A stretch of 64,000 nucleotides of DNA from Scolanthus callimorphus (Eukaryota > Cnidaria > Anthozoa > Actiniaria > Edwardsiidae). Positions 1 to 64,000 of this stretch are shown piece by piece. The notes under the pieces were generated by a model that was not told where the DNA came from, ran no database searches, and was given only the letters and a program-made list of their open reading frames with translations. The number at the start of each line of letters is the position of its first letter. Position 1 is the first letter of the stretch. The stretch spans positions 33,649,492 to 33,713,491 of the forward strand of contig CM066914.1 in the NCBI GenBank assembly GCA_033964015.1, written 5' to 3'. Both the position numbers and the translations under genes were made by a program.

Positions 1-1361
1 GCAACCGGGGCCGACAACATTCCGGCCTGGCTTCTTAAGACCTTTGCAGAAGAGCTGGCCTTTGTTGTCCACGACATTATATCATCTAGTATAAAACAAG
101 GAAAGTACCCAGCCCCGTATAAACACGCTCTTATAAGCCCCGTACCGAAGGTCAACCCGCCAGAAGAAATTGAGACCGACTTTAGACAAATCTCGGTACT
201 AGCTGTCCTTGCAAAGGTATTGGAGCGAGTTCAACTGCGTCTTAACAGACCTGAACTATCCCTAAGTGATAATCAACAAGCTTTCACTGAAGGAGATCAA
301 CCGTGTCGGCACTTGTAAACATCACACAGACATGGTTTAACCACCATGCGACCCAGGAAAGTATTCATGCGCTGTTTATTGACTTTAGCAAGGCATTCGA
401 CCTTGTAGATCATGCGCTTCTTCTAACAAAGCTGAAGAACATGAATATTAATAAGACCTTGTGGTTGTGGATCCAGAGCTTCTTAAGCAATCGTACTCAA
501 CAGGTTAAGATCCCAGCCGTTCTCTCTTCGGTAAAGTCATGTCCTGCCGGAGTACCACAAGGCTCAGTGATATCACCAGTGCTATTTAACATCTTCGTCG
601 GGGATTTTGAGAACGCAATTCCTCCAGAGCTGCGAGGGCGTATTAGCATATGCAAATACGCAGATGATTGCACGGTGTTTGAAAGTGTCGAGAAGACCGG
701 TGAGTCATCTATGCAAAGGGTCCTTGACAATCTGCAAACATGGGCGATCCCCAACGGCATGGCTCTTAACAGCAAGAAAACCAAAGATATGTGGATCTCA
801 TTTGGGAAATCTCTGAACGAGCCCCCTTTTCTGTGCGTGGGAAATAGCGTCATCGAGAGAGTTCCAGCTTTCAAGCTGCTTGGGGTATGGACACAGAAAG
901 ATCTTCGCTGGAATCAACATGTCCATGAGACGACGAAGAAAGCAAATAAACGCCTTTTCTTCCTTCGGGAGTGCCGAAAAGCTCACCTGCCCAAAGAGGT
1001 AGGGACCTCGGTCTACTGTACGAAGGTACGTCCACTGTTGGAGTATGCATCGCCAGTCTGGGGCGGAATCCCCAAATACCTTGCAGACGATCTACAACGC
1101 GTCCAGGACCGTAGCCTCTCGATTATCGGCCTGCCGAAGGGTACGCTACAAAGACTTGACGAGCGCAGAGAAACGGCAGCGAAACGCGAACTTGAAAGAA
1201 TAATAGACGACAAACAACACCCCAACCACGCGCTACTCTGCCTACCGTCCACAAGCAGCAGATACCAAACCCGATCCAAGTACCGAGTCAGGATACCTAT
1301 GTCGAAGACAGAAAGACACAAAAACTCTTTCGTGCCAAGGGCAAGTCGCCTGTGCAAATGA
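1..1361 (+). pseudogene. LINE reverse transcriptase, 3' part (CR1/jockey-like)
   Basis: This is a non-LTR retrotransposon reverse transcriptase, cut by the window edge. Frame 1 is open from base 1 and reads through fingers-type sequence (ATGADNIPAWLLK, then DFRQISVLAVLAKV). It stops near 321, while the frame starting at about 303 continues the same protein, so a one-base indel lies around 290-305. The second frame holds motif A (FIDFSKAFDLVDHALLL), motif B (AGVPQGSVISPVLFN) and the catalytic YADD (KYADDCTVF). It then has the usual thumb region (LGVWTQKDLRWNQHV, RPLLEYASPVWGG). The protein ends near 1359. An RNA-templated DNA synthesis role is known for the family; this copy is inactive because of the frameshift. 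The clade is uncertain. Confidence 0.9.
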
Positions 1362-1500
1362 CTGTCCGTATAGAAGACGTTTTTTATATGTAAATATATA
1401 AATATATTTTTTAATTATTAGTTTTATTATAAATTTTTAATGTAAATTCATCGTATATTTTTCTTAAAGATGGATAAATAAAGCTTTTATTATAATATTC
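1362..1500 (+). repeat. LINE 3' untranslated tail
   Basis: AT-rich tail directly after the reverse transcriptase stop, with an AATAAA at about 1477. It is taken as the 3' UTR of the upstream LINE; the exact end is not visible. Confidence 0.55.
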
Positions 1501-2290
1501 AGTGAAATAGAATAGTGGTGCCTCCAGTCAACTTAAGTTATTAATTACAATAGTTTTGGACTGTCACCTATTCAACTTGATTAAATATCAATGTCATCAA
1601 AAATGACAATATTTAGTATAGCTCTTCTCCATTTCTGTTGTAAGCGCTTCCCTAAACCCTGTCTAGCCTTGTGCATTTTGGAATACAATAGAATAGGGGC
1701 TTGTATATACTTCAATGATTATTAATCCAAGATTCCATGTGAACAATCTACACGATTTCTGGCCATGTCAATATTTAGTGAAATAGAATAGTGGTATAGT
1801 TTTGGACTGTAACCTATTCAATTTGACTGAATATCAATGTCATCAAAAATGAGTTCACTGTTGTCTACGCACAAGGAATTTTGAGAGAGAGGAACCCATT
1901 AAAACACCGACCAGGTTGAAGATTATGCTAAATTGCAATGCTGTCATAGGGAGTGTTTACTGACGTTTTGAGCAATATCGCTTCATCTGAGCAAAGCCGA
2001 AGGGCTAAGAATTGAAATTTCAGCAAACACTCCACCTCATGTCATTATCTTCCAGAATGTAAAGTTTGGTTGCAATTGTTGAGAAAGGAAACAAGTTAAC
2101 TGTAACTGAGGGCCTTATAAAACTCTCTTGGATTAACATGCTTTATACCCTTGTCATATTGTTGGCTTGTTAGTCCCTGGCACAAAGCTGGCTATGACAA
2201 CTGATTATTATGTCTATTGTGGCTGTGGTTGTAAAAGGTGGTCAGTAAACTATGTTATTACTTACATTATATTTTAATACTCTGCATCAG
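1501..2290. repeat. Non-coding stretch with a short direct repeat
   Basis: No gene seen. A ~60-80-bp segment (ATAGTTTTGGACTG...CATCAAAAATGA) occurs twice, at about 1548-1614 and 1795-1852, each preceded or followed by GTGAAATAGAATAGTGG. At 1960-2040 there is a diverged piece resembling the 'teract' of Penelope-like ends seen at 29.5 kb (GACGTTT...GAGC...GAAGGGCTAA). Confidence 0.45.
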
Positions 2291-2302
2291 ATAGTCATTC
2301 AG

Positions 2303-2416
2303 ACCTCCTTAAATGATATGGATCATGAGAGCCCTAGGGGGAGAGGGCAGAGAAAAAGGACAAAAAAGTACAAGTTTGTTGACGATAAAGACAGTGACGA
2401 AGAAAGCAGCGTGAAG
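2303..2416 (+). CDS. Possible isolated coding exon (basic/acidic protein)
   Basis: An open stretch follows a CAG acceptor-like site at 2300-2302 and ends at a good donor (GAAG|GTAAAT at 2417). It encodes a hydrophilic peptide with a basic patch (RGRGQRKRTKKYKF) and then an acidic/serine run (DDKDSDEESS). I do not recognise a family. No partner exon was found nearby, so it may be a relic or chance. Confidence 0.25.
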
Positions 2417-2635
2417 GTAAATTCACTACATTCAGGCCGTAATATGTTCCACAACAGCTGTCTGTAACAGCTGGTCTAATCCTCTCCTGAAAAGCCTTTG
2501 CTAAAAGCCTTTGCTAGCCTTTGCTTCGGCTTTGCTTGATGATTGAAAAGCCTTTGCTAACAGTTGATATGTTCCATTTATGCTCTATCGGTATATAAAA
2601 TAAATTACACAGTGAATTGAATATATTAATTAACG

Positions 2636-2938
2636 TCTACGGACTTTAAGGCCAGATCGGCGAACCATCGCGCCTCTTTTAAAGCAGAAAACAAACGCAA
2701 CGCAACAGAGCTTAGCAAACACATCTGGTACTTAAAGGACAATAGGCTAGATTATTCAATTAAATGGCGAATTCTTTGCCGCGCGCCTCACTATAACAAC
2801 ATTACGAAGCGCTGCCAATTATGCCTAGCTGAGAAGTTTTTTATTGTGTGCAAACCACATGCCGCTAGTTTGAATAAGAAGAATGAGCTCTACAGTAAAT
2901 GTCGGCACAAGGATAAATTCCTTCTAAAGAATGTATAA
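2636..2938 (+). pseudogene. GIY-YIG C-terminal remnant (Penelope-like)
   Basis: The frame from about 2636 to the stop at 2936-2938 reads as the C-terminal half of the endonuclease found at the end of Penelope-like or related retroelements. It shows TELSKHIWYLKD, then IKWRILCRAPHYN, CQLCLAEKFFI, and finally NKKNELYSKCRHKDKFLL. The GIY/YIG start motif and any reverse transcriptase are absent. Family assignment rests on the order of these motifs; I am confident it is retroelement-derived, less so of the exact clade. Confidence 0.6.
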
Positions 2939-3349
2939 ATCGGAATTCAAATATAACGCGATACGGCCTAGCGCCGAAGTACGGTGGGTTGCACTGAAGA
3001 GTGCAGGCGTTTAAGATCTAGCCTGTACGAAACAGACTTGTATGAATAAATCCACCAGAAATGTTTAAGGTCCAGCCTGCACTTATGTTATTATTTAATT
3101 ATATATTAATGATATTTTTTATCCAGTGGCTGATCCATGGGTTGGTGGCATGGGGGGTGCCCCCCTTTTGAGTCAAGATTTTATAAGATAATGTCTGAAA
3201 CTTGAAATTAATGCTTTTTCCTTCACCATGTTCTATACAATATGTATTTATTATATAGACACAAAAACATAGCAGCTGAAACGTGTAACGCTCATATACA
3301 TTGTTTTAGTACCAAGTTTGAATACATACATACATATAGTTTATTTAAA
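2939..3349. repeat. Non-coding flank ending in a LINE tail
   Basis: No gene seen. The last ~35 bp (tandem CATA, then AGTTTATTTAAA) are the reverse complement of a LINE 3' tail. That tail resumes at 15,826 (ATTTAAACACGGTGAAATC), showing that the element between them was inserted into it. Confidence 0.6.
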
Positions 3350-3864
3350 CACGAGCGATAGGATAGTATACATCAGTATTATTGTGTAAACCGACGAGTT
3401 TTGTGTGTAATAAATCAATTGAGATGGGTTCGTTATTCAGCTAGCAAAACTTCACGAATTACCCTGAAAATGAGTCAATTTATACAGCAAAAAACTACTC
3501 GAAAATACACTTCGAATTGTTTATCTAGTACTAAATACATTTATTTTTTGCTTACCGGTTTGTATGAGATGTTTTTCCCCTTTTAAACGAAGAGCGGATC
3601 CGTTGTGTATGCTCCCTGTTCAAGTGACGCGCCGCTAAGTTAGGTATTCGGCCTAACCGACACGCAACGTAACTTAATCGATAACCAACGCCTTTTACCC
3701 ATACAAGAGAAAAGAGACAGGGTAGGCAACGGAGCTGGATACCATTGTCTTCTCGTCAGCCAACTCGCTTAGTTCGCATGTGACAGTTGCTTAGGGCCAG
3801 TGCTGAAGGATTTGTACCTTCATGACCACCTACGCCTCAAGTTTGCTTGTCAACACTCCACTTG
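3350..3864 (+). repeat. Left terminal inverted repeat
   Basis: About 515 bp, nearly identical to the reverse complement of 15,321-15,825. The first bases are CACGAGCGATAGGATAG and the inner end is CAACACTCCACTTG. It contains a short open frame (3401-3586) also present in the right copy; no protein family is evident. Confidence 0.92.
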
Positions 3865-4179
3865 TGTACACAAAGATTCCATTTAATCCCAATTAGCCGT
3901 GTCCTCGTTTGTAATGTTTTCGTCTTCAAAGGTCAAGCGCGTGTCACTTCGAAACTAAAGATTCGTATATGGCTGTTTTAAACGACGAGCAAACGAGAAT
4001 TATACAATTGATTGAAACGGGGAATAATATATTTTACACGGGCAAGGCGGGGAGCGGAAAGTCCACCGTGATTAAATAGTTTCAGGCAAAGAAAGGAACG
4101 AGGGACGATGTTTTTTACACAGCACCGACGGGGAAGGCGGCTCAGGGTGTTGGAGGGATAACGGTACATTCATTCGCTG

Positions 4180-4893
4180 GTAAGTATAAATCATACGTTT
4201 GTAACCAACCATAGCTTTGAATAGAACATTTGCCGATATTTTGTAGTGGCAACGATTACTAATGGTAAAAGACTTTCCCTTACCGGTCTTGCGTTAAACG
4301 CGCCACACATTAATGTCGAGGAATTATACAAGCACGGGTCGTCTCGTTTTGCTTGCGCTCTACATAAATTCAAGTGAGGGTCGCAAAAAAAATAGTTTGA
4401 TCTCAACAACGAAAAGTTTAGCAAACAACGGCGCTGTTTGCGTACAGATCGAGATTTAGCAATGACGCGTAGCAAATCAACTTTTATCATAACATGTTTT
4501 ATCAAGTTGATTAATCTACAGTAGACATTGGCCTTTGCGGAATTCTAAATACCCTTTATATTCAGATATGAGCACGTACCAGAAAACAGCCCGTCACCTT
4601 GTGATAAAAAGTTTTTAATTGTTTTCTTTCTCAAAGTTTCTCGATGAAATGGAGAGAAGACTCCGTAATCTTCAAATTCGGGGCTCAGCTATATACTTCG
4701 TTGCGGGCTACCTGTGTTGCACGTAGACGCGCAAAAAGTAGTTCTAAAAGAACATTCACTATTGTTCTCCAACCCAACAACCCCCCCCCCCCCCCCCCCG
4801 CCCCGTCTTCTACACTTCCTGAATCGGCCCCTGTTTCTTGCCTTTTTCTGCATCCTATATTTAAAAATCAACGAACATCTCTCTTTCTTATAG
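4180..4893 (+). other. Helicase intron 1
   Basis: 714-bp intron bounded by GTAAGT and TTATAG; the flanking coding exons join in phase through a known helicase segment. It contains a long poly-C run near 4782-4800. The minus-strand open frame at 4191-4505 has no supported content. Confidence 0.6.
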
Positions 4894-7019
4894 GTATACG
4901 ACTAGGGAATGAAACACTAGATAATCTACATCGTTGTGCCTACCAACACCCAGCGGCGATCAAACGATGGAGGAAGTGCAGGCAACTGATCATCGATGAA
5001 GTGTCTATGGTTAGTGCGTCTTTGTTGGATAAGTTAAATTGTATTGCTAAAAAAGTTCGGGATTCTGATTCTTCAGCTCCCCCCTGTCACCCCTCCTTTT
5101 GCTTTAAATAAAGAAAAACTGTGTTTTCAAGCAGAATGTTGGACCTCACTTGCACCACTGCAAGTAACACTGACAAAGGTAATGAGACAATCTAATGCAG
5201 AATTTATGGATCATCTAGCGAACGTAAGATCGGGTAGTATATGTGAAGGCACTCTTGCATTTATTCGGAGTCTTAAAAGGCCAATTATAGAAAATGGAAC
5301 AGAAGTTTCGATTGAAAAGACTGTGACTTTGTTTTCAAAGCGTTTCGATTGCCTTATGTTCAACAATGATCTGCTCAACCAGCTTCCAGCAACCGACGAG
5401 AAAGAATACAGGGCGATCGATTCAGGCGTCGGACGCGATCGTCTTGATTCTCTGTGTCAAGCTGCGCGAATTGTGCGACTTAGAGTAGGCGCCCGTGTCA
5501 TTTTGTTAAAGAATTTATCGAGGACACTGGTGAATGGTATTTGTGGTACTATGGTAGGGTATTCTTATAATCGGCCGGTTGTCAACTTCGATAACGGGGA
5601 AACCACATGCGTTAAAGAAGTTACTTTTAGCGTTCAAACAGGGAATGAGCCTGAGATGGTTGCTACTAGGGTGCAAGTACCCTTATCCCTTGGTTGGGCA
5701 ATAACCATCCATAAAGCCCAGGGGATGACTATAGAATTTCTTCGGGTTTTCTTATCCAACTTATTCACTTACGGGCAAGGGTATACCGCTCTCTCCAGGG
5801 GTGTGTCTCCTGATCGCGTACAGGTTTTAGATGTAGACACGAGTTTTACAAAACATAAAATTCCGTCGGATATCTCCGACTTCTATAGAAACGTGGTTCC
5901 AGTGTTGGAGATTCCACTACCACCCTCTAGAACAATTGTTTCCATCCCTTGATGACGAATTTGTCTTGATTCAACGTGGAGACGATCAAAGAAACGTTAG
6001 TAATCTACTACATATAGATGAAAGAGACACGCTACTCGACATAACAGATTTGGCAGTAGACCCGCCGAACGGTGTCTTTGCCGACATCAAAAAACAACTC
6101 GAAGAGTCTGCAATTCATCATGGGACGAAAGCAAATTTATCTATTTGTTATGCAGAAGACCATGATGCAGTATTTTTGCCACCAGTAGAAATGTTTCTAT
6201 CTTGCGTTTTTAACGAAATAATCAATTTGACCGACATAATGATCTCTGAAAGAAACGTTGTCATTGACGGCCTCTTAGATAAAACAAAGTTTGAATCGGT
6301 TGTCACACCAGGGCTTCACAAACTCTTGCTGTCCAGGGACACTATTGGTAAGTGGAACTCTGTGTGTAACTCTCTGGCAGCAAATCACGAGAGGTCTATA
6401 CCAGAGCCACGCCTAATCATGACACTTCTTATCCGGCAGACATTTCGGAGCACATTGTCAGAGCTTTACCATTTGGCAAAGGCAAACAACATCATACAGA
6501 CAACGGCAAGTGCAAATGAAAACAACGGATACAGCGAGCTTACTCCAGAGATGAAAGGAACATTGCGCTACGTTGCGGGATGGGCGCTCAGAAAAGAAAA
6601 ACTAACTTCATCGAAATACATAGAGCGCAATTTAAACAGGCATTCTAAGGCAGTCCAGAAAATGATAGATGACGAACGAAGTACCTTATCATTGCTTTCT
6701 GGCTTACAGCAGGACAAAGGAGTACCGTCCATAGTCACTGAAAGCATGGAACGCCTCATGCAAAAAGATAGAGGTGGCTTGACTAACGTCAGTGATGGAC
6801 TGTACCAATTTTTCGAGCACGTCCAGGAAAAATGCAATTCTGTTTTTAACCTTTCTATAGTTAATAGGTCAAATCCTCACGTCGCTGTCGCTCATGCAAG
6901 AAATGAAGTATTAAATGCTACGTCGATAATCGAAGAGTGGAAGAAGCTTACAGAAAATGGAAACGATGCAAATAAACCAGCAGGTATACTTTTTATTTAC
7001 AGAACATAATATAAAATAT

Positions 7020-7565
7020 TGGCCAATAAACCCCTCGTAATACTATCACAAATCCCGCAATTAGGGAGCGGTCATTATTCATTTGGGGGGAGGGGAGGGG
7101 TAAATTTGGGGGGTGGGCTACGATTTTTTGGTCGCCGGATAAGAATATTTTAAAAGTATTCTGTGTTTGTTTGTGCTGGATATCCATGTATTTAAGATAG
7201 ATTTTACTAGTATTTCGAGCAATTTTTTTTACATTTTTGGGGGTCTCTTTGTGGCGAGGGCCACGATTTTTGGGTCAAGATTTTTGGGCCAAAGTTTTAG
7301 ACCCCCCCCCCCCCCCCCCCCAATGATGAATAATGATTGGCTCCGCTACTCACTATCGACGACGTTCCAGAAGTACGAGAAGCGAAAACGCTCGTGTACA
7401 ACTTTCTAACAAATGGAAGGTTGTATGCTAATGGTTTCTGCTAAAATAAAAACTACCGGTTCTCGTTTTCTATGACTCTAGTCTACTCGGTGGTACGCAT
7501 CTCGTAACATCTATATTGACTCACAGAAAACTCGAAATTATAATTATAGAGCACTCTTGCAACTT
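7020..7565. repeat. Nested repeats in a helicase intron
   Basis: The intron between the donor at 6984 and the acceptor at 7644 holds two layers. The outer repeat (ACTATCACAAAT... and CTACTCACTATC...GAAAACGCT) is shared with 25.43-25.70 kb and 26.0-26.3 kb. Inside it is a MITE at about 7066-7344 with imperfect inverted ends (GAGCGGTCATTATTCAT and ATGAATAATGATTGGCTC) and a long poly-C tract. Confidence 0.55.
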
Positions 7566-8916
7566 GAAAATGCAGATACGCGGAACATTCTTACGCTTCA
7601 TAGGGGGAAGCAGAGGAAGTAACGTTTCGTATTTTTTTATTAAGCTGTTGAGGACGAAAATGAAGCCGATGAATCAGATCAAGAAGTGGAAGACGATGAC
7701 GCGGAAACGAATCTTGAAGATGAAGACATGGAAGGTGAAATAGAATTGGAAGGTGGCATGGCTACAACATGTGCAACAATCGATTCATCTACAAATTCGG
7801 CAGTATATCCTACAAGTGCAGTGAATATGACAGACGGGCAGAGGTACAATGCTATTTGTAGTATCCAAAATCCATCGGTATACAGGCGTCTTCTCAATAG
7901 ATACCTTAATGCAGTGCAGAAGTCTTTCAAAAAAAAACTTATATCGTCTTTGGGAAAAGAAAAGACGCAAGCCCTCAGGACTAGAGTCTCTGCTTCACAA
8001 ACACGCCAAGCGGGAAAACAGGTCGATACCATCTTATTTGATGACATAATATCTGATAACAGCCCTGATAAAAGCAAGGCACATTCCGTTGTCAAATATT
8101 TTGCTTTCAAAGGAGACGGAGCATTCAAGAAGCTGTCTCGAAAAGAGCTGATGCTGTTGTTTATAGCATACGGGGTACATACATACATAAAGTTTTATTT
8201 ACCCACGCTAGCCACAAACAACAAAATCACAAAAAGCGGATTTGCTGATTTCCGTGTGGGGCGTGCCAGCCATATAGAGAGGTGGCGTGCAATACACGCC
8301 TTAAAAAGTGTGACTTGATATCTAGTTTGCGCGAACGTCTCTTGTGTATGAACAGCATCCATTGCTCCGGATTGCCAACCAAGGAATGCTTGGAAATGAT
8401 GGGACAGAATGGGGGCTACAGCAGAGTTCTAGCTATGAGAGACGAGCAGAGATTACAAGTAGACCAACAGTCAAGAACTGAGGAGGAAAGTCGGCCGTTA
8501 GACCAGCAGATAATACCAGGAGACCAGGACGTCGTTCAGCCGATAGACCAACAGCTTGGGCAAGGAAATCGGGAAGCAGGTCGACCGATAGACCAGGGGC
8601 TAGGACCAGAAAATCAGGAAGCAGTTCGGCCGAGAAACCAACAGTTAGGAACAGAAAATCAGGAAGGGAATCGGCCGATAGACCAGCAGTTAGGACCAGG
8701 AAATCAGGAAGCAGGTCAGGTTAGAAAGCGAAAACGTCCAAAATTTGTACCATTAGGCGACGATGCTATTCTATTACAGCAAGACCTCCGCGAAGGCAAA
8801 ATCACTGCACATCATTGCAGAATAAGAGCTACCGCGAGCTGAATGCGAAAGGGTATGACGTCGATGCTGCTCAGATTAGGCGTTGGTACATGCGCAAGAG
8901 CAAGGAAACAGCATAA

Positions 8917-9509
8917 TTAGTGGTAATAAGGCGAACAGCAGTTCTTCAGAGGTCAACAGAAATAAAAAATAAGAATACCTTAAATAATCTGAACATTCAT
9001 AATAGTCTTCAAGCAGTATTGAGTCCTTAGTTGCTCAAGCGAGTTTCACCGTTTCTGCGTTTGTAAGCTGGGATCTAAATAATAGAGAATGTGATAGCCA
9101 GAAATGGATATGTACATATATCTAAATCTTTCTACCTGAATGCCAACACATTTGAGCAGTTTCCCTTTTTAACCTTAAACGGCTGAAGCTGAATGATGGC
9201 ATTTACACCGCTCCCTGCAAGACAAAGTAACACACTTAGCTAGTAGCAGGCCCGGAGGAGAGGAGTTTCGAGGGGTTCAAAGAAACGAGAAAAAATGCTA
9301 TATATCAGGTTTACCAGGGTTATTTTCTGAAAACAAAAAACTGAGGACAACGAAACCCCCTCCCAACAAGAATGCGAGCTACGGGTCTGAATAGTCGGCT
9401 TCTTTCACTTAAAAAATTCGAGTAGTATAAATACTGAATTTACAATTATTAATTTCGATTATCACAAGGTATGCAAAACTCCGTATAATACTTATAAAGT
9501 TAATCTTAC
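8917..9509. other. Interval between the two convergent genes
   Basis: Lies between the 3' end of the + helicase gene and the last recognised - transposase exon. I see no further confident exon; a C-terminal transposase exon could be hidden here. Confidence 0.4.
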
Positions 9510-10299
9510 CATATTGAGAAACAGTCGGGTTGTTGTTCTGTCCATGCATACTTCGTGACTGCCCAAAGAAATTTTCTAATAAGTCCTGATTTGTTCTCGC
9601 TGTGATGATACCACAACCAGGAAAGTCGTCAAATAAGTTCTTGCATAACTCTTTGAAGCCTAGCACCATACTAAAAATATCGAATCGTGTCTGATCACAG
9701 AGGAACTGCTTCTTGCGCTTGCTCGCTTGTAGATGTGTTTGTCCCTGCGTGTCTGCTTCCCATTTTTGCAGCCATTTTATACTTTCTCCATTCTCTTTAA
9801 AACGGGTATCGTCAAGTGATCTGAAATTAAGACTCGTGAGTTAAATGACGGATCTTTCGCGAAAAAAAAATTATTTAGCAGTCCAATTCCCAATTTAATA
9901 AGGGTTTTTATGGGTTTCTGCTGATCTCAAAATCAAGATCATCATTTTTCCACATAACGACAAAGGCATTTGTCAGTCAGAAGAGCAGTGCATTTTAAGT
10001 TGTCAGTTATTGAAACGGCTTATTTTGGTCACTTGTAAGAAAACATATACATGAATACTTACGTATAAGGGGCAAGATGTTTAAAGTTCTTCAGCAGACG
10101 ACTGGTTGTTTGAAGGAATTCGACTGTCTTTTGAACGGAAGATCCAGATCCATCTTTTTTGTGTAGGTGTCGCTGGTAAACCTGAGTCATGAATAAAGAA
10201 TAATACTTCTGAGTTTCAGAATTGTAAGGTACTGGGTGATAAATAAGACGTTTTACTAGTAAATATCTTATTATATACCCTTTGTCACCCGGCAATGCC

Positions 10300-10618
10300 A
10301 ATTGTACGATTTAACAATTAGTCGCCGAAGGCGACGTGATTATCGGCGAATAGTCCCCGAGACGAAGTCGAGGTGGCTCTTTGCCGATAATCACGGAGCA
10401 TGAGGTATTTTGGTATAATTGCTCAAGTGATTCATAAGGTTTTTAGGCAAAACAAACACTGTTTTTAGGCGAAAAAACGTATTTGTGTTTGATGTTTCAC
10501 AATCATAACAAAACTCAAAACCTTTCAATGTTATAGGTGATTTAGCAAGAGAAAACGAACCTCTCAACCAATTAGCGCGCGGAAATTCTTATTAATCACT
10601 TGAGTAATTGTACTAATA
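10300..10618. repeat. MITE in a transposase intron
   Basis: Between two in-phase transposase exons. It contains the inverted pair GTCGCCGAAGGCGAC...TCGGCGA and GCCGATAATCACG, and further out AATTGCTCAAGTGATT against AATCACTTGAGTAATT. Boundaries are approximate. Confidence 0.45.
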
Positions 10619-13381
10619 AACATTAGTAAACAAGGTAGCAAAACACATTAGAGTGTGTATGTAACGATTCGAGTTCCATACTTTTTTACCTTCATTAGCT
10701 CAAGCATGTCTTCGCCTAATACATCATCAGCAAGGTAATTCCTCATTTTATTTGCACTGGTTAGCACAAAATGCTCTTCGGAGAACCTTCGATGTGTCTG
10801 TAAGAAGTTGGTTGTAACATCGTATTCAAAGGCTGCATGCAGATGCTCCCAAAGGACACTTTGACCCTCAACAGTATAACAGCGAGCAGCCTTGGGATTT
10901 AGTGAAGACTTTTCTAAACCATTCCTCAATTTCTTGAAGTTATGCTAAAAAGGGGAACATGAAACGTCAAAATACCGATAGGAAACCTCCCTCCGTGTGT
11001 GATTGCTTCTATATTGGAGTTCCGTGATTTAGTTGCGTTGCGTGGTAAAATTTGCAATCTACTCTGACCAAAAGTCGACAATTGCATTAATATATACTTT
11101 GCTAATATGTACTTTAAACTTACCGATGGATCCATGATTAAACTAAGAGACTTTCCATTGGCAGGATTAACCGTCGTAAAACTATGAGCTTCAGGATCTT
11201 CTCCAGCAAAGTGCATTTGCACAAACTTCCTGTTGCAGCCAGCTCCATCGCAGACTACTGCCCGTACTGAAAATCCATGTGTATGAAGCACATCTATACA
11301 CTGCCAGAAAAGCTCGTACAGCTGGAATGTTGAGGCTTCTGTGGTTGGATAATGGGCAACAGGAAAACGAAAGCCGGTATTTCCAAGGAAATAGAATTGC
11401 AGTATATGGGACACCAAGTGCGGTGTTTCATCTCCTGTTTTTGACAAAGAAAGAACTTCCTATTAAAATAATCAGACAAGCCTCACCTTGCCATGGTTGC
11501 GCTATGTTGTGCAAACAAAAGATGACATTTATTCTTTTCATTCGAATACTCTATTCTATAGAAATATGAGGGAAAGAAAGCAAGTTTGCATAATAACGAT
11601 CAACTTTTCAAAAAGGTGTATAGTTTTTGCAGTTGGATTTTTTCCTATTTACACGGAAAGAATAAAATTGCATTAAACTTTTACCATTTTGAAGAGCTGA
11701 AACACTTTCGCACGCTTCTCCTAAACGACAAATGCCGACCAGTTCCCACTCTCCGTTCCGTTGCCTTAGCTCCAGATCACTATGCGGAAACATAAAAGCA
11801 TTGTTCCGCATACTTACAGATATTGCAAATACGTTTTAACCTAGAACGAACGCCCTGGTACTGGATTTCTGCATTTTACAGCGGCGGGGCTAGTGAAAAT
11901 GTCGGACGAAAATTTGCAAATTTCTTTGAAAATTTAGGCCCTTTCGCCCCAAAATCCGTCCCTGTTTTATCGCCAATGGTATTCATCAACAATGGTTACC
12001 TGAAGAAACAAGGGTGAGAGCGTGCTGTGCTGTTTTCGAAGCAAAAGCGCTGACACCATTAATTTTTGTAAAGCCATGATCCATGTACAAGATTGTGACA
12101 AGATTGTGTGTAGATTCAGAACAACTAAAACAAACCAGTGTGCTTTATGGCATGGCATTGCTTCTTTGTACTTTGCTTTCATGAATATGCTATACATACC
12201 TGAATCGACATTTCGTCAAATATTAACACACCGCATCTACCAAAAGAACCAAGTCTCTGATCATCGGCTTCTCTTCTCATCCAGTACATACGATCAGATG
12301 CTAAGCCAGGGCTACTCTTAACAGCATTTTTGTAGTATTTCAATAGCCGTCCTGAAGGCAGTTTTAGCAGGCCGCTTTCTTGTAGTCCTTCATACCCTTT
12401 TTTAGAACGATGCCATAGCTGAAGGCATGTCTAGATAATACTGTAGCAAAAGAGTTTATTTGATGAGATCTTTCTCCAAATAGTTCCGTCTATAACAATA
12501 GTACGGCGTACAAATATCCAGTGTTACGTTATTTAAAGTACACACACCTTGAATGCCATCGCATGCTGTGCTTGCAGTTTTTCTTCTGGTATTCCCACAT
12601 GGTGGCCATCTCAGGACTATTTGGAAAGTACGTTTCAACTGGATCTTGTAAAGACTGAAAAATCTTTAGAAAAATAGGGGAGAGAGAGAATAGTGTAAAA
12701 CCACTCATACAGAAGAATTACACAAAGGTTTGATTTTCACTGGCCTTTGCTTTGCCCCATTTTTTGCCATTGAATATATAAAACGACATTAATGTGTAAC
12801 AATAGCTTTCAAACAAATTATTCGGGGACACGAAAATTATCGGGTGTTCCGAAGTCCCAACCGGACCTGTTTATTATGAAGGCCATCTTAACTTCAGCAC
12901 ATCCTCGTTGTCGTGCATCTGAAGTTGGATAGAACGTTCTTCGCATGCCCTACTAACTTGCCTCCACTACCTTTCTCTGTTTTGGGCGTTTTTAAGCTCC
13001 CTTTTTAGGTTTGCCGTCGGTTCGGTAGCAGGTTTATTGACACACAATGCATTGAGGTGATGTCGTAGAGCTGAGCAGCTGGGGCAGACCAGGAAATAGC
13101 TTTTGTATGGCAGAAATTCTCGAAGACAGTTAATGGATCTATGCGTAGTTAAGAGTTCCCCGTTCACCAGTGTTTTTCCAAAGCCCGGAGGCATCTTTTA
13201 CCAGTCCAATACCTTTGTAGATATCATTTGTGAGGCCTTCACAAGGTTTGAGCTTCTGTAAGGTCGCTAAAATTTGCGTTACATTCCCATCTACGGGGAT
13301 TCTTGAGGACAAATTGAGTGAAGCAGGTGAAATTACCGTGCCAGATTTTTCTGCCTTCCACCAAAAGTCTTCGGCAACTTT

Positions 13382-15024
13382 CACTGGACGAAAAAATGGA
13401 TTCACTCATGCGTAAAGTAGTGGTAAATGTGAAGTGAATTCCATATTTGCTCATCTTCGCATACATTTGCGCAAATGCAATTTTCGAATTCGCATCATAT
13501 TTACCATCATACAAATTTGGTGAAGACCGCTTTTACATCAGATTTGCTCGGTTTACAAAAGGGTATGCAAACACGTATATTCGCATCGACTGATAACACC
13601 ACGTAAATATAACTGCAACAATCGCGTTTGCTTTATGTTTGCGGAATGTTTACGTGTGCCAAAGTTCAATGTTAGACTGTGAGCAAATGTACTGCAAATA
13701 CTAGCTTGCATTATCATTGCACAAAGGCAAATTTAATAGAGAATATCATGTTTACATCCCGGTTTACATATTGTTTGCACCGTTCATATTCAAGCGTAGT
13801 TCACGGGATAACCAGTATTTATTTGCAAAATGAAATATAATCGAACGTACAATCTATCTGATCTATGGTCAATCTAAGTTCCTAAAACAGCACTGCTTTG
13901 TGGCAGTCCAGTAACTTGAAGTTAAAACGAACGAGTTTGTGGGTTGGCGGTCGTCACAAAGACATTTATCTAAACAACACTCGAAGCCGAGATTTGCATT
14001 TGCTGCCAAAATTAACAATAATTCCACCGGAAATTGTCAAATTGATACAGTATAAATGCTGATAGTAATTTATAAGCTTTATTCTGTGCTGTGCAATCAG
14101 AAATAAAGCAGGAATACTTGTTTAAAGCTTTCCCGGTTTATAACCCAACTGCGCAGCTGAAACAAACATGGCGAATGCGAAGTCGAATCGACTAGAATAA
14201 GTTTCTCAGGTTTTCTGACTGCACAACTCAAATTAAAGCCTATAAATAACTAGCAGCATTTTGACTTTGTCAATTTTCGGTTGAATTGTGTCTACTTTCG
14301 GCAGCAAAAATACACGAAAGTTTCTTCACATGAGTGTTGTAGATAAACTTCTGTGGCACATAAACCCGTTTATTTTACCTTGAAATATAACCGTCCTGTC
14401 CTCGCTGGATTGCCACAAAGCAGTGCCATATGAATGTCCTATTGCTTGTGAAATTAGCAATCCTTTACATGGGGTACTTTTGTTGCGGGTACACCCCTGC
14501 AAACGCAACAATTTACGTGATAAAGTTCTATGACATACGGTCGAAAGTCTGCCTTCAATGGCGCTCAAATTCGAATGAATACAAACCGTCACTCGATCAG
14601 AGTGGAAACCTAAGCCATAGTCCAGGTCACGTGGGATTATCAGACGTAAACCGCACGTACAGTGTTGCTAGCAGAGCGCATTTGAGGCAAACATCGAATT
14701 CGCTTAACGTTCGCATTGAATTTGCGCGGTATGTTATATTTGATATTTGACTAGTCGAGCAAAACTAGAGCAAAGATGAAACATATTTGCTATGAAACAA
14801 ACATGCAGCGTATATGATGCAAAAATGCACATTCTCCTTCTCAACTAAAAGTGTAGCAAATTTATAGCAAACTTTAAACTTTACTTGACAATTGCTCAAG
14901 GACTAAACTTCATGATTGCTGCCATGTTTGCTCAAATTCACATTCGAGGCAAATATAGAGCACCAAATTCGCATCAAATTTGCTCGCACGACAAACCTGA
15001 GCAAATCCATCATTTCGTCCAGTG
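13382..15024. mobile_element. 1.64-kb CACTG-ended foldback element inside the transposase gene
   Basis: Ends are CACTGGACGAAAAAATGG and, inverted, CCATCATTTCGTCCAGTG, flanked by the 3-bp duplication TTT. CACTR ends with a 2-3-bp duplication are typical of the EnSpm/CACTA group (family knowledge). The interior is non-coding and unusually rich in short TTTGC/GCAAA and TTCGCAT motifs near both ends. It interrupts the first recognised transposase exon: joining the flanks gives LLVKVAEDFWW. Confidence 0.7.
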
Positions 15025-15320
15025 TTTAACCAAGAGATGCTGATGTTGGTTTCAAAACACAGCCGTACTCTGCTCTGTCTCAGTGTAAGTGCTCCATCCA
15101 TTAAAATAGCCACACGATTTCATTTCTAGAAAATTGCTGCGCAACAAATCGAGATTATTTTTCGAAATAACATTCTCTTTGTCAATAAACCTGGTTCGCA
15201 GCGCGATGCCGTAATATATATATCTTTTGCGAACGTTAAGGTAAAAGACTGATAATATGTGCCAATGCATTCAGGCCCGTAGCCAGGAGGGGTTCTGGTT
15301 GTGCGCCCCCCCCCCCCCAC

Positions 15321-15825
15321 CAAGTGGAGTGTTGACAAGCAAACTTGAGGCGTAGGTGGTCATGAAGGTACAAATCCTTCAGCACTGGCCCTAAGCAACT
15401 GTCACATGCGAACTAAGCGAGTTGGCTGACGAGAAGACAATGGTATCCAGCTCCGTTGCCTACCCTGTCTCTTTTCTCTTGTATGGGTAAAAGGCGTTGG
15501 TTATCGATTGCGTGTCGGTTAGGCCGAATACCTAACTTTGCGGCGCGTCACTTGAACAGGGAGCATACACAACGGATCCGCTCTTCGTTTAAAAGGGGAA
15601 AAACATCTCATACAAACCGGTAAGCAAAAAATTAATGTATTTAGTAATAGATAAACAATTCGAAGTGTGTTTTCGAGTAGTTTTTAGCTGTATAAATTGA
15701 CTCATTTTCAGGGTAATTCGTGAAGTTTTGCTAGCTGAATAACGAACCCATCTCAATTGATTTATTACACACAAAACTCGTCGGTTTACACAATAATACT
15801 GATGTATACTATCCTGTCGCTCGTG
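15321..15825 (-). repeat. Right terminal inverted repeat
   Basis: Inverted partner of the left repeat, ending CTATCCTGTCGCTCGTG. The inner edge abuts a poly-C run at 15,305-15,319. A few substitutions separate the two copies. Confidence 0.92.
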
Positions 15826-15870
15826 ATTTAAACACGGTGAAATCATCAGTTACAAGTAAAAGTTAAAAAT

Positions 15871-16001
15871 CGGAATATTTAGACTCATTAAAAATGCAGA
15901 AAGCAAGATTAGGCACCATATTTGAAACTGCAAATCCCAAGCTGCTCCAAATATGGTGCCTGATCTTGTTTTCTGCATTTTTAATGAGTTTGAATATTCC
16001 G
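15871..16001. repeat. Long hairpin (about 54-bp arms)
   Basis: The left arm begins CGGAATATTTAGACTCATT and the right arm ends AATGAGTTTGAATATTCCG. The arms pair almost fully around a ~22-base loop. Either a tiny foldback MITE or a hairpin RNA source. Confidence 0.75.
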
Positions 16002-16079
16002 AAGCTTGGCACACCTTCACACGTTTCTGACAGACACAAAGTTTTTACTGGAAAATACACCATTAATAAAATTAATTTA

Positions 16080-16319
16080 AAAACTACATCCGGGACCCGA
16101 GTGGCATATTTTCCATGTCCTCTCTAGAGAGCATACAGTGTATCAATGACATCTTTTGGTCAATATAATAAGAAAATTAGAGAGTGGCTTGAAGATATGG
16201 ATTTTATTTTATCGTGTTCAAAACAATATTTTACTCACTCGCTAGCGCGACCTATCAAATCACATATATAATATATAGATTTAGGCAATGCCTAAAAGCG
16301 GAGCTCGAATAATTACTGA
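16080..16319. repeat. MITE fragments next to the satellite
   Basis: GATATGGATTTTATTTTATCGTG...ACTCACTCGC and TATATAGATTTAGGCAATGCCTAAAAGCGGAGCTC recur at 32.3 kb and 61.87-61.91 kb. They form the border of the satellite-bearing repeat family. Confidence 0.5.
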
Positions 16320-16329
16320 CATACCAGCA

Positions 16330-17345
16330 TTACTGTCATCGCGGTATCGACTTTTCTAGTTTTGATGACGTCATCGATGACGTAATGGCACGTGATCTTG
16401 GTGGTGCATCCCCCTGCTTCCAAAAAACTTAATCCAAGTTTGGTCTCCTAGCAATGTTCCCTTCTCGAGATAATGACTTTTCCAGTTTTAATGACGTCAT
16501 CGATGACCTAATACCGCATGACGTTGGCGGTGCTCCCCCTTTCCACCAAATAACTTTACCCAAGTTTGGTCACCTAGCGATGTTACCTTCTTGAGATATT
16601 GACTTCTCTAGTTTTGATGACGTCATCGATGACGTCATGCCACGTGACCTTGGTGGTGCACCCCCTTGCCTCCAAGATAACTTTACCCAAGTTTGGTCAC
16701 CTAGCGATGTTACCTTCTTGAAATATTGACTTCTCTAGTTTTGATGACGTCATCGATGACGTCATGCCACGTGATCTTGTTGGTGCACCCCCCTTGCCTC
16801 TAAGATAACTTTACCCAAGTTTGGTCACCTAGCGATGTTACCTTCTTGAGATATTGACTTCTCTAGTTTTGATGACGTCATCGATGACGTCATGCCACGT
16901 GACCTTGGTGGTGCATCCCCCTTGCCTCCAAGATAACTTTACCCAAGTTTGGTCACCTAGCGATGTTACCTTCTTGAAATATTGACTTCTCTAGTTTTGA
17001 TGACGTCATCGATGACGTCATGCCACGTGACCTTGGTGGTGCACCCCCCTTGCCTCCAAGATAACTTTACCCAAGTTTGGTCACATAGCGATGTTAACTT
17101 CTTGAAATATTGACTTCTCTAGTTTTGATGACGTCATCGATGACGTCATGCCACTTGACCTTGGTTGTGCACCCCCCTTGCTTCCTGGATAAATTTACCC
17201 AAGTTTGGTCACCTAGCGATGTTGCCTTCTTGAGATATTGACTTCTCTATTTTTGATGACGTCATCGATTACGTCATGCGGCGTGACCTTGGTGTTGCAC
17301 CACCCCGTACCTCCAAGATAACTTTACCCAAGTTTCACAACTGTT
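16330..17345 (+). repeat. Satellite array A, eight 126-128-bp units with CRE-like palindromes
   Basis: The core palindrome begins at 16,365, 16,491, 16,617, 16,744, 16,872, 17,000, 17,128 and 17,256, so the period is 126-128 bp. Most units contain TGACGTCATCGATGACGTCA, two CRE/ATF-type TGACGTCA octamers, followed by CACGTGACC (an E-box-like CACGTG) and ACCCAAGTTTGGTCACCTAG. Single or diverged copies occur at 23.8, 29.2, 32.7 and 42.6-43.05 kb. Confidence 0.92.
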
Positions 17346-17857
17346 ATCTGATGGACATTCGGTACCAGCGCGCGCGCGGTCAAAACAGTTGCTATGGGTT
17401 GTAATTACATAGCAACCAAAATGGCGGAAAGTTTGAAAAACAAAACAAGGTGTTTCAATTTCGCGCCAGCATTTCCAAGTTAATCGCCGAAGAGGAGAGT
17501 TGACAGCATAAATAAAGACCTACATTGTTTTGGATGTTGGAAAGTAATTTTAATTTTAGCATCGCTTACATTTAGCTATCAAAAATATCAGTAAACGACA
17601 AAAAAATGTTGCGCGATACGAAGCTACAACCCGAGAAAAAAACACCAAAGACTCGCCTGGCTTTCAACTCTCGCGAACTTTTCTGAATCAAAAGCAGCAT
17701 CTTAGGTTATAAAGAACATGTTCAAGGGCTGAAAAACGAAGTTTCTCCATTGCCGGACTTTTTTTAACCACGCTGTGATGATTTTGTGACGAGGCGTAGT
17801 GCAACACTATCGGGGAAGTAAAAACATGTTGCGAATAATAAAACTTTCTTGTTTTAG
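17346..17857. other. Upstream region of the N-RAG-like gene
   Basis: No coding sequence seen. It includes a CG-rich patch (CGCGCGCGCGG near 17,370) and AAAATGGCGG, and ends with a TTTTAG acceptor-like site immediately before the ATG. It may hold a promoter and a 5' UTR intron. Confidence 0.3.
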
Positions 17858-20800
17858 ATGGATACAACCACCATTTCAAGTATTCACCTTGGTTTTTTGC
17901 CCAGATGCTGTCGTGTTTGTGGTTTTTACAGTGGAGACAAGAGCAGTAAACGGTTTTATGCTGTTAACCCGTTAAAATCCGATCTAACTCGTGCTTTCGA
18001 CGTAAATTTTGAGAAAGACGTCGACACCGTCCACCCTCAAAATGTCTGTCACAGCTGTTGTGTTATTGTGTCTGCACCCAGGGCGGTCCTACTCGTGCCG
18101 TATATAACTGGGTTGCCCATAGCGGTGACACCTGCGTAGTGTGCACAGATATTGAACGGCAAAAGAAAGGCGGCAGGCCAAGCCGCAAACGAAGATCTGG
18201 GCGTCCCCGTGGAAAATCCGATGTTAAAGAAAACCAGTCGGGCGAAGTTTCAATTTCCAAAACAATCATACCAGAGAAAATCCTCAAAAACTTGCCAAGC
18301 ATTGAGCGATTTATTAACCCTTCAGAATTTATACAGCGCTCTGTGTGCCGCGAAATCTTGGAACAGCCAGTGCAGACCCCATGTGAACATGTGTTTTGCG
18401 TTTCCTGCATTTCTGAATGGCTGAAGTGTAACTCAAATCACGCGACCTGTCCCATCTGTAAAGCAACCCTGTCGGCAGAGGTGCTAAGTAAAGCCCCACG
18501 ATTAGTTTTGTCTGCCCTCTGTTCAGCTCTTGTAAGATGCTCCATGTGCAAAGTCCCGTTTCGACTAGACCTCCTTGCAGCGCACGAGGTGGACTGCAGA
18601 AATTCTAGAGACATCAATCGATACCCCTCTGTCGACTGCCGAGGAAAGGCTTACTACAAACCTAATCAAAAGAAAGATGCACACAACAGGCTCTTCGCAG
18701 GTTATTCTGAAAACTGGTGGGACGGTAAGTGTTTTCTTTTTTAGTTCATCGAAGGCGCGACAAGTCAAAGAAAGACATAGGGCCATTCCATTTTTTAGCC
18801 CCACTCCCCTACAGCAGAAGTTTTCCGGGGGGGATAACAAAATGGCCTTTTCCGACCGATGGGATCAAAGTGAAAAAAGTCTCTTCTGTAGGTTTTTTGC
18901 GATGGGGTACAATAAGGAAAAGCCTCTTCCGTGGGGTTTTCCGAGGGGGTGCGATCGGGGGAGGGGGGACACACACCCCTGCTTTGCACTCCGCCTGTAG
19001 CCCTGGAAAATGCCTGTGGTTTGTACCTTACTTTGCTGTCCATGCCGTAACAAATAAGCCCTATGGCAGCGGATATCTCTTACAATCACATAATCCTATA
19101 CTGTACATTTCATAGCATTAATGTGTAAGTCAAATGCAAATGCTCGGCCCAGATTCTGGACCCCTTACCCTTCTTTATACCAATACCAAAGCCGAAAAAG
19201 GTACCCATTTCTTACTTATACCAAGCCTGAAAACCCTACCCCTTTCGTATACCTCCAGCCTGAAAACCCTACCCCTTTAGGGCCGAGCATCCCCGTATAA
19301 GCCCCCCGGGGGGCTAATATATAGCATAGACTGTGTACCAATAATGGTATGTAGATAAAATTTATAAAATATTGATTGTAAAGACGTTTCGTTACTACTG
19401 CCACTTCAGTGTAACGCATATCTTATCCGTCATCCGTTTAACATTTAAGCGCTTTACAATCAATATTTTATACATTTTATTTAATAGCATTAAATATATA
19501 TTTTCACTAAAATAATATCAAATCTGTAATTTGGGATTCAAGAAAAAAACATCACTCGACTGTTAATTCCACGGAAAAACGAATTTCCCATTTGAACGAA
19601 ATTAATTTCTGACATTTTCTCATCTAATCCTTTTCGATTTTCATCCTTCTATTAGCCCTTGCATCTGTCACATGTGTCTGTGCCACGTACAAATAGTGCA
19701 TCAGCTAGCAGCAAGACGGTGCAACGTAGAGCTTTAGCTGTTGAGCAGTTTTGGCAAAACATCAGTGGTGGAGAAAATGATGATATCCAGAGGCAGAAGA
19801 AAGCAGAGTTACAAAGAATGGGCGAAGAAGAACGACAAAAGTTTGCCAGGGAGGCTGGTCTGAGAATACATGTATCTGAAGAAGAGGGCCTGGCGATGAA
19901 AGCAGACTTGGGAATACCCTGGAACAAATTAAGACAACTAAGAAAGTTAGTATTTGATAAAGGCAATCAATCATTTTTTCAAAGAGGGGAGGGGTGGGAA
20001 AAAAGGAGAAATCTAATTTACCACAACAGAATGAAGAATGAGAATGATACATGTACCTGAAGGAAATACACATAAAACTTGGTGCCAACAAAAATATTGT
20101 AACAGACTGGTTATATCATGCATTTCCATACATATTAATTTTCTTAAGTGTTACAATTTAACTCATTTGGCAGGTCAGCTGTTTGCAATTCACTGGACCT
20201 CAAGGCAGGAATAACTAAAATTTAGGATGTGGATTTTTTTATTGGCCTTATAGTAGCACCACAGTTGGTTTCCAATGAGCGTTACTTTTTTTCCTATTTT
20301 ATTTTAAAGATGGCTCACAAGCTTTGGAGTGCAGTTAGCCAGCGAGAAGAAGCAGCGTGAACTGTCTGAGCAACAAAAACTTACCAATGTTTATGCTGAG
20401 CACATGCCATTCATGTTCAACAAGAGTGGAGGTGGGACAGAGATCCGTCTAGCTGTATGTTCACAAGTTGAGGACCTTACAGCCTTGGTCTATGGGCATC
20501 TTGAACAGAACATGATGTAAGGTAGGGGGATTATATAAAGTGACCCTTTATGGAAGGGGGTGGGGGTCAACAAATAAATTGTTATATTTATTTGTACATT
20601 AATATTTTAATTTTAGGCACAGAAATCTAACCTGGCACAGTGGTATAATACCTGACCAGGAGATATGGATTAAGTTTGGTGGTGACAAAGGTGGGGGCAC
20701 ATTTAAGCTGATGTTTGAGATTGCCAACCTCAAGAATCCGAATGCTCCCCAAAATACTGTTGTCTTGACAACATTTGAGGCACCAGACAATGCTCACAAC

Positions 20801-21505
20801 ATGGAACTTGGCGTGCAGAGGTACATGTGGGATATTGAAGATCTGGAGAAGCAAACATGGAGGTTAGTGATACAAACATTATGTAAGCTTATTAGTTATG
20901 TTATGCATTTTAACAAACTGAATGATCAAGGGTTCGAGTCACAAGTTTGTCACAGGTTAGCAAATGCCATTGTATACTCAAATAATGGCTTACTTCATTT
21001 TTTTTCTGCACAAGTGTTGATGAATGCATTCTGGAATACCCCCTCCTAAACATTCCACAGTCAGACTAGGTTGGTCTAAAATAGTTTATGAACAATAAAG
21101 TTCCTACAGATGTACCCTAACATCCTATGATTTTTGGCCTTTTTAAATATTCCTGCATTGAAAAAATCCTATTATTTTTTTTTTTCAGACAAAGAAATCA
21201 AGCTCTTCATGGCATCATATCGATCTTCCTTCCCTAAAGCAACAGTTATTCCAAAGATGCACATCCTGGAAGACCATGTAGTCCAATGGGTTAAGATGTA
21301 CAACACTGGATTTGGTTTGCTTGGGGAACAAGGCATTGAGTGCGTTCACCACCAGTTCAACAAAATGAAAGCAGATTATGCTGGCGTGAGAAATGATAAA
21401 GATCAGGCAAAGTGGATAATGGAGGAACATCATCGGCGATGCCATCCAGAAAATATATCCCACACTCCAACAACAAAAAGAAGAAAGAAATTAGTTGAAG
21501 AGTAA
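17858..21505 (+). pseudogene. N-RAG-like RING protein gene (transposon-type, expanded in cnidarians)
   Basis: Exon 1 (17,858-18,724) has a Cys-rich start (CCRVCGF, HPQNVCHSCC, HSGDTCVVC), a basic GRP motif, then a RAG1-type RING (VQTPCEHVFCVSCISEWL, CPICKATL) and a trailing zinc motif (VRCSMCKVPF...H...C). A frameshift lies near 18,080. The first RING Cys position is Arg (CGC, 18,337-18,339). Further exons: about 19,656-19,945 (GLAMKADLGIPWNKLRQLRK), 20,310-20,516, 20,617-20,862 (NLTWHSGIIPDQEIWIKFGG) and 21,189-21,505 (PKMHILEDHV, GLLGEQGIECVHHQFN). The 20,516/20,617 junction is in phase. Similar N-RAG proteins are known as parts of mobile elements in molluscs and cnidarians. The segment expected between the last two exons seems missing (from memory of homologues). 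The GEQG..E..H motif could be a transposase glutamate; this is speculative. Confidence 0.7.
18760..19330. repeat. G-rich repeat and 'CTTATACCAAGCCTGAAAACC' element in an intron
   Basis: Two unrelated repeats occupy the intron. The first (18,780-19,000) is low-complexity G-rich. The second (19,139-19,320) starts ATGCTCGGCCCAGATTCTGG, carries tandem CCTGAAAACCCTACCCCTTT units and ends GGGCCGAGCATCCCCGTATA. It matches 35,389-35,755. Confidence 0.6.
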
Positions 21506-22080
21506 CAAAGATTCATTTAAGGCACTGTCATGTACACCAATTCTGAGAGCAAAACATAATGTGCAATTTCCAGAAAAATCCATACCCCACCACAGTCAGG
21601 AATTGGAAATCCCAGAGGGACGTTGGTCAATTTACGTGACATTCCAGAGGGTTAAGCTGTTATTTTTCATACAAATATTGCAATTCCAGAGGGTGTATAT
21701 TTGCCTTTGTCACACGGCAGCCATCTTGGATTTTTATAATACAGCGAAACAGGCATGAAAGCGAGGCCAGGCATGTTAGCTCACCCACGCATAGTCTTCT
21801 TTTTAAGAAAAAATTCAAGATGGCTGCCTTGTGACAAAGGCGAATGTGGTGTATATGTCTGGGGGAGAAGGGCATGGGGTCTTTAAGAGCATTCTTTCTA
21901 TGTAATGCAGTAATAATCTTGCCAAAGAAAATCATGAAAAAAAATTGATATATATATATATGTTTCACAGAGAAGCAGCAAACTAAATTGGCTACAAAGT
22001 GGGATTTCATAGTTACCCTTTAATTAAATAAATCCATACAGTCAATTTTAAAATAATAAACTAAATGAGAATAACAATGG
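21506..22080. repeat. Repeat region with a 164-bp foldback MITE
   Basis: A MITE at about 21,693-21,856 has inverted ends (TTGCCTTTGTCACACGGCAGCC and GGCTGCCTTGTGACAAAGGCGA). Upstream, 21,560-21,660 is a relative of the MITE at 26.4 kb (GGAATTGGAAATCCCAGAGGG). No gene seen. Confidence 0.6.
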
Positions 22081-22859
22081 AAAAAATGTACATAACAATA
22101 TTAAATTAAAGGCAAATCTTCTTCTTCTTCTTCTCCTTTCGTTCCTGTTCCATGGACAGTCTCTCTTCCGGCTCCCTCCTCATCTCCTCCTCTCTCTTCT
22201 CCTCTTCCTTCTTTTCCTCTTCAGTCCTTTCAAATTACAGCACAAATCACGTAAAGAAATATCATTTACAACTTTGGCCCTTCAAAGTATTTTTGTCACA
22301 GTTTGTCCCATTTGATCATATACTAGAAAATGCAAATGATACATGGGCTTCTCCATTCAAAAGCTAGGGCGGTTTTATTTTCTGATGATGTGGCCTGCTG
22401 GAGAGATTAGTATCTCTGGGCAGGGGGGCGTTTTTTAAAAACTTTTTTTCTAAAAACCATGAAATTAAACAACAACATTGTGAATATGTTTCAAGCTAAC
22501 AACATGTTTTTTCCTTTTGACCAAGAGGGGGGATTCGTAAAAAATATGTTGTGGCTTGGGGGGATCTGAAAATTTTGCATTGTCAAAAAAAAATCCTCTG
22601 CCACCCCCCCTGTAGTATACATAATGAATGCAGCCTAAAACACCAAAAAAATGGAAGCTCTAAGCACAATTTTATCACCAGAATTTTATTTCATAGATGA
22701 AACACTATAAGCTTAAGTAAATTTTCAACCTGAAATTGCAGGGGGCATTGGCGTTCCTGCAAGTTCCTTGCTTCAGCCTCTTTCTCCTAAAAGTAAAAAG
22801 CGAAAAAGCAAATCAGAAAAAAATAAACTTCGAAATGAAACAAACCACAAATACACTAC
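22081..22859. other. Low-complexity and unassigned sequence
   Basis: A CTT/CTCC-rich block (22,118-22,225) reads on the minus strand as a very acidic/basic stretch (EEEKREEEMRREPEER) and could be an exon of a coiled-coil protein with the two minus-strand exons upstream. The splice sites are poor, so no call is made. The rest is non-coding. Confidence 0.25.
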
Positions 22860-22933
22860 CTTCTTTCAAAGCCCTGCCGCTCCCTCGCAACCTGGAGGTC
22901 TTTCCTTTCTGTTGCATAGTCGAAGTCCTCCAT
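22860..22933 (-). CDS. Candidate first exon, charged helix
   Basis: An ATG at 22,933 (minus) opens MEDFDYATERKDLQ and the exon ends at a GTAGTG donor. The peptide is strongly helical and charged. No family recognised; support is only the start context, the donor and a plausible continuation at 22,790. Confidence 0.25.
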
Positions 22934-23424
22934 CGCAATAGCGCGGTGTATTGCACAGCGACAAACAACGATAAAACCAACAAAACCTTGGCGGGAAAAA
23001 AAGCTGAAACACGGACGCGACCGCGGCCGCTCGAATTCGTCGAAAAGGCGGGAAATCATTGGAGGCGACGTCGAACGAAGTAATGTTTTTAAATTAAATA
23101 TAACTTTAAAACTAGTTTAATAAAAATAAGAAGTACATAACGGAAAGCAAAGCCTTGAAAAGTTGCCTTCAATATCAAACATATGGTTTGATAATACCAT
23201 AGTTTTTAAAACTATTATTCTTTCGGGATTTCTTCTTTCGAGTTGCTCAAAAATTCAAGTACGATTGAACGTTCGTTCGACTAGAGAGACGACGCTGTCC
23301 CGAGTGTTCATGTAAGCTTCTAGGGATGCTCTAGAATACAAAATTTATAGAAAAAAAAATCCGGCAGCCCAGAGAATACTTTAAATGGCCAGCTAAAGAG
23401 GTATACATTACAAATTGTGCTTAC

Positions 23425-23499
23425 CTGAGTGAAGAAAAACTTCCATTCCAAGCCCACAGAGAAGCCAAAGTAAAATCCAACCGTTTTCTTAGGCGCCAT
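23425..23499 (-). CDS. Candidate first exon MAPKKTVGFYFGFSVG...
   Basis: 25 codons from an ATG to a clean CAG|GTAAGC donor, in phase 0. The peptide starts with a basic tag and becomes aromatic/hydrophobic (GFYFGFSVGLEWKFFF), like the N-terminus of a membrane or secreted protein. No downstream partner exon was identified. Confidence 0.3.
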
Positions 23500-25105
23500 G
23501 TTTGCAACCGACAGGTGCCGACGAAAAACCCTTCAGTTCTTGATAAAAGTCGGGTTTTAAAATCCTGCATTCCCATCAGTCTAACAAAAAGAACATCTGC
23601 AATGCACTTATCGATGTTTCAGAAATCAAGAACGAAACTACGTGAGAAATAATGAGTGTTTGAAACAGTGACTAGATGTAGTGACACGACAAACTCGTGG
23701 TCAAACAATTTCCCGCCTCGTTTTCGTGCAGACACCGCGCGTTAGAAGCAAGTATAGGGAACTGGTACCGAGTGTCCAGCGACAGGGGCTCTGAAACAGT
23801 CGTGGTTTGGTCACCTAACGATGTTGCCTTCTTGAGATATTGACTTTTCCAGTTTTGATGACGTCATCGATGACGTCATGCCGCGTGACCTAGGTGGTGC
23901 CAAACCCCCTTCACGCGCGCAGAACGAGTGCGCATGCGTACGCGCCTTCCCGCCAAAATTTGAAAAATAACTGTTTCGTGATAGCTGTGGTTTCAGAGCC
24001 AACAAAACTGCAAAAAATAAGAAAACCGCTAAAAAAATAAGCTCCAAACTTGGTGAATAGCAAGTCTAGTATATTTTCCTTGTTTTGTGAGTTTAACTTT
24101 TTATAATTTTCTTTAACATTTTTGTTTTCGGCATTTGAACTGAGAAACCTCGTAGTGGCATCGGGACGGCTGTGGTTTTGGTATGCTTTGTTGTTGATCT
24201 GAGATAAGTCAGAGGGCAAAATCACCATCCTCGGCAAAGACACTCAGAATGCAGTGAGAAACCAGCATCGGATCAGTTCTTGGCTTGGTCTTCGACACAG
24301 AAACGAAGTGAAAACCCGATGTTGTCAATTTTCGTGAGTCAAAATTCCCGGTCCGAATGATGAAGCCATCAAGATTTTTTCGTTCTCGAAGATTTAGAAA
24401 ATACGAAGTACCAAATCATAAACCATGTACACTTTGCCAAACAATGAGGGAGAAAAGTTTAAAGATCAACCCATGTACTGTCCTCAAAATTCACTACCTT
24501 CAAATGAATAAGGTACGTCCACACTTCGTGATTTTGATCGCAAAAAGCGAGGCACCAAAAACACATTTCATTTTGATACGAAAAATAAAATAATCAGTAT
24601 TAGTTCTGCTACATGAACTTGAACACGAATAAATTTCCTTCTTCATTAAAACGATCTGGTTTTGGCTGGTTTCTTTCAGGGTTGATATAAAAATGACACG
24701 AAAAAAATCGATTGACACATGGTCGCTTTATATGTTTTACATTCTTGAAACAGAAATGTAGTCCCAAGTAATCTTATTTTGTGTGGGGACAATGTGAGAA
24801 AGTTATAGAACATCTATATAATACATTTTTAACCTGGTACCTATTCACATTCGTAAGCAACTGTAATGTATGATTTCGCCAACTACAAGGCATCTACTAC
24901 AACAATTATTTATTTATTTTTGAATACTACTCAGTGACATACCTCACTACAGATCATGTGATCCTGCAGAGCCACTTTTCATAAAACCTCCACTCTTGAT
25001 TTTATAAAATCGCACTGCATACCATATTTTATTGAATCATAAAACAAGCACAAGTGTACCACTCTAGAGAGTTGATTTATAATGTGTACAAGTTTTGTTT
25101 TTTTG
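23500..25105. other. Region without a supported gene
   Basis: Contains one diverged satellite unit (23,811-23,905, with GATGACGTCATCGATGACGTC). The minus-strand open frames at 23,811-24,243 lie partly in that repeat and show no domain. The rest is AT-rich and unassigned. Confidence 0.4.
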
Positions 25106-25109
25106 AAAT

Positions 25110-25261
25110 GGGCAATTCCAGAAAATATATGTGCCCTGGGGAGATGGGCTGACTAGTTTTTTTACCAGCTTGTTTTTTTTTTTGAGCTTGAAACCCCCCT
25201 CAGATTCAGAATTTTAGAATGCCACCCATCCAAGGTATACATATATTCTCTGGAATTGCCC
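25110..25261. repeat. Foldback MITE, 152 bp
   Basis: Ends GGGCAATTCCAGAAAATATATG and the inverted CATATATTCTCTGGAATTGCCC. Short, non-coding. Confidence 0.7.
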
Positions 25262-25429
25262 AATAAATGACACTTCAAACTCTGAAGGTTGCCTTTAATG
25301 CAAAGTACTTTACCAACATGAATACTGAAATTTGCAAAAATTGTAATGCAGGGACTGCAGAGCTGGGAGAGGGGGAGGGTGGGGGGGGGGGGCTTATGAC
25401 TAATTAATGTTAGTAGAAACCCACTTGCA

Positions 25430-26300
25430 TACTGTCACCAATTCTGTAATCTGATTGGCTCCCCTACTCACTATCTACATAATAGATAGCGAGTAACGAA
25501 AACGCTAGCACAAAACTCTCTAAAACCATGAAAATAAATATGTTTTGGCAACAACTCCAAGATAGTATGCTAGTGGGATTCTAATAAAACAACTAGACTA
25601 CTGATTCTTGTTTTCTATGAGTCAAATAGTCAACTCCGTGCTACGCACCTCATTAACTATTGAATCACAGAAAACTCGAACTCATAGTCTAATAGGCCAT
25701 TTGCACTAACATGGTCATGTGACCCCAACTACCTCTTAAGGAAATGTTTTGTCAAAATCAATTCAAGAAATACAAAGAACCAATTGATATTAGTCAGAAA
25801 CTCAAGTTTCAGCATAAAATCTTTAACCTGGAGCAAATGGCAGCGAGTTTAATTTTCAAGATGTTATTCATAATGTATGGGATTTGGGTCATGTGACCCA
25901 GTTAGTGCAAATGGCCTAATGTGAAATATCAGCAACCACTATATGAACCTGTCCAGTTTAATAAATTTACAAGAAGCGCAAATTCTATTATTGGCATTTC
26001 ACTGAAATCATGAAGCCTGCTATCTGATTGGCTTTCCACTACTCACTATATATCTCTCACAATGTGAGAGTAAGAACCCACTCGTATACTATCACATTCC
26101 TTCAATCTGATTGCCTCAATTACACTGCTTAGAAATTTGAATTAACAAAATGTTTATCTTACTAAGTGCAAATCAGCAAAAACTATCCGACAGCCAAATA
26201 GTTATTAATAAAATTTTGAATTGAAAAGGCCCCACTCATGAGTCAATCAGTCAACTCAGCTTGATATACCTTGTTAGCTATCTTGACTATTGGCTCATAG
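25430..26300. repeat. Two copies of an interspersed repeat around a 230-bp MITE
   Basis: 25,430-25,705 and 26,035-26,300 are relatives of 7342-7565 (ATTGGCTCCCCTACTCACTATC...AACTCGAACTCATAGTCTAAT). Between them, 25,691-25,920 is a MITE with inverted ends AATAGGCCATTTGCACTAAC and GTTAGTGCAAATGGCCTAAT. Confidence 0.6.
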
Positions 26301-26420
26301 GAAATAGTCTAATTGTAAAATGAAAAACATAATCTAATTTATTTGTAATTATAACATTGGCCATTCAAATTCAAATAGTTATTTTGAGAACTATTTAGCT
26401 GCCAAGCAATTAAATATCAT

Positions 26421-26586
26421 TGTGTGGTTCCAGAAATTATCCATACCCCCCCCACCCCCCCACCCCCCTCCCCCTACGGAAGGGATTGGAAATTCCGGAG
26501 GGGTGGGGTGGGGGGGGTCAATTTACCTATACTCTATTTTTCTTTGGAAATTCCAGAGGGGTATGGATATTTTTGGAACCACACAT
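26421..26586. repeat. Foldback MITE, 166 bp
   Basis: GTGTGGTTCCAGAAATTATCC pairs with GGATATTTTTGGAACCACAC; the middle is C/G-rich. Forward-frame open reading here is an artefact of composition. Confidence 0.7.
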
Positions 26587-28018
26587 TTCGAGTTTTTTTA
26601 GTAAGATAAACATTTGCCAATTTGGATTCTTAAATTAATAAGGGTTTACATGAGCTTACATTCTTATGCATGCTCCGGTTGTGTACTTTTCTGTTCACAA
26701 ATCTATTTTGTGTTTAGTTTTTAATTATGCTGTAAATCAACTAATTCACCTGAGAAGAGTTTTTAAGTTCCTTCCTCGTCCAGTCTATTCACTGATCCAT
26801 GACAACTCTATTTTCTTTGCAAATTGTATACGTGTCAACCGAAATCTTCAGATTGTCCCTCATGTGGCAGGTCAATACAGGAAATGTATGAACATTTTCA
26901 CAATCACTTTGTGGGTGACAGACTTCAAAATCTTGTTACACCTGCCTAATGTGGGTGACATGACAGCTATGAAATTGCTTCAGATACCACATTGATGGTA
27001 TCAATCAATATCATTCTTGATGGTATCATCGCACAGGCAACAATTCTCTGCAATCACTGCATAGACTACCACTGGACATCAGCCAAACTACACTTCCCAT
27101 ACATTTCTCTGCCATGGATGCAGCAGCAGGCATGTAACAAGACCCTACCTACCATTTCCAAGTAGTTGATATAACATTCATGTAAAATGCCTGTGACCTT
27201 CAAGGACAGGCTGTGGAGTCAGCTAGCCATAAGCCGCAGACCAGGGCACATCATTCTTTTTTTAAAACCACCTGCACTTTATTGAAACTTTTACTTTGCT
27301 ACACCCACACTGCACTGCAATAAAGCCCATAAGAATCTTCAAGATAGAAGCAGATGGTCCCATAATGGAAGAAGAAGAACGTTCTTCGGAGTTCAAGAGT
27401 GCATTACTGGTATGAAAACCACTCAGCTGTTGTTATCCTGAGTGGCATGACAATCTGTTTTGTTGGCTATATGCTGAAGACATTGTAGTCATGGACAGCC
27501 ATCAAAAGAGTGAACGTAACTCTCTCATCTGGCAAGAAATCATGCAGTCTGGCAGTGAACACGTGTAGCTAAATATTTGTAGTCTTCCACTGAAATGATA
27601 AGGATAGAACCAACACCACACTGGATTAAATATGCTATGCCAAAGTTCTCTATGACACCAATCGACTTTAACCACCATCCACAGAAATGTTTTAAAGAAT
27701 CAAATTATTATCATGAATACAATTCTATCGAAGTTTCACTTCTGTCGCGGTAACCCCTGTCATTTATCATCCCTTTTCAAGATCAATCACTGCAAATCGT
27801 CAGCTGTTAGAAAGATTCAATAAAAAATGCATCCTTGCCTACCTTAAGAATTCTTAGTTGTAGCTGAAGATGCTGCATTGGCAAAGAAACTGCCAATTTT
27901 GTTCCCATAAGTGCATCTAAAAGGCCGCCATCTTGGAATTTCCTGCTGTCTCGATTTCGCGCATGCGCACTCATTCTGCGTGCGTGAATGCACCCCCTTG
28001 CTTCTAACATAACTTTAA
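26587..28018. other. Region without a supported gene
   Basis: No coding exon, RNA gene or clear repeat boundary seen, apart from a diverged satellite fragment at about 27,955-28,018 (GCACCCCCTTGCTTCTAACATAACTTT), which is the target of the next element. Confidence 0.4.
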
Positions 28019-28947
28019 TTACAGCGGTTTCCAATAACACGCGACCGTTGACCAAATATGCCGGCTTTGAAAACTGCGTTTTGGGTGACGTCAATCAAAT
28101 GGTTGCTATGGTAACTACAGTTTTCCCGCTCGTTTTACTTGTCTCGCCGTGTCTCACGTGGGATCGGCCATGGCGGATTTCAGTGAAGATTCTCAAGAAT
28201 ACTTGGACATTTACGTCCCTATACCAGACTCCGAAGAAACTCAAATTGTGCAAACAGAGAACGAAACAGTAAGTGATTATTCCAGTTGACCACAAAATAG
28301 TTTTTAGCGCGATTTTCATGTTTACAATGGCTTACACTTTGCATTTGCTTTGTCACACGGCACATGGCTCGAGTTTGAGTTCGTTGCTGATTTATTGCCT
28401 ACCTTATCGCATTTTATTGCGCTATTTCACCAGCGTGAGGTTGCTCTGTTTACCAAAACGAGGAATGGCAAAGTAGATGGTGCCGAAACTACACCCTTTG
28501 TTCTTCCAAATCACTGGACGTATGACACGTTGTTAGCCTGCGTAGAAGCGTGCCAGAAATGTGCTAGAAGAAGACAACATTACTGTAGCCCAACTTTACT
28601 ACAAAAAAGCTAAATCAAAAGCCATAGTAAAGTTGAGTGGTGACACGGATGTCCCCTCTCTACTTCGAGAGTAATAGCTAACTTATTCCAGTGGAAAGCG
28701 CCGGTCTATAGCAACAATAGCCTCTCTGCATAAGATAAACAACCCTCCATCTAAGGGCCTCTGGATATGCCTTAGTCATATTTGCACGGGAGCACAACTT
28801 CACTGACAACAATCACAACATCCTTCACCCAGCCGCCATTTTGCACATTGCGCGCGCCCGCGATTTCATGATTGACGTCCCCCAAAACGCAGTTTTCAAA
28901 GTCGGCATATTTGGTCAACGGTCGCGTGTTATTGGAAACCGCTGTAA
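28019..28947 (+). mobile_element. 929-bp TIR transposon keeping an N-terminal exon
   Basis: Inverted ends of ~78 bp (TTACAGCGGTTTCCAATAAC inward, mirrored at 28,870-28,947). It sits inside a satellite unit whose flanks rejoin as ATAACTTTAACCCAATG; the target duplication is therefore ambiguous (TAA or TTAA). An ATG at 28,169 opens MADFSEDSQEYLDIYVPIPD and runs to a GTAAGT donor at about 28,269. This looks like a first exon left in an internally deleted, non-autonomous copy. The superfamily is not determined. Confidence 0.65.
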
Positions 28948-29400
28948 CCCAATGTTGGTCAACTAGCGCCGTGCCGGAGCTCCGTTAAAACTAAACACGA
29001 AGGCGACAAAATAGAATCGCGCGCGCACGCGCGCGTGTGCGTTCTTGCCTATTTTCCCGCCTGAAATTGGGATGACTGTGTGCCGGGCGGACACACACAC
29101 AAACACACGCACACACGGAATTACACTATACGTTTTATTCAGGAATGAAAAGAAAAAATCATATCTCCAGAAGGAAAGCTCCAATAACGACCAAACTTGG
29201 CAAACGTTGTCTTAAGATTCATACCTGTCTATTGTCAAAGTCACGTGACATGACGTCACTGTTTACGTCATTGAAATTGACAAAAACCTCTGAAACCACT
29301 CAAAAGCGACTTGATGGTTATACGTCTCAATTCTGATACCACTTTTCCTTATGTATGGTGCTCCGCTCAGGAGCTCCGCTATTACTTATATTGGTTTATT
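28948..29400. repeat. Satellite-family fragment and CA-rich patch
   Basis: Contains CGCGCGCGCACGCGCGCG, a CA-rich run (29,088-29,118), the satellite phrase ACGACCAAACTTGGCAAACG and CACGTGACATGACGTCAC. It ends with the border motif GGTGCTCCGCTCAGGAGCTCC. Confidence 0.5.
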
Positions 29401-29440
29401 GCAGGTCCCAAAGAAAGAAGGAAACAAGAAGAAAAAGGAA
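29401..29440 (+). CDS. Split open frame interrupted by the Penelope-like element
   Basis: After a TTGCAG acceptor-like site (29,399-29,404) the frame reads VPKKEGNKKKKE. Removing the element and one 16-bp duplication continues it at 32,222 as LNKKFTALANVITD before repeat sequence begins. It could be a lysine-rich exon of a host or element gene; no family recognised. Confidence 0.25.
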
Positions 29441-29963
29441 CATGAACAACAATAACCAAGGGTTGAGATTTATGTTAAACGCCGTGGAAAAATGGTGTTT
29501 TGCTGACGTTTCGAGCGTTAGCCCTTCGTCGGAGCAAAGAGGGAAAACTGAGGGAGTGGGGCTGTATATAAAGTAAATGTAGAGCCGTTGCTAGGCAACA
29601 GATAAACATTCGGAATGACTAAAGGCGATAATTGGTTAAGAATAACAAAGGATGCCATGGGCCATTGAAATCGCAAACTAGTGAAAAAAGTAAAGAAAGA
29701 GGAAATATGATGAGATGTAGAAAACTAGGTATAAGAGAAAAATTCATTGATGCCGTGGGGTGATCGGCAACCGAGTGAAAGAATAAGTCTATTCTCTTTA
29801 TGGAAGCGAGAATGATTAGACCCGTTGTGAAGAGAAACACCGCAAACAGTCATATGATCTCTAGTGTGACCGGGAAGATTGAAGTGTCGGGCCACTGGTT
29901 TGTTACGGTCATTTTTCCTCACATCATTGCGATGCTGGCAAAAGCGCGTAGAAAGCATTTGAC
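29441..29963 (-). repeat. Inverted 5' arm (partial copy of the element's 3' end)
   Basis: Reverse complement of 31,630-32,152, carrying an antisense copy of most of the GIY-YIG frame. It lacks the last ~50 bp present at the right end (after GTTCATGTTC). Confidence 0.85.
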
Positions 29964-29999
29964 GATCACCCCACTTTGCCGATCACCCCACGGCATCAA

Positions 30000-31611
30000 T
30001 TTCAGCAACCTTTCTAGGGAAGAGATGTCAGCTCTTAGATCTCTCCGCATGCGCAAAGACGTTGTCATTAAGCCTGCCGACAAAGGCGGCGCGGTGGTCG
30101 TTTGGCGCACCGACCTGTACAAACAGGAAGCCGCGCGCCAACTCTCCGACACTACCTTCTATTCTAAACTTAAGAAAGACCTCACGACCACCAACCAGAA
30201 TACTATTTCTCAAACTATTAAGAAACTTATCTCAGATCATGAGCTGCCAAAGACTGCTACCAATCTTATCGTTACTACACCTAGAACGTCTAATATCTAC
30301 TTTCTGCCCAAGATCCACAAGGCCAACAATCCGGGGCGCCCTATTGTTTCTGCATGTAATTGTCCTACAGAGCTCATTTCGAGCTATTTAGACAAACAGA
30401 TGGCCCCTTTTGTCAAAGCACTTCCCTCTTATATTAAGGACACCAACCATGCTCTCCACATTTTCAATAACTTTTCTTTTCCTGCCGATAGTGCGCATAG
30501 GTTTATCTTCACTATGGATGTTAAGTCTTTGTATACAGTCATTCCCAATGACGAGGGTCTAAAGGCCCTTAAACACTTCTTTGACCGCAGGAGTGTCTTA
30601 GAACCTAGCACTGCCACTCTACTCAGACTAGCTGAGTTAGTCCTCACTCTTAACTGCTTTTCTTTTTCAGGCGATTTTTATCAGCAAGTCAATGGAGTAG
30701 CCATGGGCACTAAAATGGGACCCAGTTACGCCAACCTCTTCGTTGGCTACATCGAGGACCTAATTTTTCAGCAATACGATGGCCCCACGCCTCATTTCTA
30801 CGGACGCTATATTGACGACTGCATTGGCGCTACATCGTGCCCTAAGCCTGACCTCGAGCGCTTTATTTCTTTTGTCAACAACTTTCACCCAGCGCTCGAA
30901 TTCACATGGGAAATTTCGGAGACCTCTCTCACATTCTTAGATATCAATCTTACTATTAACGGAGATCGCTTAGCTACTCCGGTTCACTATAAACCTACTG
31001 ATTCTCATGGTTACCTGTTGTTCTCTTCATCGCACCCCGCGCATGTCAAGACAGCTATCCCGTTCTCCCAGTTTCTCCGACTCCGTCGCTTGTGCAGCGA
31101 AGAGGCCGATTTTATGGCTAAATCGGACGAAATGAGCGAGTTTTTCAGAAATCGTGGTTACCCTGACAATGTCGTCGCTAACGCCCTTAGCCGCGCCCGT
31201 TCGATCGACAGAACCACAGCCTTGCAGCCATCAGAACCCACTCTAGAGGATAGGATTCCCTTCCCCCTTACTTTTCATCCTACTAACCTAGCAATCAAGC
31301 ATTTTGTGTCCAGGAACTTTAAGATCCTACAAAGGGACCCGGAAACAGCCGCAATTTTCCCCAAGCCGCCTTTGTTCTCTTTTAAGCGGGACCGAAACTT
31401 GCGCAATTCTCTTGTTAGAGGCGTTCTCACGCCTGGCGGTCTACAACCCGGCACTTTCAAATGTACTAGATCAAAATGCACAACGTGTGATCATGTCGTT
31501 TCCACCACCCGGATCATCGGCCCTAACGGCGAGTCTTTTAACATCACAGATCACTTTGATTGCACCACCGCCAACGTCATATATTGTATTACTTGCTCCC
31601 TTTGCCCATGA
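30000..31611 (+). pseudogene. Penelope-like reverse transcriptase
   Basis: About 537 codons homologous to Penelope-like reverse transcriptase. Motifs are DVVIKPADKGGAVVVW, NIYFLPKIHK and GRPIVSACNCP, then FTMDVKSLYTVIP (catalytic Asp), NGVAMGTKMGPSYANLFVG, and FYGRYIDDCIG (YIDD catalytic box), then TFLDINL. The frame extends upstream to 29,800, but that part is antisense of the inverted arm, so the true N-terminus is missing. It ends in a Cys-rich connector (CTTCDHV...CITCSLCP), where a one-base shift separates it from the nuclease frame. Confidence 0.88.
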
Positions 31612-31868
31612 TCTATATAGGACAAACCGGTCAAATGCTTTCTACGCGCTTTTGCCAGCATCGCAATGATGTGAGGAAAAATGACCGTAACAAACCAGTG
31701 GCCCGACACTTCAATCTTCCCGGTCACACTAGAGATCATATGACTGTTTGCGGTGTTTCTCTTCACAACGGGTCTAATCATTCTCGCTTCCATAAAGAGA
31801 ATAGACTTATTCTTTCACTCGGTTGCCGATCACCCCACGGCATCAATGAATTTTTCTCTTATACCTAG
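31610..31868 (+). pseudogene. GIY-YIG endonuclease domain
   Basis: Starts with MIYIGQTGQMLSTRFCQH (the YIG variant of the signature). It then has NKPVARHFNLPGHTRDHM and ends HGINEFFSY. This nuclease nicks the target for primed reverse transcription in Penelope-like elements. It overlaps the upstream stop by one base and was presumably fused before the indel. Confidence 0.85.
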
Positions 31869-32264
31869 TTTTCTACATCTCATCATATTTCCTCTTTCTT
31901 TACTTTTATCACTAGTTTGCGATTTCAATGGCCCATGGCATCCTTTGTTATTCTTAACCAATTATCGCCTTTAGTCATTCCGAATGTTTATCTGTTGCCT
32001 AGCAACGGCTCTACATTTACTTTATATACAGCCCCACTCCCTCAGTTTTCCCTCTTTGCTCCGACGAAGGGCTAACGCTCGAAACGTCAGCAAAACACCA
32101 TTTTTCCACGGCGTTTAACATAAATCTCAACCCTTGGTTGTTGTTGTTCATGTTCACGTCTCCGCCGACGCAGACCACCTAGTTTTCCCGTAAAACTAGT
32201 CATACCAAGAAGAAAAAGGAATTGAACAAGAAATTTACAGCATTGGCAAATGTCATCACAGACA

Positions 32265-32600
32265 AATACATAGAGGATATTACACCGTGGCGCGAAGATA
32301 TGGGTTTTATTTTCGAGTGGCAAGAACAATATTATACGAATGAGCGCAGCGAATGAGTAAAATATTGTTTTTGACACGAGAAAATAAAACTCATATCTTC
32401 AAGGCACCGTGTAATTTTCTTTTTATTATATAGACAAACCAGAAAAAATTGATTTCCAAGCACTTTTGTTTTGACCGATATCCTCACTAGTGAGGATATG
32501 GGAAATATGTCACTCAGGACCCGGATGTAGCTTCATATGAGAACTACGAGTGGCGTATTTCCCAGTAACACTCGTGTCTATATAATAAAAGGTGATTTTA
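32265..32600. repeat. MITE-like repeat
   Basis: Begins ATAGAGGATATTACACCGTGG and includes GAAGATATGGGTTTTATTTTCG against GAAAATAAAACTCATATCTTC, an inverted pair. It ends near CTATATAATAAAAGG. A related copy lies at 39,470-39,660. Confidence 0.6.
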
Positions 32601-32639
32601 GCGGAGCACCATACCTAAGGGAAAAACGTATAGTATGCT

Positions 32640-33650
32640 ATCGAGTTGATTTTTGAACGTCACGGGCATTGTGGATCTTTTTGATGACGTCATTGATGAC
32701 GTAAGGGCACGTGACTTTGGTGTAGAGTTCCTCTTATGGTCTTTGAAAGTTTGTCCAAGTTTGGCTTCTATAGAAGCTACCCTTCGGGAGATATGATTTT
32801 TTCTTTATTTTTCTGGTATTAAACCTATAGCGTACGCCGTCCGTCCGTCCGTCCGTCCGTCCGTCCGTCCGTCCGTCGTCCGTCCGTCCGTCCGTCCGTG
32901 TACACATGGGAACCCTGTGGTATGCAAAGAAAAAATTATATCTCCTCAAGGGAACACGCTAAGACAACCATACTTGGGATATTTTGTCTATGCCACAAGG
33001 GGGGTGCTGTAACCCGGACACGTGATATGACGTCATCGATGACGTCATCTATGCTTAAAAAATTAATATCTCGTGAAGGGAAGACTCTAATACAACCAAA
33101 CTTGGGTTGTATAGTCTAGACCACCAGATGAGCGAAATGAAGTGGTCACGTGATATGACGTCATCGATGACGTCATCTATGCTTAAAAAATGAATATCAC
33201 GTGAAGGGAAGACTCTAAAACAACCAAACTTGGGTAGTGTAGTCTAGACCACCAGATGAGCGAAATGAAATGTCACGTGATATGACGTCATTGATGACGT
33301 CATCTATGCTTTAAAAATGAATATCACGTGAAGGGAAGACTCTAAAACAACCAAACTTGGGTAGTGTAGTCTAGACCACCAGAAGAGCGAAATGAAGTGG
33401 TCACGTGATATGACGTCATCGATGACGTCATCTATGCTTAAAAAATGAATATCACGTGAAGGGAAGACTCTAAACCAACCAAACTTGGGTAATGTAGTCC
33501 AGGTCACCAGGTGAGCGAAACGAAGTGGTCACGTGTTGTGACGCCATCGATGACGTCATCTATGCTTGAAAAATCAATATCTCGTGAAGAGATCGTCCGT
33601 CGTCCGTCCGTCCGTGTACACATGGGATCCCTGTGTCATTTCTTGAAAGT
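32640..33650 (+). repeat. Satellite array B, ~128-bp units, with (GTCC)n
   Basis: Palindromic cores begin at about 33,027, 33,155, 33,282, 33,410 and 33,538 (127-128-bp period). Each is followed by CATCTATGCTT and AACCAAACTTGGGTA. A diverged unit at 32,680 precedes a (GTCC)n microsatellite at 32,838-32,898. A short second GTCC run ends the array at about 33,596-33,615. Confidence 0.9.
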
Positions 33651-34054
33651 TAAATCTTAAAGGGAAGGCTGTCAGTAAACCATCTTATGTAGATATGAGG
33701 TAGTTTTAGCAGAGAGTGCAAGCGGATGTTACCATGGTGACGTGATGTGACGTTATCTTAATTCTATTTGGAACAATGTTACACTTGGGAGCCCTGTGTA
33801 TTTGTATTTTTGGCGGGAATTGGGACGCGCACGCGGCTTATTTTATAATAAAACATTTATTCCGCAGTTGATAATTTTACAAGCTTCAAGTTGGAGAAAT
33901 GTTTTTCTCTGGCGACTTTTAGCTACTGAAAGGAAACAACTCACAAAAACTGCTTTTATTTTAACACTTGAAATTCGTATTTTGTATTATCTCTTTGGAA
34001 ATAATATCAAAACGAGCAGCTGGGACAAAGCGAATTTTGACCAACGAAGAGAAG
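33651..34054. other. 5' flank of the Helitron gene
   Basis: No separate gene. The exon frame is already open from 33,968, so an upstream exon or an unseen start may exist (ISKRAAGTKRILTNEEK precedes the first ATG). The 5' terminus of the Helitron was not located. Confidence 0.35.
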
Positions 34055-34907
34055 ATGTTGAGACGAGAAAAAGAGCGAAAAAGGCGAAGTCTCTGCACCG
34101 ATGAAGTAATCCGGGAACGAGAAAGAGAGAGAAAAGCTTTGGCCAGGAAAAATGCTACGGAAGAAGATAGAGAGAATGAACGTGGCAGAAAGAGGGATGC
34201 GAGGCAAAATGCTACGGAAGAAGACAGAGAGAATGAACGTGGCAGAAAGAGGGATGCGAGGCAAAATGCTACGGAAGAAGATAGAGAGAATGAACGTGGC
34301 AGAAAGAGGGATGCGAGGCAAAATGCTACGGAAGAAGAGAGAGAGAATGAACGTAGCAGAAAGAGGGATGCGAGGCAAAATGCTACGGAAGAAGAGAGAG
34401 AGAATGAACGTGTTAGAATGATGGATGCGAGGCAAAATGCTACGGAAGAAGATAGAGAAAATGAACGTGGCAGAAAGAGGGATGCGAGGCAAAATGCTAC
34501 GGAAGAAGATAGAGAGAATGAACGTGGCAGAAAGAGGGATGCGAGGCAACATGCTACGGAAGAAGATAGAGAGAATGAACGTGGCAGAAAGAGGGATGCG
34601 AGGCAACATGCTACGGAAGAAGAGAGAGAGAATGAACGTGGCAGAAAGAGGGATGCGAGGCAACATGCTACGGAAGAAGAGAGAGAGAATGAACGTAGCA
34701 GAAAGAGGGATGCGAGGCAAAATGCTACGGGAGAAGAGAGAGAACTGGAAAGGGAAAGGAAAAGACAAGCTAGACAAAACTTGTCAGTTAAAGAAACGGA
34801 GAATGAAAGGAGAAGGCAAGCAAGGAGAAATTATTCGGAAGAGTATAGAGAACGAGAGAGACTTCGCCAGGCCGAACGGCGCAGAAAACAACGTGAAAAA
34901 AGAGCAG
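34055..34907 (+). CDS. Helitron gene exon 1: 19-residue tandem repeats
   Basis: The first ATG in frame is at 34,055. Eleven 57-bp units encode NATEEDRENERGRKRDARQ with small changes, followed by two degenerate units (NLSVKETENERRRQARR, NYSEEYRERERLRQ). The exon ends AGAGCAG|GTGAGC in phase 1. The peptide is a highly charged continuous helix like the arginine-rich repeat heads of some Helitron proteins (STPR-like, inference). A DNA-binding role is plausible but unproven. The period is a multiple of three without stops, so other frames and the antisense strand are open too. Confidence 0.7.
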
Positions 34908-35190
34908 GTGAGCTTGGACTGTCAATAGTCAGATTGACTACATGTAGCCACTTTTCATTCCAAAGAAATCGTGTTTATTTTATTCCACTTTTAGCATAAT
35001 GCACCGTTAGTTTTGATGTTTTGTTGTAAATTACGCAATTTTGAGAGTACTCAGACCTCAGTAAGCTTACTGTCTGTGGTTTTGACTGATCATGTCTGTG
35101 TTCTTTCTTTTGGGATTTTTTACTAGGATCAAATGTGGATAACCTACAGTACTTTATAATGTATTAAGTTTATTTCTTATTTATATTAAG

Positions 35191-35253
35191 AAACTGAAAG
35201 CGGAATAGAACAAGGTTTGGCAGAAAGCACAGCTGAGACTACATGCCAAGCAG
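35191..35253 (+). CDS. Helitron micro-exon 1
   Basis: 63 bp between TTAAG and GTAAGA, phase 1-1. Encodes ETESGIEQGLAESTAETTCQA. Confidence 0.7.
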
Positions 35254-35262
35254 GTAAGATGG

Positions 35263-35267
<5 letters not shown>

Positions 35268-35296
<29 letters not shown>

Positions 35297-35990
35297 CTGA
35301 GTCAATAGCCCATGTGAGGCCAAAGGCCGAATGGGCTATTGACTCAGAGGCCATGAGGCCCAGGGGGGTACTCCCAAAACTTTTGTACGGGGATGCTCGG
35401 CCCAGGTTCTGGACCCCTTACCCTTCTGTATACCAATTTTAGAGCAAAAGAGGTAACTCATTTCTTATACCAAAGCCGAAAAAGGTACCCCTTTCTTATA
35501 CCAGGCCTGAAGAATCGACTTTGTGCTCTGTTAAAAAAGAAACGGTTTTGCTCCCGCGTTGTGGTTGAAAAACTGGTGAAATACAAACCCTTTTTTATAC
35601 CAGAATTGGAATTTTCCCTACTGTTTTTGATACCCAGTCCAGCCTGAAAACCCTACCCCTTCCTTATACCAAGCCTGAAAACCCTACCCCTTTCTTATAC
35701 CTCCAGCCTGAAAACCCTACCCCTTTCAGGCCAAGCATCCCTGTATAGTCCAATATAGAGAGTACCCCCCCCCCCCCTCCCCCTCCGGGCCATGAGGGTG
35801 GGAGGAATAATTATTTTAGTCAAATCACACTTAAGTAGGTCAATTTGTATTGCCAAAAAAGTGTTTTTGTTCTGGTCATTTGGCATTTTCTGGCTTTCAA
35901 ATCCGACAATTTTCGCTATAACTTATAGCCTACTAGTAGCTCAACCAATCAGAATGCAGCATTGATAATAGACCACTAGTGTGATTTGAC
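35268..35990. repeat. Nested intronic repeats
   Basis: An outer repeat (35,268-35,352 and 35,805-35,990; it includes AGTCAATAGCCCA...TGGGCTATTGACT and GTCAAATCACAC / GTGTGATTTGAC) is interrupted by 35,353-35,800. That insert is the CCTGAAAACCCTACCCCTTTC-type element also found at 19.14-19.32 kb. A related outer repeat is at 41.94-42.07 kb. Confidence 0.6.
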
Positions 35991-36238
35991 TAAATGCTTA
36001 TCCTACTTTGAATGGTTTTAAGTGACAGTAGTCAGACTCACCAAGATTACAGGAGAGCTTTATGAGCCTCTGATGAGACGGAAATTTTAGTTTATGATAA
36101 TCAATGCACTTTTTATAAAACATTGGGATATCTAAATAAATCTTTATAAAAATTTTGCTGTTTGGAAGCACAGGGCCCTGAAACAAATACAAAACTTTAA
36201 GCAGCATGGTTGGACCGACATATTTTCTTTTTCTTAAG

Positions 36239-36304
36239 AAACTGAAAGTGGAGGAGAACAGGGCATGGCAGAGAGCACAGCTGAGGTGATTTCCTGCCAA
36301 GCAG
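36239..36304 (+). CDS. Helitron micro-exon 2
   Basis: 66 bp, CTTAAG acceptor, donor GTAATA, phase 1-1. Encodes ETESGGEQGMAESTAEV then ISCQA. Confidence 0.7.
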
Positions 36305-37116
36305 GTAATAGCTTGCAATATATTTTAGTTTGAAAGGTAAAAAGCAAGCCTTTTATTTGGGGAATAACAAGTGAATTTAGCCCCTCATCCCTGGAATTCA
36401 ATTCCCTCAGAGTTGAAAGTATGGTTATCTTGTCTATGTCGCAGTTGAATATTGTGGGGAGCCTCGGGACTCTGCCTGTGTGTCGGGTTTACCACGGATC
36501 CCAGCTGAGAAAGAGGAAATTTCCTTTCACAATATTTTTGCTATAGACCAAATCGGCCAATAGTGTTTACATCTTGTTGCCACCCAATTCAGATCATGTG
36601 AGGATTCCTTTGGGTGGATTTCTTAGTTCTGCACATACACTCATGCATGCGGTCGAGTGAGAAAAAATGTACAATTGTGGTAACTACCCAAAGGAAGAAT
36701 CATTTTATGGTCCCAAGTGTAGTGAATGTTTTACTTGTACCCATAAGTTTCAGCAGATTCTAATGGACAGAAAGGAAAAGGAAGGATATGCAGATATGCT
36801 TCCGTTGAGTGTAAGATGGCAAAATGTGGAGAGATTTATCTACTCCCCATCCTGTAAATAATTTGCAGTGGAAAAAAGTATGGGTGTAAAGGAAAAACAT
36901 GTAAGAGATGAATTAAGCTCCTAATGTATCTGCTGGAAATTCCTAATTCTCTCATGGGCATGGATCTTTTCTGTAATTACACAATTTTAGAGAACTCAGG
37001 CCTGATGCAGTACTGTTTTGACAGATCCTGTCTGAAAAAAAAAGAGAAAATGATCTTCCTTTTGGGCACATTTTGTAATAGGATCAAATGTTGGCAACCT
37101 GTTTATTTTTCTTAAG

Positions 37117-37185
37117 AAACTGGAAGTGGAGAAGAAGAGGGTGTGGCAGAGAACACAGGAGCTGAAGTGACTCCCTGCCAAGCAG
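37117..37185 (+). CDS. Helitron micro-exon 3
   Basis: 69 bp, CTTAAG acceptor, GTAAGA donor, phase 1-1. Encodes ETGSGEEEGVAENTGAEV then TPCQA (one residue longer). Confidence 0.7.
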
Positions 37186-37529
37186 GTAAGAATGGTGGTA
37201 TTATTTTACTTTGAACAGTAAAAAGCAAAGCCTGTTATTCAGGTGAATAAAGAGGTGAATTGCAGAGCCTCTCCCGCCTGGAATTCTCAATTCCCTCAGT
37301 GGTGGGAGTATGGATCTGTTCTCAAAAATGAAGCATCACCAACAACCTGAAGCAATATAATTATTTTAATTGTTACTTAGCCATTTTTTTTTCTGAAATG
37401 CCTTGGTATAACTTTTACTATAGCACACAAGTCATAGATGGCAAGGATAGCAAAATGTTGAGTTTCAGAAAATAATCCATACACCTAAGATGCAGAGGAG
37501 GGGGCAGGGATTTACCTAAGGAGACCCAG

Positions 37530-37942
37530 CCCAGGGGGGTTACTTGGATATAAAATGACGGGGGGTCCGACGGAGCTCCAAATTTCATACCCAAAAAAAT
37601 ACCTGAGCTATAAATTTTATACCCAAAAAAATACCTGCTCCCAAAATTTTATACCCAAAAAATACCCAACATTTTTAGCCTAAAAAGGCTGTTTAATACC
37701 AGCATACACATGATGCTGAGCTGCTTGTGTTGCCCAGAAATATCCTAGTATTTTGATGATCAACTTGTGATCACTTAGCCTGTCAGAAGTTTCAATCCCC
37801 CAAAAATACCCGTGGATTTTTCAACCGCAAAAAAATACCTGGTAGAATTTTCAACCCAAAAAAATACTTTTACTACAAATTTCATACCCAAAAAAATACG
37901 TCGGACCTCCCCGTCATTTTTATCTCCGAGTACCCCCCTGGG
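37530..37942. repeat. MITE with internal ATACCCAAAAAAATACCTG repeats
   Basis: Imperfect inverted ends CCAGGGGGGTTACTTGGATA and TATCTCCGAGTACCCCCCTGG. Several internal direct copies of TACCCAAAAAAATACC. A reversed fragment is at 39,355-39,430. Confidence 0.65.
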
Positions 37943-38085
37943 AGACCGGCAGGCATCCTGAACCTAAACAATTTTCACTGAAAAATTACATGACTTTAAA
38001 CTACATGTAAGGAAAAACATGTAAGTGGTGATTGAGCCCTTATCTGCTGGAATTTTCTAATTCTGTCACTGCATGCATCTAACAA

Positions 38086-38256
38086 ATCGAAAGAGGTTCA
38101 GCGTTGTCTGGATTCTTATTTACCACGCTTTACGTCATCATCGTCATCAAAATATTGTGGATGCACAAGCAGCAGGCGAGTGTCAAGTCAGCAAAAAAAA
38201 ATTACGACGATGATGACGTAAAAAGTGGTAAACACAACGCTGAACCCCTTTCGATT
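38086..38256. repeat. Foldback MITE, 171 bp
   Basis: Arms TCGAAAGAGGTTCAGCGTTG...TTTACGTCATCATCGTC and GACGATGATGACGTAAA...CAACGCTGAACCCCTTTCGA. Confidence 0.7.
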
Positions 38257-38574
38257 TTTTTGCTCAAATAGGCATTTTTGTTGGGAATGCACACACATTC
38301 AAACTGTTTTCTGTTGGTTTAGAATTGTGAACACGTGTGATGTGCAGCGTTGTCTGCACTCTTATTTACCTTGGCAAATCAGCCAATTATATTACGAGAA
38401 CAGCAACTGTTATGGTAAAAATGGATCTTTTCTGTACAAGTTGAGAGAACTCAGGACGGATCAGCTGTGTGTGGTTTTGATAGATCCTGTCTGAAAATGT
38501 TCTTTCTCTTGGGAACTTTTTGTTCAAATGTGGGCAATAATTTATGAATTAATTTTAGTTTTATTTTTCTTAAG

Positions 38575-38640
38575 AAACTGGAAATAGAATAGAACAGGGT
38601 GTGGCAGAGAGCATAGCTGAGGTGTTACCCTGCCAAGCAG
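38575..38640 (+). CDS. Helitron micro-exon 4
   Basis: 66 bp, CTTAAG acceptor, GTAAGA donor, phase 1-1. Encodes ETGNRIEQGVAESIAEV then LPCQA. Confidence 0.7.
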
Positions 38641-39469
38641 GTAAGATGTTATATATTTGACTTTGTACGGTAAAAAGCAAGCCAATTATTTTGGAAATAA
38701 CAGGTGAATTTAGCCCCTCACCCCTGGAATTCTCAGGAGTGCCTGTGTTTTGGGCTTTTGATCCCGCAGCTTAGAAAGAGGAAATTTGCTTTCACATAAT
38801 TTTTGTTATTGACTACAGTATTGTGAATGTTTTACTTGTCCCCATAAGTCTAGCAGATGCTTATGGGCAGAAAGTAAAATCATGTGGATATTATGCTAGA
38901 AAGTACAAGTGTAAAAGATGGGGAGGGACAGAATTTTACCCAAAGACCCCCTATCCTGTCCCCTAACCAATTTCCAGTGAAAATTTAAGTGGCTGTAAAG
39001 GAAAACATGTACGAGGTGAATGTTGAGCCCCCATTTTAAGTCATGCCCCAAACAAGGACAAATATGATGAACGTCCCTTTAATTTGGTTGTCATGGAAAC
39101 AACTGTCAAAATTTTGCTAGAACAACAACTAACGTTGATGCAAAGTTTTGGTCCTGTAGCCATTTTCGTATTAGAGATAAATATTTGCAATACTATTGTT
39201 TGCCTTCGTATAAGCCCCAAGTCAGGCCTTAGCACACCTGAGATTTGAGATTAATCCAGTCAGACCTGATCATTACTGTGTGTGGTTTTGACTGATGTTG
39301 TCTTAAAAAAATGAAAATGTTCTTTATGATGGGCACTTTTTGTGTATTTTTTGGGGTATGAAATTTCTAAAGTATTGGGGGGGGGGGGGGGGGGTTGAAA
39401 AATCCAGAGGTATTTGGGGGGGTTGAAACTTCAGAAATGCTAGTTGATCATCAAGATATAATATAGAGG

Positions 39470-39660
39470 ATATTACATGGCCACGTGGAGATACAAATTT
39501 TTAACACAAGAAGATAAAAATTAAGCTTAAAAATCGAGTACTGAGCAAAGGCAAGTGATATTTTCACATGTGAAAATAACATGTTATTTTTGCGTGTGAA
39601 CATATCAAGTTTTGACATGGGAGATCACCGATATTTCATTGGTGTTTATATAATAAACTG
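39470..39660. repeat. MITE-like repeat
   Basis: ATAGAGGATATTACATGGCCACG relates it to 32,265. It contains a pair of inverted TTTTCACATGTGAAAATAACATG-type motifs and ends TTATATAATAAACTGCC. Confidence 0.55.
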
Positions 39661-39943
39661 CCTTTAGCTGAATTAGCTATATCCGGAAACCATAATGGGA
39701 CAGGCATGGCCACCACAGGCAAAGAAAAAAGACAAAATGCTGTATTTTTTTTAGTTTCAAATTTATGGCTCATTTTTTTTTTCTGTATGAAATTTGGAGC
39801 TCCATTGGACACACAAACCCCCTCCCACCCATTTTTTGTATCCGAGTATTCCCTGGGTGGGAAGCACAGGGCCCTGAAAGAAAATTCAAAACTTTCTTAA
39901 GTGGCATGGCTTGGCCAACATTATTTCTTTTCTTTTTCTTAAG

Positions 39944-40006
39944 AAACTGAAAGTGGAAGAGAACAGGGCATGGCAGAGCGCACAGCTGAGGTGATTTCCT
40001 GCCAAG
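39944..40006 (+). CDS. Helitron micro-exon 5
   Basis: 63 bp, CTTAAG acceptor, donor CCAAG|GTAAGC, phase 1-1. Encodes ETESGREQGMAERTAEV then ISCQ. The usual GCAG end is lost, yet the phase is kept. Confidence 0.7.
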
Positions 40007-40203
40007 GTAAGCTTGTATATATTTTACTTTTAACAGTAAAAAGCGAGCCTTTTATTTGGGGAATAGCAGGTGAATTTAGCCCCTCATCCCTGGAATTCTC
40101 AACTCACTCAGTATGGATCTTTTCTATATTGCAGAATATTGTGGGACCTCAGGACTTTCCTGTGTTTAGGGTTTACTATCATATTTATTTTCTTTTTCTT
40201 AAG

Positions 40204-40269
40204 AAACTGAATGTGGAGGAGAACAGGGCATGGCAGAGAGCGCAGCTGAGGTGATTCCCTGCCAAGCAG
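40204..40269 (+). CDS. Helitron micro-exon 6
   Basis: 66 bp, only 197 bp after micro-exon 5. CTTAAG acceptor, GTAAGA donor, phase 1-1. Encodes ETECGGEQGMAESAAEV then IPCQA. Confidence 0.7.
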
Positions 40270-41215
40270 GTAAGATTGGTACATTTAACTTTGAATGGTA
40301 AAAAGCAAGCCTATATCTCGGAAAAAATAAAATTTTACCACCATATGCATTGCTATGTGACCTCAAAATTCAATTTTGCAATTGCTGATTTTACGCAAAA
40401 AATTGTATTGTCAAATTTCTTGAATTAGAAAGTTAAACATTGGAGGCAAGGAAGACAAAGGAATAGCTTAATGGTTGATATGGCAATCATTTTTGACCCA
40501 CTGAAGTGGCCGAATCCAGCGTTTGGCTAGATTGACAGCTAAAAATCACCAATAGCCCATTGCAACATTGAATGTTGAGGTTGCGTAGCAATGCATACAG
40601 TGGTAACATAACAGTTGGTGTTGCATAATATGATTGGCTGATTTGGTTCATGAGAAATAAAAGTCCACACAACACTGTTTGAATGTGTGTTATTTGCAAC
40701 GGAACATAATTTACTTTATATTTAGCAATATCTTTTAATATTTTGTCATGATAAAAAAAATTGATTGAGATTCGGTGTTAGCAAAACCCTTTTTTACAAC
40801 TTTTTACCCCATCAATTCATCCTTGTGATATAATTTGTTGCTGGGTCACTTGTCTGTAGCTCGTGAATCCAAAACAATTTTGATGATGTAAAGCATGGTA
40901 AACATTGAGCCAAGGCAACCCTGAGCCTCACTGAATTGAGCCCAGATCCCTGGAATTACTGAACTGAGCCCAGATCCCTGGAATAGGACATTTGCACTAT
41001 TGAGCTATTTGACTACAACTACCAGAATCCTTTTCAGTTTTCTTTTCTTATGCAGATAAGCAGCTGAAAAAGGACATTATCTTTGACACACTTTTTGTTA
41101 TTGAATACATTGATGCAAATAATAGCCTCCTACATGTACACGCAGCTCGTCGGCTGTGAGTCTAGCAGTATTAATGTGGACAATATCTGATTTTGCATTT
41201 TTTTTTTTTGTTAAG

Positions 41216-41284
41216 AAACTGAAAGTGAAGTAGAACATTCTATACTAGCAGAGGGCACAGCTGAAAGGATTGCCTGCCAAGTAG
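41216..41284 (+). CDS. Helitron micro-exon 7
   Basis: 69 bp, TTAAG acceptor, GTAAGT donor, phase 1-1. The most diverged copy: ETESEVEHSILAEGTAER then IACQV. Confidence 0.65.
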
Positions 41285-41545
41285 GTAAGTTGATATTCAT
41301 TGACTTATCCTCAACTATACACTATTTACTGAACAAGATTAATACCAAAAACACCATGTAAAACTAAAATGGTCCATTTTACCTGACTGTAAGTGAAAGC
41401 AGTCACAAAGTGATCATACCAATTCTGAATATAACCTACAGGACTGATTGCATTATAGTGATTAGATAGTTCCATTACTCCCGGCAATTAATTTTTAAAT
41501 TTTATTCTATGCACAGATCATAACTTTAATTTCATTGATTTATAG

Positions 41546-41626
41546 GGCCAGAAATACAAGAAGTATTTGAAGGTGGGGAATTACAGGCAGTGAGTACTGG
41601 AAATCATGTAGCTGCTAGCCCAGAAG
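41546..41626 (+). CDS. Helitron small exon 8
   Basis: 81 bp after TTTATAG, ending AGAAG|GTAATT, phase 1-1. Encodes an acidic linker (GPEIQEVFEGGELQAV, then STGNHVAASPE). Not part of the repeat family. Confidence 0.6.
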
Positions 41627-41749
41627 GTAATTTCTAATGGTGGCTACCAAAGGGTAGACACACGCCTAAATCGAGGAATGCTCATTGACACTTATAATTT
41701 TTTCTAAACTTAGCGCTCACCTACAGAAGTGAAAAAAGAATTACGAAAA

Positions 41750-41815
41750 TCATCAGGGTTCGAACCTGTAACTTTCCAGTTACTATACCCTAACCCTAAC
41801 CACTACGCTACGAGT
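41750..41815 (-). ncRNA. tRNA-derived SINE head or tRNA pseudogene
   Basis: On the minus strand TAGCGTAGTGG (A-box) is followed by GTAACTGGAAAGTTAC and GGTTCGAACCC (B-box) with a short T-stem. The anticodon arm is not canonical, so a functional tRNA is unlikely. Telomere-like CCCTAACCCTAA lies in the D-loop region. Confidence 0.45.
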
Positions 41816-41939
41816 GAATTCCCTGGTTTGGACAGCTCTTTTTTTGATTAGGTACCTTAATAGTATGGTGAGTATTCCTTCATTTAGGAATGACGCTAGG
41901 GTAGGGGGCTCCGGTAATTTTAGTTTTCTATCAAGAAGG

Positions 41940-43060
41940 GCTTGGCTATTTGATTTTAGTCAAATCACACTAGTGGTCTATTATCAATGCTGCATTCTGA
42001 TTGCTTGAGCTACTAGTAGGCTATAAAAGTTATAGCCTTATTCCTCGGGCTCGAGGAATAATTTTTAATTAGTAGAGTGCTTGCAGAATGGGTATCCCAA
42101 GCTTTGAGTTTGAGGGGATTATTTAATGTTAAAACAATATAATCCAAAAAGTTTCGCAGAAGTAAGTTTGCAGCGATCATAAGTAAACAATTTTATTCAT
42201 ACATACATACATGTACAAAACAGTACATGTGGAATTTTGTTTTGACAATCATCAACTTTTTTTCCGATTCCAAGATTTCCGATTTAAAGTAACATAGGAG
42301 GAACATTGATTGATAATGTTTTGCAGAACTCACCGTGTTATTAGTTTTCGAATCTACGTTTTAGTGGCGTGTTTCATTGCCTGTTAACTCGAGGACTGCC
42401 GCGCAATAAACCACCACCATCTTTGTTTTCGAGTGAAAAGTGGAGCAGAGAACTGGGAACTAGGCAGACCAACCTCGTCCCCAGGGTCTTTTCGGTCGTT
42501 AAATAAGCGTAAACACGAATGATCAATTGTGTGCGTGTGTGTGAGAGAGGGGAGGGGGGGAGGGGGGATGTGTCACTCGCTCGCTTGCTCGAGAACGGAA
42601 CATCCTAGATGACCAAACTTGGATAAAGTTATCTTCGTGGCAAGGGGGTCCAGCACCATGCTCAACTGACATGACGTCATACGAAGTCATCATAAAATAG
42701 AAAAAAAAGTGATATCTCGAGAAAGGTACATCGCCAAATGGCCAAACTTGGGTAAAGTTAATTTCGAGGCATGGGAAGTGCACCACCAAAGTCGCGTGTG
42801 ACGTCATCTAAACTAGAAAAATTGACATTTTCGGAAGGAACATCGCGTGACCAAACTTGGTTAAAGTTATCTTTGTGGTAATAGGTCCAACACAATAATC
42901 ACGTGGCATGACGTCATCGATGACGTCATTGATATCTCCCGAGAATGAGCATCGCTAGGTGACCAAAGTTGGATTAAGTTATCTTCGAGGCATGGGAGGT
43001 GCAACACCAAGGTCACGTGATATAACGTCATCGATGACGTCATCACAACTAGACAAATTG
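41940..43060. repeat. Repeat cluster including reversed satellite units
   Basis: 41,940-42,070 repeats the GTCAAATCACACTAGTGG element of 35.9 kb. 42,600-43,060 holds three to four diverged satellite units in reverse orientation (GACCAAACTTGG...GTTATCTT...ACGTCATCGATGACGTCAT). Confidence 0.6.
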
Positions 43061-43062
43061 AT

Positions 43063-43798
43063 CAGTGGCACCCAACGAGACAATGGTGTAAAAAAACTAA
43101 AAATGCCATTATAAGTCATTGCTGAGTACAAATTACTGTAAATTCTGTATTTTTATTCCCTACAAATTTTGTATCTGTTTAAATTTCGTAGATAAAAGTT
43201 ATGGGATGGGAAAATTTTGGGTATTGAAATCAAGCTTTCCGAACATGCCAGGCGAAAAAAACTCCATCCGAAACTACTAGGGGCCCTTTTCAACGGCAAA
43301 AAAAAACTAGTAAAATTCACCTTTTGTGCAATTCGAAACATCCAGGGCATACGAAAAGTGAAGCTTTAGGGTGCGTTTCTTTGGGAACATTCGGATTCTT
43401 GTATCCAAAAACGGATTTTTCGTTTCTTTTGTCAGTATCCAAAAAAGCATACTGAGTCCATCGAATCCACTGTCGTCGTGGATTCAGGAGATTTAATCCA
43501 AATCGAGATTCTGAATCCTTGCGTTTCTTTGGGAAAGGATTGGAAAAGAATACTTTGGGTCAGTGGTTAGCTATCATCACGCGTGCGTCCTTCGCTTGTG
43601 AGAGGGTCATCCAGCGACTGTTACCATGGTAAAAGTCCTTTTTCGGATTCAGCGTTTCTTAGTTCTACAAAAATCCATGACATTTCACGTCGAATCTGAA
43701 TCCGGATTTTCCCAAAGAAATCTGAAGCGAAAATGTCAGCTCTCGTAGCGCTATCCGAACAGGTTATATTTTAACGAAATGATCGTTGGGTGCCCCTG
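43063..43798. mobile_element. hAT-like non-autonomous element with a nested MITE
   Basis: Ends CAGTGGCACCCAACGA and TCGTTGGGTGCCCCTG fit hAT-type CAGNG termini. A clean 8-bp duplication is not visible. Inside, about 43,369-43,727, is another foldback element (GGGTGCGTTTCTTTGGGA / CCGGATTTTCCCAAAGAAA). Confidence 0.6.
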
Positions 43799-44632
43799 AA
43801 TGATAAGGCTTTTGTCCGACGGGAAGTGGGGTGTTCGTCGGGAAATAAGAAAAAATACCAAGCAATAAAAAAAACGCGCTCCTATTTGAAATACCTTATT
43901 GTTCAAAATTCACACATTTAAACCCTAAAATTTAATTCCGTGGGAGCTTTTGATTGCGCTAATCAATGCCGTGGGTTATTTAATGCCAACGATAGACTGT
44001 TGTTTAAAATGTCATCACCGCTTCGAATGTCATCACCGCTTCATGGAATTTTTAACTGCGTTCTATTCTTGTGTGCCTGCAATGCGGCTTGGGTGCTTAT
44101 GGGCCCTTATGGAGAATCCAATAAGGCGTTCCAAAAAGAAACAAACGCGACACTACTGAACTGCTAATTGAGATTCTACCGCAAATTGCGAGTGTTATTG
44201 TGGCATTACTGCCAAAATTGCAACTCCGTTTAAGTTTTGATATAATAAGTGGATGAAAAGCAAGGGTATGTGACATTGAGCTCTAGCAACGGTATAGTGT
44301 AAAACAAAAACCAAAGGCACACATATTGCTATGTTAAAAAGGTTTTATTCAAGGAATTAAAATATACAATCTAGGAACTATTTTTCTGGTTATAATAATA
44401 ATAAAGACTTAATTTATAAAGGAGGGTAGCACTTAATAGCCAAAGGCTAATAAACTTGTGGCCCCCCAAATACACTATGGTTATTTGATTTCAGTCTCTT
44501 GCAGTCAGCATAAAAACAGCTGACTGCATTGAAGTGCCCGGATTGAAGTGCCCCCTCCCCCATCCCAATAAAGTGTAAATGTGATTAAAAAAATATGATT
44601 AAAAAAATATTATTATTATTTGCTCTCCTTAG
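43799..44632. other. Intron sequence without recognised features
   Basis: AT-rich; the open frames at 43,940-44,167 show no domain and are taken as chance. Confidence 0.35.
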
Positions 44633-44686
44633 GAAGCCACGGTGTGGCAGGAATGGAGGTGTGTGATGTTGCCCCTGGCCTAGAAG
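44633..44686 (+). CDS. Helitron small exon 9
   Basis: 54 bp after CTCCTTAG, ending AGAAG|GTATGT, phase 1-1. Encodes GSHGVAGMEVCDVAPGLE. Confidence 0.6.
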
Positions 44687-45428
44687 GTATGTCTCGATAA
44701 TACAACAAAAATATGTGAATAAAAACAAGAGGGTCTGTCTGTAGATTTTTATTGGGAGTCAAATAGATGAATCGCAATTTAAATTTACTTTGAATTTATG
44801 TCTAAATAAATATGAACTAGTTCTGTAGATGTTCGTTTGGGCTTTTAATCAATGGCGCAACAAGATTTTGCTATGACATGAAAACCAGGGCAACAAATTA
44901 TATGTTACCACATATGAGAAAAAATAAAACTAGAGAGGAAAACGTATGTTTCGCGACTGTGTTGCGAAGAAGTTTGGACAATCCGTAAAAAAACATATCC
45001 TGTTCCGGATGAGACAGTAAACCGTTCTCTCAGCCCTCTATACTTAATCAGAACGTGAAAGCGTTGAACAGCCACAGTGCTCACTACATAATCATATACT
45101 AACAACTCACTCTTGATTGTAAATAGTACTTATATAAATAGCATTCCGCATTTAGAATCAGACATATTATAATATTTGTAAACCGCATTTGAACATATCC
45201 ATATGATAATTTGCAGTATACAAGTCCATACGTTTATTACATCTCTTTTACACTTTCTTCATAATTTGGAAAATTAGCTTTAAAAAAAATTGTAGAATAA
45301 GCGTTTTCAAAAAAATGTCATATTTACCTTCTTGTGTACGTTTTGTTTCAGTTTGTTTTCTTAATGAGGCTTTTAAAACCATCCCCTTTAGCCTTGTACT
45401 CCCCATACAGGCCTGACGCCACACCCAG

Positions 45429-45645
45429 CAGGGCTCGAAATTGCGCCCGATACAGGCGTAAATACGCCTAAAAATTGTCCTTTTACGCCTAACTTTTTAG
45501 ACTTAGGCATAAAATAACGACTATGTTTTCAGTTTCTACAGTGTTCTCCAGTGGATTTACGCCTAGATTTTTGATGAATTACACCTATAATTTTGGTACA
45601 AGGCGTTAAGTTACGACTATGATTATTTCTTAATTTCGAGCCCTG
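45429..45645. repeat. hAT-like MITE, 217 bp
   Basis: CAGGGCTCGAAATTG and TAATTTCGAGCCCTG inverted ends; interior carries GGCGTAAATACGCC and ACGCCTA motifs. Confidence 0.65.
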
Positions 45646-45961
45646 CCCAGCTGACATGTCGGTCCGAGTATATCGACATGTCTGCGTTTAAGACTCTCTA
45701 ACAAAAGACGTTTTCGCAAAAAATTAATCCGTGCCAATGACATAAAACAAAGAACGAATGAACCCGGAGCACGGATAATCAATTTTCAACTGTAGAGCCA
45801 CTAGCATAAACGCACAAGCCTGCCCTCACGCATGTGCTTACAAATTTTCCACCTGCTCCCCACTCCATTCTCCACTCTCTCTCTCTCTCGCTCTCGTTCT
45901 TCATGTTTTTTAACAATACATTTCAGAATCCATAATTAAAGCCTGCACGTTCTTTTTACAG

Positions 45962-46899
45962 GTACTGGAAATCGTGCTGAAGTTGCACGGGCAATTGGAC
46001 CCGTACGTCATGTGCATCAAAGATGGCAGACAGAAGAGGACGATCTTATCGCACGGGCAAGAGCAGTTGGGGTGAAGTATGAGTATGCACCCATTGGTGA
46101 CGAGGAATCAGAAACAGAATTTGGAAAGCGTCGCCGTAGAAATCGTACAAAATACGGAAAGAGGAGCAGAGACTGATTGAAACTGTTGGTGATCTACCAC
46201 AGCCCCCACCATTTGGCTCTACACAACAGGAGGAGGATGCGTATCAGGCTATTCGGTCATTCGAAGTCGAGCAGATGACATACGGTTTTGGGTTATGTGA
46301 TATCTGCAAGGAACGGAAGTTACAGACAAAGAACAATGTGTGCAAAAGATGCAAGAGTGATAAGCATCAAACGAAGCTTTGGTCTCATGAGAATAGGATG
46401 GACCCTGGACATGTACCTGAGGAATTGATGGGTCTAAGTGACGCTGAACAGATGTTAATAGCAAGAATAGCTCCCGCTATACGAGTACATCTGCTTAAAC
46501 ATGGGGGTATAGCATCCAAGGGCCACTGCATTGCATTTCCACAGGCTGTACAAGAACCCGCGACTGTTCTTCCGCGTTTGCCGACTGAGGTGGAGATAAT
46601 TCGAGTGCGGAGACAAGGAAAAGACGACACTCACAAAGATTTTAGAGTGCGAAGACATAAAGTAGAGAGTGCAATCCGATGGCTGAAGGACAATAATCCT
46701 GCTTACGTTGACATAACAATCGATGACAATCGCATTCAGCGTCTACCTGAGGACGGTGAGCTACCGGAACTAAGGACGGTTGAGTTTACTGAGACGCAGC
46801 ATGGAGATGATCAAGGGCCTGCACCAGGACAGTTAGATAGTGGAAATGTCGACAACGAAGATGATGACACAGTGTCAGGGATTCTTCTTCCTGAGCCTG
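45962..46899 (+). pseudogene. Helitron exon 10: DUF6570-type region
   Basis: Opens in phase 1 after TTTTTACAG (GTGNRAEVARAIGPVRHV). A one-base lesion near 46,160 moves the frame, after which it reads KEEQRLIETVGDLPQP and on to a Cys finger (CDICKERKLQ...CKRCKSDK). Next come ENRMDPGHVPEEL, EQMLIARIAPAIRVH and KGHCIAFPQAVQEPA. It ends LLPEPG at a GTGAGT donor (46,900). This block is the usual N-terminal part of Helitron/Helentron proteins in animals; its biochemical role is not established. The in-frame stop is at about 46,175. Confidence 0.8.
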
Positions 46900-48493
46900 G
46901 TGAGTTATTCGAATCTTATTTTTTCCTCGAGGGCACGGTAACGAATTTGTTCTTAAAGCGCGCGGGGGCAATACTTTCCTATCTCTGACCTAGGTCACAG
47001 TAACCATTTTCGCGCGCTTGTTTTCATCGATTTACCGATTTACCGGCTTTAGGTCGGTCCGTATAGGGAAAAAACTGTGACCTCGGACTGGAAAATGTTG
47101 ACCTCGGCCTCTGGCCTCGGTCAACATTTTCCAGCCCTCGGTCACAGTTTTTCCCTATACGGACCTCCCAGCCGGGAAATAACATATATATATATACAAG
47201 ATATTCTTATTCTGTACAGTTTTCGGTTCAATCTTTGCGTCAAGAATGTGACTGGTTATTTTATAGTTTTCTTTTAAATGGTCGTGCAATAAAATAATTG
47301 ACAATTAACATTAGTATCTCGATTCACCCTGCCACTTTTTGTTGTTGTGAGACGTCAATATTCTGTGGTATTGAGGGCTCGAAAAGATTCAAGTGTTTTC
47401 GCACGAGTGTTTCGTTTCATTGTCAATAGTTAGAAATAACAGTTATCTATATTTCTCGCAATATCTAATGGCAGAAAGAGTTTAATAAAATTGTGAACAG
47501 ACAATGTTCGAGCATCTAATTTATTATTTTTCGTCCCATTGTTTGTATTCCATGCCTTTTTCTTCAGTTATTATTCCTTTGAGGATTTTTTGTAGGCCGT
47601 TTTTTTTTTCAGTCGCTAGCAGCCCTGTCGTTTTTTTGTGGCTGCGAAACTCCACTCTTATTTCACGTGAACAGCAAGGCCCTCCCACTTCGACAACGCA
47701 CCTTTCCCCCAGTTAGTTGAGCATGCTGGCCGTTTGTATTTCCCCCAAACTAGCCGTCAATATTTTGTGGCATTGCCGTCTCAAAATCGTAATTAGTTTA
47801 CAAAATTGATTGCGTTTTCATGATGTCCGCTGGTCTAAATTCCATGAAAAAAAAAAACGAACATCATCGTCGCTGTTCTACACGTGCCTTTTGTTTTTGT
47901 GGGAGAGCATAGGAAAATGTCTGGTGAAGTTTGAGCAGTGATTTGTTCAATGTATCAAGCTAATAAAAGATGGATTTACCTATCTCGTAACCATGGAAAT
48001 CGTCGTCAAGAAAAGCGCGCACTCGCGTGCTCAAGAAAGAGGCGGGAAAAAGTTCACTGAGCTGAAAAGGTCGGCTATTGTCTACTACAATTGAAATAAA
48101 ACGACCGAAAACAGCTTATTTTAGGCCTAGGGCATACGTCGGATTAAGGTCGAACCGATTACATTTTTTTCAAAAGATACCGGCTCATTATACTTTCAAA
48201 TAACAAATTATCTATTGTTTTAAATGTATTCGACGCGACTCTAATTCGACGTATGCCCTAGGCCTTACTCACTTTGGACATGAGGGAGGCCTCTTTGTCG
48301 GGGTTTGTGATTGATATTGCACAAAGCTGGATTTCCAGTTATTATTTAGGCACTCTATCTCTGACTTTCTGATTTTTTCACGAAATTCAGAACAGCTGTC
48401 GAACTTGTCCATTCGCTATTTCAGATCGACGCTCCAGACTTTGAAGCACACACTTGTTGGCACCGGCGATTTTATGCTACCTTTTTTTTACAG
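46900..48493. other. Helitron intron with two foldbacks
   Basis: 1,594-bp intron (GTGAGT...TTTTACAG); the join LLPEPG|VNVQGQ is in phase. It contains a MITE related to 60.46 kb (TTTTTCCTCGAGGGCACGG at 46,920), a near-perfect hairpin at 47,056-47,165 (48-bp arms, GGTCCGTATAGGGAAAAAAC outer part), and a foldback at 48,121-48,267 (TAGGCCTAGGGCATACGTCG / CGACGTATGCCCTAGGCC). Confidence 0.7.
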
Positions 48494-51400
48494 GTGTAAA
48501 TGTACAAGGTCAAATTGAGGCGGCCCTTAACCGGATTGTGACGGAGCAAAGACCAGCAGATAATAATCCGGATGCTAATCCAGGGCCTGCCCAAATACCG
48601 TTGATTCAGTGGCCAACTACAGATGCGACGCCGGCGTCGGAGTTCACCACGCCCTATTTTTTTCAATGGCGTTTCCTTGTCTATTTCCCACGGGAGAAGG
48701 TGATTACCATATCAATCGACAGAGAACATGCACTGCACTTCACGAATGGGCTGAGCACCTGTTGTGGTACAAGGACGGTCGATTCGCCAAGCACAAAGTA
48801 TGGAAGTTTGTGGCACACAATATGATACAAAGGAAAAGGGCTCTCGAGCAGAGCAGATACTTTGTGGATCAGCAGTTAGGAGATCCTCACATTACTGTCG
48901 CTGATTTGCAAGAACGGCTTTCAAGGGGAGACACCAGTATTCCTAACAAGTTGCTTTACTTTGGAGCTAGTCTGCGAGGCACGAGTCAGTACTGGCATCA
49001 GCGACGCAGAGAGCTACAAGCCTTAGTTGAGTTCATGGTGAATGAGAAACGTGGCTTGCCTTCCTTTTTCATGACTGGTAGTTGTGCAGAATTTTACTTT
49101 CCACCTCTGAGAAGACTTTTGGAATTGTACATTTTCCAAACAACTGGCGAGGAAGTCGATCTTGCAGAAGATAGTAACGCGCGATTCAAAGCAGTGCAAG
49201 AGAACACACACGTTGTCGTCGCCTACTTTGACATGCGCACACAGAGCTATCATCAGAAGGTCCTAAAGCCCGTGTTTGGAGTTAGTGATTATTGGTATCG
49301 GTATGAATTTGCCAAGTCTAGAGGCCAGATTCATTGGCATCAACTCAGCTGGAGAGGGGATCGAGAACCGCACCAGCTCCTACAGAATGCTCGCGAAGAG
49401 GAATGCGACGATGAGGAGTATGTGAGGAGACTAAGTGATTGGGTCGAGGTGAATCTTGCAATGACCGCTTCGCACCCAGCCGGGAAGGATGAAAACGGTG
49501 ACCCAAGAAAGGAACATTGGCCACCCCCGGAAGGTACTGCAGAGCCTGTGGCGCGTAGCCAAGATCCACTTGTCAAAATGTTGATGGATGTAGCTGCGAC
49601 TCAAGAAGCCATATTGGAAGATCATTTACAGCTTGTGAATAGAGTGGCCCTGCACTGTTGTTCAGATTACTGCCTGAGAACTCCTCGACACCCTGAGCCG
49701 GGTCTGCAGCCAAACGAGCGAGTATGTCGAATGGAGTTTGGATCAGAATTTCACCGAGGAAAAGAAGCACGTGATGTACCAGAGATCGTACAAGACCACA
49801 ATGGAGCTGATCGTCTTGAGCTGCCGCGTGACCACCCTCGTCTGGTTCAACATTCACGTTTCCAATTACAGTCTTGGCGAGCTAATGGGGATCTCAGCTT
49901 GATAGTATCGAACTCGCCCCCGAATGACCCGAGTGCCAATGAGATTATGGCTGTGTTAGACTACGTATGTGGATACGCCTGCAAGGACAACGAGCCTACC
50001 GGAGCCACCATTGACCTTTTCAAGGACATGGTCAATACGACAGAGGACGGCGACGAGGTATCTGGAAGATCCATCTGTGCAAAGCTACTCATGAAAACCG
50101 TTGGACGTCGTGATGTTAGCGGACCAGAGGCTTCGTTTGAGCTGAGTGGTTTGAACCTATGGCGATGCAGTAGAACATTCAGATACTTATCCCTTACGGG
50201 TTCAAGGCGTCTTGAACGCAACGGTAACACAGCTACCAGTAACACACCTCTAGATAAGTACCTCGCAAGGCGACGCGATGATCGATGCTCTTGGTATGAG
50301 TTCGCTTCAAGAGACGGGAAAGTTCCAGTTGTTAGTGGCGGATCAACCTACGCTACTTGGCCACTGAATGAAGACTTCTCTCGCACCATGCTGTTGCTGC
50401 ATTGGCCGAACTGGTTCACCTTGGAAGAGATCAAGAGTGAAGACCACTCCTGGAAATTTCACTTTGAGGCGTTTCTCCTAACAAACGAGTGTCCTACATT
50501 CGTAAAGGCGAAGGTGATTAAGGCTCGACAACTAGCTGAACACCCAAGAGAGGAACTTTATGAGGAAGGCGACAGTGAAGATGATGCTGAAGATGAAGAA
50601 CAACCAGACTGGATCGCTATATATGCCGGACAGCATCAACGCCTCCAAGATGACAGAGAGTTCCAGTTCGACGACGGAGGCGAAGGCTATGATTGGAGCA
50701 GCACCATATTGCCAATGCCACCTAACCAAGATCCAACGAAATGGCTGCAAGCTCGCATCGAAGAGAATAACGAAGACAGCACAAGAAATGAAGAGCTTGA
50801 ACTCCCCGATGTATGTCCGCTGACACTCAATGAAGAGCAGAGGTCGATTGTAGCTTTAGTGTTGCACACACTTCGTACCTTTACGGAGAGTCCTGACGAT
50901 TACCACCCCCTTCGACTCGTCGTGTCTGGTACCGGTGGGACTGGGAAATCATACGTGATCAAGTGTTTACAGCGCTTAGTGAGACAAGTCTGTGGTGTTA
51001 ATGATGCTGTTCAAGTAATCACGCCAACTGGGAATTCTGCATACTTGGTGGAAGGAAGTACGGCGCACAGATTCTTGTCGATACCAACAGGAGGACGCTC
51101 TTGCCACGAATTAACCACCCCATCAGGAACTGTCCTAGCGAAAATTCAGAAACGATGCGAGAACCTCAAGGTGCTGATTGGAGATGAACGCTCAATGTTC
51201 GGACGTACGACAATGGGTTGGATGGAACAGCACGCGCGATATGGTATGAACAATGGGAGAAATTCAGAGGAACCCTGGGGAGGAATTCCAGTGGTTGCAA
51301 TGATGGGAGATGACGTGCAATTGCCACCGGTTTTAGACACACCCGTTTATGTAGCAGAATCGAGGAACCCTCCGTCTAACCATGGTAGACTAGTGTGGAC

Positions 51401-52418
51401 CGGATTTGACACTGCAGTAGAGTTGGTCCAAATTGTGAGGCAGTCTGAAGCAGAACTACAGCTGCGAGAAGTACTGACGTCTATGCGCGACTACACCACT
51501 ACGATGGAGCATGTTCAGTGGCTTCAGAAGTTCCAGTGGAGCCATCTCCTCAGAACGCATGGTGAAGAGTTGCTACAGAGAATGGATGAGCAGGGTTTAT
51601 TTGTGTTCCCGACGCATAGACTTGAAGGGGAACGAAATAGAACGAAATTACTAGAATGTAATCAACGTGAAGACCATCCAGTAGCCAGGGTCAAAGCTGT
51701 AAACCATGGTACGAGACATGCGCCGAAGGCGGACAGCAACAAGGCTGGTGGATTGCTTAAAGTCGTTTACCTGTGCCGGGACAGTAAAGTGATGCTCGTG
51801 GCAAACCTAAAGGCGGAATGGGGCCTATACAATGGAGCAGTCGGGAGTGTGGTAGATATTGTGTATCTCGATGGACGCAGACCGACGGACGACCCAACGC
51901 CACAACCGGATTATGTGTTAGTGCGTTTCAGTGGCTACAAGGGACCGGCATTCATCACTACTGACCCAACTGTTGTGCCAATTGTACCGATAAGCAGAGC
52001 GACAGATTGTGCATGTTGCAGACGTGTGCAGATTCCGCTACGATTGGCATGGGGAATGACGATCCATAAATGCCAAGGGATGACTGTAGGCGAAGGAGAG
52101 CCGTTCAGATATGTCGTCATACATCCAGGCGATCATGCGTTTGAGGCGAAGAACCCAGGAGCACTGTTTGTGGCGCTATCTAGAGCAAAGTCTGCAGGAG
52201 GAGATGGAAGAGATCCCGACTTTGCATTTCATCAGGACGTTCTTGTTAACATGGACAGATTTCGCCCCGTTACTACGCCAACAGTACAGTCTCGACAGCG
52301 AGAGATCGAAAGGCTACGTGCGTTGACTACACAAAGCCGTAGGCGAGAATCTATGCGCAGAGTGTTTGAAGACGAGACCTTCCACGAGCTACTCGATTGG
52401 GCGGACTCTCTAGCATGA
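48494..52418 (+). CDS. Helitron RepHel exon (HUH nuclease plus helicase)
   Basis: The exon opens VNVQGQIEAALNRI and reads to EFTTPYF. The rest of the protein is in the -1 frame from a run of seven T (about 48,656-48,662), restoring FFSMAFPCLFPTGEGDYH. Thereafter the frame is open for about 1,250 residues. The HUH motif is HWH (49,332-49,340, in RGQIHWHQLSW). The two catalytic tyrosines are in YVCGYACK (about 49,962). The helicase has Walker A GTGGTGKS (about 50,928), GDE for Walker B (about 51,180), DDVQLPPV, AWGMTIHKCQGMT and ALSRAK. Rolling-circle transposition is known for the family. All visible catalytic motifs are intact; the Walker B reads IGDERSM where IDE(I/V)SM is usual. Confidence 0.9.
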
Positions 52419-53177
52419 GAGAGTCGTGAGACGGTAAAGTCCATGAAATAAACGGGTGAGTCTTAACAGCCCATCAATATTGTAACACCAAGTGCTACTC
52501 TCGGAAAGCCCGGTGTTCGTGAAAAGAGATTTCACGGTGGTTTTGTTTGTTCTAGCATGGTGTACAAGGATGGCCAAGGTATAGGCGATTTTTTGTGACG
52601 AGTTTATAATTTTTCTCATTTGCATAAGTATTAGTTCAAATCACCAAGCGTAACCGTGGAGTTATTATTACCATAACTCCATGTCGTAACGGCTGTACAA
52701 CAATAAATGTTCTGAATTTCAATTGCGTCTCGTGAATGAAGCGTACTAAGAAATGTTGACTTTCGGAACTGAAATTATGAGCGCATGTCGAGGAGCTCAC
52801 AAAAAATCAAATCTTTTTAAAAAGCCTCTTTGCTTTTGAAAAAAAAATTCATAACATTGCTCAACTATACCGAAGAACTCGTGGACGATTTTGAAAACAC
52901 CCACGCAGGTTTTTAAAATCGTGTGGATTTCTGTTGGGAGGAAGGCTCACTAGCCCACATGTTTTCTCTACAGTGAACGTCAATCTGCGCACTTACGACC
53001 GAAACCTTTCTACAAATTTGAAGAGTATGCTTCATATGTTGTCCGCTATTGATATTCAGAGCTGATAATTTTCAGTGCCTTCAAAATCCTGCTTATGCAA
53101 ATGAGCCAACAAATAACCGCCTATTAAGCAATTGGCGCTGAGAACATTAGTTATCATCATGATGAGTCATTACACGT
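52419..53177. other. 3' flank of the Helitron gene
   Basis: An AATAAA at about 52,445 may serve the gene. A short hairpin CGTGAAAAGAGATTTCACG (about 52,520) is a candidate Helitron 3' structure, but no CTRR end could be placed with confidence. Confidence 0.35.
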
Positions 53178-54600
53178 GCTGTAATCAGCATGAGGCTGAG
53201 GGCGTTGGCCAAGCATGATCATGACGATTCGCTATCCTGTAATCATTGCGCGTTTATAGCTAACCAGCATTGCTCTTGTACTATTATCAGCCTCTGGAAT
53301 ATAAGCTTGCACAAAGGTAACTTTTCCTGTTTTTTATTTTATCGTCAAGCTTTGTGTCAGAATTCATGTTTCCAAGTCCAGTAGATTTTGTTATATATTA
53401 TTTATAATCGTCATACCAATATGAATATTCGTTTACTAATATAAGGAAAGCTGACCTGACATAGTTTTAGAATTAATGAATACCTTCAGAAATTAATTGA
53501 AGCTTGTCACAAGTATCTTAGGATTTTTTTAGCTCGTGGTGTTGACTCAGCGGGAGGCTGCATCTATCAGATCAGTGCGCTGAGGGCTATGGCCATGCAT
53601 CACCACGAGTCGTTATGCTGTAATCAGCGGAAGGCTGAGGGCGTTGGCCATGCATGACTACCCGTCGCTGGTCTTATGCTGTAATCGGCCTCGGGAAATA
53701 ATTGAGGCTGAGGGCGTTGGCCATGCATAAACTGCCGTATTTAACACCTTTTGCCAGTGACGTCTAGCATTACAGTTACAAGTGTAATCTTTATCTTTTT
53801 TTTTTGTTACTAGTTTTAAAGCTAATTTCTTTTAGCTCGTGGTGGTGACTCGATATACGGCTCGAGTCTTATGCTGTAATCAGCGGGATGCTTAATCTAT
53901 GGATTCAGTGCGCTGAAGGCGTTGGCCATGCATCACCACGAGTCGTTATGCTGTAATCAGCGGAAGGCTGAGGGCATAGGCCATGCGTAACGTGCCGTAA
54001 ACCACATTATTCTCATGACATTTTTGTTGTTCTCTTTAAATACTATGTTTAGTATTTGTAATTAATATTCTTTTTATGTAAACATCAGACAGTATTTTTG
54101 CTGCATCAATTTCACTGCTAAAACACTAGCTTTTACAAGTTAAATTATTAACAATATTTACGCGGAACCAGTAAATTGTCTATCAACACGTATCATGTTT
54201 TATGTAGAGAGTCATTAAATTTAAGTATGCGACTTGAACACCACCATTTCAATGTTGATGTTACAAACAGTAACCTAACCCGGTGTGATTGACTGATTAT
54301 ATTAGAAAAGATTTTTGAGGTCATGAATTCAATTTATTCAAACTACTATTTCTTTAGCTTGTGGTGTGACTCGATATACGGCTCGAGTCTTATGCTGTAA
54401 TCGGCGGGAGGCTGCATCTATCAGATCAGTGCGCTGAGGGCGTTGGCCATGCATCACCATGAGTCGTTATGCTGTAATCAGCGGAAGGCTGAGGGCGTTG
54501 GCCATGCATGACTACCCGTCGCTGGTCTTATGCTGTAATCGGCCTCGGGAAATAATTGAGGCTGAGGGCGTTGGCCATGCATAAACTGCCGTAAAGGTTT
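53178..54600. repeat. Interspersed 40-bp repeat cluster
   Basis: Three blocks (about 53,530-53,738, 53,832-54,000 and 54,353-54,597) start TTTAGCTYGTGGTG and end TGCCGTA. Each holds two to four copies of a ~42-bp element (ATGCTGTAATCAGCGGAAGG, then CTGAGGGCGTTGGCCATGCA) separated by 14-20-bp spacers that differ. A lone diverged copy is at 53,178. Block length differs because of sub-repeat number. No family recognised. Confidence 0.75.
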
Positions 54601-54726
54601 AGCCAGTGACCGATTTTTATGTACCTTCTTATCTTCGTTATTTGTTTAGTATTTTAATCAGCAAAATTTTAGAATTTGATTACTTTGATTCTATAATAAC
54701 AAATAAATAGATAGGTTAGAACATAT

Positions 54727-54786
54727 CCTTGTGTCGTCGATTGTACCAATCGTGGAGGATCCAAGATATCTGCTGGCGTTTTCCAG
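54727..54786 (+). CDS. Possible THAP zinc-finger first exon
   Basis: Encodes PCVVDCTNRGGSKISAGVFQ and ends at CAG|GTGAGT. C-x3-C-x-NR is the opening of THAP DNA-binding domains, which are found in P-type transposases and host proteins. Only one exon is seen, with no upstream ATG in frame nearby. Confidence 0.35.
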
Positions 54787-55694
54787 GTGAGTGGAAACGC
54801 GTAATTTAAGCAAATATTTACTGCTTACTAACCGATGGTGAGGTCATTGCGGGAAATATTAAACCGAAGCATTGGTGTATCAACCTTGTAACAGCCAATC
54901 AAAGCGCGCGTACTATCGTTGCCATATAATAAATAATATGAATTGTCAATCGTGTGAAAAACGTTCTACACAAATTCCTCTTGCTCAATAAGTTCATAGT
55001 ACAACAAGCTTTGTCCTTGTTCTTGTTCATTTTTCAAGTTCCACCTTCACGCACTAGACGTTGCATTGTCCTCACTTTACCCGTTCCTAACACTCGAAAC
55101 ATTACTTACAGGGAAAACACGGTAGGTTTTGCTTGAAGTACTCTACATTTAACCATCAATTCCTTGAAACCATAAAAGGACTAATACAATAGATAGCAAA
55201 TTTTTAAAGATGTCTTTTTTCATTTAATTTGCAGAGCAGGAATAATGTCAACGTTTATGCTTTGAGTCTGAAATAATTCTCTCTTATCAGAGCAATTTCA
55301 GACTGTATCTTGTAACGTTACTCTCAGAATGTGGTGCTGTGCTGTTCCACTTTTCTAACATTCAAAGCGGGTACTCCGACACAGGTATTTGTAGTCAATT
55401 TTTTTTTTCAAACGTGTGACTCATTAGACTCGTGTAACTTTAAACACTTTTTTTTATAATTTTAGCCTTAACAGTTAATTGTTTTGTAGAACAGCAATGG
55501 ATATGCCGTCACGTTTGGCCGCTAAATCTAAAGTGATATCAAGTGCGTGTTGTGTTTGGAAAACAACGTAGGTAACGTCGTAATCCTAGTTTTAATAAGT
55601 TAACTTTTTAATTTTGCGAAAACAAGTCAATAAAATAGACAACAAATAATATAAATGGGATACATAACTTCCCCTGTAAATACTTATTTTTACC
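54787..55694. other. Region without a supported gene
   Basis: A weak exon-like stretch (about 55,039-55,119; VPPSRTRRCIVLTLPVPNTR, donor GTAGGT) has no partner. Otherwise nothing recognised. Confidence 0.3.
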
Positions 55695-55718
55695 TTGTCA
55701 GCATTTTCGTCACCGTTG

Positions 55719-56058
55719 TCCCCGGGGGAAGGGGGACTCCCCATATTTTCGGACGGGGGTGCTCGTCCTATCCCTTATGGTATAAAATTGACAGACGTGC
55801 TATCCCTTAGGGGAGTCTCAGACCAATCATTGCCCAGAAATATATTGGTACTGACACCAGAACCGATATTTACAAAGGAAACTTGGTTGAAAACCCTAAA
55901 AGACCTAAAATTCGCTTTTATTTGTTTTGACCTGCCAAATTTGCTATCTTTCAGGGGTAAATTTGCTGTTTGCCACACCCTTGGTATCCCTTAGGGTCAA
56001 AATCAATTTTCCCGACGAGCACCCCCGTCTAAAATATTGGAAGCCCACCCCCCGGGCC
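55719..56058. repeat. MITE-like element with C/G-rich inverted ends
   Basis: CCCGGGGGAAGGGGGACTCC...GACGGGGGTGCTCGTC pairs imperfectly with GACGAGCACCCCCGTC...CCCACCCCCCGGG. Open frames inside (55,695-55,994) are compositional. Confidence 0.6.
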
Positions 56059-56665
56059 GTTGTCCCTATATTTGTTCCTTATATTCTAACATCATCTCAA
56101 TTCATAGATAGTGGGTCACGCAAAGCGGATTTGTGGATGACTGTAGTACATGTAGTATGGTCTACTCTTACAAGTGTTTGTATTGTACTTCCTTCTTTGG
56201 CACGGGTAATCTATAAATCTAATAACCTAATTTCTAATAAAGCAAATCAGAATGCAGAAAAGCCATTGTACATTTCTCGACCTTCCCATCATCCCCTGCG
56301 TTTAAGTATTTATCTAAGACTAGCTGATTACTCGTGAATAAATTCCCGTCATTTCTATGTTCTTAGCATACACATTCGCCTAAAGACTCATATGTATACC
56401 AACCCTGTTTTAAGAGATAAATTACTGTTTTTCAAACCTCCCATCTCCTTTTCATGTACTCTTTATTTATATACCGTTTCCAAGATACGGTATTTGGAAA
56501 AAGCAAGAAAGCATGGGTAAATATTTCTTTGAATTTCTGTTAATCATTATAAACACACATGCTTAGAAATGTGCTCAAATGTAATGAGTTTACCTGTGGT
56601 TGCGATTACTGTCTGAAATCAGATCAAACAGTAGTAGATACCCCCATTATCCTTTGCGCTTGAAG
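56059..56665. other. Region without a supported gene
   Basis: The open frame 55,927-56,337 crosses the MITE border and has no domain. Nothing else recognised up to the duplication. Confidence 0.35.
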
Positions 56666-56953
56666 CTTATACGCTTTTTGGGTGACAACGTTTCCCGAAA
56701 ACGGTATATAAACTAGCCGTATTTATTTTGTTTTATTTTAGAAAGTCCAGCACAGATGATTGAGACTTTGTGACGCCCTCTATTTATTAGCTATTGCTGA
56801 ATGCGGCGGTTAGATGTTTCACCAGGATAGGTCATACGATAAGAAGAATAACAAACTGGATTCCAGGATGATTTCCATCGATTCAAGGATGACTATTGGC
56901 TATGTTGGTGTTATATTGACTGATTGCAAGAATGTCAATATCATCTTGCTGGA

Positions 56954-57724
56954 AATGATATTGACATTCTTGCAATCAATGAAACAAAACTAAACAATCT
57001 AGACAAAAATGAAGTTGTAATGATCCCGGGTTACGAAATTGTTAGACGGGATAGAACCACTGACAAGGGTGGAGGTATTTGCTTCTATGTTAAGCAACAC
57101 ATTAATTTTCTTGTGCGGGAAGACCTTAAAATGGAAAATATAGAAAATCTCTGCATAGAAATTCGTAAACCCCGCGCAAAACCGTTTATCGTTGTGACAT
57201 GGTATCGGCCACCTAATTCCCTAGTAGAAGTTTTCAGACCATTTGAAACTCTACTGAGTAAACTTGATTCCATGGATACTGAGTATTTTATACTCGGAGA
57301 TTTGAACTGTAATATGGACGCTCCCGGTGACAACGATACACGTAACTTAACGAGTATAACTGATGTGTATGGTCTCCAACAACTCATCAAGGAACCTACT
57401 AGAATTACTGAAAAATCTGCAACTTTGATTGATTTAATTTTCACTAACTGCCCGGATAAAATTGTGTGCTCTGGTGTCCGCCATATTGGCATCAGTGACC
57501 ATAGTATAGTTTTCGCATACAGAAAATTATCTATAAATGGCTTTGATAAGGGTCATACTAGCATAACTTATAGAAATTTTCGAAATTTTAATCGCGACAA
57601 TTTTCGTCGAGACGTTGAAACCCAAAATTGGGATTCTCTAAAAACCTTAGGTCTGACCCAGACCGCATGTGGCTCGCGTGGAAGGAGACTTTTTCTGCCA
57701 TTGTCAATAAACATGCTCCACTGA
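56954..57724 (+). pseudogene. LINE apurinic-type endonuclease domain, truncated
   Basis: Reads from NDIDILAINETKL through VVTWYRPPN, ILGDLNCNM, TRITEKSATLIDLIFTN and SGVRHIGISDHSIVF, the ordered motifs of the exonuclease-endonuclease-phosphatase fold. The upstream N-terminal part of the domain is lost by 5' truncation. A frameshift near 57,650 (true frame continues DPDRMWLAWKETF) and another near 57,735 separate it from the reverse transcriptase. Confidence 0.85.
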
Positions 57725-57782
57725 GACCTCGCGTGTCCGTTCGCGTAGTTCTCCGTGGATCACGTCAGAGCTAAAGGATATT

Positions 57783-59687
57783 ATGCATAATAGAGATATT
57801 TTGAAAATTAGGGCGATTAGAACAAAAGACCCAGATGATTGGGCACAATTCAAAACACAAAGAAACAAAGTAAACAAAGAAATTAAGTTAGCCAAGCAAC
57901 TATATTATCAAAACACCTTAAACAAGTACCAGGGTGATTCAAAGAAAACGTGGCAGACAATAAATGAAATAACTTCCAGGAAATCTGGTAGAACGTCTGT
58001 GAAAGAACTTAAAGTGAATGGGCAGTCAATAACAAACCCAATTGAATTGGCAGACGAATTCAATAACCACTTTGCCACCATTGGCCCAAAACTTGCGAGT
58101 GATATCCCTGCGCAAAGTAAAAATAGCCATTTAGACTTTCTTACTGGCACAAACAAAAGGTTTCAGTTCTGCCAAGTCACTTCAAATCATGTTCTCTCAC
58201 TATTAAACAAACTAAATAAGTCAAAGGCCACTGGCCTTGACAAGATATCAGCTAGACTCATTCGTGAGTGCGCTGATCTTATTTGCACTTCACTCTGTAA
58301 TATATTCAACCAGTCTCTCAGTCTCGGTATATTCCCTGACGACTGGAAAAGTGCCCGGGTAACACCATTATTCAAGCAAGGAAATCGTGATGACATGAAC
58401 AATTATCGCCCAATATCAGTGGTCTCAGTTATAGCCAAGGTCTTTGAAAGGATAGTTTATGACCAAATATATGCCTATTTGATTGAAAATGACATAATTT
58501 GTAAATACCAATCAGGTTTTCGCAGTCTCCATTCGACCGTCACGGCTCTTCTTGAGGCCACAGATAGTTGGGCGTATAACATTGACAAAGGAAAAGTAAA
58601 CGCTGTTGTTTTCCTAGATTTGAAAAAAGCGTTCGATACTGTTAATCACGATGTCCTTCTATCAAAACTAGACAATTATGGCATACAAGATATTGCCCAT
58701 AACTGGTTCAAGTCGTATTTAGACAAACGCACACAAAAATGTTCCATTAATGGCTCACTCTCTCAAACCTGCCTATTAAGCTGTGGAGTTCCACAGGGTA
58801 CAATTTTAGGGCCATTATTATTTTTACTGTACATTAATGACTTGCCAAACTGTTTGGATAATTGTCAACCACGAATGTATGCTGACGACACTCATTTGAC
58901 GTATGCGGGTTCCTGTGCCGACAATATTCAATCATGCCTAAACAAAGACTTGGCAAATGTCAACAATTGGCTAATAGCAAACAAACTAACTCTAAATGCG
59001 ACTAAAACCGAGTTTATGTTGATTGGGTCAAGGCAGAGGCTATGCACGTTTACAAATCTTCCCCAGCCAGAGATAAATGGCGCGCAAATTGATCTAGTGA
59101 CAAAAGCAAAATCACTAGGAGTGGTTATCGATGAGAATCTCAATTGGTGCGAACATATAGATAAATTAACCAAGAAAATTGCATCTGGTATTGGGGCAAT
59201 CAAACGAGTGAGGCACCTTGTTCCTCAGACGACTATGCATAATATTTTTCGTGCGCTTGTACAGCCACACTTTGATTACTGCAATGTCGTCTGGGGAAAC
59301 TGTGGTGTTACACTCCATGATAAACTACAAAAGCTTCAAAATAGAGCAGCTCGTGTCTTGACCCACTCAAGCTATGATGCCAGTGCTAGCGAACTTTTTG
59401 AATATTTGGAATGGAAAAATCTAAGCTCCCAACAACAGATTGCGCGAGCAACAATGGTTTATAAATGTTTGCATGGACTGGCACCTGGCTATCTTTCCAG
59501 CAAATTTACGACCCGAGAATCGATATATTCCCTAAGAGACTCGGACAACAAAGTCAACGTTCCACTACCGCGAACCAATTATTATAAAAACAGCTTCAGC
59601 TATAGCGGTGCTATCACATGGAACAGTCTTCCTAGCGAAACAAGACAAGCCGAGTCTCTTAGGAAATTTAAATCATGTATTAAATAG
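57783..59687 (+). pseudogene. LINE reverse transcriptase
   Basis: 634 codons open. Motifs: KATGLDKISARLI, NYRPISVVSVIAKVFER, QSGFRSLHSTVTALL, FLDLKKAFDTVNHDVLL (motif A), CGVPQGTILGPLLFLLYIND (motif B) and MYADDTHLTY (YADD). Downstream are LGVVIDENLNWCEHI and PHFDYCNVVWG. This is the complete RT core and thumb of a CR1/L2-group element. It is joined in the ancestor to the endonuclease by about 20 codons (RVRSRSSPWITSELKDI). It is not functional as a full ORF2 because of two frameshifts and truncation. Confidence 0.92.
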
Positions 59688-59827
59688 GGCACGGCATTCA
59701 TGGAAAGCAGCTCGGGGAGGGTAGGGTGGGTAGGGTAACTAGCGTAGATAAGGGTAGTGTATTATATTTTATTATTTCTATATTATTATAATTGAGCTGA
59801 TGAATTTTACCGTGGATAAATAAAGAA

Positions 59828-59829
<2 letters not shown>

Positions 59830-59883
<54 letters not shown>

Positions 59884-59905
59884 ATCTATCTATCTATCTA
59901 TCTAT
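59830..59905 (+). repeat. (TATC)n microsatellite tail of the LINE
   Basis: About 18 TATC units with one interruption. Simple-repeat 3' tails are usual for CR1/L2-group LINEs. Confidence 0.95.
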
Positions 59906-61843
59906 ATGTTCAGGTTTCCCAACAACATGGTACGCTTTTTCATTTCGGATTGTCTCGACGCTATAAAGTCTTATTCTGGGTACCTAACGCTCCAAGTTTT
60001 AATAGATACATCATGCCCTTGAATACCCCCTTTCGATCCCCTCTCCTCTCCTCGCACGCAATCGTTACGATATAGTCAATATTTTAAAACCTATTCTCTT
60101 TTTTATTCTGTTTTAGAAATGACACAACACAAAATTGAGACATTGTGGCGTCTATTTATAAGCTATTGCTGAATGCGACGGTTAGATACATGTTTCACGA
60201 GGACAAGACGGAGGACAAGACGGAGGACAAGAAGAAGAAGAAAAAAACTGAATAAGATGATGTCCGAGCCCAGCAGGACGAGGGTGTGATCCATAGGGCT
60301 GGGGATTTTCCCTGACTCATAGCGTTGCGGGCACGCCAGGGTTTTTCATCCTATGGATGCTCGTTTTGTAAAGCACCCCAACAAATAGAAGTTGTATATT
60401 CATTACTTATTTCAAAGCAATAAATTAGTGGAATGAATATGTGTCAAGTTACAATGTTTTTTTCCTCGAGGGCACGGTAACGAATTCTGCATTCTGATTG
60501 GTTCTTAGAGCGCGCACGGGAGGCAATATGGGGAGTAACCATTGGTTTGTTTTCATCGAAAAAATCAACCTTTTGAGTTGGATAAAAAATAAGTTAATTA
60601 CCGGTCGGTCCGCATAGGGAGAATTATGTGACCTTCTTACGAATATAATATTTCAAAATTTCCTACAACCAGCCCAATAAGGCAGTTTTGATTATTAGAG
60701 CCCTTCCTTGGTGGCAATTTGAGTTTCGAAGTCCATCTGTCATGTCTGGCTTATACGCTTTTTGGGTGACAACGTTTCCCGAAAACGGTATATAAACTAG
60801 CCGTATTTATTTTGTTTTATTTTAGAAAGTCCAGCACAGATGATTGAGACTTTGTGACGCCCTCTATTTATTAGCTATTGCTGAATGCGGCGGTTAGATG
60901 TTTCACCAGGATAGGTCATACGATAAGAAGAATAACAAACTGGATTCCAGGATGATTTCCATCGATTCAAGGATGACTATTGGCTATGTTGGTGTTATAT
61001 GTTCAGGTTTCCCAACAACATGGTACGCTTTTTTCATTTCGGATTGTCTCGACGCTATAAAGTCTTATTCTGGGTACCTAACGCTCCAAGTTTTAATAGA
61101 TACATCATGCCCTTGAATACCCCCTTTCGATCCCCTCTCCTCTCCTCGCACGCAATCGTTACGATATAGTCAATATTTTAAAACCTATTCTCTTTTTTAT
61201 TCTGTTTTAGAAATGACACAACACAAAATTGAGACATTGTGGCGTCTATTTATAAGCTATTGCTGAATGCGACGGTTAGATACATGTTTCACGAGGACAA
61301 GACGGAGGACAAGACGGAGGACAAGAAGAAGAAGAAAAAAACTGAATAAGATGATGTCCGAGCCCAGCAGGACGAGGGTGTGATCCATAGGGCTGGGGAT
61401 TTTCCCTGACTCATAGCGTTGCGGGCACGCCAGGGTTTTTCATCCTATGGATGCTCGTTTTGTAAAGCACCCCAACAAATAGAAGTTGTATATTCATTAC
61501 TTATTTCAAAGCAATAAATTAGTGGAATGAATATGTGTCAAGTTACAATGTTTTTTTCCTCGAGGGCACGGTAACGAATTCTGCATTCTGATTGGTTCTT
61601 AGAGCGCGCACGGGAGGCAATATGGGGAGTAACCATTGGTTTGTTTTCATCGAAAAAATCAACCTTTTGAGTTGGATAAAAAATAAGTTAATTACCGGTC
61701 GGTCCGCATAGGGAGAATTATGTGACCTTCTTACGAATATAATATTTCAAAATTTCCTACAACCAGCCCAATAAGGCAGTTTTGATTATTAGAGCCCTTC
61801 CTTGGTGGCAATTTGAGTTTCGAAGTCCATCTGTCATGTCTGG

Positions 61844-62651
61844 TCTTGCTAACCCTTGACTTGCTTTATTAGGAGCTCCGCTTTTAGGCAGTGCCTAAAT
61901 CTATATATTTATAGTAATAATAACAATAAAATGTAGTTTATTTTTTCCAAATTATTGCAGACTACAAGACTCTGAGCTACTATATGGAAAGGTCATTTGG
62001 TGTTGTCACATAGATTGTGTATTTAGTTTTTCTGACTTACGAAACAAAGATCTGAAAACTTCTGGCAGGGCGTAGCAAGCCTAGGTGACCAGAGGCGGGG
62101 GAGCTTTCTGTTGCTAATTGTCCCATAAGTGTACTGTATTTTATTATTCATAAATGGGGGTCTCGGACCTCCTAGACCCCCTCTAGCTATTCACCTGCCT
62201 GGTGATTGTATTGATGCATGACTACACCTTTCCTTCTCTATTATATTAGGGAAAGGGTGTCATGTTTAGTGGAACAAAATAAGACCAGTTGTCTTCTCTT
62301 ACTTAGCCTAAAAGTATATATGAATTATTTTGACTATTATATAATTATTTTACGCGACATTCTATAGCATTGTGTGAAGTTTTACGGTTTGACGACCGTT
62401 CTGGCCCGAAATTTCCAATCAAATTCCATCTGCTCAACAACAGAAGCAGCCACCCCAAAATTGTATTCAATTGATATACATAAAAGGTTATTAAACTAAC
62501 CAAAACAATCACTAATTGGACCACGTTTCTTTCAGCTCACCAAGGGAAGGCTAAAACCGTGACACTCCCCTTTAAAGGACTCGTACAACAGTACTCCTCT
62601 AAAGCATTAAACATAAATGTTGTTCCTTTTTTCCCTATTTATTTACAATAG
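61844..62651. other. Region without a supported gene
   Basis: Starts with the satellite-family border (AGGAGCTCCGCTTTTAGGCA). The remainder is AT-rich, with no exon or repeat recognised. Confidence 0.4.
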
Positions 62652-63062
62652 GAATCGAAAGGCTGTGAACCAGGCCCTAGCGATGTGTCAGAAGTGAGTG
62701 CAGCGGATGGCCCTACTGACTCAGAGTTTAAAAAAAGAATTCATGGCTCTCATGAGACAACGAAAGCCTCAAACAGAGGCTTTCTAATGTTGAGTCAGAC
62801 TAGTATTAATTTGAAACATCCGTACGACTTGGAGGCGGATGATGCTGCTGGGGCGTTCTACAAACACGACCTGGTAAAATTCTGCCAGGTAGATGAAAAT
62901 GACGGTGAATTGGCGGTATCCACGGAAGTCAAGGTTACAAAGAATAAACACGGGGACGTTATCAGTGGGACATACATTCGACGGGGAAAGCAAGCATGGA
63001 AGCCCATAAAAGCGAAGCGGAGCAAGGTGTATGCAGTTGTGCGTAAAAGAGCAGTTCACAAG
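62652..63062 (+). CDS. Unidentified coding exon, 137 codons
   Basis: Bounded by TTACAATAG and CACAAG|GTAACT, phase 0 at both ends, open throughout. The N-terminal part is acidic/serine-rich (CEPGPSDVSEVSAADGPTDS). The C-terminal part looks globular (YDLEADDAAGAFYKHDLVKF, KVTKNKHGDVISGTYIRRG) with a basic end (KPIKAKRSKVYAVVRKRA). I do not recognise the family; it could be a host gene or part of an element whose tail is at 63.7 kb. Confidence 0.5.
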
Positions 63063-63084
63063 GTAACTCTCAAATAGTATCAAA

Positions 63085-63670
63085 GTGCCTTACGCGTTGC
63101 ATCATTTACGTAATGCCCTTGGAAGAATACAGCCGAGTACACGGAAGAATGAAATCATTCAAGAATTATTAACTTACTCTGGGCACTCTCATCACTATTA
63201 CTTCAATACCGGATACTCCGTACCTGTCGTTGCGTCTAAACACGGGAATGCAACTAAGAAAGACACTCCCGCGTTCAGGCCAACAGAACATTCCCTGAAA
63301 AAAGAGTGCCAAGAAACTGCAAATACTAAAGCTCACTACTTGATGGATATTCAATCTCTTAGCACCCAAGAGATGTAAAGCAAATCAAGAATTACAAGTA
63401 CAGCTACGGGCAAAGCAGCGCCGACGCCCGCCGCGACTAACTTAACGATGTAATTCTTGGTTTGCTTGACCAGAATACTGAGAAAGACCGGTTTGTTTTA
63501 GACGACAAACAGCCTTTGTGAGGGAAGTGTTGTTTCGTCATGGATGTCAGCCATCTATCGTAGCTTTTGCTGACCAGACACTAAACGCTTCTGTACCCGG
63601 TCTATAGTCAATAATGATGTAATATAGTGTAGATAGAATGTGTATATAGTGTAGATAGAATGTGTGAATA
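63085..63670. other. Unassigned sequence, possible further exon
   Basis: A frame at 63,085-63,378 is open (LRNALGRIQPSTRKNEIIQ...) but lacks a start and clear splice sites. It may belong with the preceding exon or be chance. Confidence 0.25.
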
Positions 63671-63752
63671 GTTTGTATATATATATATATTTTTTTATTT
63701 ATCTTTTAATAAGCCCTGATGTTTTACCGTGTCTAAATAAAGATACAAGTTA
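63671..63752 (+). repeat. LINE 3' tail fragment
   Basis: (TA)n then AATAAGCCCTGATGTTTTACCGTGTCTAAATAAAGATAC, split here only as an observation: the GTTTTACCGTGTCTAAATAA part matches the tail of the 57-kb LINE (TTTTACCGTGGATAAATAAA). Confidence 0.55.
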
Positions 63753-63847
63753 CAAGGTCACCAATCGTACTTCTCCCCTGTGCTCGTAGACACTACGTTG
63801 AATATCGCGGAATATCACTTCACTCAAACGGCGTATGAGAACTTAGG

Positions 63848-63933
63848 CCCGTTTCAAACGTCGCGCCAACGTCGTGCCGAACTCAATTCCTCAATTAGGT
63901 TCGACGTTAGCGCGACTCAAGCACGACGTTTGA
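63848..63933. repeat. Short foldback
   Basis: CCCGTTTCAAACGTCG...GTCGTGCCGAACTCAATT pairs imperfectly with AGCACGACGTTTGAAAC. The sequence continues past it with related GGCTCGACTATTC motifs to the window edge. Confidence 0.45.
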
Positions 63934-64000
63934 AACCAAATTTGAATTAGGCTCGACTATTCTATTAGGCACGACTCTGGCTCGACATGTGTTGCCGTGC

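Follow-up and report, generated by a model that had tools for sequence, protein, structure and literature searches.

A decayed P-superfamily transposon carrying a Pif1-type helicase gene in the sea anemone Scolanthus callimorphus

Boundaries and gene content of the element

The stretch of Scolanthus callimorphus DNA analyzed here (the window, 64,000 bp) contains two long inverted arms, which the original prediction had described as matched inverted ends of about 510 bp. An inverted-pair scan of the window recovered them as a left terminal inverted repeat at 3350-3864 on the plus strand (515 bp) and a right one at 15321-15825 on the minus strand (505 bp); the two arms differ by 6 mismatches and a single 10-bp gap. 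The left repeat starts with CACGAGCG, so that the termini of the element read CACGAGCG...CGCTCGTG. The 7-mer ATTTAAA stands directly outside both termini, at 3343-3349 and at 15826-15832. Both the termini and the 7-bp target-site duplication were thus recovered as predicted, the duplication being exact at both edges. With the base composition of the window, a 7-mer would match at one fixed place with a chance of about 8e-5. The terminal 20-mer of the element occurs at only two sites in the window when up to three mismatches are allowed, and 100 shuffles gave a mean of 0.00 matches. Repeated 8- or 9-mers are absent from the left inverted repeat except for one inverted pair. The empty site had been placed in the tail of a LINE; a reverse transcriptase domain at 291-1355 gives this only partial support, and the open reading frame (ORF) at 2630-2932 has no match to a Pfam family.

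Two convergent multi-exon genes lie between the ends, in agreement with the original prediction. The minus-strand gene encodes TNP-like RNase H N and C domains, and the plus-strand gene encodes PIF1 and Pif1_2B domains. For the minus-strand gene, the GT/AG splice sites were chosen by eye. Its probable N-terminal exons are located at 12967-13405, with a Cys-x2-Cys within 13134-13042 and the stretch EDFWWKAEKSG at 13372-13340; they produced weak matches only (P0008, E 0.004; P0011, E 0.026). An exon at 12548-12663 is followed by the exon bearing the first catalytic Asp (12200-12440; DEMSIQ at 12217-12200), then by an exon at 11685-11779 and by the exon with the TNP-like RNase H N domain and the second catalytic Asp (11124-11434; DGAGCNRK at 11249-11226). 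The insertion-domain region (10690-10944) and a further exon (10063-10181), both with edges set by eye, precede the exon with the TNP-like RNase H C domain (9510-9820; ENFFGQSR at 9576-9553). The last exon, at 9132-9214, reads SGVNAIIQLQPFKVKKGNCSNVLAFR and then reaches a stop codon.

The catalytic Asp, Asp and Glu in DEMSIQ, DGAGCNRK and ENFFGQSR fall in columns conserved among the relatives, one of which lacks the second Asp, and the Glu stretch can be aligned to chain 6p5a of the P transposase. Together with the RNase H N and C domains, these residues bear out the P-type DDE signatures claimed for one of the two genes. The gene has the split RNase H domain and the P-type insertion domain of the P superfamily, and the element has terminal inverted repeats and a duplication of the superfamily's 7- or 8-bp length (ATTTAAA, in one copy). 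The membership of the transposase in the P superfamily is well supported. No THAP match was found in two putative N-terminal pieces from the window, the exons of which are uncertain, or in the 6 of 29 transposase relatives scanned. Residues 3-50 of one relative, P0015, form an N-terminus with a sub-threshold match to the RFX DNA-binding domain. A PIF1 domain was found in none of the 29 relatives, a count that refers to the transposase protein itself and not to neighbouring genes. Among viral contigs, the transposase alignment retrieved no relatives from 123 stretches.

The helicase gene and the state of the copy

The plus-strand gene begins with an exon at 3969-4179, containing Walker A at 4041-4067. 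An intron (4180-4893) separates it from a second exon at 4894-5069 with the DE box IIDEVSM at 4989-5009, and the two exons splice in frame. Alignment to solved PIF1 chains placed a deletion at 5070-5073, where the reading frame changes and about 15 residues between KKVR and QLPPV are absent, motif III (...GDFxQ) with them. The remaining PIF1 helicase (5074-5949) includes QLPPV (5074), the 2B domain and the stretches HKAQG (5689) and ALSR (5776). The claim that all main Pif1 motifs are present holds for Walker A, the DE box, QLPPV, HKAQG and ALSR but fails for motif III. The read-through product matched PIF1 chains with E-values down to 2.1e-62 and human PIF1 with 3.3e-58, compared with 5.2e-10 for the Helitron Helraiser. 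Judged by sequence, the helicase is a member of the PIF1 family. Pif1-type helicases are 5'-to-3' DNA translocases, an activity that can be ascribed to this one by kinship.

The helicase is fused to a C-terminal region of 350 residues (5954-7009, plus strand), which has no Pfam match. The same fusion occurs in P0030, a 552-residue predicted protein of an ENA record on a 10,122-bp contig. P0030 spans the helicase and the C-terminal region as one protein, and is 51% identical to the window over 294 aligned helicase columns and 36% identical over 228 columns of the C-terminal region. Because P0030 covers both parts as a single predicted protein, the fusion is not an artefact of the window locus. 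Unlike the gene in the window, the P0030 prediction begins at motif III, which it possesses. P0030 was the top match in the helicase search with an E-value of 1.4e-95, as opposed to 4.9e-62 for the next best, among the best 120 of the 126 proteins at E <= 1e-30 (7275 candidates). Its helicase may be a host gene or part of another kind of element.

A protein search with the C-terminal region alone gave no matches at E <= 1e-3 among 6557 candidates. This negative result is weak because the search also missed P0030, which was found later through its helicase part. Among viral contigs, the C-terminal region retrieved no relatives from 30 stretches. The structure model of the region is of low confidence, with pLDDT below 50 for residues 279-451 and for much of the rest, and helicases were among the 50 matches listed in a fold search with this model. 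Further downstream, 7482-8916 on the plus strand tentatively contains additional exons of the plus-strand gene, picked out by their coding look by eye; neither a homologue nor a Pfam match was found for them. The 45-bp tandem repeats at 8476-8717 would form 15-residue repeats if this possible part of the gene is translated.

Both genes are broken. In the helicase gene, the lesions are an in-frame TAG at 4077-4079 within exon 1, the deletion of motif III and a frame break near 5950. In the transposase gene, an in-frame TAG at 12433-12431 sits in a column where the relatives reaching that far have a residue, and the joint 12440-12200/11779-11685 is out of frame with the splice sites chosen by eye. 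From the copy as read, neither protein can be made whole. The in-frame TAG codons, one per gene, are only two cases and need reflect nothing beyond decay. With motif III gone from the helicase and neither gene whole, the present copy says nothing about function. The arms differ at just 6 of 505 aligned bases plus the one gap, and for this reason the copy was probably intact at, or shortly before, its insertion and decayed afterwards. We infer that the copy is either young and decayed in place, or was mobilized by the proteins of another copy.

The prediction would have been undermined by a helicase block with insertion boundaries of its own. We therefore looked at exact 11-base inverted pairs lying 60-5200 bases apart between the ends, together with direct duplications of 3-10 bases, a scan that misses imperfect or wider pairs. 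It returned two pairs, 10422-10604 and 13382-15024, neither of which encloses the helicase, so that no separate boundaries were seen within this limited scan. Two short MITE-like stretches, both outside the recognized exons, are nested in the element: one with imperfect inverted ends at 7072-7336, and another at about 9247-9389 in the last transposase intron, with the ends CAGGCCCG...CGGGTCTG identified by eye. The helicase gene begins roughly 100 bp inward of the left inverted repeat; if the plus-strand gene stops at 8916, its end and that of the transposase gene are about 215 bp apart. The gene layout and the scan favour the helicase and the transposase as one unit.

The element is thus real and well bounded: a P-superfamily transposon, now broken, that carries a Pif1-type helicase gene. 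We consider it likely that the locus as a whole arose when one 12.5-kb DNA transposon of the P superfamily, moving by cut-and-paste, inserted here; the helicase would be its second gene, converging on the transposase gene.

Comparison with known transposons

Galileo, a P-superfamily element of Drosophila, resembles the element in its P-type transposase, its long terminal inverted repeats, for which 0.5-1.2 kb is mentioned, and its mostly 7-bp duplications (PMC4168063; PMC3688188). It differs by a THAP domain in its transposase, and no helicase is mentioned for it in the accessible text of these papers; furthermore, some Galileo ends contain internal tandem repeats, which the left end in the window does not (PMC4168063; PMC3688188). 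Inverted ends of half a kilobase had been put forward as undescribed for P-type elements; the ends of Galileo rule this out (PMC4168063; PMC3688188). The Drosophila P, Anopheles P and zebrafish THAP9 elements share with our element the cut-and-paste mode and the transposase fold including the insertion domain, as read on the relative P0001. Their ends are much shorter, with 31 bp in Drosophila P, 27-31 bp in Anopheles P and 13 bp in zebrafish THAP9, and their duplications are 8 bp long, in contrast to 515/505 bp and 7 bp in the window (PMC7776569; PMC1562414). The fly P element (2.9 kb) and Anopheles P elements (4.2-7.5 kb) are also smaller than the 12.5 kb observed here (PMC7776569; PMC1562414). 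In the accessible text, the P element review does not mention an element-encoded helicase (PMC7776569), and the study of Anopheles P elements nowhere uses the term "helicase" (PMC1562414).

Helicases are known from other DDE transposons. KolobokH combines a DDE transposase with a RecQ helicase, and Kolobok-1_CCri has its helicase on the complementary strand (PMC9587614). These elements share the helicase as a trait with the element in the window but differ by its RecQ type, by TTAA duplications and by a transposase of another superfamily (PMC9587614); the 7-bp ATTTAAA is not a TTAA duplication. Similarly, AcademH is a DDE transposon with a helicase, and differs by its Academ transposase and by duplications of 9 or 10 bp (PMC10045372), lengths that the 7-bp duplication does not have.

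Helitrons and Helentrons carry Pif1-type helicases as well, as is seen in the Helitron of the window itself. They move by a rolling-circle HUH enzyme and are not known to have inverted ends or duplications. The element has inverted ends, and no Helitron_like_N or HUH domain was found in the 10 element ORFs scanned or in the helicase model. The Helitron-like element of the window extends over 46140-52415, with a DUF6570 ORF followed by a 1279-residue ORF containing Helitron_like_N and PIF1.

No P-superfamily element with a helicase was among the matches listed in the literature, as distinct from Repbase, for helicase-bearing DNA transposons. The proposed novelty of a P-type element with a helicase therefore stands as far as these matches go, but has to be narrowed, given that helicase-bearing DDE transposons are known in KolobokH (PMC9587614) and AcademH (PMC10045372). 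What remains new is possibly the presence of a PIF1-type helicase in an element of the P superfamily.

Possible roles and origin of the helicase

By inference from the P family, the transposase would bind and pair both half-kilobase ends and excise the element, which would then be joined to the target with a 7-bp stagger. Kinship and analogy suggest that the helicase could assist a step made hard by the long inverted ends. The likeliest such step would be the opening or copying of strands in the repair of the excision gap, by which a copy could be regained; alternatively, the helicase might unfold hairpins formed by the long inverted ends in single strands. In the case of the fly P element, the accessible text of a review describes the involvement of the host Bloom helicase homologue in donor-site repair (PMC7776569). 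That the helicase acts directly in transposition or in regaining copies, a view argued by analogy, appears to us plausible but short of probable.

Equally tentative is the wider proposal of a P-superfamily lineage across several animal groups, including P0030, in which a dedicated Pif1-type helicase with its C-terminal region would be needed to move or regain copies. P-type transposases have been studied as enzymes acting with GTP and host repair factors. With an element that brings its own helicase, one could ask whether strand opening or the repair of the excision gap limits transposition. Such an element would also pose the question of repeated helicase acquisition by DDE transposons in the P, Kolobok and Academ groups, and would add a PIF1 lineage living on a mobile element, distinct from cellular PIF1.

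The helicase could also be the element's own and serve another purpose, such as countering silencing or exploiting host replication forks for copy gain. This reading is compatible with the identity of the element; the anatomy of the element ties the helicase to no given step, and the C-terminal region has no recognized domain and a low-confidence model. We regard such a purpose as somewhat unlikely.

How the helicase entered the element was approached through its relatives. The first helicase tree was built from 37 of the 120 listed proteins together with two rows from the window; its bootstrap was unsettled and it drew a long-branch warning that included the window helicase. In the second, 9 of the 39 rows, being long or distant, were dropped. 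The window helicase and P0030 formed one clade with 100/100 support and a long stem in both trees, on a very long branch of 2.46 and 3.76 changes per column in the best trees. Four metazoan PIF1 rows grouped together apart from this clade, while the fifth metazoan, Schistocerca, fell elsewhere. Constraining the window helicase and P0030 to the four metazoan rows was not rejected (AU p 0.102). A recent copy of the host PIF1 as the source is unlikely because the helicase has an intron, a fusion like that of P0030 and a very long branch apart from the four metazoan rows, the AU result notwithstanding. Among viral contigs, 118 of 149 stretches were relatives in the helicase alignment, of which the best 80 were at most 37% identical; by identity alone we take them for general Pif1 helicases. 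Prokaryote contigs yielded one relative from 105 stretches, a Bifidobacterium locus with 31% identity.

These trees also bear on whether an ordinary P-superfamily element took up a helicase from the host or from another element just once, as a passenger with no role in transposition, confined to the present copy or to a small subfamily. In favour of this, a single copy is known, the grouping with the four metazoan rows is not rejected, and helicase genes were at hand, the element having a PIF1-domain Helitron some 30 kb to its right. Against this, the helicase has at least one intron and a C-terminal region shared with P0030, branches with P0030 far from the four grouped metazoan rows, and showed no insertion boundary inside the element in the limited scan. 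Overall, we find such a one-off capture unlikely, and less so a helicase that belongs to the element and serves another purpose.

A large inverted duplication around two unrelated inserts might mimic a transposon, as inverted duplications do occur and a single locus can be deceptive; the 7-bp duplication, exact and placed at the outer edges, the P-type transposase inside and the Galileo-like ends and duplication (PMC4168063; PMC3688188) make this highly improbable. Even more improbable is a helicase derived from a Helitron inserted into the P element, a source suggested by the PIF1-domain Helitron at 48579-52412 and rejected since the helicase has a far stronger match to cellular PIF1 (2.1e-62) than to Helraiser (5.2e-10), is just 25.8% identical to the helicase of the window's Helitron and lacks a Helitron_like_N domain in its model.

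The window contains several other repeats. A second inverted pair, 29438-29963 and 31630-32155 (526 bp, 99.6% identical), is separate from the P-type element. Between and partly within these repeats lies a 610-residue ORF (29779-31608) with a weak RVT_1 match of 31 bits, and the neighbouring ORF at 31560-31865 contains the stretch IYIGQTG; the region 29438-32155 may be a Penelope-like element that has inverted repeats. At 59903-61847, direct repeats 852 bp long share 99.8% identity; the segment that connects them (60749-61000) recurs without a difference at 56665-56916, which adjoins endonuclease and reverse-transcriptase ORFs at 56924-59684. Directly to the right of the P-type element, a tandem array of units of about 127 bp spans 16345-17335, with diverged relatives of the units at 42588-43057 and weaker ones at 33399-33589.
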